DNA of 64,000 bases, taken from Microbacterium sp. SCN 70-27 (GTDB taxonomy: Bacteria > Actinomycetota > Actinomycetes > Actinomycetales > Microbacteriaceae). This document shows, one piece after another, positions 1 to 64,000 of the stretch. The translations under genes and the position numbers were made by a program. Position 1 is the stretch's first letter. Each line of letters starts with the position of its first letter. Below the pieces are notes generated by a model. The model worked only from the letters and a program-made list of their open reading frames with translations. It was not told where the DNA came from and did no database searches. The stretch lies in contig MEEK01000013.1 in the NCBI GenBank assembly GCA_001724425.1, positions 26,222 to 90,221 on the forward strand. The letters run 5' to 3'.

Positions 1-2
1 AC

Positions 3-80
3 GGTCTGCGGCAGCTCGTCGAGTGGTGGCGTCCGCTCCGCGAGGAGATCGCCGCCGGCCGAAGCCTGGTGACGACATGA
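3..80 (+). CDS. C-terminus of a probable NAD-dependent sugar epimerase/dehydratase (partial)
   Basis: Only the last 25 codons are in the window, ending at TGA 78-80. They read GLRQLVEWWRPLREEIAAGR and a few more residues. The 'GLRxxVEWW' pattern is typical of the C-terminal helix of short-chain NAD-dependent epimerases/dehydratases that act on nucleotide sugars. The stop overlaps the next start as ATGA (77-80), so it belongs to the same operon as the aminotransferase. The family call is inferred from this short tail and the sugar-biosynthesis context. Confidence 0.5.
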   Translation, partial: GLRQLVEWWRPLREEIAAGRSLVTT

Positions 81-1225
81 CCGACCGCATCAACGTGATG
101 ATCCCCTGGCTGGGCCAGGAGGAGGCGGACGCCGTCGCCGAGGCGATCGCGTCCGGTTGGGTCGCGCAGGGCCCGCGCGTCGCCCGCTTCGAGGAGGAGT
201 TCGCCGAGGCGATGCAGGCGTCGTACGCGGTCGCGACGAGCAGCTGCACGACCGCCCTGCATCTTGCCCTCATCGTTGCCGGGATCGGACCCGGCGACGA
301 GGTGATCGTGCCGTCCTTCTCGTTCATCGCGACGACGAATGCCGTCGCCTACGTGGGCGCCACTCCCGTGTTCGTCGACGTCGACCTCGAGACGGGCAAC
401 ATGACGGCCGCAGGCTTCCAGAACGCCCTGACGTCCGCGACCCGCGCCGTCATCGTCGTCGACCAGGGCGGGGTGCCGGTGGACCTCGACCCCATCCGCG
501 AGGTCGCCGACCCGCTCGGCATCGTGGTGATCGAGGATGCCGCGTGCGGCGCCGGTTCGACCTACCGGGGTCGCCCCGTCGGCGCGGGGGCGGACATCGC
601 GGCCTGGTCGTTCCACCCGCGCAAGCTCCTCACGACGGGGGAGGGCGGGATGATCACGACGTCGCGCGCCGACTGGGCGGCGCGCGCGCGTCGTCTTCGC
701 GAGCACGCCATGACCGTGTCGGCCGCGGATCGCCACCTGAGCGTGCTGCCGCCCGCAGAGGAGTACTCCGAGGTCGGGTTCAACTTCCGCATGACGGACC
801 TGCAGGCCGCGGTGGGGCTCGTGCAGCTGCGCAAGCTCCCTGCCATCGTCGCCCGACGTCGCGAGATCGCCACGCGCTACCGCGCCGGCATCCGCGGTGT
901 CGACGGGCTTCGCACCGTCGGCGACCCCGACTACGGGACCGGCAACGTGCAGTCCTTCTGGGTGGAGGTGCAGGACGGCTATCCGACGGATCGTGACGGG
1001 CTGCTCGTCGCGCTCGCCGAAGCGGACATCTCGGCGCGTCGGGGCATCATGTCCACGCACCGTCAGCCGCCCTACCGTGACCTGGCCGCAGCCGGTTCCC
1101 TCCCGATCACGGAGCACCTCACGGACAACACGCTGATCCTGCCCGTCTACCACACGCTCTCGAACGCGGATCAAGACAGGGTGATCGCGGTCCTGCGAGA
1201 TCCGCTGAAAGAGGCCATCGGATGA
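77..1225 (+). CDS. DegT/DnrJ/EryC1/StrS family PLP-dependent sugar aminotransferase
   Basis: This 382-residue protein has the usual length for DegT/DnrJ aminotransferases, which transfer an amino group from glutamate to a keto-sugar nucleotide. A Gly-Asp-Glu-Val-Ile-Val-Pro segment with a following SFSFIAT strand and the PLP lysine in WSFHPRK (about K183) support the family. The ATG at 77 is chosen over an in-frame start at 23 because it overlaps the upstream stop as ATGA and begins the conserved domain directly. It is coupled by another ATGA (1222-1225) to a NeuD-like acetyltransferase. That pairing suggests synthesis of an N-acetylated amino sugar for the exopolysaccharide. The exact substrate cannot be read from sequence. 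Confidence 0.88.
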   Translation: MTDRINVMIPWLGQEEADAVAEAIASGWVAQGPRVARFEEEFAEAMQASYAVATSSCTTALHLALIVAGIGPGDEVIVPSFSFIATTNAVAYVGATPVFVDVDLETGNMTAAGFQNALTSATRAVIVVDQGGVPVDLDPIREVADPLGIVVIEDAACGAGSTYRGRPVGAGADIAAWSFHPRKLLTTGEGGMITTSRADWAARARRLREHAMTVSAADRHLSVLPPAEEYSEVGFNFRMTDLQAAVGLVQLRKLPAIVARRREIATRYRAGIRGVDGLRTVGDPDYGTGNVQSFWVEVQDGYPTDRDGLLVALAEADISARRGIMSTHRQPPYRDLAAAGSLPITEHLTDNTLILPVYHTLSNADQDRVIAVLRDPLKEAIG

Positions 1226-1851
1226 CCGCCGGGCTGCTCCTTGTGGGGGCGAGTGGCCTGGCTCGTGAAGTCCTCGCGGCGGGGATCACCGGTGTCGTCG
1301 GCATCATCGACGACGACGTGGAGCGCCACGGGAGCGAGATCGCCGGTGTGCCCGTGCTGGGCGGTACCGCCCTCGCGGCGACGAGCGAGGATCAACTGCT
1401 CCTGTGCATCGGCCCGAGCGCGGTGCGCCGCGAAGTCGCACGTCGGCTCATGCGTGCAGGTGTCGACGATGACCGCTTCGAGACGTTCGTCGCGCGTACC
1501 GCGCGGATCGGTCGGACGTGTGATGTCGGGCCCGGTTCGATCGTCCTCGACGGGGTCGTCGTCACCGCTGATGCGCGCCTCGGGCAGCACGTCGTGGTGA
1601 TGCCGAACTGTACGATCACGCACGACGACGAACTCGGCGACTTCGCGACTCTCGCGGCCGGTGTCGCCTTGGGCGGTAGCGTGCACGTCGGCAAGCGTGC
1701 CTACGTGGGGATGAACGCCTCGGTTCGCCAGGGTGTGATGATCGGGAACGATGCCACCATCGGCATGGGTGCGGTCGTGTTGCACGACGTGCCCGAGGGA
1801 GAGACGTGGGCCGGTGTTCCGGCGAGACGATTGGGGAGAGCAGATGACTGA
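1222..1851 (+). CDS. NeuD/PglD-like sugar O/N-acyltransferase (left-handed beta-helix)
   Basis: The 209-residue protein has a small Rossmann-like N-terminal half (LLVGASGLAREV) and, from about residue 95, hexapeptide repeats that form a left-handed beta-helix. This is the layout of NeuD and PglD, which acetylate sialic acid or UDP-amino-sugars using acetyl-CoA. A likely catalytic His is H134 in the ITHDDELGDF stretch. The ending WAGVPARRLG is the standard acetyl-CoA-binding tail. It sits between two aminotransferase genes, so acetylating the amino group made by one of them is the simplest role. An aminoacyl or formyl donor is also possible. Confidence 0.85.
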   Translation: MTAGLLLVGASGLAREVLAAGITGVVGIIDDDVERHGSEIAGVPVLGGTALAATSEDQLLLCIGPSAVRREVARRLMRAGVDDDRFETFVARTARIGRTCDVGPGSIVLDGVVVTADARLGQHVVVMPNCTITHDDELGDFATLAAGVALGGSVHVGKRAYVGMNASVRQGVMIGNDATIGMGAVVLHDVPEGETWAGVPARRLGRADD

Positions 1852-2983
1852 GCAGACGATCACACAGCAGGCGGTTCCGTTCCTCGACCTTGCCGCACAG
1901 CAAGCGGAAGTGATGGACGACGTGCTCCCTGTGTGGCAGCGCCAGCTCACGGACGCGGCTTTCATCGGCGGCGCGGAGGTCGCCGCGTTCGAGCGCGAAT
2001 ACGCCGACTACATCGGCACCGGTCACGTCGTCGGCGTCTCGAACGGCACGGATGCCCTCGAGCTGGCGTTCCGCGCCGTCGGCGTCGCTTCCGGCGATGA
2101 GGTCATCATGCCGGCCAACACGTTCATCGCGACGGCTGAGGCCGTCTCGCGCATCGGCGCTGTCCCGGTTTTCGTGGATGTCGACGACGCGCACCTGCTC
2201 ATCGACCCGGATGCGATCGACGCCGCGGTGACGACCCGCACGCGTGCCATCGTCCCCGTGCACCTCTTCGGGCAAACGGCTCCCATGGCCGAGGTCGCGG
2301 CGATCGCCGACCGCCATGGACTCGCCGTCGTGGAGGACGCGGCCCAGGCGCAGGGCGCTTCCGGTCCCGCCGGACGCGCGGGCGCCCTCGGGCGCGTCGC
2401 GGCGACGAGTTTCTACCCCGGTAAGAACCTCGGCGCAGCCGGCGATGCCGGAGCCGTCATGACCGATGACGAGGGGCTCGCGGACGTCGTCCGGAACCTC
2501 GCCGCGCACGGCAGCTCCGTCAAGTATGTGCATGACCGCATCGGCATGAACGCCCGTCTGGATGCTGTCCAGGCGACGGTGCTGCGTGCGAAGCTGCGGC
2601 GGCTCGAGGAGTGGAACACCTCGCGCCGGGCGGCGGCGGCCCGCTACGCGGGCCTCCTCGGCGACATCGCGGGAGTGCGTCTGCCGGAGGTGCGCGAGGG
2701 CAACACCGACGTCTGGCACCTCTATGTCGTGCGGGTCGCTGAGCGCGACCGCGTGCTCGCAGAACTCGGCGCAGCGGGGGTGGGCGCGGGCATCCACTAC
2801 CCGACCGTCGTTCCGCTCACCGAGGCATACGCCGGGCTGGGGCACCGCCCGGGCGAGTTCCCCGTCGCCGAAGCGGCCGCGGCATCGATCCTCTCGCTTC
2901 CGATGTTCCCGCACCTCACCGAAGCGCAGCAGGCGCGGGTGGCAGAGATGCTTCGACGCAGCCTCGACGGCGACGGGTCATGA
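1844..2983 (+). CDS. second DegT/DnrJ/EryC1/StrS family aminotransferase
   Basis: This is a 379-residue PLP enzyme. The ATG at 1844 lies 5 bp after a GGGGAG Shine-Dalgarno sequence (1833-1838) and overlaps the end of the acetyltransferase gene by 8 bp. The start VPFLDLAAQQ is the classic opening of the family. The PLP lysine is in FYPGKNLGA (about K194), and the C-terminal YPTVVPLTEAY is also typical. It resembles enzymes that make dTDP-3-amino- or UDP-4-amino-hexoses. Two different aminotransferases in one operon imply two amino sugars, or one di-amino sugar, in the repeat unit. The stop overlaps the next start (ATGA 2980-2983). Confidence 0.88.
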   Translation: MTEQTITQQAVPFLDLAAQQAEVMDDVLPVWQRQLTDAAFIGGAEVAAFEREYADYIGTGHVVGVSNGTDALELAFRAVGVASGDEVIMPANTFIATAEAVSRIGAVPVFVDVDDAHLLIDPDAIDAAVTTRTRAIVPVHLFGQTAPMAEVAAIADRHGLAVVEDAAQAQGASGPAGRAGALGRVAATSFYPGKNLGAAGDAGAVMTDDEGLADVVRNLAAHGSSVKYVHDRIGMNARLDAVQATVLRAKLRRLEEWNTSRRAAAARYAGLLGDIAGVRLPEVREGNTDVWHLYVVRVAERDRVLAELGAAGVGAGIHYPTVVPLTEAYAGLGHRPGEFPVAEAAAASILSLPMFPHLTEAQQARVAEMLRRSLDGDGS

Positions 2984-5280
2984 TCGGCAGCGGGGAAGGC
3001 GGCCGCGTGCGGGTGCTCGTCGCCCCGCACAACTTCGAGCTCGGCGGCAGCCAGCTCAACGCGCTCGAGCTCGTCGAGAAGATGTCGACCGATCCCCGGT
3101 TCGAGTTCGTGTTGTATGCGCCGGACGGCATCCTCGTCGAGCGTGCCCGCAAGCTCGGCATCGAGATACACCTCACCCGGTTGCGTGACCAGGGGGCATC
3201 CGTGCGTCGGATGCGGGAACTGTCGCGGATCGTGCGCGACCGTCGAATCGACCTCGTGCACGCCTACGAGTGGATGCCGACGGTGGATGCCGCGTTCGCG
3301 GTCGCGTGGCGACGGGGGGTCCCCGTGCTCTCCACAGTCCTGTCGATGGACTATCCGTACCTTCTGCCCGCGTCCGTTCCGCTCGTCCTCGGAACGAGGT
3401 CGCTCGTCGCGCGTGCGCTCGGTGAGGGCCGCGAGGCGTACCTCCTGGAGCCGCCGGTGGACACCGAGCTGTTCCGTTCCGACGCATTGGCGGATGATGT
3501 CGTGCTCGAGGCTCGACGCGAGTGCGGCGCGGGTCCCGATGACGACCTCGTCGTGGTCGTCGGGCGTCTCGTGCAGCTGCTGAAGCTCGAGGGCCTGCTC
3601 ACCCTCATCGAAGCGGTCGGGCGCCTGGCGCGCACGCGTCCCGTGCGTCTCGCCGTCGTCGGCGACGGACCCGAGCGCGCCACCGTCGAAGCGGCGGTTC
3701 GCCGGGCGAATGCCGAGGCCGGGACTGCGGCGGTGCGATTGCTCGGTGCCCGCTACGACCCGCTGCCGTACTACCTCGCAGCCGACATCGCGGTGGGCAT
3801 GGGCGGTTCGGCCCTCCGCGCGATGGCCGTCGAACGGCCGCTTCTGGTCCAGGGAGAAGCCGGATTCTGGGATGTGGTCGACGCGGAGAGCATCCCCGTC
3901 TTCCTCGAACAGGGCTGGTACGGCGTCGGCGATGGGCGCGACGCCACGGACAGATGCGCCCACGAGCTCGCGCACCTGCTCGATCTCAGCGTCGCGCAGC
4001 GGGCCGAACTCGCCCGTGCGGGCCGCCGTCTCGTCGTCGAGGAATACAGCCTCGACGTCGCCGCGCGACGCCTCGCCGACCTCTATCTGGGCACTCTCGC
4101 GGCGCCGCCGCGCCTGCGCGAGCGTGTCTTCGGGCCCCTGCGACTGGGGCTCGAGCTGGTCAAGTCCTCACTGTCGGTGCGGATCCCGGCGCTCCGACGG
4201 TGGTCACGTCGACTGCGCGGACGGCCGGTGGCGCCGTCGGCCCCGCGGACGGAGGACGCAGCACGCGCCGTCTCGGTGGTGATCCCGTGCCACAACTATG
4301 TGGACTACCTCGATCAAGCCATCCGTTCCGCACTCGAGCAGGACGGTGTCTGCGTCGATGTCACGATCATCGACGACGGGTCCACCGATGGGAGCGTCGA
4401 CATCGCGCGCAGGTGGGCCGAGCGGGATGACCGGGTGCGGCTCGTCGCCCACGAGCGAAATCGGGGGCACATCGCCACCTTCAACGAAGCGCTCGACGCC
4501 GCCACCGCGCCATACGTCATGAAGCTCGATGCCGACGACGTGCTCACTCCCGGTTCGCTGCGCCGCGCGGTGGACGTGTTGGAGGCGTGCCCGACGGTCG
4601 CGTTCGTCTACGGGCAGGTTCAGCATGTGCGTGGGCCGCTGCCGCAGGTGCCCGATGTCGCGACCCCCTCGTGGCGTCTCGTGTCCGGCGAGAGCTGGAT
4701 CCGCACCGTGGCGCGCCATCGCGGGAGGAACCCCATCTCCCAGCCGGAGATCGTCATCCGCCGATCGCTCCTCGAGCGGGCAGGCGGACATCGGGCCGAG
4801 GTGCCCGGCACGAGCGACCTCCACCTGTGGCTGCGCCTCGCATCGCTCGGCGACGTCGCCTGGATCCGCAACGCGGTGCAGGGCCTGTACCGGGTGCACG
4901 GTGCGAGTATGCGCGCCACGATCCACTCGGGGCTGCTCCACGACGTCCGGGCGCGCCGCGATGCGTTCGAGCTCTTCCTCGCCGAACGGGGCGGCCCGCT
5001 TGCGGATGATCCCGCCTTCGCGCGGTCGGTGCGGCACGGGCTCGCGAGGGATGCGCTCACGAACGCGTTCCTCGACGTCGAGGCAGGGCATGACCCTCAG
5101 CCGCTGTTGGACGAGGCGGTCTCGCTGGACCCGTCCGTCCGCCGCACGATCGCGTGGTGGATGATGTCGCGCCAGCGAGGTCGGGGAGCCTCCGCCGCTC
5201 TGACGACCCGTCTCGGGCGCTTCGCCCGACAGATGTCGGCTCGGTGGCGCTGGCACCGCCAGAGACTGTTCGGGCAGTAG
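2980..5280 (+). CDS. bifunctional glycosyltransferase: GT4-like N-half fused to GT2 C-half
   Basis: A 766-residue cytosolic protein. Residues about 10-370 form a GT-B fold like GT4 enzymes: an N-terminal GGSQLNALELVEKM loop, then VVVGRLVQLLKLEGLLTLIEA and a donor-binding region. From residue 431 a GT2 GT-A domain begins with VSVVIPCHNYVDYLDQAI and contains IIDDGSTDGS and a DADD motif for metal and nucleotide-sugar binding. The fusion could add two successive sugars to the lipid-linked repeat unit. The GT4 half lacks an obvious EGxPxxxxE box where expected (GGSALRAMAVERP instead), so its activity is less certain than that of the GT2 half. Confidence 0.85.
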   Translation: MIGSGEGGRVRVLVAPHNFELGGSQLNALELVEKMSTDPRFEFVLYAPDGILVERARKLGIEIHLTRLRDQGASVRRMRELSRIVRDRRIDLVHAYEWMPTVDAAFAVAWRRGVPVLSTVLSMDYPYLLPASVPLVLGTRSLVARALGEGREAYLLEPPVDTELFRSDALADDVVLEARRECGAGPDDDLVVVVGRLVQLLKLEGLLTLIEAVGRLARTRPVRLAVVGDGPERATVEAAVRRANAEAGTAAVRLLGARYDPLPYYLAADIAVGMGGSALRAMAVERPLLVQGEAGFWDVVDAESIPVFLEQGWYGVGDGRDATDRCAHELAHLLDLSVAQRAELARAGRRLVVEEYSLDVAARRLADLYLGTLAAPPRLRERVFGPLRLGLELVKSSLSVRIPALRRWSRRLRGRPVAPSAPRTEDAARAVSVVIPCHNYVDYLDQAIRSALEQDGVCVDVTIIDDGSTDGSVDIARRWAERDDRVRLVAHERNRGHIATFNEALDAATAPYVMKLDADDVLTPGSLRRAVDVLEACPTVAFVYGQVQHVRGPLPQVPDVATPSWRLVSGESWIRTVARHRGRNPISQPEIVIRRSLLERAGGHRAEVPGTSDLHLWLRLASLGDVAWIRNAVQGLYRVHGASMRATIHSGLLHDVRARRDAFELFLAERGGPLADDPAFARSVRHGLARDALTNAFLDVEAGHDPQPLLDEAVSLDPSVRRTIAWWMMSRQRGRGASAALTTRLGRFARQMSARWRWHRQRLFGQ

Positions 5281-5289
5281 GCGGCCGCG

Positions 5290-6921
5290 ATGATCAACGC
5301 AGAATCAGGGCAGCCGTCCGACCCGGTGCAGGCATCGCTCGACGAGCTGGCCGTCGACAGCGTCATGGCCGAACGCGTCGAGGAAGAGCGCGCGGAGCAA
5401 TCCGGCGCGGCCGCGGATGAGAGCATCGGGCGCCAGGCGACAGCCGGGGTGTTCTGGCTGACCGCGCAGCGGTGGGCCATCCGTCTGCTCGGCTTCGTGA
5501 CGATCGCCGTCCTCACGCGCCTCCTGTCGCCCGAGGACTTCGGGACGGTCGCGGCCGCGTCGACGGTGCTGCCGTTCTTCTTCCTCATCGCCGATCTCGG
5601 GTTCGCCGCCTACATCGTCCAGGTGAAGGATGCCGACCGGCGCATGCTCAGTACGGCGTTCTGGTTCTCTCTCATCGCCGGCGTGCTGCTGTGCGCGGTG
5701 ATGGTCGCGATCGCGCCGTTGCTCGGTGTGGTCTTCCACGATGAGCGCGTGACCCCCGTGCTGCAGTCGCTCTCGCTGTGGGTGGTGCTGACCGCGTTCG
5801 GGTCGGTCCCGATGGCGCTGCTGCGCCGGCGCATGCAGTTCCGGATCCTCGCACTGCAGGGGGCGGTGGCCGCCGTCATCGCGCAGGTGGTGGCGATGGC
5901 CGTCGCATTCGCCGGTCTCGGAGTGTGGGCGCTCGTGGCGCAGAGCCTCGTGGCCCCGGCCGTGACCACTCTGCTGGCGTGGATCACGTCCCGCTGGCGT
6001 CCGGCGATGCTCTTCTCCTGGCGGGAGTTCCGCGTCATGGCGGGCTTCGGCGGTCAGGTTCTCGGGGTCGAATTCATCGCGATGCTCCGTGCGTGGGGTG
6101 AGGCCGCCGTCATCTCGGGCACGCTGGGCATCGCCGCGCTCGGCTACATGAGCATCGCGCAACGCCTCGTGCAGGTCGTCCAGGACCTCACGGGCAGCGC
6201 GATCGTCCCCGTGACGACGGTCGCCTTCGCCAAGATCCGCGAAGCGCGGGATCGGCTGCGCGACGCGTACCTGCGCGCGGTCCGGATGACGTATGCGGTG
6301 CTGTCGCTGCCCCTCACCGTCATCGCCGTCACAGCACCGCTCGTCGTGCCGATCGTCTTCGGCGACGGGTGGGAGCAGAGCTACACGGTTGCCCGGATCC
6401 TCGCCCTCGGCGGTGTCCTCACGGTGGGCGCAGCGCTCGATCATGGGCTCTTCTATGGACTCGGAAAACCCGGAACGTGGTTCGTGTACGCACTCGTGAT
6501 CGATGGGCTCACCCTCGGCACGACGTTCTTCCTCGCCTCGCAGGGACTCGTCGCGATCGCATGGGGATTCCTGGGAGTGTGCATCGTCGCGACCGTCAGC
6601 CGCTGGTTCCTCACGGGGAGACTTCTGGAGACGTCCGCCTGGACGGTCGCGGGCCCCTTCGGCTACCTCGCCGTCGCCGTGATCCTCTCGGGAGGTGCCG
6701 GCTGGCTCACCCTCACGCTCACCGCCACGTGGCCCGCCGTGCTCTCGATCATCCTCGTGGGAGCCGTCGTGAGCGTCCTCCATCTCGCCGTGACCAGGCT
6801 CATGGCTCCCGACGTGCTCACCGAGGGGTTCGCGATGCTCGCGCGCTCGAAGGTCGGAGCGCGTCTGCCGTTCGTCCGCGGGGCGCGTGAGCGCGCCGCA
6901 TCCAGAGAGGTCAACACATGA
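5290..6921 (+). CDS. Wzx-type oligosaccharide flippase (MOP superfamily)
   Basis: A 543-residue integral membrane protein with about 12-14 hydrophobic segments after a hydrophilic N-terminal stretch of some 50 residues. The segment RLLGFVTIAVLTRLLSPEDFG is characteristic of the polysaccharide-flippase (MOP/MVF) family. Such proteins move undecaprenyl-linked repeat units across the membrane before polymerisation. No clear Shine-Dalgarno sequence precedes ATG 5290; a later in-frame ATG near residue 26 is a possible alternative that would shorten only the hydrophilic tail. The stop overlaps the next glycosyltransferase start (ATGA 6918-6921). Confidence 0.88.
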   Translation: MINAESGQPSDPVQASLDELAVDSVMAERVEEERAEQSGAAADESIGRQATAGVFWLTAQRWAIRLLGFVTIAVLTRLLSPEDFGTVAAASTVLPFFFLIADLGFAAYIVQVKDADRRMLSTAFWFSLIAGVLLCAVMVAIAPLLGVVFHDERVTPVLQSLSLWVVLTAFGSVPMALLRRRMQFRILALQGAVAAVIAQVVAMAVAFAGLGVWALVAQSLVAPAVTTLLAWITSRWRPAMLFSWREFRVMAGFGGQVLGVEFIAMLRAWGEAAVISGTLGIAALGYMSIAQRLVQVVQDLTGSAIVPVTTVAFAKIREARDRLRDAYLRAVRMTYAVLSLPLTVIAVTAPLVVPIVFGDGWEQSYTVARILALGGVLTVGAALDHGLFYGLGKPGTWFVYALVIDGLTLGTTFFLASQGLVAIAWGFLGVCIVATVSRWFLTGRLLETSAWTVAGPFGYLAVAVILSGGAGWLTLTLTATWPAVLSIILVGAVVSVLHLAVTRLMAPDVLTEGFAMLARSKVGARLPFVRGARERAASREVNT

Positions 6922-8300
6922 CTGCGTCGTCCCGCCGTTCGCGCGTGCTCGTGATCGTGCAGAACCTGCCCGTCCCCCTGGACCGTCGGGTCTGGCTGGA
7001 ATGCCAGGCGCTGCGCGCTCAGGGGTACGAGGTCTCCGTCATCTGCCCCAAGGGCCCGGGCGACCCCGGCTATGAGGAGATCGATGGCGTGCACATCCAC
7101 AAGTACGCTCCCGCACCCGAGGCGAAGGGGTTGCTCGGCTTCGCGATCGAGTTCGCATATTCGTGGGTGCGCACGGCGCTGCTGACCCTGCGCGTTCGGC
7201 GCCGGCATGGCTTCGATGTCATCCAGGCGTGCAACCCGCCCGACACGTACTGGCTGCTGGCTCTGCTGTGGCGCATCCGCGGCGTGAAGTTCGTCTTCGA
7301 TCAGCACGATCTGAATCCTGAGCTCTACATCTCGCGGTTCGGCAAGCCCGCAGGGCTCGCTGGGCGCATGCAACTCGGTGCTCTGGCGCTCCTCGAGCGC
7401 AACACCTATCGCGTCGCGGACCGTGTCATCTCGACCAACGGCTCCTACAAGCGGGTCGCAGAACGCCGCGGCGGGCTCGACCCGGCGCTCGTGACAGTCG
7501 TCCGCAGCGGTCCCGACACGACGGTGATGCGGCCGATCTACCCCGATCCGACCATCCGCGCCGGTGCCGAGCACGTGCTCGCCTACATCGGGATCATGGG
7601 CCCGCAGGACGGCGTGGAGAACATCCTCGCCGTCATGGACGAGCTCGTCCACCGGCGCGGACGGACGGGCGTGCGCGCCGTGCTGATGGGGTTCGGCGAT
7701 TGCCTGGAAGACCTGCGTCGCGAATGCACCGAGCGACGCCTCGATCAGAACGTCGTGTTCACGGGGCGAGTGGGCCCGGCCGAGATCGCGCAGAACCTGA
7801 GCGCCGCGGATCTCGGTCTCGGTCCGGACCTGAACACGCCGCTGAACAACGTGTCGACGATGAACAAGACGATGGAGTACATGGCCTACGCGCTGCCGTC
7901 GGTGTCGTTCGACCTGGTGGAGACGCGCGTGTCGGCAGGGGAGACCGGAGTCTTCATCCCCTCCGGGGACATCGTCGGTTTCGCAGACGCCGTCGAGGCG
8001 CTCCTGGATGATCCGGAGCGACGCACGCAACTCGGCCTGGCGGCACGCCGGCGCGTCGTTGCGGAGCTCGACTGGAAGCCACAGGCCGAGGCCTACGTCG
8101 GCGTGTTCGACGCACTGATGGACGAGTATCCGGATGCCGCCCGCCTGGCTGTCTGGCCGTACGCGGCGCGACCGGAGAAGGCGACCTCGGCGGACCGCGC
8201 ATCGGTGGACCTCGACGACGCGGAGGAGTTCGCGCGCTTCGTCCGGGAACGCACCGCGCCGTCGGTCGTCGCGCCGTCACGGCGCTCCGAGGACGGCTGA
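6918..8300 (+). CDS. glycosyltransferase family 4 (GT-B)
   Basis: 460 residues. The N-terminus VLVIVQNLPVPLDRRVWLECQALRAQG is typical of a GT4 subfamily found in EPS loci, where the DRRVW segment recurs. The C-terminal half contains the donor-binding domain (YIGIMGPQDGVENILAVMDEL, then LGLGPDLNTPLNNVSTMNKT). It is predicted to transfer a sugar from a nucleotide donor onto the lipid-linked oligosaccharide at the cytosolic membrane face. About the last 50 residues are low-complexity and charged, beyond the usual domain. Donor and linkage are unknown. The stop codon shares its final base with the next start. Confidence 0.88.
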   Translation: MTASSRRSRVLVIVQNLPVPLDRRVWLECQALRAQGYEVSVICPKGPGDPGYEEIDGVHIHKYAPAPEAKGLLGFAIEFAYSWVRTALLTLRVRRRHGFDVIQACNPPDTYWLLALLWRIRGVKFVFDQHDLNPELYISRFGKPAGLAGRMQLGALALLERNTYRVADRVISTNGSYKRVAERRGGLDPALVTVVRSGPDTTVMRPIYPDPTIRAGAEHVLAYIGIMGPQDGVENILAVMDELVHRRGRTGVRAVLMGFGDCLEDLRRECTERRLDQNVVFTGRVGPAEIAQNLSAADLGLGPDLNTPLNNVSTMNKTMEYMAYALPSVSFDLVETRVSAGETGVFIPSGDIVGFADAVEALLDDPERRTQLGLAARRRVVAELDWKPQAEAYVGVFDALMDEYPDAARLAVWPYAARPEKATSADRASVDLDDAEEFARFVRERTAPSVVAPSRRSEDG

Positions 8301-9148
8301 TGATGCTCGACCATCTGCTGCTCACCCGTTTCAACCTCCCGACCGGTGGCGTGGAGGCGCGCATCCGCGCGAGTGAGACGTGGCTGACCAACCGGTGGGC
8401 GCTGTTCGAACGCTATTGCGCGCCGTCGGTGAGCCGCCAGAGCACCGACGATTTCACGTGGCTGATCTTCTTCGACCCCGAGAGCCCGCAGTGGCTCAAG
8501 GATGCGATCGCCCCGTACGCCGAGGCGGGCCTGTTCACGCCCTGCTTCCGCGTCGAAGTCACGCCGGAGTCGCTGCTCGAGGACATCCGAGTCGTGGCTC
8601 GTCACACGGACGGCATGCTGCTGACGACCAACCTCGACAACGACGATGCGATCGCCGTGGACTTCCTCGAGCGCGTGCGCGCCGCGGTCGACTTCGACGA
8701 CCGGCGGGCGCTCTACGTGCCTGAAGGGCTCGTCAAGGGGCCTGACGGCCTGTATCAGCACCGCGACGAACACAACGCCTTCTGCTCGGTCGCGACCCCG
8801 TGGTCGCGACCGTCCACGTCGTGGGACGAGTGGCACAACATGCTCGGACGCACGATGCCTGTCGTCCTGATCGACGGGGCGCCGGGATGGCTGCAGGTCG
8901 TCCACGGAGAGAACGTCAGCAACCGGGTACGCGGCCATCTGGCCTCGCCCGCGCGGTGGCGGTCGGCGTTTCCGGGCGCGCTCGACGACGTCGCAGACCC
9001 GGGGCGTGGGGCGCTCCTGCGTGACCGCTTCGTGAGCGGGCCGGCCCGCCGCCTGCGCGATGCCGGCCGCAGCGGCATCCGGCGTGCGGCGATCGCGGTA
9101 CTCGGCAAAGAGGGGCTGCTACGCCTCAAGGCGCGACTGCGCCCTTAA
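8300..9148 (+). CDS. glycosyltransferase resembling putative rhamnosyltransferases
   Basis: 282 residues. The opening MMLDHLLLTRFNLPTGGVE and the following DDFTWLIFFDPESPQWLKDAI match the small 'putative rhamnosyl transferase' family often found in actinobacterial and proteobacterial EPS clusters. A TTNLDNDDAI stretch at about residues 108-117 could be the acidic nucleotide-sugar/metal site. The ATG overlaps the preceding stop by one base, so the genes are cotranscribed. A second ATG follows immediately (8303). The rhamnose assignment is only by family resemblance. Confidence 0.7.
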   Translation: MMLDHLLLTRFNLPTGGVEARIRASETWLTNRWALFERYCAPSVSRQSTDDFTWLIFFDPESPQWLKDAIAPYAEAGLFTPCFRVEVTPESLLEDIRVVARHTDGMLLTTNLDNDDAIAVDFLERVRAAVDFDDRRALYVPEGLVKGPDGLYQHRDEHNAFCSVATPWSRPSTSWDEWHNMLGRTMPVVLIDGAPGWLQVVHGENVSNRVRGHLASPARWRSAFPGALDDVADPGRGALLRDRFVSGPARRLRDAGRSGIRRAAIAVLGKEGLLRLKARLRP

Positions 9149-9242
9149 TGGCGGGATATTCACAGAACGCGCGCCGTCCCAGCCGAGTATGCTGGCCGGA
9201 ATCGCGCTCTGTGTGGGGAGACACTGTGTGGGGAGGGGAGCG

Positions 9243-9950
9243 ATGACGTTTCGCGACGTCCTGGGGGCTGTCTGGCGACGCCTGTATGTGGTGCTGGCCG
9301 TCGTCGTGGCATTCGCCGTGCTCTACCAGTCCCTCGCCCGCGATGGCGGTTCGTACTACACCCACAGCACCGTGACCTTCACGCTCCCCCTGCGATCCAC
9401 CCTTCTCCCTGGCAGCGGCACGACCGACGCGAGTGTCATCGCGTTCGCCGGGTCGGTCGCCGCCGAACTCAACGGCGGTCGCCCCGTGCTCAGCTATTCG
9501 ACGCTGGATGCCCCGTACTACGGCGCCGGCATCCGTGAGGGAGTCGTCGTCGGGCTTCGCAACGACGGCAATCAGTGGATGTCGATCTTCCCGTCGGCGA
9601 CGATCGACATCCGGATCGTCGGACGCACGAAGGAGTGGGTGGCGGAGCGTCAGAGCGCACTGCTCGACGAGGTTCTCGGCATCGCCGAAGGACAGCAGGT
9701 CGCGGCGTCGACCGCGCCGGAAGATCGGATCACGGCGACCGTCGGTCCCCTCAGCACGGAGATCTCGCAGGTCTCCCCGTCCCGTACGGAACAGACGATG
9801 GCCCTCGCGGCCATGATGCTGGCCGCACTGATCGTGGGGGTGTCGGGCGCCATCGGCCTCGATCGCCTCCTGCGCACACCGAAGCGCCGGTCGCTTCGAC
9901 GTGGCCTCGCCACCGCGAGCTCACCCCAAAGAGGAAGCACAATCTCATGA
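9243..9950 (+). CDS. Wzz-like membrane protein 1 (chain-length/co-polymerase type)
   Basis: 235 residues with a membrane segment at each end: about 13-28 (LYVVLAVVVAFAVLYQ) and about 178-198 (LAAMMLAALIVGVSGAIG). A predicted extracellular domain lies between. This two-helix hairpin is the Wzz/polysaccharide co-polymerase topology. ATG 9243 is preceded by a strong purine-rich GGGGAGGGGAG (9230-9240), which decides the start over an upstream in-frame ATG at 9060. There is no Walker A motif, so it carries no fused tyrosine kinase. It overlaps the second Wzz-like gene (ATGA 9947-9950). Homology to Wzz is structural inference; sequence similarity is weak. Confidence 0.65.
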   Translation: MTFRDVLGAVWRRLYVVLAVVVAFAVLYQSLARDGGSYYTHSTVTFTLPLRSTLLPGSGTTDASVIAFAGSVAAELNGGRPVLSYSTLDAPYYGAGIREGVVVGLRNDGNQWMSIFPSATIDIRIVGRTKEWVAERQSALLDEVLGIAEGQQVAASTAPEDRITATVGPLSTEISQVSPSRTEQTMALAAMMLAALIVGVSGAIGLDRLLRTPKRRSLRRGLATASSPQRGSTIS

Positions 9951-10867
9951 ACGTTGCAGATACCCTTCGAGGTCTGCTCCGACGCTGGTACGTCACCGTG
10001 CCCGGTCTCGTCCTCGCGTTCGCTCTCGCCGTCGCCACCTATGTGATGGTTCCGCCGGTGTATCAGCGCACCGCGACCCAGCTGCTCATGCCGGGCGAAG
10101 GCACGGTGCCGCCGGGAGCGACGAACCCCTACCTGTACCTGGGTGGGCTGACGCAGGCCGCCGACATCGTCGTCCGCGTGATGCAGTCCAACGAGGTGCT
10201 GGGCCCCGTGGCGGAGAAGCACCCGGACGCTGAGCTCAAGGTCGCGCGCGATTCGCAGGTGTCCGGCCCAGCGATCCAGATCACGGTCACGGCGTCGAGC
10301 GATGCCGCGGCGGCGTCCGCGCTCGATGCGCTCGTCGATCAGACCGGGGTCGTGCTCGAGCGTCTGCAGACTCAGCAGAAGGTCACCCCCGACGATCAGA
10401 TGCGGGTCGCCACGCTGACGGAGGACACCCAAAGCACCCTCCAGCAGAAGAACCGGCTGGTGCTCGCCGCCGCGGTCGGATTCGCCGCGGTGCTGCTGAC
10501 GCTCGTGGTCGCGAGCATGGTCGACGGTCTGATCCGACGGGCGCGACGCTCCGGACGCGGCGGGGTGCGAAAGCGCGCCACCGCGATCGCGGCAGAGGAC
10601 GTTGATGAGAGCGCCGCGGAGGTCGACGCCGATGACGTCACGCCCGATGCCGTGGTGGCGGATGCCGAGGGAGCCGACGGCCCGGTGACCGAAGCCGCGA
10701 CGACGGATGCCGAAACGGGCTCCGCTTCGAAGACCGCGGCCGAGGCGGCGGTCGATGAGCCGGTGGAGGCGGACCTCGACGGCTTCGCGCCGTCCGCCGA
10801 GGAGGTCGACGCCGACGACACGACCGACGATGCCGACCGCCCGCGCGTGGGGCGTCTCTCACGCTGA
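9947..10867 (+). CDS. Wzz-like membrane protein 2 with long acidic C-terminal tail
   Basis: 306 residues. A first membrane segment (about 17-37) is followed by VPPVYQRTATQLLMPGEG, a typical Wzz/chain-length-determinant start. An extracellular domain follows, then a second membrane segment at about 165-188. The last 100 or so residues form a very acidic Ala/Asp/Glu-rich cytosolic tail without a kinase P-loop. In Gram-positives such tails often bridge to a BY-kinase such as Wzd/Wze, but none is encoded here. The tandem pair of co-polymerase-like proteins probably controls EPS chain length. Confidence 0.72.
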   Translation: MNVADTLRGLLRRWYVTVPGLVLAFALAVATYVMVPPVYQRTATQLLMPGEGTVPPGATNPYLYLGGLTQAADIVVRVMQSNEVLGPVAEKHPDAELKVARDSQVSGPAIQITVTASSDAAAASALDALVDQTGVVLERLQTQQKVTPDDQMRVATLTEDTQSTLQQKNRLVLAAAVGFAAVLLTLVVASMVDGLIRRARRSGRGGVRKRATAIAAEDVDESAAEVDADDVTPDAVVADAEGADGPVTEAATTDAETGSASKTAAEAAVDEPVEADLDGFAPSAEEVDADDTTDDADRPRVGRLSR

Positions 10868-10871
10868 TCCG

Positions 10872-12341
10872 ATGACTCTGCACAGCGAAGCGCCACCGGT
10901 TGCGGTGGGGACCACGGGGATACACGAGAGATCGAGCGGCGTGAGCGCCGCGACGATGCTCACGGTGTACCTCGTGCTGCTGTTCGCTGTGCCGTCCTAC
11001 CTCACGATCAGTCCGCTCGGCGGGCTCGGTCGGCCCTCCGTGCTGTGGGGGCTCGTGCTGCTGTTCTGGTGGATTCTCGCCGCACTGCAGCGGCGGGGGG
11101 CCCCGCTGCTGCGCGTCGCGCAGCCCGTGCGCATCTTCTTCCTGGCGCTCGTGGTCGTCGCCCTGGTGAGTTTCGCCGCCGCGCTCTTGCGAGGCCAACC
11201 CGCCGACCAGATCAGTCCCGCCGCGACGGCGCTCGTGCGGTTGGCGTCGTGGGGTGGGGTTCTGCTCGTCGCGATAGACGGCATCCGCACCCACGCCGAC
11301 GCTGCCCGTCTCGCTCGACGACTGGCCCTCGCAGGTGTGCTCTTCGCGGCGTTGGGGCTTGCCCAGTTCCTCACCGGGCAGTCGCTCCTCGGGTGGATCA
11401 ACCTCATCCCCGGTCTCGGCGCCGACGCCGGCGACGTCGCGACCCGCGGTGCCTTCACCCGGCCGTCCGCCACCGCGACCCACCCTCTGGAGTACGGCAC
11501 GGTCGTCGTCGCGGCACTCCCGCTCGCGATCACCGCCGCCGTCAACCGGGGGTTCCGAAGTGCCGCCGCCACCGCCAGCGCCCTCTGGTGGTGGCTGGGC
11601 GTCGGCATCCTGCTGCTCGCGTCGCTTCTGACGGTGTCGCGGTCTGCGCTCATCGGTCTCGGTGTGGCGCTCATCGCATCTCTGCCCGCGATTCCCCGCG
11701 CCTATCGCTGGTTCGTCGCTGTCGGGGGTGTCATGATCGCCGGCGTCGTCTTCGCGCTCATCCCAGGGATGTTCGGCACGCTCGTGAACCTGTTCGCGGG
11801 TGCCTCCAACGATCCGAGCACGTTGTCACGGCAGGCAGCCCTGGCCCGAGTGCCCGACTTCCTGGCATCCTCGCCGACGATCGGCCAGGGGTTCGGCACG
11901 TTCCTGCCGCGCTACTACATCTTCGACAACGGGTGGGTGCTGCTCACGGTGGAGCTCGGTGCACTCGGCGTCGCCTGCATGGCGGCGATGGTGCTCTCGG
12001 GGATCTTCAGCGCACTCTGGGCGAGCCGTCACTCGCCGTACGAGGAGACCCGCGCGATGAGCCGCGCCCTCGCCGCCTCGCTGCTCACCGCCGCCGTGCT
12101 GCTGCTGTTCTTCGACGGTCTGTCGTTCCCGATGTCGGCGGGGCTCATCTTCTTCCTCGCCGGGCTCTGCGGCGCGCTCCGCACGATCGCCGCGTCGGAC
12201 GACCTGCTCGTGCGCGATCTGGGGCGGGTCTCGCGCGCCGAGCCGGAGGACAGCGTCTCCGGCGAGGGCGTCCGTCCGTCGAGCATCGCCGCGCGCGACC
12301 CCGCTTTCCGCTTCGCCACTGCCCGATCCGAGGACACCTGA
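10872..12341 (+). CDS. O-antigen ligase / Wzy-type polymerase-like membrane protein
   Basis: 489 residues with about 10-12 hydrophobic segments and a large central loop (about 330-370, with GASNDPSTLSRQAALARVPDF). This is the arrangement of the Wzy_C/O-antigen ligase superfamily, whose members polymerise or ligate lipid-linked repeats on the outer face. ATG 10872 lies 4 bp after the upstream stop; a further in-frame Met (MLTVYLVL) is an alternative start at about residue 29. With the flippase and two Wzz-like proteins it completes a Wzx/Wzy-type export system. Whether it polymerises or ligates cannot be decided from sequence. Confidence 0.8.
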   Translation: MTLHSEAPPVAVGTTGIHERSSGVSAATMLTVYLVLLFAVPSYLTISPLGGLGRPSVLWGLVLLFWWILAALQRRGAPLLRVAQPVRIFFLALVVVALVSFAAALLRGQPADQISPAATALVRLASWGGVLLVAIDGIRTHADAARLARRLALAGVLFAALGLAQFLTGQSLLGWINLIPGLGADAGDVATRGAFTRPSATATHPLEYGTVVVAALPLAITAAVNRGFRSAAATASALWWWLGVGILLLASLLTVSRSALIGLGVALIASLPAIPRAYRWFVAVGGVMIAGVVFALIPGMFGTLVNLFAGASNDPSTLSRQAALARVPDFLASSPTIGQGFGTFLPRYYIFDNGWVLLTVELGALGVACMAAMVLSGIFSALWASRHSPYEETRAMSRALAASLLTAAVLLLFFDGLSFPMSAGLIFFLAGLCGALRTIAASDDLLVRDLGRVSRAEPEDSVSGEGVRPSSIAARDPAFRFATARSEDT

Positions 12342-13921
12342 TGCGCATCCATCTCCACGACCTGCTCGCCGAGCGAGCATTCACGCATCCGAACGACCCG
12401 GCGCTCACGTCCGGCGATCGGACGCTGAGCTACGGAGAGCTGTGGGCGCAGACTCGCGATACGGCGTTGCAGTTGCGCGCTCTCGGCGTCACCCGCGGTG
12501 ATCGAGTCGCGATCTACCTCGAGAAGCGCCTGGAGACCGTCGCGGCGATCTTCGGCACGTCCGCTGCCGACGCCGTGTTCGTGCCGATCAACCACGTGCT
12601 CAAGCCCGCGCAGGTCGGGCACATCCTCGCTGACAGCGGCGCACGTGTGCTCATCACCTCAGCCGACCGTCTCGCCCAGCTGGCGGGCGTGCTGGAGGAG
12701 ACCGCCGTCACCGATGCGATCGTCGTCGGCGCCGCCGCTTCCCCCGACGCCGGGCGCGTCGCCGTTCAGGCGTGGCATCCGCAGGGGTCCTCGGAGAGCG
12801 CAGAGACTGCCTTTTCCGTCGAGCTGCCACCCCCGGCGTCCATCGACCTCGACCCCGCGGCCATCCTCTACACCTCCGGGAGCACGGGCAAGCCGAAGGG
12901 CGTCGTGCTGAGCCACCGCAATCTCATCGTGGGGGCCGAGAGCGTCAGCACCTATCTGCACAACACGAGCGACGACGTCATCCTGAGCGTGCTGCCGCTG
13001 AGTTTCGACGCCGGCTTCAGCCAGGTCACGACCGCATTCGCCGTCGGCGCGCACTGCGTGCTCATGAACTATCTGCTGCCGCGCGACGTCGTGCGCCTGT
13101 GCGAGAAGCACGGGGTGACAGGGCTCACGTGCGTGCCGCCACTGTGGTTGCAGCTGATGTCGGTGCCGTGGCCGGAACCTGTCGCGGCGCGCCTGCGATA
13201 CTGGGCCAACACCGGTGGACGGATGCCGCGCAGCACGCTCGACCGCCTGCGGGAGACCTTCTCGGGTGCGGCGCCCTACCTCATGTACGGTCTCACCGAG
13301 GCGTTCCGCTCGACCTACCTCGACCCGGCCGAGGTCGACCGTCGTCCGGACTCCATCGGCAAGGCGATCCCGAACGCCGAGATCCTCGTCCTCCGCCCGG
13401 ACGGCACCGTCTGCGAGCCCGGCGAGGAGGGAGAGCTCGTGCATCGGGGAGCCCTCGTGGCACTCGGCTATTGGAACGATGCGGCACGCACGGCCGAGCG
13501 ATTCCGCCCGATCGTGCGCCCCGACCAGCCGTGGCGGGCTCCTGAGACGGCGGTATGGTCCGGTGACACTGTCGTGGCTGATGAGGAAGGCTTCCTGCGG
13601 TTCGTCGGTCGCGCCGACGACATGATCAAAACGTCCGGCTACCGAGTGAGCCCGACGGAACTGGAAGAGGCCGCGTATGCGACCGGTCTGGTCGGGGACG
13701 TCGTGGCGGTCGGGGTGGAAGACCCCGCCCTCGGCCAGCGCATCGTGATGGTCGTCACGGCAGCCGGCGACGCCCTCGAGGAGCAGGCGCTCGTCGCCGC
13801 GCTGCGGCCGCGTCTGCCCGCCTACATGCTCCCTTCCCGCGTGGTGATCTGCTCGGAGCTGCCCCGATCCCCGAACGGCAAGTTCGACCGCCCTCTCATC
13901 GTCCGCGAGGTATCCGCATGA
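12341..13921 (+). CDS. AMP-forming acyl/aminoacyl ligase, exosortase-A-cassette type
   Basis: 526 residues with the ANL adenylating-enzyme signature: P-loop YTSGSTGKPKG at about residues 177-187, the MYGLTEAF motif, and C-terminal GRADDMIKTSGYRVSPTELEE plus SPNGKFDR with the catalytic lysine. It is followed directly by a PLP decarboxylase and an acyl carrier protein. The same trio accompanies exosortase A in PEP-CTERM/EPS clusters (ligase family TIGR03098), but no exosortase is seen here. It probably activates a carboxylic or amino acid as an adenylate and loads it onto the ACP. The stop overlaps the decarboxylase start (ATGA 13918-13921). Confidence 0.85.
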   Translation: MRIHLHDLLAERAFTHPNDPALTSGDRTLSYGELWAQTRDTALQLRALGVTRGDRVAIYLEKRLETVAAIFGTSAADAVFVPINHVLKPAQVGHILADSGARVLITSADRLAQLAGVLEETAVTDAIVVGAAASPDAGRVAVQAWHPQGSSESAETAFSVELPPPASIDLDPAAILYTSGSTGKPKGVVLSHRNLIVGAESVSTYLHNTSDDVILSVLPLSFDAGFSQVTTAFAVGAHCVLMNYLLPRDVVRLCEKHGVTGLTCVPPLWLQLMSVPWPEPVAARLRYWANTGGRMPRSTLDRLRETFSGAAPYLMYGLTEAFRSTYLDPAEVDRRPDSIGKAIPNAEILVLRPDGTVCEPGEEGELVHRGALVALGYWNDAARTAERFRPIVRPDQPWRAPETAVWSGDTVVADEEGFLRFVGRADDMIKTSGYRVSPTELEEAAYATGLVGDVVAVGVEDPALGQRIVMVVTAAGDALEEQALVAALRPRLPAYMLPSRVVICSELPRSPNGKFDRPLIVREVSA

Positions 13922-15144
13922 CTCCGCACGAACACGCGACCCGCTTCGGCACGATCGACGGCGAGCTCCGCCTCGGCGGCCAACCGCTGAGCCGCGTGGC
14001 GGCGCGCGTCGGACAGACACCGTTCTTCGCGTACGACCGGTCGCTGCTCGACGCCCGAGTCGACGAACTGCGCGGCCTTCTGCCCGCGCGTGTCGAGCTC
14101 AGCTACGCCATGAAGGCGAATCCCATGCCCGCGCTCGTGCAGCACCTCGCGCGTCGCGTCGACCGCATCGACGTCGCCTCGGCGGGGGAGATGCAGCACG
14201 CGCTGGACACCGGCATCCGTGCCGATCGGGTCAGCTTCGCCGGACCCGGGAAGACCCCCGCGGAGATCCGGCAGGCCGTCGCTGCCGGCATCATCGTCGA
14301 GGTCGAGTCGGCGACGGAGCTCGCGCGCGTCACCGCGGCGGCGGGGCAGCTCGGGGTGCGCGCGCTCGCCGCGGTGCGCGTCAATCCCGATTTCGCCGTC
14401 AAGGGCTCGGGTATGCGCATGGGCGGCGGGCCGCAGCAGTTCGGGATCGATGCCGAACAGGTACCGGACGTCCTCGCGCGCGCCGGCGACGCGGTGGACA
14501 TCCTCGGATTCCATGTGTTCGCGGGTTCGCAGAATCTGCAGGCGGACATCATCGCGGAGGCGCAGCGGCGCACCGTCGACCTCGTGACGGACCTCGCCGA
14601 GCACCTGCCCGGACCGCTGCGATACCTGAACCTCGGCGGCGGTTTCGGCATCCCTTACACCGCCCGCGACCAGCCGCTGGATCTGCGCGCTGTCGCCGAA
14701 GGGCTGGCGGAACTCGTCGATGGGCCGATCGCCGCGCGATTCCCCGAGGCGAGTCCCGTCATCGAGCTGGGGCGCTTCCTCGTGGGGGAGTGCGGGGTCT
14801 ACGTCACGCGGGTCGTCGATCGCAAGGTCTCGCGCGGCAAGACGTTCGTCGTCGTCGACGGCGGCATGCACCACCAACTGGCCGCGTCGGGCAACTTCGG
14901 CCAGGCGATCCGCCGCAACTACCCGGTCGTCGTCGGCAATCGCGCGACCGATGCGAAGGACGACGATGTCGTGACGGTCGTCGGATGCCTCTGCACGCCA
15001 CTCGACCTGCTGGCCGACGACGTGCCGCTGCCGGACGCCGACATCGACGACCTGATCGTCGTGTTCCAGCAGGGCGCGTACGGACTCACCGCCAGCCCCA
15101 CCGCCTTCCTCGGACACCCGGCACCCGCCGAGGTGCTCGTCTGA
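13918..15144 (+). CDS. PLP-dependent (diaminopimelate/ornithine-type) decarboxylase of the ligase-ACP cassette
   Basis: 408 residues, a fold-III alanine-racemase-like decarboxylase. The PLP lysine is in SYAMKANP (K66). A Gly-rich NLGGGFGIPY phosphate-binding loop, and late motifs CLCTPLD and QQGAYGLTAS, match LysA-type enzymes. It resembles the 'exosortase A system-associated' decarboxylase family (TIGR03099) more than housekeeping LysA, judged by its ligase and ACP neighbours. Likely role: decarboxylating an amino acid, free or carrier-bound, to give an amine used to decorate the polysaccharide. The substrate is unknown. A housekeeping diaminopimelate decarboxylase is less likely here. Confidence 0.82.
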   Translation: MTPHEHATRFGTIDGELRLGGQPLSRVAARVGQTPFFAYDRSLLDARVDELRGLLPARVELSYAMKANPMPALVQHLARRVDRIDVASAGEMQHALDTGIRADRVSFAGPGKTPAEIRQAVAAGIIVEVESATELARVTAAAGQLGVRALAAVRVNPDFAVKGSGMRMGGGPQQFGIDAEQVPDVLARAGDAVDILGFHVFAGSQNLQADIIAEAQRRTVDLVTDLAEHLPGPLRYLNLGGGFGIPYTARDQPLDLRAVAEGLAELVDGPIAARFPEASPVIELGRFLVGECGVYVTRVVDRKVSRGKTFVVVDGGMHHQLAASGNFGQAIRRNYPVVVGNRATDAKDDDVVTVVGCLCTPLDLLADDVPLPDADIDDLIVVFQQGAYGLTASPTAFLGHPAPAEVLV

Positions 15145-15169
15145 CCCCCGATCCGAACCAGGAGACCCC

Positions 15170-15427
15170 ATGGCCACCGACACTCTGAACGCCGTGCGCG
15201 AGGTGCTCATCGACGCGCTCGATCTCACGCAACAGCCCGACGAGCTCACTCGGGAGACCGCGCTGTTCGGCGCACTCCCCGAACTCGACTCCTTCGGCGT
15301 CGTCGCGCTCGTCGGCGCGCTCGAGGACCGTTTCGACATCGTGATCGACGACGACGAGTTCGGAGCCGAGCTGTTCGAGAGCGTCGGCACGCTCACCGAC
15401 TTCGTCGACGCGAAGCTCGCGGTCTGA
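15170..15427 (+). CDS. acyl carrier protein
   Basis: 85 residues, acidic. The phosphopantetheine serine is S41 in PELDSFGVVALVGAL, which matches the ACP/PCP 'DS' site. A Shine-Dalgarno GGAG (15161-15164) precedes ATG 15170. As the last gene of the forward operon, directly after the ligase and decarboxylase, it probably carries the activated group as a thioester. It is not the fatty-acid ACP, whose motif is normally LGADSLD and which lies in fab clusters. A perfect hairpin follows the stop. Confidence 0.88.
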   Translation: MATDTLNAVREVLIDALDLTQQPDELTRETALFGALPELDSFGVVALVGALEDRFDIVIDDDEFGAELFESVGTLTDFVDAKLAV

Positions 15428-15432
15428 CAGGC

Positions 15433-15467
15433 GGTGACGCGCCGCGCGCTGCCCGCGGCGCGTCACC
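15433..15467. terminator. bidirectional hairpin terminator between convergent genes
   Basis: Two perfectly complementary 14-bp arms (15433-15446 and 15454-15467) enclose a 7-nt loop. The hairpin lies between the ACP stop and the stop of the convergent GNAT gene, whose TGA is within the right arm. There is no T-tract, as in the other hairpins of this window. It likely ends both transcripts. Confidence 0.75.
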
Positions 15468-16320
15468 AGGCGAGCAGTGCGAGCTCGCTGTACATGTAGT
15501 CCACATCGGCGTCGGCCACGTCCCCGCGCACCATCTTCGGGCGCGGGTGCGCGAGTGCGCGACCCAGTCCGTCGGTGAAGCCGAGGATCCGGCGCTCGGC
15601 GAGGGTGAACGGCAGACGGTGTCGCAACAGAATGCGTGACCGGACGCCGCCCCATGCCTCTCTCAGCAGCCCGCGGTCGCCGCCAACGTACAGGGGTGCC
15701 GCGAACAGTCGCAGGCGTTTACGGGACGTCGCGCGGAACACCAGGTACGCGTAGTCGCTGCCGCGCTGCACGAGCAGGTGACGCGCAGCCGAGGCATCCG
15801 CGTGATCCCGGTAGACCTCGGCGTCGCGGTCGCGGAGCACGCTGCCCAGAGCGGCCGGGTCCTCCGTGAGACGCACACCGCGCGGGGCGGGGCGGGGGCC
15901 GTTCACGATGAGTCGCGTCGTGCTGTCGAGCGTGCGCATGCCGAGGCGCTCGTTCATCGCGATGACGTTGCCGCTCGGCGAGAAATCGGTGAACACGTAA
16001 CCGGGCTGCGCGAGCAGGGCGCGCACGAGTTTGAGGCTGTGCATGCGGTACTCCTCCCGCACGCAGAACGCCGCGAGGTTGCATGTGGTGAGGGGGCCCG
16101 TGCTGGTCTCGCGGCGCGCGTAGACGGCGGCGTAGACCCCGACGACCTCGCCGTCGACGGTGAGCTGGAACCCCCGATTCGGCCCCGCGTCCGGCCACGA
16201 AGGCTGCAGCAGCGCCTGCCAGCGGGCGACGCTGACCGCGGAGTTGAGCTCGGTGTGGAGGAACCGGGCCGCGGGCCCGGTGTCATCTGCGGTGATCGGC
16301 GAGGTCTCGACGCGTGCCAT
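15463..16320 (-). CDS. GNAT-fold N-acyltransferase-like protein
   Basis: 285 residues. The N-terminal two thirds look like a GNAT domain (FQLTVDGEVVGVYAAVYARRE, then LAAFCVREEYRMHSLKLVRALL, a motif-A-like strand and helix, then FSPSGNVIAMNERLGMR). The ATG at 16320 follows an AAAGAGG Shine-Dalgarno sequence and is preferred over an in-frame start at 16584 that would overlap the upstream glycosyltransferase. It lies 4 bp downstream of that gene. Its position against the ligase-decarboxylase-ACP cassette makes it a candidate for transferring an acyl or aminoacyl group to the polysaccharide, but this is speculative. Confidence 0.7.
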   Translation of the reverse strand: MARVETSPITADDTGPAARFLHTELNSAVSVARWQALLQPSWPDAGPNRGFQLTVDGEVVGVYAAVYARRETSTGPLTTCNLAAFCVREEYRMHSLKLVRALLAQPGYVFTDFSPSGNVIAMNERLGMRTLDSTTRLIVNGPRPAPRGVRLTEDPAALGSVLRDRDAEVYRDHADASAARHLLVQRGSDYAYLVFRATSRKRLRLFAAPLYVGGDRGLLREAWGGVRSRILLRHRLPFTLAERRILGFTDGLGRALAHPRPKMVRGDVADADVDYMYSELALLAW

Positions 16321-16324
16321 GGGC

Positions 16325-17752
16325 TCAGCCTCTTTCCCGGTGAGCGTTATGCGCGGCGGCCGCGCGGATGACAGCCGCGTGCCCCGCGAGCATCGCCTTG
16401 ACTCCCGAACGCTCGTCATCGGCAGCACCCGTCGCGGCGGCGCCCCCGGAGCGTTCGCGGAGGACCGTTGCGGCGATCCGACGCACACCCTCGCGAAGCT
16501 CGGCGGCGTTGGACTGGCGACGCGAGCGCCGGCGGGCGGTCCGCACGCGACCGTCGCTGACGGCGTCGGCCGCGCCGGTCGCATTCGCGATCAGCACCGA
16601 GCGCCCCGCATCCCGTTCCACGAGTTCTCGTGCCCCGCCTACGTCGCTGAGCAGCACGGGGTGCCCGAACGCCATCGCCTCGGTCGCCGCCACGGGCCAC
16701 CCCTCGAAGAAGGAATCGAGGACGAAGGCATCCGCCGCAGACAGGAGCGTGCGGGCATCCGAGTTGCCGAGCAGATGGATGCGGTCAGCGGCGGGACCTG
16801 AGCGGCGTAGCGCGTCGGTGCGGCGCACCTCGACGCGGTCGGACGCGTCCCCCGCGCAGATCAGATGGACGGGGGGCGTCGTGTCCGCCAGCGCCGGGGC
16901 GATCGCCGCGACGAGCCCCGCATAGTTCTTCTGCGCGTCGTAGCGGGCGAGACTCACGAACACGATCGCGTCCCCCAGGTCGTGCTCGATCGCGAGGGAG
17001 AGCGCGGTGCGGGCGGCTGCCCGCTCCTGTGCGGTGGGTCGTGCCGCGGTGGGGGCCCCGTTCGGCACCACCGTCACCGGAACGCGGATGTCTGCGCGCT
17101 GCAGATGGAAGTCGCGCACGGTGGCGCTCACCGCAATGGCCGCCACCGATCCCGCGGCGAGGGCGGTGAACTCGCGCCAGCGCGCCGGTGTGTAGTGGAT
17201 CTCGGTGTTGTGCATCACCGGAATGAGCGGTACCCCGCTCGCGAGGAGTGCGCGTTCGATGAACGGCGAGGCGCTGTGCGACTGCGCCACATCGGGGCTG
17301 AGGCGGGCGATCGCCGCGGACGCCTCCGCCTCGTCGCCGACCGAGACGACGTCGATCCCCGCGGAGCGAAGCCGGGCGGCGCGCTCGCCGTCACCGCGGC
17401 AGAGCACGATGGGCCGGACCTCGTACCGGTCGAGTCCGCGTGCGAGCATCTCGATCACGGTTCCGATGCCGCCCACGTCGAGCCCGTCCGCCGCGAGCAG
17501 GCACACCGTCGGCGCACCGCGATCCGTTCCCGAGTCGGTCTCGCTCGCGGCAGGGGAGGCCGACGCGGGCGATGGTCGTTCGGGTGCGTCGTCGGCCGCG
17601 CGCAGGGTCGGGAGCGGACGGCGGAGCACGGCAGCGGTCAGTCGATGCACGTACCCGTAGCGCACGCGAGGAGGCAGACAGTCGGTGAGGAACACCACGA
17701 CGCCCCACGCCGATGCGGCGAGGCCGGCGGCGCGGCGCCGGGCGTCAGGCAA
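16325..17752 (-). CDS. glycosyltransferase (GT4/GT1-like GT-B)
   Basis: 475 residues. VCLLAADGLDVGGIGTVIEMLARGL near residue 78 is the GT4 acceptor-loop motif. DAIVFVSLARYDAQKNYAGLVAAI begins the donor domain, and FVLDSFFEGWPVAATEAMAFGHPV is the classic EGxPxxxxEAMAxGxPV sugar-nucleotide motif. The apparent start is TTG 17752, overlapping the upstream stop by 8 bp; the real start could lie further in, since the first 70 residues are poorly conserved-looking. It forms a three-gene reverse operon with an upstream GT2-like and a downstream GNAT gene. Confidence 0.85.
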   Translation of the reverse strand: MPDARRRAAGLAASAWGVVVFLTDCLPPRVRYGYVHRLTAAVLRRPLPTLRAADDAPERPSPASASPAASETDSGTDRGAPTVCLLAADGLDVGGIGTVIEMLARGLDRYEVRPIVLCRGDGERAARLRSAGIDVVSVGDEAEASAAIARLSPDVAQSHSASPFIERALLASGVPLIPVMHNTEIHYTPARWREFTALAAGSVAAIAVSATVRDFHLQRADIRVPVTVVPNGAPTAARPTAQERAAARTALSLAIEHDLGDAIVFVSLARYDAQKNYAGLVAAIAPALADTTPPVHLICAGDASDRVEVRRTDALRRSGPAADRIHLLGNSDARTLLSAADAFVLDSFFEGWPVAATEAMAFGHPVLLSDVGGARELVERDAGRSVLIANATGAADAVSDGRVRTARRRSRRQSNAAELREGVRRIAATVLRERSGGAAATGAADDERSGVKAMLAGHAAVIRAAAAHNAHRERG

Positions 17753-18941
17753 GGCCCGGGACGGGTTGGTTGCGCCACGACGGCCAGAGGGACGCGAGTT
17801 CGGCGGCGGTGACCCCGAACAGCGCCCACTGGCCGGTGGAGTGAGAATTGCCGAGAAGATGGGGCTCGTCCTCGAGCGGGCCCCACGCGGCCAGGACGTC
17901 GGGGGTGAGGCTCGCGACGAAGATCAGCTCGTCGGGTTGACGCTCGGCGATCATCCGGCGCGCCTCGTCGGCACCTGCCGCCGTGACACGGAACGGCCGG
18001 CCGAACCGGTCGAGGTGCTGCGAGAAGGTCGCGACAGCCTCCGGGTCGAGGTCGATGACGTGCAGGGATGCCTTGCCACCCGTTTCGAGGGCGTCGTCGA
18101 TCAGCATCCGAATGTCCGCGAGCACCTGTGCGCTGTCGGGGCTCGCCCGGCGCGTCGTCCGGGCGACGAGCGACTCGTTCCACCACAGCCGCGCACTGTT
18201 GTAGCGCCGGAGCCCCGCCGAGAGCCGGTCGGCCGTGGCCCCCGAGCGGCGGATCGTGCCGCAGGTCGTGTGCAGCGGAAGCAGTTCGGGGTACGCGTCT
18301 CCCACGTGTCGATGCGCGAGGTCGAGCTTGGCGAGGTTCGTGCTCAGGCTGTTGTGCGTGAGCGGGATGTCGCGTGCGACGGCTCGCAGCCCGGCGCGCC
18401 GCATCCGGGCCGCGTACTCGACGCCGTAGGCATGCCACGCCAGGAGCGGCTCTTCGGCGAACGGCTCGCGGAGGATCTGGTCGCGCGTCGTCATCAACAG
18501 GACCTCGTCGAGGGAGTCCACGTCGCGCGGAGTCGGTGCGAGCTCACCGATCGGCACGATCCGGTCGCGGATCCGGCCGACGATGCTGCGGTCGGCGTCG
18601 ATGCCGCAGGCGCCCAGGATGCCGATGTCGGTGGCATCCAGCAGCTCCGCGGCGACCTCTTCGAGCCGCGGCAGCGAATGGAGCACGACATCCTGGTGCA
18701 CGAAGACGACCACGGGATTCCGTGCGATCCGAGCGCCGTGGTTCAGCGCCGCACCTGCGGTCGAGAACCGACCCTCACGGTTGTCGACCGCGATCAGCTC
18801 CGTTTCGGGGGCATCCGTGCTCTGGGCCCTCACCGATTGGCGCAGGCACGAGTCCAGAACGGCCTCGTCGTTGTAGACGCACACGATCGAAACGGGTGCG
18901 CGGCGGGCGTTCTCGGCGTTGTGATCGGATGTCGAGGACAC
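17745..18941 (-). CDS. GT2-like glycosyltransferase with extra C-terminal domain
   Basis: About 398 residues. The first 230 form a GT2-like domain: VSIVCVYNDEAVLDSCL, then FVHQDV instead of a standard DxD, and a late LTHNSLS. The remaining 165 residues are of unknown role but contain VIDLDPEAVATF, which looks Rossmann-like. Two GTG codons sit in tandem (18944, 18941). The second is chosen because a TAGAAT -10 box (18953-18948) would place transcription start at it, giving a leaderless mRNA. The gene is divergent from another GT2 gene starting at 18977. Confidence 0.75.
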   Translation of the reverse strand: MSSTSDHNAENARRAPVSIVCVYNDEAVLDSCLRQSVRAQSTDAPETELIAVDNREGRFSTAGAALNHGARIARNPVVVFVHQDVVLHSLPRLEEVAAELLDATDIGILGACGIDADRSIVGRIRDRIVPIGELAPTPRDVDSLDEVLLMTTRDQILREPFAEEPLLAWHAYGVEYAARMRRAGLRAVARDIPLTHNSLSTNLAKLDLAHRHVGDAYPELLPLHTTCGTIRRSGATADRLSAGLRRYNSARLWWNESLVARTTRRASPDSAQVLADIRMLIDDALETGGKASLHVIDLDPEAVATFSQHLDRFGRPFRVTAAGADEARRMIAERQPDELIFVASLTPDVLAAWGPLEDEPHLLGNSHSTGQWALFGVTAAELASLWPSWRNQPVPGLA

Positions 18942-18947
18942 CACAGA

Positions 18948-18953
18948 ATTCTA
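18948..18953 (-). promoter_or_regulatory. -10 box of a leaderless promoter (reverse GT2-like gene)
   Basis: TAGAAT on the reverse strand lies 6 nt before GTG 18941. That spacing places the transcription start at or next to the start codon. No convincing -35 hexamer was found. Confidence 0.5.
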
Positions 18954-18964
18954 CGGGGGATCAC

Positions 18965-18970
18965 TAGGCT
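18965..18970 (+). promoter_or_regulatory. -10 box of a leaderless promoter (forward GT2 gene)
   Basis: TAGGCT lies 6 nt before GTG 18977. It is back to back with the reverse -10 box at 18948-18953, so two divergent leaderless promoters share about 25 bp. Confidence 0.5.
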
Positions 18971-18976
18971 GGACCA

Positions 18977-19876
18977 GTGGAAATCGATGTCGCTGCCGTC
19001 GTCGTGACATACAACAGCGAGGATCACGTCGCGGGGCTGCTGGACAGTGTCGGTCCCGCGCTCGGGGCGCTCTCGGGAGCGATCGTCGTGGTGGACAACG
19101 GCTCCACCGACCGCACTCTCGAGATCCTCGACGAGCGCACCGACTGCGTCGTCATCCGCTCCACGAACATCGGGTACGCGGCGGGCATGAACCGCGCCAT
19201 CGCCGCCGCGCCCGAGGCGCGGGCATTCCTCATCCTCAACCCCGACGCCACGCTCGACCCGGACTCGGTCGAGACGATGATGCGCGTGTTGGCGCAACCC
19301 GGAGTGGGGATCGTTGCCCCGCGCGTTCGGGAGAGCGACGGATCGCTGTCGCCGTCGCTGCGCCGGCGTCCGACGCTCGGCCGGGTGGGCGGCCTGAGCT
19401 TCACGGGGCTCGCAGCCTTCACCGAGCGCATCGAGGACCCGCGCGAGTACGAGAGCGCGCACGACGTCGATTGGGCGGTCGGCGCTGTCCTCCTCGTCGA
19501 TGCGGGCTGCTACACGGCGCTCGGGGGCATGGACGAGTCGTTCTTCCTCTACTCGGAAGAGACGGATCTGAGCCTGCGCGCGCGTGCGGGCGGATGGGCG
19601 ACGCGCTACACGCCCGATGCCGGGGCCGTGCACGTCGGTGGCGGTTCGGGCGAGAGCGACTTCACCCACACGCTGAAGATCGTGAACCGCGTCCGCATCT
19701 ACCGCCGCCTCACCGGGCCCGTGCGCGGCTGGATGTACCTGTGGGCGAGCGTGTTCGTCGAGTTGCGCCGCGCAGCCCTCGGGCGCCGCGAATCGCGGGC
19801 CGCGGTGAAGGCGCTGCTCGTTCCCTCGGCGCGGCCCGAGGTGCTCGGCCTCGGATCGGTGTTCGTTCCGCGCTGA
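18977..19876 (+). CDS. GT2 family glycosyltransferase, rhamnosyltransferase-like
   Basis: 299 residues. VAAVVVTYNSEDHVAGLLDSV, VVDNGSTDRT, the DxD-type NPDATLDPDSVE and the late MDESFFLYSEETDLSLRARAGGW are hallmarks of WbbL-like GT2 enzymes, many of which add rhamnose. It starts with GTG at 18977, apparently leaderless. It stands alone between a reverse glycosyltransferase operon and a reverse beta-helix gene and ends at a strong hairpin. The donor sugar is inferred only from family. Confidence 0.87.
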   Translation: MEIDVAAVVVTYNSEDHVAGLLDSVGPALGALSGAIVVVDNGSTDRTLEILDERTDCVVIRSTNIGYAAGMNRAIAAAPEARAFLILNPDATLDPDSVETMMRVLAQPGVGIVAPRVRESDGSLSPSLRRRPTLGRVGGLSFTGLAAFTERIEDPREYESAHDVDWAVGAVLLVDAGCYTALGGMDESFFLYSEETDLSLRARAGGWATRYTPDAGAVHVGGGSGESDFTHTLKIVNRVRIYRRLTGPVRGWMYLWASVFVELRRAALGRRESRAAVKALLVPSARPEVLGLGSVFVPR

Positions 19877-19935
19877 GCACGCAGCACCGCCCGGCACCGG
19901 ATCGAGCTGCCGGATCGAACGGCGCCGCGTCGAAT

Positions 19936-19974
19936 CGGAACGGCCGGCCCGCATTGCGCGGACCGGCCGTTCCG
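19936..19974. terminator. hairpin terminator between convergent genes
   Basis: A 17-bp stem with a single mismatch (19936-19952 with 19958-19974) around a 5-nt loop lies in the 114-bp gap between the GT2 stop (19876) and the convergent beta-helix gene stop (19991). It likely serves both strands. Confidence 0.72.
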
Positions 19975-19990
19975 GGTGGGGGAGCGGGCG

Positions 19991-21724
19991 TCACTCCTCG
20001 GGGCGTCCGATCGCCGCGCCGTCGCTGAATCGGTTGTTCGACCAGACGTTGCCGTTCGGCGCGCCGGCCTTGTTCAACGAGTTGGTCGGGCCGTAGACGC
20101 CGCACTTGCCGGATCCGCCGCGGGCGAACACATTGTCGGTGACCGTGAGGTTCCGCGTGTTCGGGTACGGCTTGCCGGGGTAGTAGCCGGGGTTGAGGCA
20201 GTAGCCGGCTTGGGTGTGCTTGCCGGCGTCGCTCATATCGAACGTGGATGCCAGGTAGTTCTTCGTGATGGTGATGTTCTGGATCGGCCCGTAGTCGCCG
20301 TAGAACCCGATCACCGCCGAGCAGCCGGCATCCTCGACGCGACTGGAGTAGGCCGACCAATCACCGCAGGTGGCGTAGTTGTGCTCGATGCGGAAGCCAT
20401 CGGTGCCGTTCCCGCCGAAGGCGTTGTAGTGGTACGCGCCGCCGAGTTCCATCCCGTGGACCCAGTTGTCCTTGGCCTCGCAGTTGGTGTCGCACTTGAT
20501 CACGCCTTCACCGCCGTGCGAGTTCACGCGGTAGGCGAAGAAGTTGCTGCGACCGATGTTCTCCCACCACGGAAGGTCCGGCGGGGCCACTTCGGTGTCC
20601 TCGATGAGCACGGGGCCGTAGCTCGACTTCTCCGCGAAGATGACGCCCTTCACGAGGGAGTTGCGGATCGTGACGCATGGAGTGCTCTTCGATGTCGTGC
20701 CGTTGCCGGCTTCGATGATGATCGATTCGTTCACGATCTTCGAGTCGATGACGACGCCGCAGGAGCGGATGGTGGTCGGGCCCGTGTACGTGGTGAGGGT
20801 GACGGGCTTGCGGGAGTCGCCGGGCAGGCCCTGCGGGTAGCCGGTGTTCTGCGGTCCTGGCCAGCATCCGCCCCACGGGTCCGGTCCGCCGGGGGTGTTG
20901 GCCGCGCCCACGCACGAGCCCGGGGTCGCCGGAGCGGACGTCGCCGACGGCGTCGGCGTGGGGGTCGCCGTCGGTGTCGGGGTGGACGTCGGTGTCGGCG
21001 TCGGCGTGGGCGTCGCGGTCGGCTTCGGCGTGGGGGTCGCGGTCGGCTTCGGCGTGGGCGAGGTCGACGGGGTCGGGCTGGACGACGGAAGCGGCTTCGC
21101 ATCGCCGGATGCCGCGAAGACGATGTCGACCATATAGTTCGAGCCGCGGTACGTGCTCTGCGGGACGCTGCTCGTCGCGCCGTAGCGGTACACACCGGCG
21201 CTCGAGTCGAGGCGGAAGCCGTTCTGGGTCTTGCTGCGCACCAGATCCTGCTCTCGCACCGGATAGGCGCCCCCCGGTGCCTGGTATGAGGCGACGTACC
21301 GCTTGCCTGCGCTGAGTTTGACGGGGTTGTGGAGGGCGACCGTCCGCCACCCGACGGTGCGATCCGCGGGGAACGACGCGCGTGCGAGTACGGTACCGTC
21401 CGCGGACCACAGCGTCGCGGACGTCACATCCGTCGTGGCGCTGCCCTGGTAGTACTGCAATGCGGTGACCGATCCCGAACGCTCCGGGCTGAAGCGGATG
21501 CCCAGTTCGACCGGAACCCGATCGGGATCGACGGCGACGGTGGGCTTGAGTTGGTCGGAGAAGATGCCGGTCGTCGTGGGGGCGGCGACGGCAGGGGTGA
21601 TGATGGCCAGTCCTGTGATGGACAGTCCGGCCGCGATGAGTGCGGCGACGGCGACGCGGAGATTCCGCGTCAGGTGGGAGCGCACGCGGACGCGTTCGCG
21701 AGGGGTGGGGGCTTCGGCAGACAT
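19991..21724 (-). CDS. secreted DUF4082-like / Pro-Thr linker / right-handed beta-helix protein
   Basis: 577 residues. A signal peptide (about 25-48, LRVAVAALIAAGLSITGLAI, cut after AVAA) is followed by a beta-sandwich resembling DUF4082 (ELGIRFSPERSGSVTALQYYQG at about 68-89). Then comes a 50-residue Thr-Pro linker of TPTPTP type (about 213-262). Last is a region with repeated short strands and Asn-rich turns (IRNSLVKGVIFAE, ITKNYLAS, VTDNVFARG) typical of right-handed beta-helix carbohydrate-active proteins. It may bind or cleave the exopolysaccharide at the cell surface; lyase activity is not proven. It is exported but has no sortase motif or membrane anchor. Confidence 0.78.
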   Translation of the reverse strand: MSAEAPTPRERVRVRSHLTRNLRVAVAALIAAGLSITGLAIITPAVAAPTTTGIFSDQLKPTVAVDPDRVPVELGIRFSPERSGSVTALQYYQGSATTDVTSATLWSADGTVLARASFPADRTVGWRTVALHNPVKLSAGKRYVASYQAPGGAYPVREQDLVRSKTQNGFRLDSSAGVYRYGATSSVPQSTYRGSNYMVDIVFAASGDAKPLPSSSPTPSTSPTPKPTATPTPKPTATPTPTPTPTSTPTPTATPTPTPSATSAPATPGSCVGAANTPGGPDPWGGCWPGPQNTGYPQGLPGDSRKPVTLTTYTGPTTIRSCGVVIDSKIVNESIIIEAGNGTTSKSTPCVTIRNSLVKGVIFAEKSSYGPVLIEDTEVAPPDLPWWENIGRSNFFAYRVNSHGGEGVIKCDTNCEAKDNWVHGMELGGAYHYNAFGGNGTDGFRIEHNYATCGDWSAYSSRVEDAGCSAVIGFYGDYGPIQNITITKNYLASTFDMSDAGKHTQAGYCLNPGYYPGKPYPNTRNLTVTDNVFARGGSGKCGVYGPTNSLNKAGAPNGNVWSNNRFSDGAAIGRPEE

Positions 21725-21931
21725 CTCGTTCCGTAAGTGGGAAGCGACCCGGCGGGTTTTCGGGGAGAGGACCGGGTCTGACGATCAGGTTCTAGGGAAG
21801 TATGACCGCAGTGTAGGGCCTCCTCGGAACGAATGAGAGAACACTCACATGCAGACCGTTCGGATATGCTCCTGCAGGAGCAGCGTCGGCGGGGGCACCG
21901 TCTGCGATGCGGCCACCTGGGGAGGGGCGTG

Positions 21932-22357
21932 ATGGGACGACGGAGTGCCGCTATCGGACTGGGGGTGTACGGGGTGGCCGCTGCGGTCATCCTTCTGGCG
22001 CCTGTCTCGTACGGCGACATCGTTCAGGCGATCGCCGACGTCCTGGCCCGTCTTTTCGGTCTGGACGGGTTCGGCTCCGGCTGGGTCGAGTTCGTCGCCA
22101 ACATCCTGCTCTTCACGCCGCTCGGGTTCCTCCTGACGGTGTTGTTGTACCCGCGCTGGTGGGCGGTGCCGCTCGCGATCGCCTTGTCGGCATGCGTGGA
22201 ACTTGCGCAGATCGTCATCCCCTCGCGGCAGCCGAGCCTGCGAGATGTGCTCGCCAACAGTCTGGGCGCCCTCGTCGGCGCGTTGGTCGCGTTGCTCGTC
22301 ATCGGATGGCGGGCACGGCGTCGTCGGCGCCGCGAGAGGATCAGCGCAACCGTTTGA
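21932..22357 (+). CDS. VanZ-like membrane protein
   Basis: 141 residues with four hydrophobic segments. The stretch VEFVANILLFTPLGFLLTVLL followed by ACVELAQIVIPSRQPSLRDVLANSLGALVG is the VanZ family signature. VanZ proteins are linked to teicoplanin resistance and occur widely in surface-polymer loci. ATG 21932 follows GGGGAGGGG (21920-21928), which favours it over the in-frame start at 21833. Its 3' end overlaps the convergent deacetylase gene by 17 bp. Confidence 0.85.
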   Translation: MGRRSAAIGLGVYGVAAAVILLAPVSYGDIVQAIADVLARLFGLDGFGSGWVEFVANILLFTPLGFLLTVLLYPRWWAVPLAIALSACVELAQIVIPSRQPSLRDVLANSLGALVGALVALLVIGWRARRRRRRERISATV

Positions 22358-22994
22358 CGAGGCTTGCGGCGGCGTTCCGCGCCTCGGACGCCCCGCTCCG
22401 GCGCGTGACGAGAGCGCTGACCGACTCGGCGGTGTCATGCTCGGTGACGCTGTAGCGCGCACGCATCCATGCTCCCGGGCGACTCCGGTAGCGGTCGCTC
22501 GTGTACAGCACCCGGTACCCGGCGGCGCGGACCCGGCGCACGGTGTTCCGGTCATACCGGCCGAGAGGGAGCGCCGCCTCGGTGGGGGTCGTGCCCGACG
22601 CCTCCTGGATGGCATTGCGCGCGTCGAACAGTTCGCGCCGTGCCGCCGCGTCGTCGAGCGCGCGCCACGGGGTGTGGGTCCACCCGTGGTTTCCGATGGA
22701 CATCCCCGCCGCGACCAGCGAGCGCAGGTCGTGCGCGTTCAGGCTCGCGGGGTCGTCGAGGCGTCCCGCGAGCACGAAGAACGTCGCCCGCAACCCGCGC
22801 TCCGTGAGCGCCGGGAGAGCGATGTCGAGGTCGGACCGATTGCCGTCGTCGAAGCTCAGTTCGACGTCGGATCGGTCCGCGAGGGCGTCGAGCGTGCGCA
22901 GGAAGGTGTCCTCCGCCATCCAGTACCGGGCTTCGCCGCTTTCCCGCTCATCGGCGCAGACGCCGATGCCGTGGAAGCAGATGTGCGTGGTCAC
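22341..22994 (-). CDS. polysaccharide deacetylase family protein (NodB-like)
   Basis: 217 residues. LSFDDGNRSDLDIALPALTERGLRATFFVLAG carries the NodB motif 1 Asp-Asp pair, and MSIGNHGWTHTPW gives motif 2 (HxxxH-type metal site, here H-G-W-T-H). It is predicted to remove N- or O-acetyl groups from polysaccharide. No signal peptide is visible, so it may act inside the cell or exit by another route. GTG 22994 overlaps the upstream GT2 stop as GTGA (22991-22994), marking translational coupling in a five-gene reverse operon. Confidence 0.87.
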   Translation of the reverse strand: MTTHICFHGIGVCADERESGEARYWMAEDTFLRTLDALADRSDVELSFDDGNRSDLDIALPALTERGLRATFFVLAGRLDDPASLNAHDLRSLVAAGMSIGNHGWTHTPWRALDDAAARRELFDARNAIQEASGTTPTEAALPLGRYDRNTVRRVRAAGYRVLYTSDRYRSRPGAWMRARYSVTEHDTAESVSALVTRRSGASEARNAAASLVKRLR

Positions 22995-23845
22995 GTGACG
23001 TTCTCCTCAGGTCGTGCTCGCGTGCTCGTGTCGTGTCCCCAGCCGACCGCCTGCCCACGTCGCCCGCGCCGCCCTGCGATCGCGGTGATCACGACATAGG
23101 GCACGGCAGCGGGCGCGAGCCAGGGATTCGGCACCACGACGTCGCGCAGCCAGGCCCAGCGATCCGACGGTCGGACGGTGATCGCGACCTCCCCGGACGC
23201 CGCCGCCGCCCGCAGCTGCGCGTTGCCGCGGCGCACGCGAACCAGCCGGGCGAGAAGATCGGAGGTGCGCATCGGAGCCTCGACGACGACCTCGATCGCC
23301 GCGACTTCGCGCTTCTCCGCATCGTCGAAGAGTGAGTCGAGGAAGAGGTCATCCGCAACCAGTGTCGGGAAATCCGCGAACCGATCTCGCCCCTCCTCGG
23401 AGAGCGCGATCAGGCCGCGTCCGAACAGCCCTCGCCGAAAGACCGGGAGCCGTGAACTGATCGCCGTGTAGGCGCGCACGGGCCAGGAGCGGCCTACGAC
23501 CTCGATACGTCGAGCCGGAACCGCAGCGAGGATGCCGGGCGCGTCGAGCGACTCGCACAGCGCGGTCAGACCCCCGGGAGGGACGACGATATCGGCATCG
23601 AGGTAGATGCGCGGAAAGCTCCCGGCGACGTCTTCGGCGGCGTTGAGCGCCGCCGCCTTGCCAGGCTCGGAGCGATCGATGACGACCGCTCCGCGACGGG
23701 CCGCGATCTCGGCGGTGCGATCCGCGCATCCGTTGGCGCTGACGATGATCTCCAGTCGCCCGGCCACATCCTGCGCAAGAAGCGCGGTGAGACACCGGTC
23801 GATGACCGCTTCCTCATTGTGCGCTGCGATGATGACGCTGACCAT
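22991..23845 (-). CDS. GT2 family glycosyltransferase
   Basis: 284 residues. VSVIIAAHNEEAVIDRCLTALLAQ, VSANGCADRT and the DxD-like YLDADIVVPPGG match GT2 enzymes. Hydrophobic residues near the C-terminus (LAPAAVPYVVITAIAG) suggest membrane association. ATG 23845 is chosen because the family motif begins at once; the longer in-frame extension to 24160 overlaps the upstream gene. It lies 5 bp after the TolB-like gene and overlaps the deacetylase gene. Confidence 0.86.
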   Translation of the reverse strand: MVSVIIAAHNEEAVIDRCLTALLAQDVAGRLEIIVSANGCADRTAEIAARRGAVVIDRSEPGKAAALNAAEDVAGSFPRIYLDADIVVPPGGLTALCESLDAPGILAAVPARRIEVVGRSWPVRAYTAISSRLPVFRRGLFGRGLIALSEEGRDRFADFPTLVADDLFLDSLFDDAEKREVAAIEVVVEAPMRTSDLLARLVRVRRGNAQLRAAAASGEVAITVRPSDRWAWLRDVVVPNPWLAPAAVPYVVITAIAGRRGRRGQAVGWGHDTSTRARPEENVT

Positions 23846-23850
23846 GGGCT

Positions 23851-24876
23851 CTACCCTCGCCCCCGCACCACCGACGGCGACCAGGCGTGTTCGATGAACA
23901 CGCTCGGCTCGCTCGAGCCGTCCGCCGCCAGCTTCCAGACGTCGTAGTCGCCCACGGCACCGTCTCGAGGCATCCCGTAGAGAATCGTGCCGTCGTCGAG
24001 CCACTCGATCTGGTCGTCGATGCTGCGCGTCTCCGGCAGCAGGGTGACCGCGCCGGTGGCGATGTCGTAGACCGCGGGTGTCCAGTGCACGGTGGGGCCG
24101 GAGCCCGATGTGACGCGTTTGAACGCGATCCGCGTGCCGTCGGGGGAAAGCGAGGGACACTCGACGTTGGCGGCGATCGCATCGAGGGACCGGGTGGAGA
24201 TCGATCCCTTCACGAGGTAGGTGGTGCCGACCGTCGTCGTCCCGACAGTCGCGTAGAAGGTGTCGTCATCGACGAACGTGATGCCCCAGTAGTTGCGGTC
24301 CACCGGTGCGCTCGGCCGGCCGTCGATCGTCAGCGACCAGTCTTCGAGAGTGCCGAGGTCCTCTCCCGTCGTCGTGTGGATGCGGGTGTCGGTCGAGAAG
24401 CCGATGGTCGCGTAGGAGTGCCCTGTCACGAACGACGTGGAGGCGATGAGGGTGCCATCGGATGAGATGCGGGTGCGACTCGGGAGACCGGGAAGGGGCC
24501 ATGAGGCGGCTTCAGTGCCGTCGGCCCGATACAGCGTGCCGGTATAGCTCGGAGTGATGCCGCGTACTGTCCGCAGGCAGCTGAACTCGAGGGGCGTGGC
24601 ATCCACGCGGTCGCAGACGACGTCGGAGATCGCGCGCGGACCGCTGGGATCGGTCAGCGGCACCGAGGCGACGTGGCCGTACTCGGCACCCGAGGCGGTG
24701 CTCCGGAAGACCACGCGATCGGATCCGATCACCGGTGCGGCCTCGGTCGCCACATCGCTCGGAGCCTGCTGTCGCGCCTGATACTGCTGCCATGCGACGA
24801 TGCCCACGACGCCGGTCGCAGCGAAAGCCAGGACCGCGAGGACCGCGATCAGGATCCAGCGCGCACGGACACTCAC
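23851..24876 (-). CDS. membrane-anchored TolB-like (PD40) beta-propeller protein
   Basis: 341 residues. A single N-terminal membrane anchor (about 8-28, ILIAVLAVLAFAATGVVGIVAW) precedes an extracytoplasmic domain with recurring blades: RISSDGTLIASTS, CPSLSPDGTRIAFKRV, QIEWLDDGTILYG. The SPDGTRIAF pattern is typical of TolB/PD40 propellers. GTG 24876 overlaps the MFS stop as GTGA (24873-24876). Its role in the polysaccharide locus is unknown; a surface sensor or scaffold is possible. Confidence 0.78.
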   Translation of the reverse strand: MSVRARWILIAVLAVLAFAATGVVGIVAWQQYQARQQAPSDVATEAAPVIGSDRVVFRSTASGAEYGHVASVPLTDPSGPRAISDVVCDRVDATPLEFSCLRTVRGITPSYTGTLYRADGTEAASWPLPGLPSRTRISSDGTLIASTSFVTGHSYATIGFSTDTRIHTTTGEDLGTLEDWSLTIDGRPSAPVDRNYWGITFVDDDTFYATVGTTTVGTTYLVKGSISTRSLDAIAANVECPSLSPDGTRIAFKRVTSGSGPTVHWTPAVYDIATGAVTLLPETRSIDDQIEWLDDGTILYGMPRDGAVGDYDVWKLAADGSSEPSVFIEHAWSPSVVRGRG

Positions 24877-26138
24877 GGCGTCCCGCCCTTCTCCGCCTTC
24901 GCCGGCCGGTGCAGCAGCGGACGCAGGAGAACCGCGACGAGGGGAATCGCGAGCGCGAGCACGATCGCCACTGCGACCATCGCCGCGTCTCGGCCGGCGA
25001 CGAACCACAGGACGCCGAAGCCGGCTGCCGAGACGAACCGCGTGAGCGCCACGACCGTCTGCGCGGTGGCGATCGCCGTGCCTCGACTGTCCGGGGGCGC
25101 CAGCTGTGAGACGAGAGCCGAAAGCACCCCGTCGGTCGCGGCGTAGAACGCGCCCAGGAACACGAGACAGAGGATCGTCGCGGCCACATCGGCGAGCGGC
25201 AGCACCGCGATGACATAGGCGGCGAGCAACCCCAGGTGGCCCCAGACGAAAACGCGGGCTCGGCCGACCCGGTCGGCGAGGCGCCCGAGAGGGACGGCGA
25301 AAGCCAGGAAGGCCACGTTCGTGCCGACATACAGCAGGGGGAACCAGAGCGCGGCGAAATCGCTTCGGGCCTGCAGCACCAGGTAGACGAAGCCGTCGCC
25401 GATCGTGACGAGTCCGAGGATGCCCGCGGCGGCGAGGACGCGCCGCATGGGTCCTCGGACCACGGCGCGCCAGTCCACCTTCCGACGTGCTTCCGCGCGC
25501 CGTGCTCGAACGTTCGGGACGACGAGACCGAGGATCAGCACGCCGAGCGTGGCGAAGACGAGCGATGCGACGAAGACGATGTGGAACCCGTCCGGCACCA
25601 CCAGCAGGATGAGGAACGCGAGGAACGGACCGATAGCGGCCCCGATGTTGTCGAGCATCCGATGCACGCCGAAGGCGTTGCCGAGCCGTTCGGGATCGCT
25701 CGTCGCCGTGATGAGGGCATCTCGCGGCGCTGTGCGGATGCCCTTGCCGATCCGGTCCGCGGTGATCACGGCCGTCATCGCGGCGAACCCGCTCCACAGC
25801 AGGAGTCCCACACGTGCGACCGCAGCCAGCGCGTACCCCACGAACGCCACCCATTTGGGCTGATCGAGGCGGTCAGAGGCGTAGCCCCCCGCGATGCGGA
25901 CGATCGCGCTCGTGCCCTGGTACAGACCGTCGAGCACGCCGAAGGCGATCGTCGAGAGGCCGAGGAACCCGGTGATGTACAGCGGAAGGATCGCCGAGAC
26001 GGACTCGGAGGAGATGTCGGTCAGCATCGAGACGATACCGAGCGTCACCACGGTGGACGACACGGTGCGCACGCCGGCCGGTGCGCCGCCGCGTGGCTTG
26101 TCTGCCGGGGAGTTGGTGAGCGAGATGTACACGGTCAC
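24873..26138 (-). CDS. MFS transporter
   Basis: 421 residues with about 12 membrane segments. The loop ADRIGKGIRTAPRDALI between helices 2 and 4 and the RLADRVGRARVFVWG motif A after helix 8 identify an MFS member, of a subfamily seen in uncharacterised operons. It lies between a TolB-like protein and a small membrane protein, with GTGA overlaps on both sides. The substrate is unknown; export of a polysaccharide precursor or efflux are both possible. Confidence 0.85.
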   Translation of the reverse strand: MTVYISLTNSPADKPRGGAPAGVRTVSSTVVTLGIVSMLTDISSESVSAILPLYITGFLGLSTIAFGVLDGLYQGTSAIVRIAGGYASDRLDQPKWVAFVGYALAAVARVGLLLWSGFAAMTAVITADRIGKGIRTAPRDALITATSDPERLGNAFGVHRMLDNIGAAIGPFLAFLILLVVPDGFHIVFVASLVFATLGVLILGLVVPNVRARRAEARRKVDWRAVVRGPMRRVLAAAGILGLVTIGDGFVYLVLQARSDFAALWFPLLYVGTNVAFLAFAVPLGRLADRVGRARVFVWGHLGLLAAYVIAVLPLADVAATILCLVFLGAFYAATDGVLSALVSQLAPPDSRGTAIATAQTVVALTRFVSAAGFGVLWFVAGRDAAMVAVAIVLALAIPLVAVLLRPLLHRPAKAEKGGTP

Positions 26139-26812
26139 TCCGTCCGCAGCGTGCCGAACAGCTTGTAGACGAGGCCCGTCGCGGTCTCACTGGTGGTGAG
26201 CGAGATCGAGGTGAAGGGGCCGGAGTATGAGACGGTCGAGTCATCGCCGCCGGCGGGAGCGAGTCCGAGTGAGGCCCAGAGGGCGCGATAGTGATCGGCG
26301 ATCTCTGCGGCGCTCTGCTCGGTCCGCGCGGTGAGACCCGCCTGCATCCTCGTGCCCTCTGAGGCGATCGACGAGTAGATGATCTCCGCGCCCGCCACCG
26401 GAGCCGCGACAGAAGTGGGGAAGCCGTCCACGAGCTTCCCCTGGGCGGTGGCGTCGGGCGGGAGCGGTGCGGCCACAAGCGGCGACGCCTGCGTCCGCTC
26501 GGGCAGTCGCGCGGCGTCCGACTGGCCTGTCTCCGGTGGCAGTACTTCGCTGCCGTCGACGGGCGTGGGCGCTGTGGTCGGTGTGGTCGGTGTTCCAGGC
26601 GACTCGGTCGTCCCCTGGGTCGGTCCCTGGACCGACCCAGACCGCGCTGTGTCGGCACTCCCGCCCGCGCCAGGCCGCACGACAAGCAGCGATCCCGCCC
26701 AGATGAGCCCCGCGGCGACGATCACGGCGATGCCGATCAGCGCCCATCGCATTCCGCGCGTCAGCGCGCGCGTCTTCGTCTCGGGCGCATCTGCGCCCTC
26801 AGTCGTCCCCAT
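26135..26812 (-). CDS. hypothetical single-pass membrane protein with Pro-Thr linker
   Basis: 225 residues. One membrane segment (about 22-47, MRWALIGIAVIVAAGLIWAGSLLVV) is followed by a low-complexity Gly/Pro/Thr linker (about 50-95) and a compact C-terminal domain of about 110 residues (FPTSVAAPVAGAEIIYSSIASE..., LTARTEQSAAEIADHYRALW). I do not recognise the domain. It is the first gene of the five-gene reverse operon that ends with the deacetylase. The layout suggests a cell-envelope protein with its domain held outside the membrane. Confidence 0.65.
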   Translation of the reverse strand: MGTTEGADAPETKTRALTRGMRWALIGIAVIVAAGLIWAGSLLVVRPGAGGSADTARSGSVQGPTQGTTESPGTPTTPTTAPTPVDGSEVLPPETGQSDAARLPERTQASPLVAAPLPPDATAQGKLVDGFPTSVAAPVAGAEIIYSSIASEGTRMQAGLTARTEQSAAEIADHYRALWASLGLAPAGGDDSTVSYSGPFTSISLTTSETATGLVYKLFGTLRTE

Positions 26813-27154
26813 TTACGGATCCCCACATGCTCCGTACCGCCACTGCTTCCCACACTCGTTCGTCCGACACGATCGGCCGCCGTCCCCGGGGCAGATCTGT
26901 GCGGGCGATCGCCTCCTCAGAATCTACTCAGCTTCCCCCTCGTGCCGATAGCCACGTCCCGCGCAACCTCGGTGAACGGCGCGCCCGCCCTCGTGTGGGA
27001 GGAAGGGCGGGCGCGCCGCGTGGTGGCCGGCGCATACCCGCCGGGGGTCGGCATACCGCACCCGTGCGCGCGCACGAGGAGCACCCACCGACCCTGCCCG
27101 AAGGCGGGATCGTCTGCGTGGGTCGGCTGGGCCGGGCATGCTCGGTCACCTCTT
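26813..27154. other. 342-bp intergenic region with reverse promoter candidate and one large hairpin
   Basis: No convincing gene is seen. On the reverse strand TAGATT (26926-26921) is a possible -10 box about 110 nt before the 26812 start. The right half contains the large hairpin listed separately. ORFs here run through the hairpin and have no recognisable features. Confidence 0.5.
26977..27018 (-). terminator. hairpin terminator downstream of the glycosylphosphotransferase gene
   Basis: Perfect 14-bp GC-only arms (26977-26990 and 27005-27018) enclose a 14-nt loop, 137 bp past the reverse-strand stop at 27155. It probably ends the initiating-transferase transcript before it enters the next reverse operon. 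Confidence 0.65.
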
Positions 27155-28672
27155 TCAGTACGCTCCGCTCGGGCGGACCATGACGGCCGCAGTGCGGAGG
27201 ATGATCTTCACATCGGCCAGGAGCGACCAGTTCTCGACGTAGTTGAGGTCGAGGCGCACGCTCTGTTCCCAGGACAGGTCGCTGCGCCCGCTCACCTGCC
27301 ACAGGCCCGTGATGCCGGGCTGCACGTACAGTCGCCGCAGCACCTGATGGTCGTAGTCGGCCACCTCGCTCGGCAGCGGAGGCCGAGGGCCGACGACGCT
27401 CATGTCACCGACGAGCACATTCCAGAACTGCGGCAGCTCGTCGAGCGAGAACTTCCGCAGCACCGCACCGACCCGGGTGACACGGGGGTCGTTGCGCAAC
27501 TTGAACAGCGGTCCCGAGCCCTCGTTGGATGCCGCGAGTTCGGCCTTTCGGGCCTCGGCATCCACTCCCATCGTGCGGAACTTCAGGATCTCGAACACCT
27601 GGCCGTCACGTCCTATACGACGCTGGCGGAAGAACACCCCGCCCGGGCTGTCGAGGACGATCAGAAGTGCGATCAGCGGGGTGATGAGGGCGATCGGCAC
27701 GAGCGCGAGCGTGGCGACGACGACATCCAGTGCGCGCTTGGCGCGCAGCGTGGAGCGGTCGAAGCGGGGCAGGCTCACGTGGGTCAGCGCGAGCCCGTGC
27801 GTACGGTCGAACGCGATCCGCGAGCGGTCGACGTCGGTGAGGCGCGTGGCGAGGATCAGGTCGGTCGCGGCCCCCTCGAGGCTCCAGCTGAGCCGGCGCA
27901 GGTAGTCGGCGTCGTGGACGCCGTCGGCGACGATCACGGTCTCGATGCAGAGCTCCTTGGCGAGGCGCGCGACCTCCTCCGGGCGGCCCAAGGTGGCGAA
28001 TGTCCGGCCGGCCACCTCGACGCTGGTGCCTTCGTCACCGAGCAGAGCGACACCCAGCACGTTGTGGATGAGGCGTGAGTCGGCCAGAAGCGACGTCAGC
28101 GCGTACTCGACACTGCTGCGCGAGCCCACGACGATCGTGCGCGGCCCCATGGTGCGGTGCGGCGGTCGGCGCCGGGCGAAGGTGCGGCGCGTTGCGCGCA
28201 CCGCCACGAGCGTCGCCGCACCGAGCGGCACGGTGAGCAGCAGGTGCGGCCCGAGCACGGGCCAGCCGGTCACGACCGACAGCGTCGCGATCGCCGCGAC
28301 GCCCACCATCGTGGAGTGCAGGATCGGCGCGAGTTCGAAACGCTCGCCGGCCCCCCGCCGGTGCGCGTGATCGCTCAGCACGATGAGCGTCGCCGCCCAG
28401 GCGGCCACGATGACGGCCGCAGCCGTGACCGACATGCGATCGAGCTCGGTCGCCGGCGCCACCGCGTGCAGAACGGTGGTCAGAGCGGCGGCCGACGCGA
28501 TGATCGCGGTGTCGATGAGCGCGAAGCGTGCCCGTCGACGCCGGCCCTGACTCAGTCGCCGCTCGAGCACCGGCATGACCTTCGGCGCGCCGATCGTCTG
28601 CGTGATCGGCGCCGGCGTCGTTGCGACGTGCGATGCGGCGTGCGTCGGCGCACCCGACACGAGCGCGGTCAA
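27155..28672 (-). CDS. exopolysaccharide polyprenyl glycosylphosphotransferase (WbaP/CpsE-like initiating enzyme)
   Basis: 505 residues, the normal size for this family. The N-terminal half has four hydrophobic helices and a CoA-binding-like Rossmann domain (MGPRTIVVGSRSSVEYALTS). The C-terminal sugar transferase domain (about 310-505) holds FFRQRRIGRDGQVFEILKFRTM, RKFSLDELPQFWNVL, SVVGPRPPLP and PGITGLWQVSGRS, all diagnostic. It transfers a sugar-1-phosphate to undecaprenyl phosphate and so starts repeat-unit assembly. No ATG fits the N-terminus. TTG 28672 with GGGAG 9 bp upstream is chosen; GTG 28660 is an alternative. It has its own promoter region and terminator. Confidence 0.9.
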   Translation of the reverse strand: MTALVSGAPTHAASHVATTPAPITQTIGAPKVMPVLERRLSQGRRRRARFALIDTAIIASAAALTTVLHAVAPATELDRMSVTAAAVIVAAWAATLIVLSDHAHRRGAGERFELAPILHSTMVGVAAIATLSVVTGWPVLGPHLLLTVPLGAATLVAVRATRRTFARRRPPHRTMGPRTIVVGSRSSVEYALTSLLADSRLIHNVLGVALLGDEGTSVEVAGRTFATLGRPEEVARLAKELCIETVIVADGVHDADYLRRLSWSLEGAATDLILATRLTDVDRSRIAFDRTHGLALTHVSLPRFDRSTLRAKRALDVVVATLALVPIALITPLIALLIVLDSPGGVFFRQRRIGRDGQVFEILKFRTMGVDAEARKAELAASNEGSGPLFKLRNDPRVTRVGAVLRKFSLDELPQFWNVLVGDMSVVGPRPPLPSEVADYDHQVLRRLYVQPGITGLWQVSGRSDLSWEQSVRLDLNYVENWSLLADVKIILRTAAVMVRPSGAY

Positions 28673-28715
28673 CGCTCTGCTCCCTCGATCGCGGGCGCGA
28701 TGGATCGGCGCTCCC

Positions 28716-28735
28716 GGCGCGCGCAGGCGCGCGCC
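28716..28735 (-). other. leader hairpin 44 nt upstream of the glycosylphosphotransferase start
   Basis: Perfect 8-bp GC stem (28716-28723 with 28728-28735) around a 4-nt loop, within the predicted 5' leader of the reverse gene. It could modulate translation or be incidental. Confidence 0.35.
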
Positions 28736-28933
28736 ACAGTGATTCCCCCCATGAGATTCCCCAGTGTTCCCCGTTGCAGGCCGAAGCCCGCGATCCCCAG
28801 CGGCGGAACCAGTCCGCCATTCCCCGTTCTCCCCGGCAGCCCCCGGATCGACTCCCACATCGACCCCGGGACCGGACTGGAGGACGCCGACCCCTCGGCA
28901 TCCGTCCTGCCTTTCGACAGCCGGTTGGGGATG

Positions 28934-28962
28934 AGTATTGCACACCCGCGCCTCCCTGGGAA
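28934..28962 (-). promoter_or_regulatory. candidate promoter of the glycosylphosphotransferase gene
   Basis: On the reverse strand, TTCCCA (28962-28957) and AATACT (28939-28934) are separated by exactly 17 bp. This would give a leader of about 255 nt. The match to consensus is moderate. Confidence 0.35.
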
Positions 28963-29133
28963 GCACCCGTGAAACGAAGCTTCCCCGGGCGGTCGAGGCG
29001 CCCGCGTGTCGTGCCCGAAGTCCGGGGCCCCGCCCCTCCCGGCGGCGAGAATGGAGGTGCCAGTACGATCGCCGGTCGTCCCCAGCGGCTCGTGCCCTCG
29101 GAGTCCCCAGCTTGAGGGCCAGGCGATGTGGCG

Positions 29134-29183
29134 GAGGCCTTCGCGGGCGCTCCCTCCCGGAGAGCACTGCCCGCGAAGGCCTC
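29134..29183 (+). terminator. terminator-like hairpin with no upstream gene on its strand
   Basis: Perfect 15-bp arms (29134-29148 and 29169-29183) with a 20-nt loop that can itself partly pair. It lies 68 bp before glmS. The nearest gene on the left is divergent, so nothing annotated ends here. It may end an unannotated small transcript or act as a glmS leader attenuator. Confidence 0.55.
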
Positions 29184-29238
29184 ACTTCGCGAAGCCGTCG
29201 GACGGTTTTGCGAGGGGTCCGACCAAACCTCGGCGGGC

Positions 29239-29244
29239 TACCCT
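29239..29244 (+). promoter_or_regulatory. -10 box of the glmS promoter (leaderless)
   Basis: TACCCT lies 7 nt before ATG 29252, with no Shine-Dalgarno sequence between them. This implies a leaderless mRNA starting downstream of the 29134-29183 hairpin. Confidence 0.5.
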
Positions 29245-29251
29245 TGACCCT

Positions 29252-31102
<1,851 letters not shown>

Positions 31103-31161
31103 GGTTCCGCGCGGCTGACGGCGTCGCCGTCGGCGCCCGCATCCGCCCCGACCGGCGCCGG

Positions 31162-31167
31162 TAGGCT
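31162..31167 (+). promoter_or_regulatory. -10 box of the acpS promoter (leaderless)
   Basis: TAGGCT lies 7 nt before GTG 31175; no Shine-Dalgarno sequence is present. It implies that acpS-alr can be transcribed separately from glmS. Confidence 0.5.
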
Positions 31168-31174
31168 GGATGCC

Positions 31175-31603
31175 GTGATCGTCGGTATCGGCGTCGACCT
31201 CGTCGACATCCCACGCTTCGAGCGGTCGATCGCGCGCACGCCGCGGCTCCTCGAGCGGCTGTTCGCACCGGGGGAGCGCGCCCTGAAGCCGCACTCGCTG
31301 GCTGCGCGCTACGCCGCGAAAGAGGCCCTCATCAAGGCCCTCGGCGGCTCGGAGGGCGTGCACTGGACCGATATCGAAGTGGCCTCCGAGCCGAGCGGGC
31401 GGCCGGTGTTCGCGCTGACCGGTGAGACGGCCGAGACGGTGGATGCCCGGGGCATCCGCTCGCTTCACCTGTCGCTCAGTCATGATGCGGGCCTTGCGAC
31501 CGCGTACGTCATCGCCGAATCGGTGGGCGTCTCGCCCGCCGCCTCGACACACGTGCCCACGGAGGCCGCGGTCGCCACCCCGGCCGAAGGAGCCTCGGCA
31601 TGA
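31175..31603 (+). CDS. acpS: holo-[acyl-carrier-protein] synthase
   Basis: 142 residues. MIVGIGVDLVDIPRFERSI and RYAAKEALIKALGG are the two AcpS signature motifs. It transfers phosphopantetheine from CoA to ACP, so it could also activate the EPS-locus carrier protein at 15170. GTG 31175 is used, apparently leaderless. The C-terminal 25 residues are an Ala/Thr/Val-rich extension beyond the usual length. The stop overlaps alr (ATGA 31600-31603). Confidence 0.95.
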   Translation: MIVGIGVDLVDIPRFERSIARTPRLLERLFAPGERALKPHSLAARYAAKEALIKALGGSEGVHWTDIEVASEPSGRPVFALTGETAETVDARGIRSLHLSLSHDAGLATAYVIAESVGVSPAASTHVPTEAAVATPAEGASA

Positions 31604-32724
31604 GCAGCCTCCCCGCCGGCGTCCTGCGCGAAGCGCTCATCGACACCGCCGCCATCACCGAGAACGTGAGGCACCTGCGCCGCGTCACCGATTCCGACGT
31701 GATCGCCGTCGTCAAAGCGGACGGCTACGGTCACGGCGCTGCGCGTTCCGCCGCCGCCGCTCTCGCCGGCGGCGCGAACCGGATCGGCGTCTCCGACATC
31801 TCCGAGGCGCTCGCGCTCCGCAGGGCCGGGATCGATGCGCCGATCCTCGCGTGGCTGCATGCGCCCGGGGCATCCTTCGTGGAGGCGGCCGCCGCGCGGG
31901 TCGAACTCGGCATCTCGAGCTTCGACCAGCTCGAAGCGGCTGCGGCCGCGGCATCCGGCGATGCTCCTGTCGCGGTGCACCTCAAGGCCGAGACGGGTCT
32001 CGGGCGCAACGGCATCGCGCCCGCCGACCTCGGCCGCGTGTTCTCCGAGGCGGCGCGCCTCGAACGCATCGGGCGGCTGCGCGTCGTCGGGATCTTCAGT
32101 CATCTCTCGAACACGAGCGAGGTCGACGACCTCGCCGCGGTCTCCCGTTTCGAGGGCGCCCTCTCGCTCGCAGCGACGCACGGGCTTGCGCCGCAGGTGC
32201 GGCACATCGCCGCCTCGCATGCGGCGATCGCCCTGCCCCAGGCGCGCTTCGGGTGCGTGCGGCTCGGGATCGCGATCTACGGACTCTCGCCCTTCCCCGA
32301 CCGCACCTCGGCGGACCTCGGCCTTCGCCCCGCGATGACCTTGCGCGGGGCGGTCGCGGCCGTGCGACGGGTGCCCGCGGGGCAGGGAGTGTCGTACGGC
32401 TACGTGCACCGCACGCAGGAGGAGACGACGCTCGCCCTCGTGCCGCTCGGCTACGCCGACGGTGTGCCGCGCGCGGCCTCCGGCGCTGCGGCCGTGCGCA
32501 TCGGCGGCGCGACGTTCCCGGTCGCGGGTCGCATCGCGATGGACCAGTTCGTCGTGGATGTCGGGTCGCACCCCGTCGCCGTGGGCGATGAGGCGGTGCT
32601 GTTCGGCGACCCGACCCTCGGTCACCCGCCGGTGGAGGCCTGGGCCGACGCCGCGGACACGATCAACTACGAGATCGTCACACGGATCGGCCCGCGCGTG
32701 CCCCGCCGCGAGGTCGCACGATGA
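31600..32724 (+). CDS. alr: alanine racemase
   Basis: 374 residues. The PLP lysine is K39 in VVKADGYGHGAARSA and the second catalytic base is Tyr266 in GVSYGYVHRT. It converts L- to D-alanine for peptidoglycan. The IYGLSPFPD and MDQFVVDVG stretches are typical. It is coupled to acpS by ATGA, and its stop also overlaps a small ORF (ATGA 32721-32724) in the interval before tsaE. Confidence 0.96.
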   Translation: MSSLPAGVLREALIDTAAITENVRHLRRVTDSDVIAVVKADGYGHGAARSAAAALAGGANRIGVSDISEALALRRAGIDAPILAWLHAPGASFVEAAAARVELGISSFDQLEAAAAAASGDAPVAVHLKAETGLGRNGIAPADLGRVFSEAARLERIGRLRVVGIFSHLSNTSEVDDLAAVSRFEGALSLAATHGLAPQVRHIAASHAAIALPQARFGCVRLGIAIYGLSPFPDRTSADLGLRPAMTLRGAVAAVRRVPAGQGVSYGYVHRTQEETTLALVPLGYADGVPRAASGAAAVRIGGATFPVAGRIAMDQFVVDVGSHPVAVGDEAVLFGDPTLGHPPVEAWADAADTINYEIVTRIGPRVPRREVAR

Positions 32725-32957
32725 CCCGGCATGCGCGCGCCGGGGCCACGCCCTTCGTCAGCGCGACCCCCGCTGTCGCGGGGCTCGGCGGGCATCCGCT
32801 CGGCTTCTTCGCCGACTCTCGCGAACCGTATTCAGTCCGCAGCGCGGGCGCACGGGGCCGGAGCCGCGGAAACACGGGGCCCGGCCGCGGCGCGCGCGCC
32901 GCGCGGACTGAATACGGCACGGCGAGCGCGGGGCGCGGATCGGCGGAGGCGGCATGA
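32721..32957 (+). CDS. small ORF between alr and tsaE, probably a remnant carrying a palindrome
   Basis: 78 codons. The start overlaps the alr stop (ATGA 32721-32724) and the stop overlaps the tsaE start (ATGA 32954-32957), which looks like a preserved operon position. The product is Ala/Arg/Gly-rich with no recognisable domain. Its middle is filled by a 92-bp palindromic element (32826-32917). In related actinobacteria an alpha/beta hydrolase gene often sits between alr and tsaE, so this may be the scar of such a gene. It may not make a functional protein. Confidence 0.35.
   Translation: MTRHARAGATPFVSATPAVAGLGGHPLGFFADSREPYSVRSAGARGRSRGNTGPGRGARAARTEYGTASAGRGSAEAA
32826..32917. repeat. 92-bp palindromic element in the alr-tsaE interval
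   Basis: Perfect 15-bp outer arms CCGTATTCAGTCCGC (32826-32840) and its complement (32903-32917) enclose a 62-bp GC-rich core with further self-complementarity. The arms have lower GC than their surroundings. It resembles a REP/MITE-like element; no second copy of these arms was noticed in this window. Confidence 0.6.
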
Positions 32958-33457
32958 GCGGGCTGGATGCCTTCGTCGGCGAGCGCGAGATCGCCTCGCC
33001 GTCCGAGATGGAGGCCTTGGGCCGTGAGCTCGGCGGGGCGCTCGCGGGCGGGGACCTGGTCGTTCTCACGGGCGCGCTGGGTGCCGGAAAGACCACCCTC
33101 ACCAGGGGAATCGCCGCGGCCTTGGGTGTGCGCGGGCGAGTGCAGAGCCCGACGTTCGTGATCGCGCGCACGCACCCCTCGCTCGCGGACGGACCGGCGC
33201 TCGTGCATGTGGACGCCTACCGCCTCGGCACCGACGGCGAACTCGACGATCTCGACATCGACTATCCCCACTCCGTTGTGATCGCGGAGTGGGCGGCACC
33301 CTATGCCGCAGCCGTCGCCGACACGTGGTGGGAGGTCGAGATCGACCGCGGGTGGTCGGGCACCGGGGTCGACAACGCGTGCGGCACGGCGGGACCGCAC
33401 GTCGCCGACATGGAGGATGCCGCGCCCCGGCTCGTCCGCATCTCGCGCCGCCCCTAG
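32954..33457 (+). CDS. tsaE: tRNA threonylcarbamoyladenosine biosynthesis ATPase TsaE
   Basis: 167 residues. The P-loop GALGAGKTT is at about 40-48 and VQSPTFVIARTH and VHVDAYRLG are family motifs. TsaE is the ATPase that resets the TsaB-TsaD complex during t6A formation at position 37 of ANN-decoding tRNAs. It is translationally coupled to the upstream small ORF. A 30-residue C-terminal stretch (WSGTGVDNACGTAG) is a lineage-specific insertion. Its partners tsaB, rimI and a damaged tsaD follow. Confidence 0.95.
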   Translation: MSGLDAFVGEREIASPSEMEALGRELGGALAGGDLVVLTGALGAGKTTLTRGIAAALGVRGRVQSPTFVIARTHPSLADGPALVHVDAYRLGTDGELDDLDIDYPHSVVIAEWAAPYAAAVADTWWEVEIDRGWSGTGVDNACGTAGPHVADMEDAAPRLVRISRRP

Positions 33458-33489
33458 CCTCGCCGAGCCGCCCCCCGCCAGGGCCCGAC

Positions 33490-33495
33490 TACCCT
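33490..33495 (+). promoter_or_regulatory. -10 box of the tsaB promoter (leaderless)
   Basis: TACCCT lies 6 nt before GTG 33502. The GGAGAG that abuts the GTG has no spacing to act as a Shine-Dalgarno sequence. Confidence 0.5.
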
Positions 33496-33501
33496 GGAGA
33501 G

Positions 33502-34182
33502 GTGATCCTCGGCATCGACACCTCGCTCGGCACGGCCGTGGCCGTCGTCGACCTCGACGGAGTCGTACGCGCCGAGGCATCCAGCGACAACCCGCTCGGA
33601 CACGCCGAGGTCATCGGCGACCTGCTGCAGGCCACGCTCGCGGATGCCGCGCGCGGGCCACTCGGGCAGACCGGCGCCATCGAGCCCGTGACCCTGACAC
33701 ACGTCGCCGCGGGAATGGGCCCGGGCCCGTTCACGGGGCTGCGGGTCGGGATCGCCGCCGCGCGCGCCTTCGCCCTGGGTCGGGGGCTCCCGGTCGTCGC
33801 CGTACCGAGCCACGACGCGGCGGCGCTCGAGGTGTTCCTCGCGAGCGCGCTCACAGATCCCTTCGCCGAAGTGCCTCGCTTCGGCATCGTCACGGATGCT
33901 CGCCGTCGGGAGTTCGCCTACACCGTCTATGACGGCATCGACGACGACGGCCTCCCGGTGCGGGTCGCCGGGCCCGCACTCACACCGCGCGACGAGATCG
34001 ACACCGTGCTCGCGGGCTTCGGAGCCGAATGCCGCGACGGCGTCTCGATCCGGGCGGCCATGCTCGCCACGATCGCCGCCCGGGCGGTCGCCGCGGGGCG
34101 TGAGCTCACCGGCCCCGAACCGCTGTACCTCCGCGCGCCCGACGTCACGCTGCCGCGTGCGCCCAAACGGGTGACCGCATGA
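33502..34182 (+). CDS. tsaB: tRNA threonylcarbamoyladenosine biosynthesis protein TsaB
   Basis: 226 residues. VILGIDTSLGTAVAVVD and HVAAGMGPGPFTGLRVG are the ASKHA-fold TsaB motifs. It is the non-catalytic partner that dimerises with TsaD. GTG 33502 is chosen because the family begins with ILGIDTS; the longer frame from 33289 runs into tsaE. It overlaps rimI (ATGA 34179-34182). Confidence 0.94.
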   Translation: MILGIDTSLGTAVAVVDLDGVVRAEASSDNPLGHAEVIGDLLQATLADAARGPLGQTGAIEPVTLTHVAAGMGPGPFTGLRVGIAAARAFALGRGLPVVAVPSHDAAALEVFLASALTDPFAEVPRFGIVTDARRREFAYTVYDGIDDDGLPVRVAGPALTPRDEIDTVLAGFGAECRDGVSIRAAMLATIAARAVAAGRELTGPEPLYLRAPDVTLPRAPKRVTA

Positions 34183-34676
34183 GCCTCCGGCCGGCGACCT
34201 CCGCCGATCTCGCCGCCATCATGACGATCGAGCGCGCCGCGTTCCCGTCGGATGCCTGGAGCGCGGCCATGATGGCGGAAGAGCTCGCTTCGCCGCACAA
34301 CCACTATGTCGTCGCCGAGCGCGCAGGTCGCGTCGAGGGGTACGCGGGGCTTCGTGCACCGGCGGGCGCGAACGACGGCGACGTGCAGACGATCGCGCTC
34401 GCCGAGTCCGCCCGCGGCCGCGGGGCCGGGCGGGCGCTTCTCGTGGCGCTCCTCGAACAGGCCGCGCTGCGGGACGTGCGGCATGTGTTCCTCGACGTCC
34501 GCGACGACAACCCCGTGGCGCACGCACTGTACGTGTCGGAGGGGTTCCGCGAGATCGGCCGGCGCGCGAACTACTACGCCGCCGACGGCGTCGACGCGAT
34601 CGTCATGCAGCTCGACATCCCGGCCTGGGCCGCGGCGCGTGTGCCGCAGCCCTCCGATGCGGGAGCGTGCTCGTGA
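34179..34676 (+). CDS. rimI: ribosomal-protein-alanine N-acetyltransferase RimI
   Basis: 165 residues, a GNAT protein with acetyl-CoA motif A in [17 protein letters not shown] (about 74-90) and the tail [21 protein letters not shown] typical of RimI. It acetylates the N-terminus of ribosomal protein S18. Nucleotides 34395-34455, covering motif A, recur identically in tsaD at 35092-35152. In rimI the segment fits the reading frame and the fold, so this is the original copy. Confidence 0.92.
34395..34455 (+). repeat. 61-bp rimI segment duplicated in tsaD (donor copy)
   Basis: This stretch is identical base for base to 35092-35152, 697 bp downstream in direct orientation. In rimI it encodes the GNAT acetyl-CoA-binding loop, so it is the native location. 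Confidence 0.9.
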
Positions 34677-34687
34677 ATCGGTTCCGA

Positions 34688-34749
34688 AAGCAGGGCGAAC
34701 TGCGCCCGGAGTGGCGCGTAGCCGCGCGGCGCCCCGCTTCGCCCTGCTT
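34688..34749. repeat. palindromic element between rimI and tsaD
   Basis: 12-bp perfect arms AAGCAGGGCGAA (34688-34699) and its complement (34738-34749) enclose a 38-bp GC-rich core that is itself partly self-complementary. It fills most of the 115-bp gap between rimI and tsaD, in a cluster that is otherwise overlapping. Confidence 0.55.
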
Positions 34750-34791
34750 CCGCAACGGAGAGCCCGTCTCTCGCATCGGAAAGGGCGTCGC

Positions 34792-35887
34792 ATGACTCGC
34801 GCCGAACCGCTCGTGCTTGGCATCGAGACGAGCTGCGACGAGACCGGCATCGGCATCGTGCGCGGCCGGACGCTCCTGTCGAACACGATCGCGAGCTCGA
34901 TGGACGAGCACGCCCGCTACGGCGGCGTCGTCCCCGAGGTTGCCGCGCGAGCGCACCTCGAGGCACTGCAGCCCACGATCGAGGCGGCCGTCGCGGAGGC
35001 CGGGATCACGCTCGATGAGCTGGATGCCGTCGCCGTGACGAGCGGCCCCGGCCTCGCCGGCGCGCTCATGGTCGGCGTCGGGGCGGCGAAGGCGCTCGCC
35101 GAGTCCGCCCGCGGCCGCGGGGCCGGGCGGGCGCTTCTCGTGGCGCTCCTCGGGGGACGAGGTCGAGTACCCGACGATCGCGCTCCTCGTCTCGGGCGGG
35201 CACACGTCTCTCCTGCTCGTCCGCGACCTGACGACCGACGTCGAACTCCTCGGTGAGACGATGGACGACGCCGCCGGCGAGGCCTTCGACAAGATCGCCC
35301 GGATCCTCGGGTTGCCCTACCCCGGCGGCCCCGAGATCGACCGCGCGGCAGCGGTCGGTGACCCGAACGCGATCCGCTTCCCGCGCGGCCTCTCCCGTGC
35401 GTCGGACATGGCAGAGCACCGCTACGACTTCTCGTTCTCGGGGCTGAAGACCGCCGTCGCCCGGTGGGTCGAGCAGTCCTCGCTCACCCCGAGCGAGGGT
35501 GCGGGCGAGGCGTCGCAGGAGACCGGACCGGCAGGCCCGGCTGGACCCAGCGCCGCCGACGTGGCCGCGTCGTTCCGCGAGGCGGTCGTCGACGTGCTGG
35601 TGACGAAAGCGTTGGATGCCTGTGCCCGCCACGGCGTGCCGCGACTGCTCCTGGGCGGCGGCGTCGTCGCCAATCGCCGTCTGCGCGAGGTCGCGCTCGA
35701 CCGCGCCGAGGCCGCGGGCGTCACCGTGCGCATCCCGCCGCTCAGCCTCTGCACGGACAACGGCGCGATGATCGCCGCGCTCGCTGCCCAGCTCATCTCG
35801 AGTGGACGCCGCCCGTCGACCCTCGCCTTCGGGGCGGATTCGACGCTGCCCGTGACGGAGATCCAGATCTCCGAGGAGGCCCCGTGA
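34792..35887 (+). pseudogene. tsaD: tsaD (tRNA t6A transferase), disrupted by a rimI-derived segment and frameshift
   Basis: Codons 1-100 (from ATG 34792) are normal Tsa[58 protein letters not shown]. Then 61 bp (35092-35152) identical to rimI appear in place of the roughly 25-30 codons that should encode the NHxxxH metal-binding motif. The frame shifts by +1, and the N-terminal reading ends at 35256. Normal TsaD resumes in another frame from 35153 ([48 protein letters not shown]) to the stop at 35887. As written no functional TsaD can be made, although tsaD is essential in most bacteria. Misassembly and true gene conversion are both possible. Confidence 0.9.
35092..35152 (+). repeat. 61-bp rimI-identical insert inside tsaD (acceptor copy)
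   Basis: Identical to 34395-34455. The junction on the left falls within GCGCTCGCC, which encodes the native TsaD residues ALA as well, so a 9-bp microhomology may have mediated the switch. The right junction is followed by a run of five G. Confidence 0.9.
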
Positions 35888-36408
35888 GCGACCCTCGAGA
35901 CCACGACCGAGACGCCGCCGAACCCGCTGCATCGGCGGCCGCGCCGGCTCCCGCCACGTCAGCCGAGTACCCGACCGCACCCGCACCCGCAGCATCGCCC
36001 TCCCTCCCGCTCGGTGCGCCTTCGGACGATGTCACCGTCGCCGCGTCGGCGGCGCTCCCGGGCGAGCACCGCGGCGGCTTCCAGCGCGAGTTGACGGCGC
36101 CCGTCCCGATCACGGCGACGGTCCACACGGAGTTCGCGTGGACCGAGCCCCCGGCCCCTGCTCCCGCACCGACGCACCTCGGTTCGTGGGCACTGACGTT
36201 CGCCGTCGTGGGCCTCGCCGTGTCGTTCCTCGTCGGGTGGGGTTTCCTCATCGGCCTCGTGGGCCTGGTGCTCGCGATCCTGGCCCTCCGGCGGCCGTGG
36301 GAGTCGCGGTCGATGGCGGTGTGGGCCCTGTGCCTGAGCGCGCTCTCGCTCGTCTACAGCGCCGGCTGGCTGTGGTGGGCGTCGACGCAGGGCCCGCTGT
36401 TCGGCTGA
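35884..36408 (+). CDS. DUF4190-like small membrane protein with Pro/Ala-rich N-terminus
   Basis: 174 residues. The first 95 are Ala/Pro-rich and polar; then come two or three hydrophobic segments ([34 protein letters not shown] and [20 protein letters not shown]). This resembles the DUF4190-type actinobacterial membrane proteins of unknown function. GTG 35884 overlaps the tsaD stop as GTGA, so it is the last gene of the tsa operon. It converges with the THUMP-like gene 11 bp away with no hairpin between. Confidence 0.7.
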
Positions 36409-36419
36409 ACGCCTGCCCG

Positions 36420-37607
36420 CTACACCCGGTCGGCGAGCAGCGTCGTGCGCGTGTTCCCGATACGCGTGACGAACAGCGTCGCGGACTCCGCTCCGGAGGG
36501 CTTCAGCTTCGTCCGCAGGACGGCGGGGTCGATGTCGACCCCGCGCTTCTTGATCTCGAGGGTTCCGATCCCGCGGTCACGGAGCGCCCGACCCAGCGCC
36601 TTGATGTCGTTCGGCAGCTGCTCGCGCACGCGGAAGGTCTGCACGAACGGGCTGGATGCCGGGGCATCCGACGTCAGGTACGCGATGCGCTGATCGAGCA
36701 TCCCGGCGCCGATCGTGCGGGCGACCTCGCCGATGAGTCGCGCCCGGATGACGGCGCCCTCGGGTTCGTGCAGGTATGCGCCGAGGCCGCGCACGGGCGC
36801 GTCGGGCGCATCGCCGGATGCCACGAGCTCCGCCGCCTGCCCGCCGCGGATGACGAGGGCCGCCCGCCGCACGCCGGGGCGCGCGAGGATGCCGGTCCAT
36901 ACGACGAGCTCGATCGTCGACCCGTCGACGGAGATCCACTGCGCCTCGGCGTCGTCGGGGATGAGCGAGCGGTCGAAGGCCGGCCCGAGCTTGATCCCGG
37001 CCGGCAGGCGCGCCGACAGGCCGAACACCCAGTCGAGCGGGGGTGACCAGTCGTCCGCACCGACGCGGGTCGTCTCGCCGTGGCCCGCGGTGCGCCGCGC
37101 GGGGTCGAGCCACACGGCGTCGATCCCGGTGAGGTCGACGTCCTCGGCGCGACTGCTGCGTACGGAGACGCCGTCCCCGAACGGTGCGAGGTTGTAGGCC
37201 GCGAGCGCCGACGTGATCTCGTCGGCGTCGACAGCGAGCACGTCGAGTCCGATCCCGGCGAGCGCGAGCGCGTCGCCGCCGATCCCGCACCCGAGGTCGG
37301 CGACCCGGGTTACGCCGGCATCGCGGAAACGCCCTGCGTGGCGCGCCCCGACCTCGAGGCGGGTCGCCTGTTCGAGGCCGGCGCGGGTGAACAGCATGCG
37401 ATCGGCGAACGCCCCGAACTTCTGCCGCGCGCGGGTGCGCAGGCGCGCCTGGCCGACGACCGCCGAGACCAGTTGCGGGGAGTGACCGGCGGCGCGCAAG
37501 CGCGACACGGCGGATGCCACGGCATCCGTCGAATCGATCGCGCCCGCTTCGTCGACGAGCCGCAGCCCCTCGGGGGTGAGGAGGGCATCGAGTTCGGCGC
37601 GGTCCAT
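36420..37607 (-). CDS. class I SAM-dependent methyltransferase with C-terminal THUMP-like domain
   Basis: 395 residues. The N-terminus is helical (LTRAGLEQATRLEVGARHAGRF). The SAM-binding motif I is VADLGCGIGGDALAL at about 100-114, with VDADEITSALAAYN as motif II and VWLDPARR as a DPPR-like motif IV. The C-terminus (RALRDRGIGTLEIKKRGVDIDPAVLRTKLKPSG) matches the 'THUMP-like' domain attached to these methyltransferases. An RNA or base methylation role is likely but the target is unknown. It is divergent from groES. Confidence 0.88.
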   Translation of the reverse strand: MDRAELDALLTPEGLRLVDEAGAIDSTDAVASAVSRLRAAGHSPQLVSAVVGQARLRTRARQKFGAFADRMLFTRAGLEQATRLEVGARHAGRFRDAGVTRVADLGCGIGGDALALAGIGLDVLAVDADEITSALAAYNLAPFGDGVSVRSSRAEDVDLTGIDAVWLDPARRTAGHGETTRVGADDWSPPLDWVFGLSARLPAGIKLGPAFDRSLIPDDAEAQWISVDGSTIELVVWTGILARPGVRRAALVIRGGQAAELVASGDAPDAPVRGLGAYLHEPEGAVIRARLIGEVARTIGAGMLDQRIAYLTSDAPASSPFVQTFRVREQLPNDIKALGRALRDRGIGTLEIKKRGVDIDPAVLRTKLKPSGAESATLFVTRIGNTRTTLLADRV

Positions 37608-37655
37608 GGAGCCAGCCTGCCACGGCCCGGCGAACGACGCCGTGCGTCACACGAA

Positions 37656-37682
37656 CTGGCACTCGCGTTGCACGAGTGCCAA
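37656..37682. promoter_or_regulatory. CIRCE operator 1 (HrcA site) over the groES -35 region
   Basis: CTGGCACTC-N9-GAGTGCCAA follows the CIRCE consensus TTAGCACTC-N9-GAGTGCTAA with changes confined to the outer positions. The -35 hexamer (37668-37673) lies in its 9-nt spacer, so HrcA bound here would block RNA polymerase. Confidence 0.8.
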
Positions 37683-37696
37683 CGGCGCCCTAGACT
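37668..37696 (+). promoter_or_regulatory. groES promoter
   Basis: TTGCAC (37668-37673) and TAGACT (37691-37696) are separated by exactly 17 bp, a near-consensus housekeeping sigma promoter. The leader to GTG 37780 is about 75 nt. It is flanked and overlapped by two CIRCE operators. Confidence 0.8.
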
Positions 37697-37701
37697 TGCG
37701 G

Positions 37702-37728
37702 TTAGCACTCCGACCCCTCGGGTGCTAA
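37702..37728. promoter_or_regulatory. CIRCE operator 2 (HrcA site) at the groES transcription start
   Basis: TTAGCACTC-N9-GGGTGCTAA differs from consensus by one base in the right arm. It begins 5 bp after the -10 box. Two CIRCE copies upstream of groES are known in other actinobacteria. Confidence 0.92.
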
Positions 37729-37779
37729 TCAGTCTTTTCCGTGACCGCGGCCGTGCGCCGCACCAGAAAGAGGTGAACC

Positions 37780-38076
37780 GTGTCGGTTTCCATCAAGCCG
37801 CTCGAGGATCGCATCGTCATCAAGCAGGTCGAGGCCGAGCAGGTCACGTCCAGCGGGCTCGTCATCCCCGACACCGCCAAGGAGAAGCCCCAGGAGGGCG
37901 AGGTCGTGGCGGTGGGCCCCGGCCGCATCGACGACAACGGCAACCGTGTGCCGCTCGACGTCGCCGTCGGCGACCGCGTCATCTACTCGAAGTACGGCGG
38001 CACCGAGGTGAAGTTCGGCGCCGACGAGTACCTCGTCCTGTCGGCTCGCGACGTGCTGGCGGTCGTCGTCCGCTGA
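37780..38076 (+). CDS. groES: co-chaperonin GroES
   Basis: 98 residues, full length. [29 protein letters not shown] and [34 protein letters not shown] are canonical. GroES caps GroEL and regulates client folding. GTG 37780 has the Shine-Dalgarno AAGAGG at 37768-37773. The gene is monocistronic: a terminator follows and groEL is not adjacent. HrcA heat-shock control is expected from the two CIRCE sites. Confidence 0.97.
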
Positions 38077-38102
38077 GACGGCGCCTGCGACACCGCAGAC
38101 CT

Positions 38103-38136
38103 GAAGGGTCCGGATGCCTCGGCATCCGGGCCCTTC
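38103..38136 (+). terminator. groES terminator
   Basis: A 16-bp stem (38103-38118 with 38121-38136) with one G-T wobble and a very short loop, 27 bp past the groES stop. Confidence 0.8.
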
Positions 38137-38247
38137 GTCGTTCCCACGGGCGGCCGGGGCGGGCGTGGTGGATGCTGCGGGCGCGGCGTGGCGGTGATCC
38201 GACGCGAAATGGCAGGCGTCGCGACCCCCGCGGTGTCATGACCGTTC

Positions 38248-38253
38248 TAGGCT
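38248..38253 (+). promoter_or_regulatory. -10 box of the RarD-like gene (leaderless)
   Basis: TAGGCT lies 7 nt before ATG 38261 with no Shine-Dalgarno sequence. Confidence 0.5.
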
Positions 38254-38260
38254 CGGACCC

Positions 38261-39193
38261 ATGACACCCGACGAGTCCGCCCGCGAAGAGCGCGTCGGCG
38301 GGGTCTACGCCTTCGCCGCGTACTTCCTGTGGGGGTTCCTGCCCCTCTACTTCCTGCTGCTGGCTCCCGTCGGCCCGTGGGAGATCGTCGTCTGGCGGAT
38401 CCTCTTCTCTCTGCTGTTCTGCGCCGTCCTCCTCACGGTGACGAGGACGTGGGGAAAGCTGTTCGCGATCCTGCGCGATCGTCGCCTCGTCTTCTGGACG
38501 GTGATCGCGGGCCTTCTCATCTATGTCAACTGGCAGGTGTTCCTCATCGGCATCCTGACGGGACACGTCATCGAGGGGAGCCTCGGCTACTTCATCAACC
38601 CCATCGTCACGGTGCTCCTCGGAGTGCTCGTACTCGGTGAGCGACTGCGCCCCGGGCAGTGGGTCGCGATCGCGATCGCGGTGGTCGCCGTCCTCGTCAT
38701 CGTCGTCGCCTACGGATCGTTCCCGTGGATCGCCCTGACCCTCGCGGCGAGCTTCGGCACCTATGGGCTCGTGAAGAAGCAGATCGGGCCGCGCGTGGAT
38801 GCCATCAGCGGACTCACCCTCGAATCGCTGTGGCTCACGCCCATCGCCATCGGGCAGCTCATCGTCGTCGCCTCGACGACCGGCATCGTCTGGGGGACGC
38901 AGGGCGCGTGGCACACGGCGCTCGTGCCGATGGCAGGCGTCGTCACCGCGGTGCCGCTGCTCCTCTTCGCCGCGGGAGCGCGGCGCGCGCCCCTGACCGT
39001 CATCGGGCTGCTCCAGTTCGTCGCGCCGATCCTGCAGTTCCTGACGGGCTGGTGGCTCCTGCATGAGCCGATGCCGCTCGAGCGGTGGATCGGCTTCGGG
39101 CTCGTCTGGGTGGCGCTCGTCATCCTGTCTGTGGACTCGCTGCGGCATGCGCGTCGCTCCCGCGCGGCATCGGATGTGACCGACCTCGTGTGA
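38261..39193 (+). CDS. rarD: RarD-type EamA-family transporter
   Basis: 310 residues with about 10 membrane segments. GGVYAFAAYFLWGFLPLYFLLL, GPWEIVVWRILFSLLF, LLIYVNWQVFLIGILTGHVIEGSLGYFINPI and the C-terminal PLTVIGLLQFVAPILQFL are the RarD protein family signature (chloramphenicol-sensitivity protein). These DMT-superfamily proteins export small metabolites; the true substrate is unknown. It is monocistronic and apparently leaderless. Confidence 0.9.
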   Translation: MTPDESAREERVGGVYAFAAYFLWGFLPLYFLLLAPVGPWEIVVWRILFSLLFCAVLLTVTRTWGKLFAILRDRRLVFWTVIAGLLIYVNWQVFLIGILTGHVIEGSLGYFINPIVTVLLGVLVLGERLRPGQWVAIAIAVVAVLVIVVAYGSFPWIALTLAASFGTYGLVKKQIGPRVDAISGLTLESLWLTPIAIGQLIVVASTTGIVWGTQGAWHTALVPMAGVVTAVPLLLFAAGARRAPLTVIGLLQFVAPILQFLTGWWLLHEPMPLERWIGFGLVWVALVILSVDSLRHARRSRAASDVTDLV

Positions 39194-39283
39194 CATCTCG
39201 TCGTGGATGCCGCGTTATCGCACCGTGATCGATCTGTTTCACACCGTTAACGCATCGCAACATTCGCGACGCCGACCGCGCAT

Positions 39284-39289
39284 TAGGTT
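39284..39289 (+). promoter_or_regulatory. candidate -10 box of livK
   Basis: TAGGTT lies 54 bp before ATG 39344 in a locally AT-richer stretch (39194-39300). No clear -35 was identified, so this is tentative. Confidence 0.3.
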
Positions 39290-39343
39290 TGTCACAACCC
39301 GGACGCGGGCCCCCGGGCCCGTGCCACGACACCAAGGAGCAAT

Positions 39344-40606
39344 ATGAGCGTCTTCACACGTTCAGGAGCCGGCAAGGCGGTGGGCGCGATCGCGATCGCC
39401 GCTGTCAGCGCGGTCCTCCTCGCCGGCTGCGCCGGCGGGGGGGCGGCGGAGCCGACCAAGAGCGATGCCCCGGCCGAGGACCTGACCCTCAAGATCGGCA
39501 GCGTGCTGCCCCAGACCGGCAGCCTCGCCTTCCTCGGGCCGCCCGAGGAGGCCGGCGTCCTGCTCGCGGTCAACGAGGTCAACGAGGCCGCGAAGGGCAT
39601 CACGATCGACTTCACGCCCGGCGACTCCGGCGACGCCGACAACAAGGCCTTCGAGACGACGGTGCCGAAGCTCCAGAACGCCGGGGTCTCGGCGATGATC
39701 GGCGCGGCGGCATCCGGTGTGACGAAGCTCTTCCTCGACTCCAACGTCGCGGCCGGGATCATCACCTTCTCGCCGGCGAACACGTCGCCCGACTTCACGA
39801 CGTGGGACGACAAGGGCCTGTACTGGCGCACCGCTCCGAGCGACCTGCTCCAGGGTGAGGTGCTCGGCAACCTGGTCGCCGAGGACGGTCACAAGAACAT
39901 CGGCATCATCTACCAGAACGACGCCTACGGCACCGGCCTCTACGGCGTTGTGAAGAAGGTCTTCGAATCCACCGGCGGCACCGTCGTGGCCGAGGCCTCA
40001 TACAACGACGGCGACAGCTCGTTCGACGCACAGGTCGCGACGATCGCGGCGGCGAAGCCCGACGCGGTCGTGCTCGTCACGTTCGACCAGTTCTCGACCA
40101 TCGCTCCGCTCCTCGTGAACGCAGGCATCCCGGCGAAGAACTTCTACCTCGTCGACGGCAACCTGAAGCAGTGGGGCAGCACCGTCTCGGTCTCGCTCGA
40201 GGGTGCGAAGGGCACGACGCCCGGACCGGTGCTCGAGGACGACTTCAAGGACCGCCTCAACGCGGCATGGACGAAGGCCAACAACCCCCCGCTCGAGGAC
40301 TACTCGTACGCGGCCGAGTCGTACGACGCCGTCGTGCTGCTCGCGCTGGCCTCGCTGACCGCACAGTCGACCACCGGTGCCGACATCGCCGGAAAGCTCC
40401 AGGAGGTCTCTGGCGGCTCCGGCAAGGGTGAGAAGTGCACCTCGTTCGCGAAGTGCGCCGACATCATCCTCGGCGGCGGTGTCGCGGACTACGACGGCTA
40501 CTCCGGCCCAATCACCTTCGATGACGCCGGTGACCCGACCCAGGCATCCATCGGCATCTTCCAGTACGGTGCCGACAACATGCACACCCGCATCGACACT
40601 CGCTGA
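39344..40606 (+). CDS. livK: branched-chain amino-acid ABC transporter substrate-binding lipoprotein
   Basis: 420 residues. The signal peptide ends in the lipobox LAGC with Cys29 as lipidation site. The mature protein is a type I periplasmic-binding fold (LKIGSVLPQTGSLAFLGPPEEAGVLLAVNEVN) of the Leu/Ile/Val-BP family. It binds a branched-chain amino acid or similar ligand outside the cell and delivers it to LivHM. AAGGAG precedes ATG 39344 by 5-6 bp. The permease and ATPase genes are convergent, on the opposite strand, separated by two terminators. Confidence 0.92.
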   Translation: MSVFTRSGAGKAVGAIAIAAVSAVLLAGCAGGGAAEPTKSDAPAEDLTLKIGSVLPQTGSLAFLGPPEEAGVLLAVNEVNEAAKGITIDFTPGDSGDADNKAFETTVPKLQNAGVSAMIGAAASGVTKLFLDSNVAAGIITFSPANTSPDFTTWDDKGLYWRTAPSDLLQGEVLGNLVAEDGHKNIGIIYQNDAYGTGLYGVVKKVFESTGGTVVAEASYNDGDSSFDAQVATIAAAKPDAVVLVTFDQFSTIAPLLVNAGIPAKNFYLVDGNLKQWGSTVSVSLEGAKGTTPGPVLEDDFKDRLNAAWTKANNPPLEDYSYAAESYDAVVLLALASLTAQSTTGADIAGKLQEVSGGSGKGEKCTSFAKCADIILGGGVADYDGYSGPITFDDAGDPTQASIGIFQYGADNMHTRIDTR

Positions 40607-40621
40607 GCGTCGCGGCAAGAA

Positions 40622-40651
40622 GAAGGGCCCCGGAGAGATCCGGGGCCCTTC
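40622..40651 (+). terminator. livK terminator
   Basis: Perfect 13-bp stem (40622-40634 with 40639-40651) and a GAGA tetraloop, followed by a CCTT stretch, 15 bp past the stop. Confidence 0.85.
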
Positions 40652-40677
40652 CCTTATGTGTCGGGAGGCAGTGGCAT

Positions 40678-40723
40678 GAGCGCTGTGCGCGCCGGCTCGA
40701 TCGAGCCGGCGCGCTCAGCGCTC
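40678..40723 (-). terminator. liv operon terminator (long interrupted palindrome)
   Basis: A loopless 14-bp inverted repeat (40687-40700 with 40701-40714) is extended after a 3-nt mismatch by another 6-bp pair (40678-40683 with 40718-40723). It abuts the livF stop codon, so it is placed to end the reverse liv transcript. Confidence 0.7.
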
Positions 40724-41498
40724 AGTGCGCGTCTTCGGTGCCGAGCGTGCCGAGGTACAGGCCGATGACCTGCGGGTCGTTGAGCAGCTCGCGCCCCGTC
40801 CCCTCGTGGGCGTCGCGCCCCTGATCCAGGACGTATCCGCGGTCGCAGATCTGCAGGCAGCGGCGGGCGTTCTGCTCGACCATGATCGTCGTCACACCGG
40901 CCTTGTTGATGTCGGAGACGCGGATGAACGCATCGTCCTGCCGCACGGGCGACAGGCCTGCGGACGGTTCGTCGAGCAGCAGCACGGACGGGTCCATCAT
41001 GAGCGCACGGCTCATCGCGACCATCTGGCGCTCGCCGCCCGAGAGCGACCCCGCCCGCTGCTTCAGGCGCTTGCCGAGCTCCGCAAAGATCCCCGTGACG
41101 AACTCGAGTCGTTCCGCGTAGATCTTCGGGTTCTGGAAGAGGCCCATCTGCAGGTTCTCCTCGATCGACAGCGACGGGAACACGTTGTTCGTCTGCGGCA
41201 CGAAGGCGACGCCGCGCTGCACGAGCTTGTCGGCCTTCAGCCCGACGATCGACTCGCCGTTGACGGTGATGATGCCGCCGCGCACCTTGACGAGCCCGAA
41301 GATCGACTTCAGCAGCGTGGACTTTCCGGCGCCGTTCGGCCCGATGATGCCGATCAGCTCGCCCTTGCGGGCGATGAGGTTCGCGCCGTTGATGATGTTG
41401 ATGCCGGGGAGGTAGCCGGCGGTGAGGTCGCGGACTTCGACGACGACGTCGTCCGAGGAGGCGGGGGCGGCAGCCGGTGCCGCAGCGGGAGTGGTCAC
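40722..41498 (-). CDS. livF: branched-chain amino-acid ABC transporter ATP-binding protein LivF
   Basis: 258 residues. Walker A GPNGAGKST, signature LSGGERQMVAMSRAL and Walker B LLLDEPSAGLSP are intact. The sequence VRDLTAGYLPGINIINGANL and FPSLSIEENLQMGL are typical of LivF. Its start is GTG 41498, overlapping the livG stop as GTGA (41495-41498). It is the last gene of the livHMGF operon. Confidence 0.93.
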   Translation of the reverse strand: MTTPAAAPAAAPASSDDVVVEVRDLTAGYLPGINIINGANLIARKGELIGIIGPNGAGKSTLLKSIFGLVKVRGGIITVNGESIVGLKADKLVQRGVAFVPQTNNVFPSLSIEENLQMGLFQNPKIYAERLEFVTGIFAELGKRLKQRAGSLSGGERQMVAMSRALMMDPSVLLLDEPSAGLSPVRQDDAFIRVSDINKAGVTTIMVEQNARRCLQICDRGYVLDQGRDAHEGTGRELLNDPQVIGLYLGTLGTEDAH

Positions 41499-42496
41499 TT
41501 GTTCTCCTCCTCGGCGTCGGCGATCGCCGACGCCTCGTCTTCCTGGATCTCTTCGAGGAGCTCCTGCGCCGACTCGTCCAGTTCGCCCTCGATGCGGCCG
41601 GTCACGACGCCGAGGTCGACGTCCTGATGGCTCCCGAGGTACGCGTCGATGACGGCCTGGTCCTCCATGACCGTGTCCGGCGGGCCTTCGGCGACCACCT
41701 TGCCCTCGGCCATCACGACGACCCAGTCGGCGATGTGGCGGACCATGTGCATGTCGTGCTCGACGAACAGCACGGTCACCCCGAGGTCCTTGAGGTCCAG
41801 GATGTGGTCGAGGAGCGACTGCGTGAGTGCCGGGTTGACGCCGGCCATCGGCTCATCGAGCATCACGAGGTTCGGATCGCTCATGAGAGCGCGCGCCATC
41901 TCGAGGAGCTTCCGCTGACCGCCCGACAGGGAGGCCGCGAAATCGTTCTCCTTGGCATCCAGCTTGAACCGCTGCAGCAGCCCGCGCGCCTTGATCTCGT
42001 TGGCCTTCTCCTGGTCGCGCCAGACGGTCGGGACGAAGGCCTGCCAGAACTTCTCACCGCGCTGCCCCGGCGCGCCGAGCTTCATGTTCTCGAGCACGGT
42101 CAGCAGCGACAGCGCCTTCGTGAGCTGGAACGTGCGCACCTGGCCCATCCGCGCGACCTTGAAGGCGGGGATGCCGGCGAGGCTCTTGCCGTCGTACGAC
42201 CACGACCCGGTGTTCGGCTTGTCGAAGCCGCACAGCAGGTTGAACAGCGTCGTCTTTCCCGCGCCGTTCGGGCCGATGAGGGCCGTGATGGCGTTCCGCG
42301 GGATCTCGAGGTGCTCCACGTCGACCGCCGTGAGCCCGCCGAAGCGGCGCGTGACGCCGTCGATCACCATGATCGGGTCGGTCTTGGCGACGCCGGGCAC
42401 CGCGGCGCCCTTCGCGAGCCCGGTCGCCTTGGGGCGGGGGATCGATCCGGTGACGGGAGCCGTCACGTCGCCTGCGGGGTTCTGATCACTTGACAA
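41495..42496 (-). CDS. livG: branched-chain amino-acid ABC transporter ATP-binding protein LivG
   Basis: 333 residues. Walker A GPNGAGKTTLFNLLCGF, signature LSGGQRKLLEMARAL and Walker B MLDEPMAGVNP are present, with the LivG-type FQLTKALSLLTVLENMKLG. It is longer than usual: about 40 extra residues at the N-terminus and an acidic tail of about 45 residues at the C-terminus (ESAQELLEEIQEDEASA). It overlaps livM by 11 bp. Confidence 0.92.
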   Translation of the reverse strand: MSSDQNPAGDVTAPVTGSIPRPKATGLAKGAAVPGVAKTDPIMVIDGVTRRFGGLTAVDVEHLEIPRNAITALIGPNGAGKTTLFNLLCGFDKPNTGSWSYDGKSLAGIPAFKVARMGQVRTFQLTKALSLLTVLENMKLGAPGQRGEKFWQAFVPTVWRDQEKANEIKARGLLQRFKLDAKENDFAASLSGGQRKLLEMARALMSDPNLVMLDEPMAGVNPALTQSLLDHILDLKDLGVTVLFVEHDMHMVRHIADWVVVMAEGKVVAEGPPDTVMEDQAVIDAYLGSHQDVDLGVVTGRIEGELDESAQELLEEIQEDEASAIADAEEENK

Positions 42497-43484
42497 AGGT
42501 CATCTCCCTCTTGTCGCCGAGGATGCCCTGCGGCCTGAAGATCACGAGGAGCATCAGCGAGGCTCCCACGAGGATGTAGCGGAGCGTTCCCGCCTGGATG
42601 TCGGTCATCGGCAGCCACCCGGCCTTCGCCATCTCCGGCAGGAGGTTTCCGAGGAGGGCCATGACCATCCAGAACAGCACCGCACCGAGCGACGGTCCGA
42701 AGATCGTCGACGCGCCGCCGAGCAGGAGGATCGTCCACAGGAAGAAGGTGAGCGCCGTCGTGTAGCTCGACGGGATGACGGCCGACGGCAGGACGTAGAC
42801 GATGCCGCCGAGGGCGCCGATGACACCACCGACGATGAGGGCCTGCATCTTGTACGCGAACACGTTCTTGCCGAGCGAGCGCACGGCATCCTCGTCTTCA
42901 CGGATGCCCTTGAGCACGCGGCCCCACGGGCTTCGCATGAGCGCCCAGACGACGAACAGCGACACCGCGAGCAGGATGAGCCCGAACACGACGACCCAGA
43001 GCTGCTGGGCCGAGAACTGCCACGGGCCCCACCCGTATCGCCCACCGTCGGGGAGGTTCGGGAAGGGGTTCGCCGACTGGAAGCTGCCGTTGTAGTTGCC
43101 GAGTCCGTCGGCGGAGTTGGTCCACTCGTCGAAGACCTGCGTCGTGAACAGCAGTCGCACGATCTCCGCCGCCGCGATCGTCACGATGGCCAGGTAGTCA
43201 GCACGCAGTCGCAGCGTCGGGATGCCGAGGAGGAACGCGAACAGGGCGGCGAGCACGAGCCCGACGAGCATCGCGAGCCACCACGGCAGTCCGAAGGTCA
43301 GAATGGAGATCGCGTAGCCGTACGCACCGAGGGCCATGAAGCCCGCCATGCCGAAGTTCAGCAGGCCCGCGTAGCCGAAGTGCACAGCGAGGCCGGTCGC
43401 CGCGAGGGCGTAGGCGATCGTCACCGGGCTCAGCAGATAGCTGAGCGTGTTGGAGATGATGGAACCCCAATCCATGGCGATCAC
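42486..43484 (-). CDS. livM: branched-chain amino-acid ABC transporter permease LivM
   Basis: 332 residues with 8-9 membrane segments. LGIPTLRLRADYLAIVTIAAAEIVRLL, WGRVLKGIREDEDAVRSLGKN and IFRPQGILGDKRE are LivM hallmarks, including the EAA-like loop. The GTG at 43484 is preferred over ATG 43475 because it overlaps the livH stop as GTGA and has AAGG at proper spacing upstream. It forms the membrane channel with LivH. Confidence 0.9.
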   Translation of the reverse strand: MIAMDWGSIISNTLSYLLSPVTIAYALAATGLAVHFGYAGLLNFGMAGFMALGAYGYAISILTFGLPWWLAMLVGLVLAALFAFLLGIPTLRLRADYLAIVTIAAAEIVRLLFTTQVFDEWTNSADGLGNYNGSFQSANPFPNLPDGGRYGWGPWQFSAQQLWVVVFGLILLAVSLFVVWALMRSPWGRVLKGIREDEDAVRSLGKNVFAYKMQALIVGGVIGALGGIVYVLPSAVIPSSYTTALTFFLWTILLLGGASTIFGPSLGAVLFWMVMALLGNLLPEMAKAGWLPMTDIQAGTLRYILVGASLMLLVIFRPQGILGDKREMTFVK

Positions 43485-44830
43485 CCGAGCCTTTCTTTGC
43501 GACCGAGCAGACCCTGGGGTCTCACGAGCAGGATGAGAATCAGAACGACCAGGGCTCCGGCGTACTTGAGGTCGGACGGGATCCAGAGCGTCGACACCTC
43601 GACGACGAGACCGACGATGAGGGAGCCGAGCAGTGCTCCGAACGCCGTTCCGAGTCCGCCGAGGGTGATCGCGGCGAAGATCAGCAGCAGCATCTGCGTG
43701 CCCATGTTCCAGGTGACGCCGGGGCGGAAGTAGGCCCAGAGGATGCCGGAGATCCCCGCGAGCGTGCCGGCGATGATCCACACGATCCGGATGATCCGGT
43801 CGACGTTGATGCCGGATGCCGCGGCGAGCTGCGGGTTGTCGGAGATCGCGCGCGTCGCCTTGCCGATCCGCGTGCGCAACAGGAAGTAGGCGACCGCGAG
43901 GATGATGACGATGCTGACCCCCATCGAGATGAGGTCGATGTAGGAGAGCTGGATCGGGCCGATGTCGATCGGCGTCGGGCTCGCGCCCGGCAGCTGGTAC
44001 GTCTTGCCGCCGATGAAGAACTGGTAGATGTACCGCAGCGCGAGGGACAGGCCGATGCTCACGATCATGAGCTGGACGACGCCGAGGCCCCGTCTTCTGA
44101 GCGGGCGCCACAGCGCGGCATCCATCGCCCAGCCGAGCACCGCGCCGGCACCGACGGCGATGATGAGCGCGGCCCACAGCGGCAGGGCCCACGAGGACGT
44201 CGCGACCAGTGCGACGAGACCGCCGAGGGTCACCATCTCGCCATGGGCGAAGTTCGACAGGCCCGTCGTGCCGTAGATGAGGGCCGCTCCCATCGAGGCG
44301 AGAGCGAGGAGCAGGCCGAAGTTCAGTCCGTTGATGATGCGGACGAGCAGCTGGTCGCCGAAGGATTGCGTGACGCGTTCGCCGGCGCCGAGGAAGAGGT
44401 TCACGATCTTCGTGTTCGTGAGGCCGAACTCCACTTCGAACTCGCCCGTCGACCCCTGCTTCGGCTGCAGACCCTCCGGCAGATGCGACGGGTCGACGAT
44501 GACGCCGTCGGGGAGGGTCGACTCATCGATGATGAGGGTGAACGTGTTCTTCTCGGGGACGTACAGGCGCCACTTTCCGGCGGCATCGGTCACCGTCTCG
44601 GCCTCGAAGCCGTTGCCGGTGACCTTCACGGTCACGTCCGGCACGGGCTGCTCGGCGTTGGTGATCACACCGCCGAAGTAATAGGGGGTCTTCTCCTGAT
44701 CGCCACCGGGCGTGTCGGGGGCGGCGGCGAAGGCCGCACCGCCCGAACTCAGCAACAGCGCCGACGCGGCCAGCAGTGCGCCGAGGACGAGCACGAACCA
44801 CCTCAGTGGATTCCGCGCGGTGACGGTCAT
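43481..44830 (-). CDS. livH: LivH permease fused to an N-terminal extracellular carboxypeptidase-regulatory-like domain
   Basis: 449 residues. The C-terminal 300 are a normal LivH permease (NGLNFGLLLALASMGAALIYGTTGLSNFAHGEMVTLGG, ARRs like IGKATRAISDNPQLAAASGIN, VRPQGLLGRKERLG). Ahead of it are a signal peptide (about 9-36) and a 110-residue beta-sandwich-like domain with GGVITNAEQPVPDVTVKVTGNG and DAAGKWRLYVPEKNTFTLIIDES, the pattern of carboxypeptidase regulatory-like/Cna-B-like folds. Classical LivH lacks this part. ATG 44830 starts the signal peptide. First gene of the liv operon; divergent from guaB. Confidence 0.9.
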   Translation of the reverse strand: MTVTARNPLRWFVLVLGALLAASALLLSSGGAAFAAAPDTPGGDQEKTPYYFGGVITNAEQPVPDVTVKVTGNGFEAETVTDAAGKWRLYVPEKNTFTLIIDESTLPDGVIVDPSHLPEGLQPKQGSTGEFEVEFGLTNTKIVNLFLGAGERVTQSFGDQLLVRIINGLNFGLLLALASMGAALIYGTTGLSNFAHGEMVTLGGLVALVATSSWALPLWAALIIAVGAGAVLGWAMDAALWRPLRRRGLGVVQLMIVSIGLSLALRYIYQFFIGGKTYQLPGASPTPIDIGPIQLSYIDLISMGVSIVIILAVAYFLLRTRIGKATRAISDNPQLAAASGINVDRIIRIVWIIAGTLAGISGILWAYFRPGVTWNMGTQMLLLIFAAITLGGLGTAFGALLGSLIVGLVVEVSTLWIPSDLKYAGALVVLILILLVRPQGLLGRKERLG

Positions 44831-44872
44831 GGGTCTCAAAGGATCCTCCAGTCCAGCGCACCAAACGGGTGA

Positions 44873-46579
<1,707 letters not shown>

Positions 46580-46617
46580 CCGCGCGGGCGGGGCGCGGGC
46601 ACCCACGGGCGCCGCGC

Positions 46618-46693
46618 GAACTCCGCAGAATCACACGAACTCCGCACCCGTTCCCGCGATCGGGTGCGGAGTTCGTCACTTTCTGCGGGGTTC
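46618..46693. repeat. nested palindromic element, copy A (downstream of guaB)
   Basis: Outer arms 46618-46630 and 46681-46693 (13 bp, one mismatch) enclose inner perfect 16-bp arms 46635-46650 and 46661-46676. Both arm sets share the core ACTCCGCA. The same architecture and core occur at 47733-47810. It could also serve as the guaB terminator. Confidence 0.75.
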
Positions 46694-46788
46694 ATCGCCT
46701 CCTCCCCAGGCAGGGCCGGGCGGGAGTTGTCCACGAGAGCGGGTTCGCGGAGGCATCCGAGAGCCCGTGGCGCGGCAGGATGCCGTGT

Positions 46789-47631
46789 ATGCACCTGCTT
46801 CCCGTCACAGAGCGCCTGCGCGGTGCGGCGGCGCATCGCGAACAGCTGCGCGACGAGGGCTATCGCGACACCCACCTGCGGGCGGCCGTGCACGCGGGTG
46901 AGGTGGACGTGTTCCGCCGCGCGTGGTTCGTGTCGCCGGATGCCCCGGACGAGCTCCGCACGGCGGCGCAGTGGGGCGGGCGGATCACGTGCACGACGTT
47001 CGCACGGCACCGCGGATGGTGGATGCCGGAGGGTGCCGACGACGCCGTGCACCTGCACTTTCCACCCGGGTCGACGGGCCCGCGGATGCCGTGGACCGGC
47101 GTAGCCCACTGGACGCAGCCGATAGCTCCCGTCGGCAGGGCGCTGGTTGCGACGGTCGAGGACGCCCTCGCCCACATCGCGGTGTGTCAACCTCCCGCGG
47201 TCGCGCATGTGCTCTGGGAGTCGGCCGCCCGCGTCGAGCAGCTCTCGCCGGAGGCACTGCGCGCGATCCGCTGGCCGTCGCACGCTGCCCGCGAGCTCGC
47301 CACGGAGATCACGGGACTCGCCGACTCGGGGCTCGAGGTGCTCATGTGTCGCCCGCTCCGGCGGCTTCGTGTGAAGGTGCGGCAGCAGGCGGTCCTCGCC
47401 GGAAGGCGCGTCGACGCCCTCGTCGGCGAGTGGCTCGTCCTGCAGATCGACGGCTGGGCGCACCACTCGTCGTCGGCGCAGCGCACGAAGGACATCGCCC
47501 ACGACGCCGAATTGCGCCTGCGCGGCTACACCGTGCTGCGGTTCTCGTACGCGCAGGTGGTGCACGACTGGCCCGGCGTCGAGCGGACCATCCGCCGCGC
47601 GCTCGCCGCCGGGTTGCACGCTCGCGCGTGA
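46789..47631 (+). CDS. DUF559 / Vsr-like endonuclease-fold protein
   Basis: 280 residues. The N-terminal 150 resemble the AbiEi/winged-helix-like part common in actinobacterial DUF559 proteins (LRDEGYRDTHLRAAVHAGEV..., GGRITCTTFARHRGWW). The C-terminal 110 (RRVDALVGEWLVLQIDGWAHH, then HDAELRLRGYTVLRFSYAQVVHDW) match the DUF559 PD-(D/E)XK-type nuclease fold. Where many members have an ExDG motif this one has QIDG, so catalytic competence is uncertain. The gene is solitary and bracketed by two copies of a nested palindrome. Confidence 0.8.
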   Translation: MHLLPVTERLRGAAAHREQLRDEGYRDTHLRAAVHAGEVDVFRRAWFVSPDAPDELRTAAQWGGRITCTTFARHRGWWMPEGADDAVHLHFPPGSTGPRMPWTGVAHWTQPIAPVGRALVATVEDALAHIAVCQPPAVAHVLWESAARVEQLSPEALRAIRWPSHAARELATEITGLADSGLEVLMCRPLRRLRVKVRQQAVLAGRRVDALVGEWLVLQIDGWAHHSSSAQRTKDIAHDAELRLRGYTVLRFSYAQVVHDWPGVERTIRRALAAGLHARA

Positions 47632-47732
47632 GCGCGCGGAACACGCCGGTGCGGCGCGCTGGGATGTCGCCGGGCGGGGCGTGGCCGGGGGAGGCCGGGT
47701 GCGCGCGGTGATCCGTTGTGTGAGGCATCCGA

Positions 47733-47810
47733 CGAACTCCGCAGGATGCCACGTACTCCGCACCCGATCATGGCGCCCGGTGCGGAGTAGGTCACAATCT
47801 GCGGAGTTCG
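47733..47810. repeat. nested palindromic element, copy B (downstream of the DUF559 gene)
   Basis: Outer perfect 12-bp arms 47733-47744 and 47799-47810 enclose inner 11-bp arms 47754-47764 and 47779-47789. Arms share the ACTCCGCA core and the two-level nesting with copy A at 46618-46693, and it lies in the 269-bp gap before the TMEM175-like gene. Confidence 0.75.
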
Positions 47811-47887
47811 CGGGGTGACAGCGCGCGGGAAGAGCGCGAGCGGCGCCGGCGCCCGTGCGCGGGGCCCCGCCGCGAACCCGGGCGCGC

Positions 47888-47893
47888 TAACCT
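47888..47893 (+). promoter_or_regulatory. -10 box of the TMEM175-like gene (leaderless)
   Basis: TAACCT lies 7 nt before GTG 47901. Confidence 0.45.
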
Positions 47894-47900
47894 GGCGACC

Positions 47901-48611
47901 GTGAGACGAAAGCCGGCCGACGCGGGTGCGCACGATCCGGGCGTGACGCGGACCGAGGCCTACACCGACGCCGTGTTCGCGATCGCGGCGACCCTCCTCG
48001 TGCTCGATCTGACCACGACCTCGTTCGGCGAGATCCGCAGCGACGGGCAGCTGTGGGCGGCGCTCGGTGCGCTCTGGCCGAACCTCATGGCGTTCGGGAT
48101 CAGCTTCGCGCTGCTGAGTGCCATGTGGATCATCCACCTGCGTCAGTTCCGCGACATCCGCACGATCGACACGACCCTGCTGTGGCTCAACAACGCGCGG
48201 CTGCTGTTCGTCGTGCTGATCCCGTTCGCGACGGCGCTCAACTCGGAGTTCAACAGCTTCTACGCCGGCCGGATGCTGCTGCCGATCGACTTCTTCCTGG
48301 TCGCCCTCTTCGGACACCTCTCGTGGCGTTGGGCGGCCGCGCGCGGAGGGCACCTGATGGACCCGGATGCCTACGCGCACCGCTCCGCCGCTGCCGCCGG
48401 CGGGATCGCCGCCATCGTCTGCGGTGCGATCACCGTCGCCGCCTCGCCGTGGTTCGGATCGTACGCGTTCTTCGCCTTCTTCCTGAGCGGGCCCGTCAGC
48501 GTTCTGCTCCTGCGACGCTGGTCGCGCGGGCCGCGCGCCGCGGCCGACAGCGGTGCAGCGGGAGGCGACGCCGCGCCGGGCGGAGACACCGAGTCGGGCC
48601 CGGTCGGATAA
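47901..48611 (+). CDS. TMEM175-family (DUF1211) membrane protein
   Basis: 236 residues with six hydrophobic segments. YTDAVFAIAATLLVLDL matches the FSDGVFAIAxTLL motif of the TMEM175 potassium-channel family near the N-terminus. Only one six-helix unit is present, as in bacterial members that assemble as tetramers. The C-terminus is a Gly/Ala-rich tail. The function in this organism is not known; potassium conductance is inferred from family. Confidence 0.85.
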   Translation: MRRKPADAGAHDPGVTRTEAYTDAVFAIAATLLVLDLTTTSFGEIRSDGQLWAALGALWPNLMAFGISFALLSAMWIIHLRQFRDIRTIDTTLLWLNNARLLFVVLIPFATALNSEFNSFYAGRMLLPIDFFLVALFGHLSWRWAAARGGHLMDPDAYAHRSAAAAGGIAAIVCGAITVAASPWFGSYAFFAFFLSGPVSVLLLRRWSRGPRAAADSGAAGGDAAPGGDTESGPVG

Positions 48612-48659
48612 GCTGGTCGGCTCCGCGCCTGCGACGCGGCCGGGGCGGAAGGATCCGCC

Positions 48660-50351
48660 GTGGGGCACATCGACATCGCCGCCGTCTCGTTCGTCCTGCC
48701 CGACGGGCGACCCCTGCTCGACGAGGTGACCTTCCGTGTCGCGGAGGGCAAGACGACCGCGCTCATCGGGCAGAACGGCGCCGGCAAGACGACGCTCTTG
48801 CGGATCATCCGGGGCGAGCTCGCCCCGCGATCGGGAGTCGTCACGATCGACGGCGGACTCGGCGTCATGGACCAGTTCATCGGTCACGGCGACGCGGACC
48901 AGACCGTGCACGACCTGCTGATCGCCGTCGCCCCGGCGCGCGTCGGCGCCGCCGCTCGAGAGCTCGAGGATGCCGAGGCGGCGATCATCGAGCACGACGA
49001 CCTCGACACCCAGATGCGGTATGCCGCCGCGCTCGCCGACTACGCGGAAGCGGGCGGATACGAGTACGAGACGGTGTGGGACACGTGCACGGTCGCGGCC
49101 CTCGGCATCCCCTTCGCGCGGGCGCGGTACCGAGACCTCGGAACCCTGTCGGGCGGCGAGCAGAAGCGGCTCGCGCTGGAGGCGCTGCTGCGCGGCCCCG
49201 ACCAGGTGCTGCTCCTCGATGAGCCCGACAACTACCTCGACGTGCCCGGCAAGCGCTGGCTCGAGGAGCGGCTGCGCGAGACGCCGAAGACGGTGCTGCT
49301 CGTCTCGCACGATCGCGAGCTGCTCGCGCGGGCCGCGGATCGGATCGTGACGCTCGAGGCGGGCGGCGCGGGGAGCACCGCGTGGGTGCACGGCGGCGGC
49401 TTCGGCACATACCACGCGGCGCGGGAAGACCGGATGGCCCGCCTCGACGAGCTCCGCCGGCGCTGGGACGAGCAGCACGCGAAGCTCATCCGCTTCGTCG
49501 CGGACATGAAGGCCAAAGCCGCCGCGAGCGACGAGTTCGCCTCGCGCTACCGCGCCGCCCAGACCCGGCTCCGCCGCTTCGAGGAGGCGGGTCCGCCCGA
49601 GGAGCGTCCGCCCGCGCAGGATCTCGACCTGCGGTTGCGCGGAGCGCGCACCGGCAAGCGCGCCGTCGTCGCCGAACGGCTCGAACTCGTGGGACTCATG
49701 CAGCCGTTCGACCTCGACGTCTGGTTCGGCGACCGCGTCGCCGTCCTCGGATCGAACGGATCGGGCAAGTCCCACTTCCTGCGGCTCCTCGCCCGCGGCG
49801 GCACCGATCCGGACGGCCTGCTCGGCCACGTCACCGAAGTGGGCGCGGCACTCGAACCGGTCGCGCACACGGGGCGCGCCGTCCTCGGCGCGCGCGTGAC
49901 GCCCGGCTGGTTCGCGCAGACCCACCGGCATCCGGAGTACACCGGGCGCTCGCTCCTCGACGTCCTCCACCGCGGCGACGATCGACGGCCGGGGATGCCT
50001 CGTGATGCGGCCAGCTCGGCCCTCGACCGCTACGGGCTCGTGCGTCAGGCGGAGCAGACCTTCGACAGCCTGTCGGGCGGTCAGCAGGCGCGCTTCCAGG
50101 TGCTGCTGCTCGAGCTCTCCGGCGCGACACTGCTCCTCCTCGACGAGCCGACCGACAACCTCGACCTCGTCTCGGCGGAGGCGCTCGAAGACGCGCTGCG
50201 CCGGTTCGAGGGGACCGTGCTCGCGGTCACGCACGATCGCTGGTTCGCGCGCTCGTTCGACCGCTTCATCGTGTTCGGCTCCGACGGCCGGGTGGTGGAG
50301 AGCGACGAGCCCGTGTGGGACGAGAAGCGGGTGGCGAGGGCACGCGGGTAG
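48660..50351 (+). CDS. ABC-F family ATPase (two nucleotide-binding domains, no membrane part)
   Basis: 563 residues. Two ABC domains: Walker A GQNGAGKTT (about 38) and GSNGSGKSH (about 366), signatures LSGGEQKRLALEAL and LSGGQQARFQVLLLEL, Walker B LLLDEPDNYLD and LLLDEPTDNLD. The interdomain linker is at about 255-330. ABC-F proteins act on ribosomes as translation factors or antibiotic-resistance proteins; this one has no specific hallmark that I can read. GTG 48660 has the Shine-Dalgarno GGAAGGA. Confidence 0.92.
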   Translation: MGHIDIAAVSFVLPDGRPLLDEVTFRVAEGKTTALIGQNGAGKTTLLRIIRGELAPRSGVVTIDGGLGVMDQFIGHGDADQTVHDLLIAVAPARVGAAARELEDAEAAIIEHDDLDTQMRYAAALADYAEAGGYEYETVWDTCTVAALGIPFARARYRDLGTLSGGEQKRLALEALLRGPDQVLLLDEPDNYLDVPGKRWLEERLRETPKTVLLVSHDRELLARAADRIVTLEAGGAGSTAWVHGGGFGTYHAAREDRMARLDELRRRWDEQHAKLIRFVADMKAKAAASDEFASRYRAAQTRLRRFEEAGPPEERPPAQDLDLRLRGARTGKRAVVAERLELVGLMQPFDLDVWFGDRVAVLGSNGSGKSHFLRLLARGGTDPDGLLGHVTEVGAALEPVAHTGRAVLGARVTPGWFAQTHRHPEYTGRSLLDVLHRGDDRRPGMPRDAASSALDRYGLVRQAEQTFDSLSGGQQARFQVLLLELSGATLLLLDEPTDNLDLVSAEALEDALRRFEGTVLAVTHDRWFARSFDRFIVFGSDGRVVESDEPVWDEKRVARARG

Positions 50352-50354
50352 GCT
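50349..50354 (+). promoter_or_regulatory. -10 box of guaB3 (leaderless)
   Basis: TAGGCT lies 6 nt before GTG 50361. Alternatively GAGGGG (50355-50360) is a Shine-Dalgarno sequence for ATG 50367. Confidence 0.45.
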
Positions 50355-50360
50355 GAGGGG

Positions 50361-51485
50361 GTGAGCATGGAGATCGAGCTCGGCCGCGCCAAGCGCGCCC
50401 GCCGCGCGTATGCGTTCGACGACATCGCGGTCGTGCCCTCACGGCGCACCCGCAACCCGGAGGACGTGTCGACGGCCTGGTCGATCGACGCCTTCGGGTT
50501 TGAGATCCCCGTGCTCGGCGCGCCGATGGACTCTGTCATGAGCCCGACGACGGCCATCATGCTGGGTCAGCTCGGCGGCCTCGGCGTGCTCGATCTCGAG
50601 GGCGTGTGGACCCGCTACGACGACCCGGAGCCGCTCCTCGCCGAGATCGCGTCGCTGCCGGCCACCGAGGCGACCCGCCGCATGCAGGAGCTGTACGCCG
50701 AGCCCATCAAGCCCGAGCTCGTGCGCGACCGCCTCGCCGAGATCCGCGCGGGCGGCGTCACCGTCGCGGGCGCGCTCACGCCGCAGCGCACGCAGGAGCT
50801 GTACGAGACCGTCGTCGCCGCAGGCGTGGACCTGTTCGTCATCCGCGGGACGACCGTCTCGGCCGAGCACGTGTCGTCGGATGCCGCGCCTCTCAACCTC
50901 AAGAAGTTCATCTACGACCTCGACGTCCCCGTCATCGTCGGCGGCGCCTCCACGTATACGGCGGCGCTCCACCTCATGCGCACGGGTGCCGCCGGCGTCC
51001 TCGTCGGATTCGGCGGGGGAGCGGCGTCGACGACGCGGGCGACCCTCGGCATCCACGCACCCATGGCGACCGCCGTCGCGGACGTCGCCGGCGCGCGCCG
51101 CGACTACCTCGACGAGTCGGGCGGTCGCTACGTGCACGTCATCGCCGACGGCGGTGTCGGCACGTCGGGCGACATCGTGAAGGCGCTCGCGATGGGAGCG
51201 GATGCCGTCATGCTCGGCGTCGCGCTCGCGCGTTCGACCGATGCGCCGGGTCGTGGCCATCACTGGGGCCCCGAGGCGCATCACTCCAAGCTTCCCCGCG
51301 GCAAGCGGGTCGAGGTCGAGCAGGTCGGCCCGCTCGAACAGGTGCTGTACGGACCTGCGCCCGTCGCGAACGGGACCGCGAACCTGATCGGCGCCCTCAA
51401 GAAGTCCATGGCGACGACCGGCTACTCGGACCTCAAGGAGTTCCAGCGCGTCGAGGTCGTCGTCGCGCCGTACGCCGCGAACTGA
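50361..51485 (+). CDS. guaB3: GuaB3 family IMP dehydrogenase-related protein
   Basis: 374 residues, shorter than GuaB because it lacks the CBS pair. IELGRAKRARRAYAFDDIAVVPSRRTRNPEDVSTAW and IRGTTVSAEHVSSDAAPLNLKKFIYDLDVPVIVGG are typical of actinobacterial GuaB3. The GSICTT catalytic loop of GuaB is replaced by RGTTVSAEHV. Its exact activity is debated in actinobacteria. GTG 50361 (leaderless) is given; ATG 50367 is a close alternative. The stop shares a base with the SURF1 start. Confidence 0.93.
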   Translation: MSMEIELGRAKRARRAYAFDDIAVVPSRRTRNPEDVSTAWSIDAFGFEIPVLGAPMDSVMSPTTAIMLGQLGGLGVLDLEGVWTRYDDPEPLLAEIASLPATEATRRMQELYAEPIKPELVRDRLAEIRAGGVTVAGALTPQRTQELYETVVAAGVDLFVIRGTTVSAEHVSSDAAPLNLKKFIYDLDVPVIVGGASTYTAALHLMRTGAAGVLVGFGGGAASTTRATLGIHAPMATAVADVAGARRDYLDESGGRYVHVIADGGVGTSGDIVKALAMGADAVMLGVALARSTDAPGRGHHWGPEAHHSKLPRGKRVEVEQVGPLEQVLYGPAPVANGTANLIGALKKSMATTGYSDLKEFQRVEVVVAPYAAN

Positions 51486-52399
51486 TGTCGGTGGACGACC
51501 CTTCGGCAGGCGCGGCGACCTCGGGCGGGCCGTCGCCGCGCGGCGGCGGCGGCGAGCGGGCGGAGGTGTTCCCCCCGACCCTGCGCGAAGTGATGCTCCG
51601 CCCGTGGTGGATCGGCATGCTCGCGTTCGCGCTCCTCGTCGCGGGCGTGTTCGCATGGCTCGGGCAGTGGCAGCTCTCGCGTGCCGTCGACACGAGCCCG
51701 CCGCCCCCCGGTGCGACGGAGAACATCCGCCCGATCGCGGATGTCGCAGCCCCGGGTGAGAATCTGCCCGAGCCGCTCGTCGGCCAGCGCGTGAGCGTCT
51801 CGGGCTCGTTCGTGGCGGAGGACTTCCTCGTCGTCTCGTCGCGCTTCAACGACGGCGAGAAGGGCTACTGGGTCACCGGCCAGCTGCGGGTGCCGCCCAC
51901 GGAGGATGTTCCGGACCCGACGTCGCTCGCCGTCGCGATCGGCTGGACGGCTGACCGCGAACTGGCGGATGCCGCGGCATCCCGGCTCGCTCTGGCGACC
52001 GACGGGAGGATCGCGCTGACCGGTCGCCTGATCTCCGACGAGGGACCCGCCGTGCCCCCGCGCGGGGCGCCCGCGACCGAGATGACCCGCATGTCGCCCG
52101 CCGGACTCCTCGGCCGCTGGCACGACGTGGCCGAGCTCAACGTCTACCGGCCCTATCTCGTCGCAGACGGTGTGGACGCCGTCGCCGGGCTGCTGAAGGA
52201 CACGGGCCTCGTCGCCATCGACTCGCCTGCGCCCAGCGAGGGGTCGAACGTCAACTGGCTCAACATCTTCTACGCCGTCGAGTGGGCGATCTTCGCCGGC
52301 TTCGCCTTCTACATGTGGTACCGCCTGGCGAAGGATGCCTGGCAGAAGGAGGTCGAGGCGCTCGAAGACGCCGACGGCCCCCAGCCCGGCGCCGACTAG
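51485..52399 (+). CDS. SURF1-family protein (cytochrome oxidase biogenesis)
   Basis: 304 residues. A membrane segment at about 41-60 is followed by LGQWQLSRAVDTS, the SURF1 'GxWQxxR' signature. A soluble loop and a second membrane segment follow near 262-282 (NIFYAVEWAIFAGFAFYMWYR). SURF1 assists haem-a insertion into cytochrome c oxidase. The start overlaps the guaB3 stop by one base. Its stop lies within the -10 box of the DUF3817 gene. Confidence 0.9.
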   Translation: MSVDDPSAGAATSGGPSPRGGGGERAEVFPPTLREVMLRPWWIGMLAFALLVAGVFAWLGQWQLSRAVDTSPPPPGATENIRPIADVAAPGENLPEPLVGQRVSVSGSFVAEDFLVVSSRFNDGEKGYWVTGQLRVPPTEDVPDPTSLAVAIGWTADRELADAAASRLALATDGRIALTGRLISDEGPAVPPRGAPATEMTRMSPAGLLGRWHDVAELNVYRPYLVADGVDAVAGLLKDTGLVAIDSPAPSEGSNVNWLNIFYAVEWAIFAGFAFYMWYRLAKDAWQKEVEALEDADGPQPGAD

Positions 52400-52402
52400 A
52401 CT
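52397..52402 (+). promoter_or_regulatory. -10 box of the DUF3817 gene (leaderless)
   Basis: TAGACT lies 7 nt before ATG 52410 and includes the SURF1 stop codon TAG. Confidence 0.5.
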
Positions 52403-52409
52403 CGAACCC

Positions 52410-52907
52410 ATGCCCCAGCCCAAGCTCGCCACCTTCCCGGCGATCCGCGGTGCGCTGAAGTTCTACCAGATCGCGTCGGTCATCACGGGCGTCATGCTGC
52501 TCCTCTTGTGCACCGAGATGGTCGTCAAGTACGTCCTGCACTACGAGCTCTTCCTCGGCGGTTCGGGCGGATTCCTCTGGTTCGCACCCGTCATGGAGAC
52601 TGCGGGTGGACTGGAATCGACAGGGGACGGACTCAACCTGTCGCTCGGCATCCTCGTCGCGCACGGCTGGTTCTACGTCGTCTACCTCTTCGCGTGCTTC
52701 CGCATGTGGAGCCTCATGCGCTGGAACTTCACGCGCTTCGTGCTCCTCGCCCTCGGCGGCATCGTGCCGCTGCTGTCGTTCTTCATGGAGGTGCGCGTCG
52801 CGCGCGACGTGAAGGCCTACCTCGCCGAGCGCGAAGCCGACGAACTCCACGCCCGCGCCGAACGCTCATCTTTGACCCACGAGATCCCCACGGAGAACAA
52901 GCGGTGA
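52410..52907 (+). CDS. DUF3817 integral membrane protein
   Basis: 165 residues with three hydrophobic segments. [33 protein letters not shown] and [29 protein letters not shown] match the DUF3817 family found next to SURF1 and guaA in actinobacteria. The function is unknown; a link to respiration is suggested by the neighbouring gene. The stop overlaps guaA as GTGA (52904-52907). Confidence 0.88.
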
Positions 52908-54487
52908 CCACCCAGACCGAGACCGCCCAGCGTCCCGTCCTCGTCGTCGACTTCGGTGCCCAGTACGCCCAGCTGATCGCTCGGCGCGTGCGTGAGGCCG
53001 GGGTCTACAGCGAGATCGTCCCGCACACCGCGACGGCGGCCGAGATCGAGGCGAAGAACCCGGTCGCGCTCATCCTCTCCGGCGGCCCGTCGTCCGTCTA
53101 CGAAGAGGGCGCGCCGTCGCTCGACGAGGGCATCCTGCGCCTCGGCATCCCGACCCTCGGCATCTGCTACGGCTTCCAGGTCATGGCGCAGCAGCTCGGC
53201 GGCGAGGTCGCGAACACGGGGCTGCGTGAGTACGGCGCGACGGATGCCTCGCTCACGGGCGACGGCGGCGTGCTGCTGGGCGGCCAGCCGGCCGAGCAGA
53301 ACGTGTGGATGAGCCACGGCGACCAGGTCGCGACCGCGCCCGACGGGTTCGAGGTGCTCGCGTCGACGTCCGCGACGCCCGTGGCCGCGTTCGGGAACGC
53401 GGAGAAGTGCTTCTACGGTGTGCAGTGGCATCCGGAGGTCAAGCACTCGGACTACGGCCAGGACGTCATCGTCAACTTCCTGCACAAGGCGGCGGGTCTT
53501 CCCGCCGACTGGAACAGCGGCAACGTCATCGCCGAGCAGGTCGCCCGCATCCGCGAGCAGGTCGGCTCGGGCCGCGTGCTGTCGGCGCTGTCCGGCGGCG
53601 TCGACTCGGCCGTGTCGACGGCGCTCGTGCATGAGGCGGTCGGCGACCAGCTCGTCGCTGTGTTCATCGACCACGGGCTCCTTCGCAAGGGCGAGCGCGA
53701 GCAGGTGGAGAACGACTACGTGGCATCCACCGGCGTCCGACTCATCACGGTCGATGCGCGCGAGACGTTCCTCGACGCGCTCGCGGGCGTGAGCGACCCG
53801 GAGCAGAAGCGCAAGATCATCGGGCGCGAGTTCATCCGCGCGTTCGAGAAGGTGCAGCAGGACCTCATCGCCGAGGCCGCCGCCGAGGGCGACCCGATCC
53901 GGTTCCTCGTGCAGGGCACACTGTATCCCGACGTCGTGGAGTCCGGCGGCGGCACCGGGACGGCGAACATCAAGAGCCACCACAACGTCGGGGGCCTCCC
54001 CGAAGACCTGCAGTTCGAGCTCGTGGAGCCGTTGCGCACCCTCTTCAAGGACGAGGTGCGCGCGATCGGCCGTGAGCTGGGCCTCCCCGAGGCGATCGTC
54101 GGGCGGCAGCCGTTTCCGGGCCCCGGCCTCGGCATCCGGATCGTGGGTGAGGTCACCGCTGCTCGCCTCGAGATCCTGCGTGACGCCGATGCCATCGCGC
54201 GCGAAGAGCTGACTCGCGCCGGCCTCGACGGCGAGATCTGGCAGTGCCCCGTCGTGCTCCTCGCCGATGTCCGGTCGGTGGGTGTGCAGGGGGACGGCCG
54301 CACGTACGGGCATCCGATCGTGCTGCGTCCGGTGTCGTCGGAGGATGCGATGACCGCTGACTGGACGCGCCTGCCGTACGACGTGCTGTCGAAGATCTCC
54401 AACCGCATCACCAACGAGGTCCGCGACGTCAATCGGGTCGTCCTCGACGTGACCTCCAAGCCTCCCGGCACCATCGAGTGGGAGTGA
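52904..54487 (+). CDS. guaA: GMP synthase (glutamine-hydrolysing)
   Basis: 527 residues. The N-terminal class I amidotransferase has Cys88 in GICYGFQVM and GVQWHPEV with the catalytic His-Glu. The ATP pyrophosphatase domain begins with the PP-loop [12 protein letters not shown], and the C-terminal dimerisation domain ends [27 protein letters not shown]. It makes GMP from XMP and completes the route begun by GuaB. GTG 52904 is fixed by the overlap with DUF3817 and the conserved [21 protein letters not shown] strong terminator follows. Confidence 0.97.
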
Positions 54488-54490
54488 CCT

Positions 54491-54525
54491 GACGGATGCC
54501 GGGGCCGCGCGCCCCGGCATCCGTC
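54491..54525 (+). terminator. guaA terminator
   Basis: Perfect 15-bp stem (54491-54505 with 54511-54525) with a 5-nt loop, starting 3 bp after the stop codon. Confidence 0.85.
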
Positions 54526-54594
54526 GTCTCACCTCCGTCCCGGCCGGAGCGGGGAGTCTGCGACGGACGGGTGGACGCGACGAGGTGGGAACGA

Positions 54595-54627
54595 CGAAGG
54601 CCCGCCCCGGGAGGGGACGGGCCTTCG
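54595..54627 (-). terminator. terminator of the Bax inhibitor-1 family gene
   Basis: A 10-bp perfect stem (54595-54604 with 54618-54627), continued by CCCC/GGGG across a small bulge, lies 21 bp downstream of the reverse-strand stop at 54648. Confidence 0.75.
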
Positions 54628-54647
54628 AGAACGCGCGGTGTCGCGCG

Positions 54648-55544
54648 TCAGTTGTTGCCGCGGAGGATCGCGATGATGCGCAGGATCTCGACGTACAGCC
54701 ACACGATCGTGACCATGAGGCCGAACGCGCCGAGCCAGCCGTACTGGCGGGGGGCGCCGTTGCGCACGCCCTGCTGGATCGAGTCGAAGTCGAGCACGAG
54801 CGAGTACGCGGCCATGATCACGACGAGAACGCCGATGATGAGACCCAGCGGGATTCCCGCGACCTTGTTGCTCAGCAGGCCGAAGGCTCCACCGGCGATC
54901 GGGACGTTGAAGAGCATCAGCATGACGTTCACGAGCGAGAACACGAGGTAGCCGACCATCGCGATCAGGAAGATCTTGGTGGCCTTCGCGGATGCGCGGA
55001 TCTTGCCGCTCGCGAACAGGGCGAGGGTCACGCCGACGACCGAGAGGGTCGCGATCGTCGCCTGGACGACGATGCCGGGCCAGATGAACTCGAAGAACGC
55101 CGAGATGCCGCCGATGAACAGACCCTCGAACGCCGCATAGGCGAAGATGAGGCCCGGGCGCACGGTCTTCCGCGACGTGAACGTGATGATCATCGCGAGG
55201 ACGAAGCCGCCCAAGGCGCCGATGATCCACGGCATCATCGTCGGGACGGGGTTCGCCGCGGTCACCGGCGACATCGTCCAGATCCATCCCGCCACCGCGG
55301 TGACGAGGAGGATCGCGAACAGGCCGATCGTCTTCATGACGGTGTCCTCCACCGTCATCCGGCCGGTGTCGGCGGAGCTCGCCGCGGGCGCGGCGAACGC
55401 GCCTTCCAGCTGGGCGTGGACGGCGGCGTCGACGGCCTGCGCGGACGCGGCGGAGGTCTGGGTCTGGGCAGCGGGCGGGGTCAGCCCGGGGCGCTGCTCT
55501 TGGAACGCGGGGTTGGCGAATGCGGGATTGCTGCTCGAGGCCAT
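54648..55544 (-). CDS. Bax inhibitor-1/YccA family membrane protein
   Basis: 298 residues. An N-terminal soluble Ala/Gln-rich region of about 65 residues precedes seven hydrophobic segments. FAYAAFEGLFIGGISAFFEF and the LVLDFDSIQQGVRNGAPRQYGWLGAFGLMVTIVWLYVEILRI end, with its acidic pair, identify the family. Members are calcium-leak or stress-related channels. ATG 55544 is chosen with GGAG upstream; the in-frame extension to 55685 is unlikely. Confidence 0.92.
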   Translation of the reverse strand: MASSSNPAFANPAFQEQRPGLTPPAAQTQTSAASAQAVDAAVHAQLEGAFAAPAASSADTGRMTVEDTVMKTIGLFAILLVTAVAGWIWTMSPVTAANPVPTMMPWIIGALGGFVLAMIITFTSRKTVRPGLIFAYAAFEGLFIGGISAFFEFIWPGIVVQATIATLSVVGVTLALFASGKIRASAKATKIFLIAMVGYLVFSLVNVMLMLFNVPIAGGAFGLLSNKVAGIPLGLIIGVLVVIMAAYSLVLDFDSIQQGVRNGAPRQYGWLGAFGLMVTIVWLYVEILRIIAILRGNN

Positions 55545-55671
55545 GGTGGTCTCACTCCAATGCAAGAGGCGCGGGGCGATCCCGCGTTCCCCCAGCGTAT
55601 CGCGGGTGCGGGACACGGCGCTGGTCTCGTGCTGTGAGGCCGCTTTGAGAGTCTCAGCGCTCCCGCCTCGA

Positions 55672-55677
55672 TAGCCT
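55672..55677 (+). promoter_or_regulatory. -10 box of the glycerophosphodiesterase gene (leaderless)
   Basis: TAGCCT lies 6 nt before ATG 55684; the GGAGGC between abuts the start and has no spacing for ribosome binding. Confidence 0.45.
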
Positions 55678-55683
55678 GGAGGC

Positions 55684-56691
55684 ATGCCGCGTCGTCGTCC
55701 GCTCGTGATCGGTCATCGCGGTGCTCCGGGGTATCGTCCCGAGCACACCCGCTCGTCGTACGACCTGGCGCTCGCGCTCGGGGTGGATGCCGTCGAGCCG
55801 GACGTCGTCTGGACGCGGGACGGGGTCGCCGTCGTCCGGCACGAGAACGAGATCAGCGGCACGACCGATGTCGAGACCCGCCCGGAGTTCGCCGGCCGGC
55901 GCACCACGAAGACGATCGACGGCGTCGAGATGACCGGCTGGTTCACCGAGGACTTCACGTGGGCCGAGCTCTCCACGCTCCGCTGTCGCGAGCGACTCCC
56001 GAAGCTCCGTCCGCGCAGCGCGAGCTTCGACGACGCGCAGCCGCCGCTGCGCCTGCGCGACGTCCTCGACATCGTGCGTCAGGCATCCCTCGACCAGGGG
56101 CGCGAGATCGGCGTCGTCCTCGAGATCAAGCACGCCACCTACTTCGCGGGGCTCGGCTACGACGTGGCCGGGTCGATCGCCGACGAGCTGCGCACGGCGC
56201 GCTGGGGCGGGGGAGAGCTTCCCCTGTACATCGAGTCGTTCGAGTCGACCGTGCTGGCGGCCCTCCGCTCCCGAGGCATCCGCGGCACCTACATCTACCT
56301 CGTCGAGGCGGAGGGGCGCGCCTTCGACCTCGTCGCCGCGCACGGCGCCGCGGCCCCGACCTACGCGGACCAGATCGCCCCTGCGGGCCTCGACGCGCTC
56401 GTCGGCGTCGTCGACGGGATCAGCGTCGACAAGCGGATGATCCTCGCGCCGGACCGCCGCGGACGCACGGCCGGGCCCTCCTCGATCGTCGCCGACGCCC
56501 ACGCGCGGGGCCTGCGAGCCTTCACATGGACGTGCCGCCCCGAGAACGCCTTCCTCGTCGCGCAGTTCCGCACGGGGCGCGGCAAGGCGGCGTTCGGCGA
56601 CTACGAGAGCGAATGGCAGATCATCGCGGATGCCGGTGTCGACGGCGTCTTCGTCGATCATCCGGACCTCGGCGTCGCGTTCTTCCGCTGA
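55684..56691 (+). CDS. glycerophosphodiester phosphodiesterase
   Basis: 335 residues. VIGHRGAPGYRPEHTRSSYDLALALGVDAVEPDVVWTRDGVAVVRHENE holds the GDPD catalytic HRG...PEHT and ExD...HD-like residues (here RHENE). It hydrolyses glycerophosphodiesters to sn-glycerol-3-phosphate and an alcohol. It has no signal peptide, so it probably acts in the cytosol. A GDPD-specific small insertion lies between barrel halves. Confidence 0.92.
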   Translation: MPRRRPLVIGHRGAPGYRPEHTRSSYDLALALGVDAVEPDVVWTRDGVAVVRHENEISGTTDVETRPEFAGRRTTKTIDGVEMTGWFTEDFTWAELSTLRCRERLPKLRPRSASFDDAQPPLRLRDVLDIVRQASLDQGREIGVVLEIKHATYFAGLGYDVAGSIADELRTARWGGGELPLYIESFESTVLAALRSRGIRGTYIYLVEAEGRAFDLVAAHGAAAPTYADQIAPAGLDALVGVVDGISVDKRMILAPDRRGRTAGPSSIVADAHARGLRAFTWTCRPENAFLVAQFRTGRGKAAFGDYESEWQIIADAGVDGVFVDHPDLGVAFFR

Positions 56692-56742
56692 CATTCCGCC
56701 GCCGGCGCAAGGCCGATCCTGGGCTCCGGCGCCCCGGCGCCA

Positions 56743-56748
56743 TAGTGT
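56743..56748 (+). promoter_or_regulatory. -10 box of the ABC exporter operon (leaderless)
   Basis: TAGTGT lies 6 nt before ATG 56755. It is a weaker match than the other boxes of this kind. Confidence 0.35.
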
Positions 56749-56754
56749 GGGGTC

Positions 56755-57687
56755 ATGGAGTCCCCCGGCATCCTCGCCACCGGCGTGCGCCGTTCCTTCG
56801 GGAATGTCCACGCCGTCCGCGACGTCACCCTCGAAGCGCGCCCCGGCGCGGTCACCGGCCTCATCGGCCCGAACGGGTCGGGCAAGACGACGCTGCTCCT
56901 CATGCTCGCGTCGCTTCTCGCACCGGATGCCGGGTCGCTCCGCATCGGCGGGATCGACCCCATCACCGACCCCGCCGGCGTCCGCGCGATCACGGGATGG
57001 ATGCCGGATGCCCTCGGCGCCTGGTCGTCGCTGACGGCACGTGAGACCCTCGTCGCGACGGGGCGCCTCTACGACCTCGACGCCGCCACCTCCGCCGCCG
57101 GTGCGGCGCGCCTTCTCCACGAGGTGGGCCTCACGAACCTCGCCGACGCCCCGGCGCGGGTCTTCTCGCGCGGGCAGAAGCAGCGCCTCGGCCTTGCCCG
57201 CGCGCTCGTCCACGATCCGAAGGTGCTCCTGCTCGACGAGCCCGCCTCGGGGCTCGACCCGCAGGCGCGCGTCGAACTTCGCGTGCTCCTGCGCCGCCTC
57301 GCCGCCGAGGGGCGCACGGTCCTCATCTCGAGCCACATCCTGTCCGAACTCGAAGAGGTCGTCGACGAGGCGGTGTTCCTCGTCGACGGGGCGACCGTGT
57401 CGAGCGACCGCGTCGCGGCGGCCGCGAGCCGCCGCCGCACGTGGCGCATCCGTCTCGCCGACCGCGACGCCCGCGCCGCGGTCCTCCCCGTCGCGGGCGT
57501 CCTCGGCCTCGACGCGGCCCTCATCCCGATCGACCGACGCGACCTGCTGGTCTCGTTCGAGACGGATGCCGGGGCCGCCGCCGCCCTCGCCGCGCTCGTC
57601 GGTGCCGGGCTCCCCGTCGCGGAGTTCGCCGCGGCCACGGGCCTTCTCGAACACACGTTCCTCGACCTCGAAGGAGGCCGCTCGTGA
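56755..57687 (+). CDS. ABC-2 type exporter, ATP-binding protein
   Basis: 310 residues. Walker A GPNGSGKTTLL (about 39), signature FSRGQKQRLGLARAL, Walker B VLLLDEPASGLDP and the H-loop ISSHIL are intact. The usual LSGGQ is FSRGQ, as in many CcmA-type exporters. The C-terminal 90 residues are the regulatory part of this class. It overlaps the permease gene as GTGA (57684-57687). The substrate is unknown. Confidence 0.92.
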   Translation: MESPGILATGVRRSFGNVHAVRDVTLEARPGAVTGLIGPNGSGKTTLLLMLASLLAPDAGSLRIGGIDPITDPAGVRAITGWMPDALGAWSSLTARETLVATGRLYDLDAATSAAGAARLLHEVGLTNLADAPARVFSRGQKQRLGLARALVHDPKVLLLDEPASGLDPQARVELRVLLRRLAAEGRTVLISSHILSELEEVVDEAVFLVDGATVSSDRVAAAASRRRTWRIRLADRDARAAVLPVAGVLGLDAALIPIDRRDLLVSFETDAGAAAALAALVGAGLPVAEFAAATGLLEHTFLDLEGGRS

Positions 57688-58778
57688 ACGGCGCACGGCT
57701 CTGGACGATCGCCCGCCTCGAACTGACCCAGCGGGTGCGCACCGTCGCGTGGTACGTGCTGCTCGGCATCTTCGCCCTGCTGCTGATCGGTGTGACGCTG
57801 CTGTCGTTCCTCGCCTTCGGCGGTTGGGGGACGGGCGGTGCCGGGGTGTTCTCCGCCGTCGTGTACGTCACCCTCCTGCTCGTCCTGCTCGTCTCGCCGA
57901 CCCTGAGCGGCAACAGCATCAACGGCGACCGTGACGCCGCGACGCTCGCCCCCCTCCAGGTCACTCTCGCGACGACGGGCGAGATCCTCCTCGGCAAGTT
58001 CCTCGCGGCATGTATCACCGGCCTCGCCTTCGCCGCGGTGGCGGTGCCTTTCCTCGTGATCGCGACCCTCGCGGGCGGCGTCAACGGCTGGGCCGTCGTG
58101 ACCTCGCTCGTCGTCCTCGTCGTCGAGGTCGGGATCGTCGCCGCGATCGGGGTCGCGATCTCCGGCATCCTCGCGCGTCCGTTGTTCTCCGTCGCGGTGA
58201 CCTACCTCATCGTCGCGGCGCTGTCCGTCGGCTCCGTCATCGGATTCGGGCTCGTGAGCACGGCGGCGGGGAGCGAGTTCACGTCGAAGAACCGGTCCGC
58301 CGAGTACAACTCGAACGGGGAGATCGTCTGCAAGGACGGTGGCCACGACTGCTACGGCGACACGGACCAGATGGTCTGCGGCGAGTGGGACAGCTACACC
58401 TACCGCGTGCCGCGCCCGGACCGGGTGTGGTGGCTGCTGTCGTCGAATCCCTTCGTGATCCTCGCGGATGCCACCCCGACGAGCTTCGACCGGCACGGCA
58501 ACCCCGACGACCTGTTCGGATGGATCAAGACCGCCGTCCGCGGAGCGCAGTCGGCGCCGGAGCTGCAGAGCACGTGGGACGAGTGCGATCCGCAGTATCT
58601 CGACGGAGCCGAGTACCGGAGCGGGCCGACCCCGGAGGAGATCATCGCCACGACCGTGCCGAGCTGGTTCGTCGGTCTCGGTGTCCAGGTCTTGCTCGCC
58701 GCGCTGCTGCTGTGGTGGGCGTGGACGCGCACGCGTACGCCCGCCCGCACCCTGCCGCCGGGGACCCGCATCGCCTGA
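57684..58778 (+). CDS. ABC-2 type exporter, permease protein
   Basis: 364 residues. Five or six hydrophobic segments fill the first 180 residues (TVAWYVLLGIFALLLIGVTLL, LLLVLLVSPTLSGNSINGDRDAATL). A large hydrophilic loop of about 130 residues with four cysteines (CKDGGHDCYGD, MVCGEWDS, DECDPQ) follows, and a final segment at about 330-348. The loop is predicted to be extracytoplasmic; the Cys residues could form disulfides. It pairs with the upstream ATPase. ABC-2 permeases usually lack such a Cys-containing loop. Confidence 0.82.
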   Translation: MNGARLWTIARLELTQRVRTVAWYVLLGIFALLLIGVTLLSFLAFGGWGTGGAGVFSAVVYVTLLLVLLVSPTLSGNSINGDRDAATLAPLQVTLATTGEILLGKFLAACITGLAFAAVAVPFLVIATLAGGVNGWAVVTSLVVLVVEVGIVAAIGVAISGILARPLFSVAVTYLIVAALSVGSVIGFGLVSTAAGSEFTSKNRSAEYNSNGEIVCKDGGHDCYGDTDQMVCGEWDSYTYRVPRPDRVWWLLSSNPFVILADATPTSFDRHGNPDDLFGWIKTAVRGAQSAPELQSTWDECDPQYLDGAEYRSGPTPEEIIATTVPSWFVGLGVQVLLAALLLWWAWTRTRTPARTLPPGTRIA

Positions 58779-58841
58779 CCTCCGCCCGGCTCCCCGATGA
58801 GGATGTTCTCATCGAGGTTCCCTCGGCGTACGGCAGATGCA

Positions 58842-58847
58842 TAGCCT
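58842..58847 (+). promoter_or_regulatory. -10 box of the S8 protease gene, with leader hairpin downstream
   Basis: TAGCCT lies 56 bp before TTG 58904. The leader contains a 7-bp hairpin (58857-58863 with 58869-58875). Another 7-bp hairpin (58795-58801 with 58808-58814) upstream may end the ABC transcript. Confidence 0.4.
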
Positions 58848-58903
58848 CCTTTCAGTCACCTCCCACCCGGAGGTGTGAGTCCTGTTCGAAAGGTGGATCC
58901 CTC

Positions 58904-61900
58904 TTGCGACGACGCATTCTCGCGGCCGTCGGCGCCATCGCGCTGACATTGCCCGCCTCCGCTGCCCTCGCGGCAAGCCCGGACGACGACCCGTCGTCGC
59001 GGTTCCGTGCCGCAGCCTCACGCGGCGCGATCGACACGTCCTTCTCGTCGGCGGCCATCGGCGCCGACGGTCGCGTCACGGTCGTGATCGAGATGACGGG
59101 CGACCCCGTCGCCGTCGTGGAGGCGGAGAACGGGCAGGAGCTCAGCACGGGCGAACGCAGCGCGGTGAAGAACAAGCTCAAGAAGGCACAGGACTCCATC
59201 AAGGGATCCATCACGGGCAAGGGCGGTGAGATCCAGGCGCAGATGCAGTCCGCGTACAACGGATTCCAGGCATCCGTCCCCGCCGACCAGGTCGACGCCG
59301 TCGCGTCGCTGCCCGGGGTCGTCGCGATCCACCCGGTCCGCACCTACTCGATCGACAACGCCGTCTCGGTGCCGTACCTCGGTCTGCCGGCCGTCTGGCA
59401 GAACACCGGATTCACCGGTCAGGGCGTCAAGGTCGCGATCATCGACACCGGCATCGACTACACGCACGCGACCTTCGGCGGTCCTGGAACGGCGGCGGCC
59501 TACGAGGCCGCGCATGCCGCCGAGACCCAGCCTGCCGACCCGGCGCTGTTCGGGCCCGGTGCCCCGCGCATCAAGGGCGGGATCGACCTCGTCGGCGACT
59601 CGTACAACGCGGACCCCAGCAGCGCGAGCTACCAGCCGGTCCCGCACCCGGACTCCAACCCGCTCGACTGCCAGGGTCACGGCTCGCACGTCGCCGGCAC
59701 GGCCGGAGGCTCGGGCGTCCTCGCCGACGGCACCGGGTTCACCGGGCCGTACGACAGCACGACGCCGGGCAACGCGTTCCGCGTCGGCCCGGGAGTCGCG
59801 CCGAAGGCCGACCTCTACGCGATCCGTGTGTTCGGCTGCGGCGGCTCGACCGACATGGTCGTCCCCGCCCTCGACTGGGCCGTCGAGAACGGCATGGACG
59901 TCGTGAACATGTCGCTCGGATCCTCCTTCGGTCGCGGTGACGACCCGGATGCCGTCGCGGCGGCCAACGCCGTCGGCGCGGGCGTCGTGGTCGTGGCATC
60001 CGCCGGAAACGCCGGCCACAACCCGTACCTCACCGGGTCGCCGGGGACGGGTGACGGCGTGATCGCCGTCTCGGCCGTCGACAGCGCCGAGGGCTTCCCC
60101 GGCGCGACGATCACCGTCGGCGGTCAGCCCATCGAGGCCATCAACGCCAACGGCGTCTCCGTCGCGGGCCTCGGCACGCTGTCGGTCGTGCGCCTCGTCG
60201 ATGACCCCGCGACGCCCGAGAACGAGGCGCTCGGCTGCTCCGTCGCCGCGTACACGAAGGCGGGCGTCGCTCCGGGCCAGAACCAGCTCGCGGTCTCCAC
60301 GCGCGGCACGTGCGCGCGAGTGGCGAAGGCCATCTACGCGCAGGAGGCCGGTGCGGCCGCGGCGCTCATGGTGAACAGCAGCAACGACCTGCCGCCGTTC
60401 GAGGGCGCGATCACGGAGAACGCCGACACGGGCGAGCCCGCGAACGTCACGATCCCGTTCCTCGGCGTCCGCTCGTCGAACGGTCCCGTGTTCACGACCG
60501 GCGCGACGGCGACCTTCGCCGACGCACAGATCTCGAACCCCGGCTTCCGCGGGTACGGTTCGTTCACCTCGTCCGGCCCCCGGTCGGGTGACAGTGCCAT
60601 CAGCCCCGATGTCGCGGCGCCCGGTGTCTCGATCGTCTCGGCGGCGGTCGGCTCCGGAAACGGCGCGGTGACTCTGTCGGGCACGTCGATGGCCGCACCG
60701 CACGTCGCCGGCGTCGCGGCGCTGTCGGTGCAGGCGCACCCCTCGTGGAGCGCTCCGCAGGTCGCCGCCTCCGTCGTCTCGACCGCCGACCCCGAGAAGG
60801 TCGCCGGGCAGAGCCTGACGATCGGCGGCGTGGGTCTCGTCGATGCGGCGCAGGCCGTCGCGACGACCGTCACCGCGACGGGCGACGCATTCCGGACGGA
60901 GAGCGGCTGGGCGCGCGAGTCGGCGCTGAGCTTCGGCTTCCAGGAGTCGCCGCTCGGGTTCGCCGGGATCAAGACGGTCACCGTCCGCAACGACGGTCCG
61001 AAGTCGGTCACCTACAAGGTGTCGACGTCGCCGTCCGCGCAGTCCGCGAAGGCGAAGGTGAGCCTGTCGACGAAGTCGATCACGGTGCGCCCGGGCAGCT
61101 CCGCCAAGCTGCTACTGAGCGTCACGGCATCCGCCAAGGACATCCCGACCTCCGTCGTCGCGGGCGACCAGTTCACGTTCTACGAGATCTCGGGTGACAT
61201 CACCCTGACCGCGAAGGACTCGACGCTGCGCGTGCCGTACCTGCTCGTGCCGCGCTCGACGAGCACGGTGTCGTCGCCGACCTCGGCGCTGTTCACCGGC
61301 AAGCAGAAGGTGACGGATGCCACGAAGAAGATCTCACTGTGGAACATCTTCGGTGCGCAGGCATCCGCCGGCGCCGATGTGTACACGTGGGGCCTGTCCA
61401 ACGGGAAGGACATCGCGAGGACCCTGCCCGACACGGGGTACGACATCCGTGCCGCCGGTGTGCAGTCGTTCGCCGACGGGTCGGATCACCTGATGGTGTT
61501 CGCCCTCAACATGCACCACCGCTGGTCGAACGCGGCAAGCAACGAGTACGACGTGATCCTCGACACCGACCGGGACGGTCAGGCCGACTGGATCGTGCTG
61601 TCGGCGGACTCCGGCGCCGTGCGTGCGGGGGACAACAACGGCCTGTCCGAGGTGTTCATCGTCAACGCGAAGACCGGGGCGACGGCGGCGAGCGGTTTCC
61701 AGACGCAGTCCCCGACCGACTCGAGCACGCTGCTGCTACCGGTGTACGCGAGCGACCTCGGCATCACGGGGGCGTTCAACTACACGGTGCAGACGTCCAG
61801 CGTCAACGGCGGGAAGGACTCGGTGAACGGCTGGGCGACGTACGACCCGACCGCTCCCGCGATCAGCAACGGTCAGTTCGTCGACGTGCCGTCACGGGGC

Positions 61901-62026
61901 TCCGCCTCGGTCGACGTCGCCGTGAACGCCGCGCAGGTCGCCGCGCAGAAGCCGTTGGGCACGATGGTCGTCGTCTTCGACAACCCGTCGGGCGCCGGTG
62001 AGGCGCTGCTGGTGAAGGTGAAGTAA
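58904..62026 (+). CDS. secreted S8 (subtilisin-type) serine protease with PA insert
   Basis: 1040 residues. Signal peptide about 1-27 (ILAAVGAIALTLPASAALAA), an I9-like propeptide at about 60-145, then the catalytic domain with Asp181 (VAIIDTGID), His259 (GHGSHVAGT) and Ser595 (GTSMAAPHVAG). A PA-like insert lies at about 400-500 between His and Ser. The C-terminal 400 residues have fibronectin-like/beta-sandwich features. It resembles Vpr-type extracellular proteases. The start is TTG 58904 with AAAGGTGG 7 bp upstream; the longer frame from 58010 overlaps the permease. No cell-wall anchor is visible. Confidence 0.92.
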   Translation: MRRRILAAVGAIALTLPASAALAASPDDDPSSRFRAAASRGAIDTSFSSAAIGADGRVTVVIEMTGDPVAVVEAENGQELSTGERSAVKNKLKKAQDSIKGSITGKGGEIQAQMQSAYNGFQASVPADQVDAVASLPGVVAIHPVRTYSIDNAVSVPYLGLPAVWQNTGFTGQGVKVAIIDTGIDYTHATFGGPGTAAAYEAAHAAETQPADPALFGPGAPRIKGGIDLVGDSYNADPSSASYQPVPHPDSNPLDCQGHGSHVAGTAGGSGVLADGTGFTGPYDSTTPGNAFRVGPGVAPKADLYAIRVFGCGGSTDMVVPALDWAVENGMDVVNMSLGSSFGRGDDPDAVAAANAVGAGVVVVASAGNAGHNPYLTGSPGTGDGVIAVSAVDSAEGFPGATITVGGQPIEAINANGVSVAGLGTLSVVRLVDDPATPENEALGCSVAAYTKAGVAPGQNQLAVSTRGTCARVAKAIYAQEAGAAAALMVNSSNDLPPFEGAITENADTGEPANVTIPFLGVRSSNGPVFTTGATATFADAQISNPGFRGYGSFTSSGPRSGDSAISPDVAAPGVSIVSAAVGSGNGAVTLSGTSMAAPHVAGVAALSVQAHPSWSAPQVAASVVSTADPEKVAGQSLTIGGVGLVDAAQAVATTVTATGDAFRTESGWARESALSFGFQESPLGFAGIKTVTVRNDGPKSVTYKVSTSPSAQSAKAKVSLSTKSITVRPGSSAKLLLSVTASAKDIPTSVVAGDQFTFYEISGDITLTAKDSTLRVPYLLVPRSTSTVSSPTSALFTGKQKVTDATKKISLWNIFGAQASAGADVYTWGLSNGKDIARTLPDTGYDIRAAGVQSFADGSDHLMVFALNMHHRWSNAASNEYDVILDTDRDGQADWIVLSADSGAVRAGDNNGLSEVFIVNAKTGATAASGFQTQSPTDSSTLLLPVYASDLGITGAFNYTVQTSSVNGGKDSVNGWATYDPTAPAISNGQFVDVPSRGSASVDVAVNAAQVAAQKPLGTMVVVFDNPSGAGEALLVKVK

Positions 62027-62037
62027 CCCATTCCAGC

Positions 62038-62072
62038 CGAAGGGGCGGACGCGCGGGCGTTCCGCCCCTTCG
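62038..62072 (+). terminator. S8 protease terminator
   Basis: A 15-bp stem with a single bulged base (62038-62052 with 62057-62072) around a GCGG loop, 12 bp past the stop. Confidence 0.82.
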
Positions 62073-62148
62073 GTGTGTGTGGGCGCGGCGCGGCACGGGT
62101 CTCGTCGCGCCATGGCTCGGTGACCGTCCGCTCGGTGCGGGATGCCGC

Positions 62149-62562
62149 TCAGCGGGTGCAGAGGACGGGGTCGTCGCCCGTGCCGAACCGGTAGTCGTAC
62201 GTCTTGTCGCCCGCGGTGACGACGACGCGCATGCCGTCGATGAGGGCCTGTGTGTACGACTGTCCGGGCGACGCGCAACCCAGCGAGCCGTCGCTGAAGG
62301 TGACGGCGGTCGCCGAGACGAGTGCGGGTGCGTCGGCGACGCCGCGGCTCGAGAGGTCGGCCACGATGGCATCCCATCGCGCCGGCGGGACGTCGGTGGG
62401 GGTCCCCGTCGGGTCGACGGGCCCGGGTGTCGTCGTCTGGAACGGCGGACGCGTGCTCGCGGGAGGCGTCGGGGTGGGGTCGCTCATCGTCGCTCCGGAG
62501 GCGCAGGCCGCGAGCATGAGGGCGAGTGCGGCGGCGGATGCCGCGCCGAGCGTTCTGCGCAT
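62149..62562 (-). CDS. small lipoprotein of unknown function
   Basis: 137 residues. The signal sequence ends in the lipobox LAAC (Cys20), followed by a Pro/Thr-rich linker (about 27-60) and a domain of about 75 residues with two Cys (LGCASPGQSY and DDPVLCTR) that could form a disulfide. The function is unknown. A GGGAGG Shine-Dalgarno precedes ATG 62562. Confidence 0.8.
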   Translation of the reverse strand: MRRTLGAASAAALALMLAACASGATMSDPTPTPPASTRPPFQTTTPGPVDPTGTPTDVPPARWDAIVADLSSRGVADAPALVSATAVTFSDGSLGCASPGQSYTQALIDGMRVVVTAGDKTYDYRFGTGDDPVLCTR

Positions 62563-62628
62563 CGGTGCCTCCCGGGATCGCGGTGTTGGGTCGAGGGTAG
62601 GGCCTCTACCTGCGAACCGCCGGGGAAC

Positions 62629-63192
62629 TCAGTCCCAGTCCAGGTAGTCCTCGATGAACCAGGAGGTCTCGCCCGGGTGCGTCGCAGGGAACAGGTGCCC
62701 CGCGCCCTCGACCGTCTTGAGGCTCGCGAGCGCGGGGGCGGATGCCACGAGCCGCTCGCTCTCGGAGAGGGGAGTGACCTCGTCGCCCGTGCCGTGGATG
62801 ACGAGCACGGGGATGTCGTCCGCGAGGGGGATGTCCGCGGGCTCCGGCGCGAGCAGGAGCACGCCGTTGACGCGGTCGTGGTGGTCGGCGGGGACCGTCC
62901 GGGCGACGGTGCCGCCGAACCCGTGGCCGCCGATCCAGGAGTGGTCGAGCCCCACGGCATCCATGATGTCGACGACGGTCCGCGCGAGGTCGTGCCGGTC
63001 GGCGGCGGGATCGAGCGGCGCGAGCCGCACGACGCGGAAGTCCTCCTCGACGAGGATCGAGGCGAGCGTGCCGAGCGAGGCGATGTCCTGGCCCGTCTCG
63101 GGGATGAGGATGACGGCGGGACCGGTGCCCTCGTCGATGTAGGCGATGGCGCGGCCATCCGGCTCGAACGTCTGGAGCGGTGCGGTCGTCAT
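62629..63192 (-). CDS. alpha/beta-hydrolase-fold protein with altered nucleophile elbow
   Basis: 187 residues. The family pattern is clear: GTGPAVILIPETGQD, DLARTVVDIMDAVGLDHSWIGGHGFGG, then VLVIHGTGDEVTP and a C-terminal GAGHLFPATHPGETSWFIEDYL with the catalytic-type His. The nucleophile elbow, normally GHSFGG, reads GHGFGG: the Ser codon is GGG (Gly). The protein is also short for the fold. It may be non-catalytic or a cofactor-free variant. ATG 63192 is preceded by a GAGACT (a weak leaderless -10). Confidence 0.75.
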   Translation of the reverse strand: MTTAPLQTFEPDGRAIAYIDEGTGPAVILIPETGQDIASLGTLASILVEEDFRVVRLAPLDPAADRHDLARTVVDIMDAVGLDHSWIGGHGFGGTVARTVPADHHDRVNGVLLLAPEPADIPLADDIPVLVIHGTGDEVTPLSESERLVASAPALASLKTVEGAGHLFPATHPGETSWFIEDYLDWD

Positions 63193-63274
63193 GGCATCCA
63201 GTCTCCCAGGGGCGTGCGGGGCGCGCCAATCCGCACGCGCGGCGCCGCTCGTGGCCGCCGCGCGTGGTGTCCGC

Positions 63275-63610
63275 TCAGGGCGTCGTGCGCGAGTGGAGCG
63301 TGATCGCGTAGCCGTCGAGGTCCTGGAAGACGAACGTGTCGCCGAACGGGCCCTCGAAGGGGCCCTGCAGGATCGTCGCCCCGGCGGCGGCCATCGCCGT
63401 GTGCCGCTCGGATGCCTCGGGGTCATGCAGCCACAGGGCGACTCCGAGGCCCAGGGGGCCTGCCTCGAGATCGACGCCCGGTGCGGCGTCGCGCACCGCG
63501 AAGGCGGGCTGAGTCGCGAAGACGACCGCGTGCGGCGGGGAGAACGGGGCACGCTCGAGGCCGACGACGTTTTCGTAGAAGGCGGCGGCCTTCTCGAGTG
63601 TGGAGTTCGG
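63275..63610 (-). pseudogene. VOC-family (glyoxalase/bleomycin resistance-type) gene, 5' end cut by an IS end
   Basis: The reverse frame from about 63607 to the stop at 63275 reads TLEKAAAFYENVVGLERAP, then AVVFATQPAFAVRDAAPGVDL and FGDTFVFQDLDGYAITLHSRTTP. This is one VOC domain. Its first 10-15 residues and its start codon are missing, replaced by the IS-like terminus that begins near 63611. A GTG at 63496 could initiate only a 73-residue remnant. The gene is most likely inactive. Confidence 0.75.
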
Positions 63611-63703
63611 GGCTCTTTGGCGGTGTTCTGTGATCGCTTTGTGTCGCTAGTTGCCGATGATGAGGGCGCTTGAGGAGGCGTCGAAGACGTCGTCGGTGAT
63701 ACG
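63611..63703 (-). mobile_element. terminal fragment of an ISL3-like insertion sequence
   Basis: The end begins GGCTCTTTGGCGGTGTTCTG (63611-63630), the GGCTCTT start being common in ISL3-family termini. 36 bp inside it a reverse-strand frame ends at TAG (63647-63649) after RITDDVFDASSSALIIGN, plausibly a transposase C-terminus. The element is truncated at about 63703; the other end is not in the window. Family assignment rests on the terminus only. Confidence 0.5.
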
Positions 63704-63906
63704 TGTTGGAAACCGAGCGCACTGACTCGTGCCTAGCAATCCACTTCGCCAAGTTCGACGGCTCCACCCGCCGGCTGCGGGAACTGGTCGCAGCCGAGAC
63801 TAGCTGTTGCGCCGTTGTCGACTGGGACATTGACGAAACACACGCTGATCTCCGGCTCATCGTCACCGGCACAGCCGAGCAACTCCCCGCGCTCACAGTC
63901 GGCTAG
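63703..63906 (+). CDS. small ORF of unknown function, ending at an IS insertion site
   Basis: 67 codons from GTG 63703. Product: VLETERTDSCLAIHFAKFDG, then VAAETSCCAVVDWDIDETHADLRLIV. The AAExxCC segment resembles small proteins found near metal-resistance genes, but I do not recognise the family securely. Its stop TAG lies within the CTAG at 63903-63906, which looks like an IS630 target, so the original reading frame may have been longer. The stretch is less GC-rich than the rest of the window. Confidence 0.4.
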   Translation: MLETERTDSCLAIHFAKFDGSTRRLRELVAAETSCCAVVDWDIDETHADLRLIVTGTAEQLPALTVG

Positions 63907-64000
63907 TGTCGTGCGCCAGTAATTCATTGGATTAGTTGTAGAATGGGGCATGCCGCGCACTGGACGCCCGAAGACCCCGCTGGAGCTCACCGGTGAGGAG
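63903..64000 (+). mobile_element. left end of an IS630-family insertion sequence
   Basis: The target-like CTAG (63903-63906) is followed by TGTCGTGCGCCAG and a relatively AT-rich stretch before the transposase start. IS630 elements insert at TA/CTAG sites. The rest of the element extends past the window edge, so neither the second inverted repeat nor the target duplication can be checked. Confidence 0.65.
63950..64000 (+). CDS. IS630-family transposase, N-terminus (partial)
   Basis: 17 codons, MPRTGRPKTPLELTGEE, cut by the window edge. Start, length of leader and the RTGRPKxPLxLTxEE pattern are characteristic of the opening of actinobacterial IS630-type transposases. Confidence 0.75.
   Translation, partial: MPRTGRPKTPLELTGEE

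Follow-up and report, generated by a model that had tools for sequence, protein, structure and literature searches.

Organization of the Locus

The window analyzed here is the whole stretch of DNA, 64,000 nucleotides in length, and it holds tsaE, tsaB, rimI, and tsaD in this order on the forward strand, with tsaD interrupted by a short segment that is identical to part of rimI. The relevant features are as follows, where PS02067 is the same-species record used for comparison below.

32954..33457, forward strand: tsaE (TIGR00150, 65.2 bits, cut-off 60.1)
33535..34182, forward strand: tsaB (TIGR03725, 99.0 bits, cut-off 69.3; the start codon is provisional, the frame having been tested from 33535)
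34179..34676, forward strand: rimI, which carries the source copy (TIGR01575, 112.6 bits, cut-off 86.4)
34395..34455, forward strand: source copy of the 61-bp segment within rimI
34792..35100, forward strand: 5' part of tsaD, up to AKALA (97.7% identity to PS02067; 6 synonymous differences and 1 nonsynonymous)
35092..35152, forward strand: patch of 61 bp identical to rimI, the first 10 bp of which are also native to the PS02067 tsaD (left microhomology)
35101..35152, forward strand: 52 bp in place of a 69-bp segment of PS02067 (23 codons including NHLVGH)
35153..35887, forward strand: 3' part of tsaD, +1 out of frame with the 5' part and undecayed (96.5% identity to PS02067, pN/pS 0.138)

In addition to TsaB and TsaE, TsaC is represented by a Sua5/YrdC match on contig C55 of the same genome. 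The gap between rimI and tsaD contains an inverted repeat (34678-34759) with 22-nt arms that are 86% complementary and 38 nt apart, and its core resembles CCCTGCTTTCGGAAC. As a similar sequence of 31 nt is found at L071:18893 and 19075, the inverted repeat may be a dispersed repeat element.

State of tsaD

The reading frame of tsaD opens at 34792, enters the copied stretch in the frame that rimI itself uses, and comes to a stop after 154 amino acids; from GDEVEY to the stop codon at 35887, the C-terminal part is encoded in the +1 frame. The TIGR03723 profile is matched as two pieces, at profile positions 1-99 and 121-312, with positions 100-120 missed. As annotated frames, these pieces score 136.9 and 179.5 bits, so that the full-length cut-off of 296.1 is not reached, and a six-frame search gives them 135 and 225.1 bits. 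The NHLVGH pattern is present in the comparison loci L035, L036, L037, and L039 and has no match in the genome to which the window belongs. As the segment is absent, the gene in the window does not qualify for TIGR03723 membership on the NHxxxH metal-binding motif. The initial annotation had claimed both a +1 frame change that leaves the remainder of tsaD out of frame and removal of the metal-binding motif by the rimI segment, and both claims hold.

The reaction expected of a TsaD is the transfer of threonylcarbamoyl to A37 of tRNA. In the two alignments displayed with TsaD chains of known structure, the lost segment falls on a shared VNH...H stretch. According to a passage of PMC9654439, the catalytic site of TsaD contains a conserved histidine metal motif, given there as HxxH...D, and by our own identification this is the NHxxxH lost here. 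From the gene as written, no working product can be expected. It is barely credible that it represents a functional TsaD variant in which a rimI-derived peptide replaces the metal site and the frame is restored in translation. The copied stretch is indeed open and read in the frame of rimI, but the NHxxxH ligands are lost, both annotated pieces score below the full-length cut-off, and the arrangement is found in none of the 57 relative loci examined.

Source and Age of the Repeated Segment

The segments at 34395-34455 and 35092-35152 agree at 61/61 bp with a start-to-start spacing of 697, and the identity noted in the initial annotation is thus a maximal exact repeat. This rimI/tsaD pair is the sole direct exact repeat of at least 25 bp in the window and lies far above chance, and the 61-mer has exactly two matches in the 69 contigs of its own genome, namely the rimI copy and the tsaD copy. 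In L035, L036, and L037 the segment was aligned at the same position of rimI, and therefore the segment originates from rimI, with tsaD as the recipient. The patch agrees with the genome's own rimI allele at 61/61 positions and with that of PS02067 at 57/61 (four differing sites), which means that it is either very young or not biological. A source 697 bp away in the same orientation lies inside the usual read-pair distance.

The remainder of tsaD speaks to the age of the break in a similar way. The 3' tail differs from PS02067 by 19 synonymous and 7 nonsynonymous changes, six of the seven being located in tail residues 114-130, and pN/pS is 0.138 for the tail, 0.117 for rimI, and 0.063 for the head of tsaD. 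The tail value is similar to that of rimI and somewhat higher than that of the head and, to judge from these substitutions, the out-of-frame tail is without decay. An undecayed tail implies that selection on tsaD either lasted until very recently or is still acting.

Comparison With the Same-Species Genome

In the genus-level set of 366 genomes (own genome included), G245 is the only one labelled as the same species. Its locus L039 lies letter for letter in L035, which comes from the record "Microbacteriaceae bacterium PS02067." The PS02067 contig aligns to window positions 1-39197 at 98.9% and 44750-63598 at 97.9%, together 58 of the 64 kb. The intervening region of about 5.5 kb (39198-44749) shows no species-level alignment to this contig, only patches at 76-79%, and is a variable region.

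In PS02067, tsaD is intact and encodes a 370-aa protein that scores 411 bits with TIGR03723. Against it, the window shows a clean block in which a 69-bp segment (23 codons including NHLVGH) has given way to 52 bp from rimI, a net change of -17 bp, and homology picks up at once on either side. The replacement of tsaD codons by a 61-bp rimI segment, as it was initially described, therefore stands as a copy of 61 bp, of which about 52 bases are new and take the place of 69 bp of PS02067. The same-species genome is without the junctions, as a chimera would lead one to expect.

Only three other uncompensated length differences separate the window from PS02067 in the aligned parts. Two involve a single base, at 33474 (in the gap between tsaE and the start tested for tsaB) and at 39194 (where an aligned block ends), and the third involves 5 bp at 62093-62095. 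In a further 10 kb (C13:9889-20000) there are none. The assembly is otherwise clean where it was compared with PS02067, and this counts against an artefact.

Junctions and a Possible Real Mutation

With PS02067 as a stand-in for the native allele, the left junction contains 10 bp of microhomology, GCGCTCGCCG, which corrects the 9 bp given initially, and the right junction contains 2 bp, CG, common to both sequences. By our own arithmetic, at 70% GC any one base matches by chance with a probability of about 0.29. A run of ten matches greatly exceeds what accident would produce, and the left junction was thus probably formed at the microhomology, whether in the cell or in the tube. Plain k-mer overlap would not account for joins as short as 10 and 2 bp, and an artefactual join would therefore require chimeric reads or a lenient gap closer. 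That both tsaD junctions are sequence-clean and free of Ns also counts against an artefact.

These features might suggest a real and very recent mutation in the cell, in which 69 bp of tsaD were replaced by 52 bp of rimI at microhomologies and TsaD was killed. A short single strand would have been copied from rimI, or a replication fork would have jumped back 697 bp and returned, and the resulting strain would be without t6A or would survive by some other way. The geometry fits such an event as well as it fits an artefact: the source is intragenomic and is the genome's own rimI allele, the copy is exact, the 10-bp left match is well beyond chance, and comparison with PS02067 shows the assembly around the patch to be otherwise clean. 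We nevertheless consider this explanation unlikely. In the bacteria listed in Table 1 of PMC9654439, namely E. coli and B. subtilis, cells die when tsaD is depleted, according to section 3 of that paper. Moreover, tsaD is undecayed by the measures above, TsaB, TsaE, and TsaC have been kept, the own genome yielded no second TsaD, and the draft is incomplete and contains what look like doubtful joins. Some bacteria are said to live without the t6A genes, which counts against an artefact.

Search for a Second TsaD

A family search of the own genome, which is 95.37% complete, returned no second TsaD, only the two broken pieces. The initial annotation had left two options, an assembly chimera or a real template switch with functional TsaD supplied elsewhere. 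With neither a second TsaD nor NHLVGH found in this assembly, the second option is weakened in its "elsewhere" part; the chimera is the better supported of the two.

It is also very improbable that both forms coexist in the culture or population, through a minority mutant or through duplication of tsaD with one copy broken, and that the assembly shows the broken one only. The incompleteness of the draft and the duplicated sequence that flanks single Ns elsewhere would allow for such a mixed state, but no second tsaD or NHLVGH occurs in the 69 contigs, and the 61-mer occurs exactly twice.

tsaD Across the Genus

A full-scoring TsaD is found in 350 of the 366 genus genomes (own included), with 10 giving no match and six falling below the cut-off: the own genome, G007, G136, G235, G283, and G315. 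For G283 and G315, the low score reflects a gene cut by the end of the locus. In G007 (L090), G136 (L089), and G235 (L091), tsaD switches frame with no patch and with no exact repeat of at least 25 bp; in G235 the switch occurs at the same AAK-LA site, apparently through loss of a single base. Thus, three of the 366 assemblies, at the level of about 1%, present tsaD as frame-broken without a patch, and we infer that these are errors.

In all 57 relative loci, rimI and tsaD are both covered and tsaD runs in one frame with NHxxxH; these loci represent at most 47 genomes, since nine genomes were entered twice and L039 lies inside L035. With a strict pattern, the motif was recovered intact in 28 of 29 relative loci, and the one miss, L027 (G121), proved intact on re-examination. 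Exact repeats of at least 35 bp occur in four of the 57 loci (L026, L027, L031, and L037), with spacings of 18-171, and none is a rimI-tsaD pair. The possibility that relatives share the arrangement as a functional gene was considered from the outset and is rejected, as all 57 loci and the same-species gene are intact.

The TsaD of G121 (L027; L092:1000-2160) has an in-frame insertion of 41 residues with three ALDQRGG-like repeats just after NHLVGH. This insertion is perhaps a dispersed repeat element that is tolerated in that loop.

Quality of the Assembly

The assembly consists of 69 contigs with a total of 2.65 Mb, and that of G245 is about 3.0 Mb. No match to 16S rRNA was obtained in the 69 contigs; full-length 16S was found in all four congeners checked. 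The absence is only suggestive, because the same search also missed 16S in five of 14 control genomes. The genome (G000) resembles an incomplete draft or a metagenome bin.

The window and 60 further stretches, 1.23 Mb in all, contain three single Ns, at L073:13701, L133:2652, and L071:10533. The first two are located exactly between identical copies of 43 and 55 bp, respectively. This looks like overlapping contig ends that were joined with a false local duplication left behind, the alternative being a natural tandem pair with an ambiguous base.

None of the 16 other repeat pairs inspected in this 1.23 Mb proved to be a further abrupt patch within a conserved gene, which again counts against an artefact. 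By eye, these pairs resemble in-frame protein repeats, dispersed repeat elements, contig starts, or N-joins. The 16 were inspected one by one from a list with many more pairs, mainly in L070, L081, L144, and L146. The pair in L072, the only one compared with PS02067, lies in an aligning stretch with one indel nearby. At L072:11285-11588, the own genome and PS02067 are seemingly one copy apart in an imperfect tandem unit of about 177 bp.

Interpretation

Overall, the patch in tsaD is most probably a sequencing or assembly artefact, in other words a chimera of reads or of assembly, and a real loss of the gene is the less probable reading. The artefact is favored because the same-species gene is intact, tsaD is essential in model bacteria, the broken gene shows no decay, the source lies within read-pair distance, and the draft is weak. 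We infer that the join was made in the tube or in the computer instead of in the cell. The rimI sequence would have been brought into tsaD by a library molecule or read that was chimeric, or when contigs were joined locally, for example in gap filling; it would have come from 697 bp upstream, entering at the 10-bp microhomology and leaving at the 2-bp one. The living organism would then carry an intact tsaD and make an ordinary TsaD with its NHxxxH metal site. A literature search on errors of gap closing found no paper.

If the patch is such an artefact, it warns that an essential gene can falsely seem lost from a draft with no seam and no Ns, and that a false loss of this kind can be recognized by an exact patch from a neighboring gene. 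If the mutation is real, the organism would be a bacterium naturally deficient in t6A and would exemplify short-patch templated replacement in the field. It is distinctly doubtful that TsaD, and with it probably t6A, has only just been lost from a wild Microbacterium-group lineage by a short templated replacement from rimI; were this true, it would provide a natural case in which an essential tRNA modification has been made dispensable, caught before decay of the gene or its partners.

Comparison With Known Systems

Misassemblies and chimeric reads in draft genomes have the same features of a local source, microhomology at the junction, and a conserved gene that is broken here and intact in the same species. 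The tsaD case differs from them in that its junction is free of Ns.

In short-patch double illegitimate recombination (SPDIR), a short genomic segment is swapped for a short heterologous intragenomic one at microhomologies. The tsaD patch answers to this definition, with 52 new bp, 10 bp of microhomology on the left, and 2 bp on the right against PS02067. SPDIR (Hulter and Wackernagel 2008; Harms et al. 2016) is reported from Acinetobacter; the target here, in contrast, is a gene that is essential in model bacteria, and the case is known from an assembly.

A further comparison is with the TsaD (TIGR03723) orthologue of PS02067. The gene in the window is without the 23-codon NHLVGH segment and is broken in frame, whereas both flanking parts match the orthologue at 96-98% DNA identity and the upstream neighbor in both is rimI.
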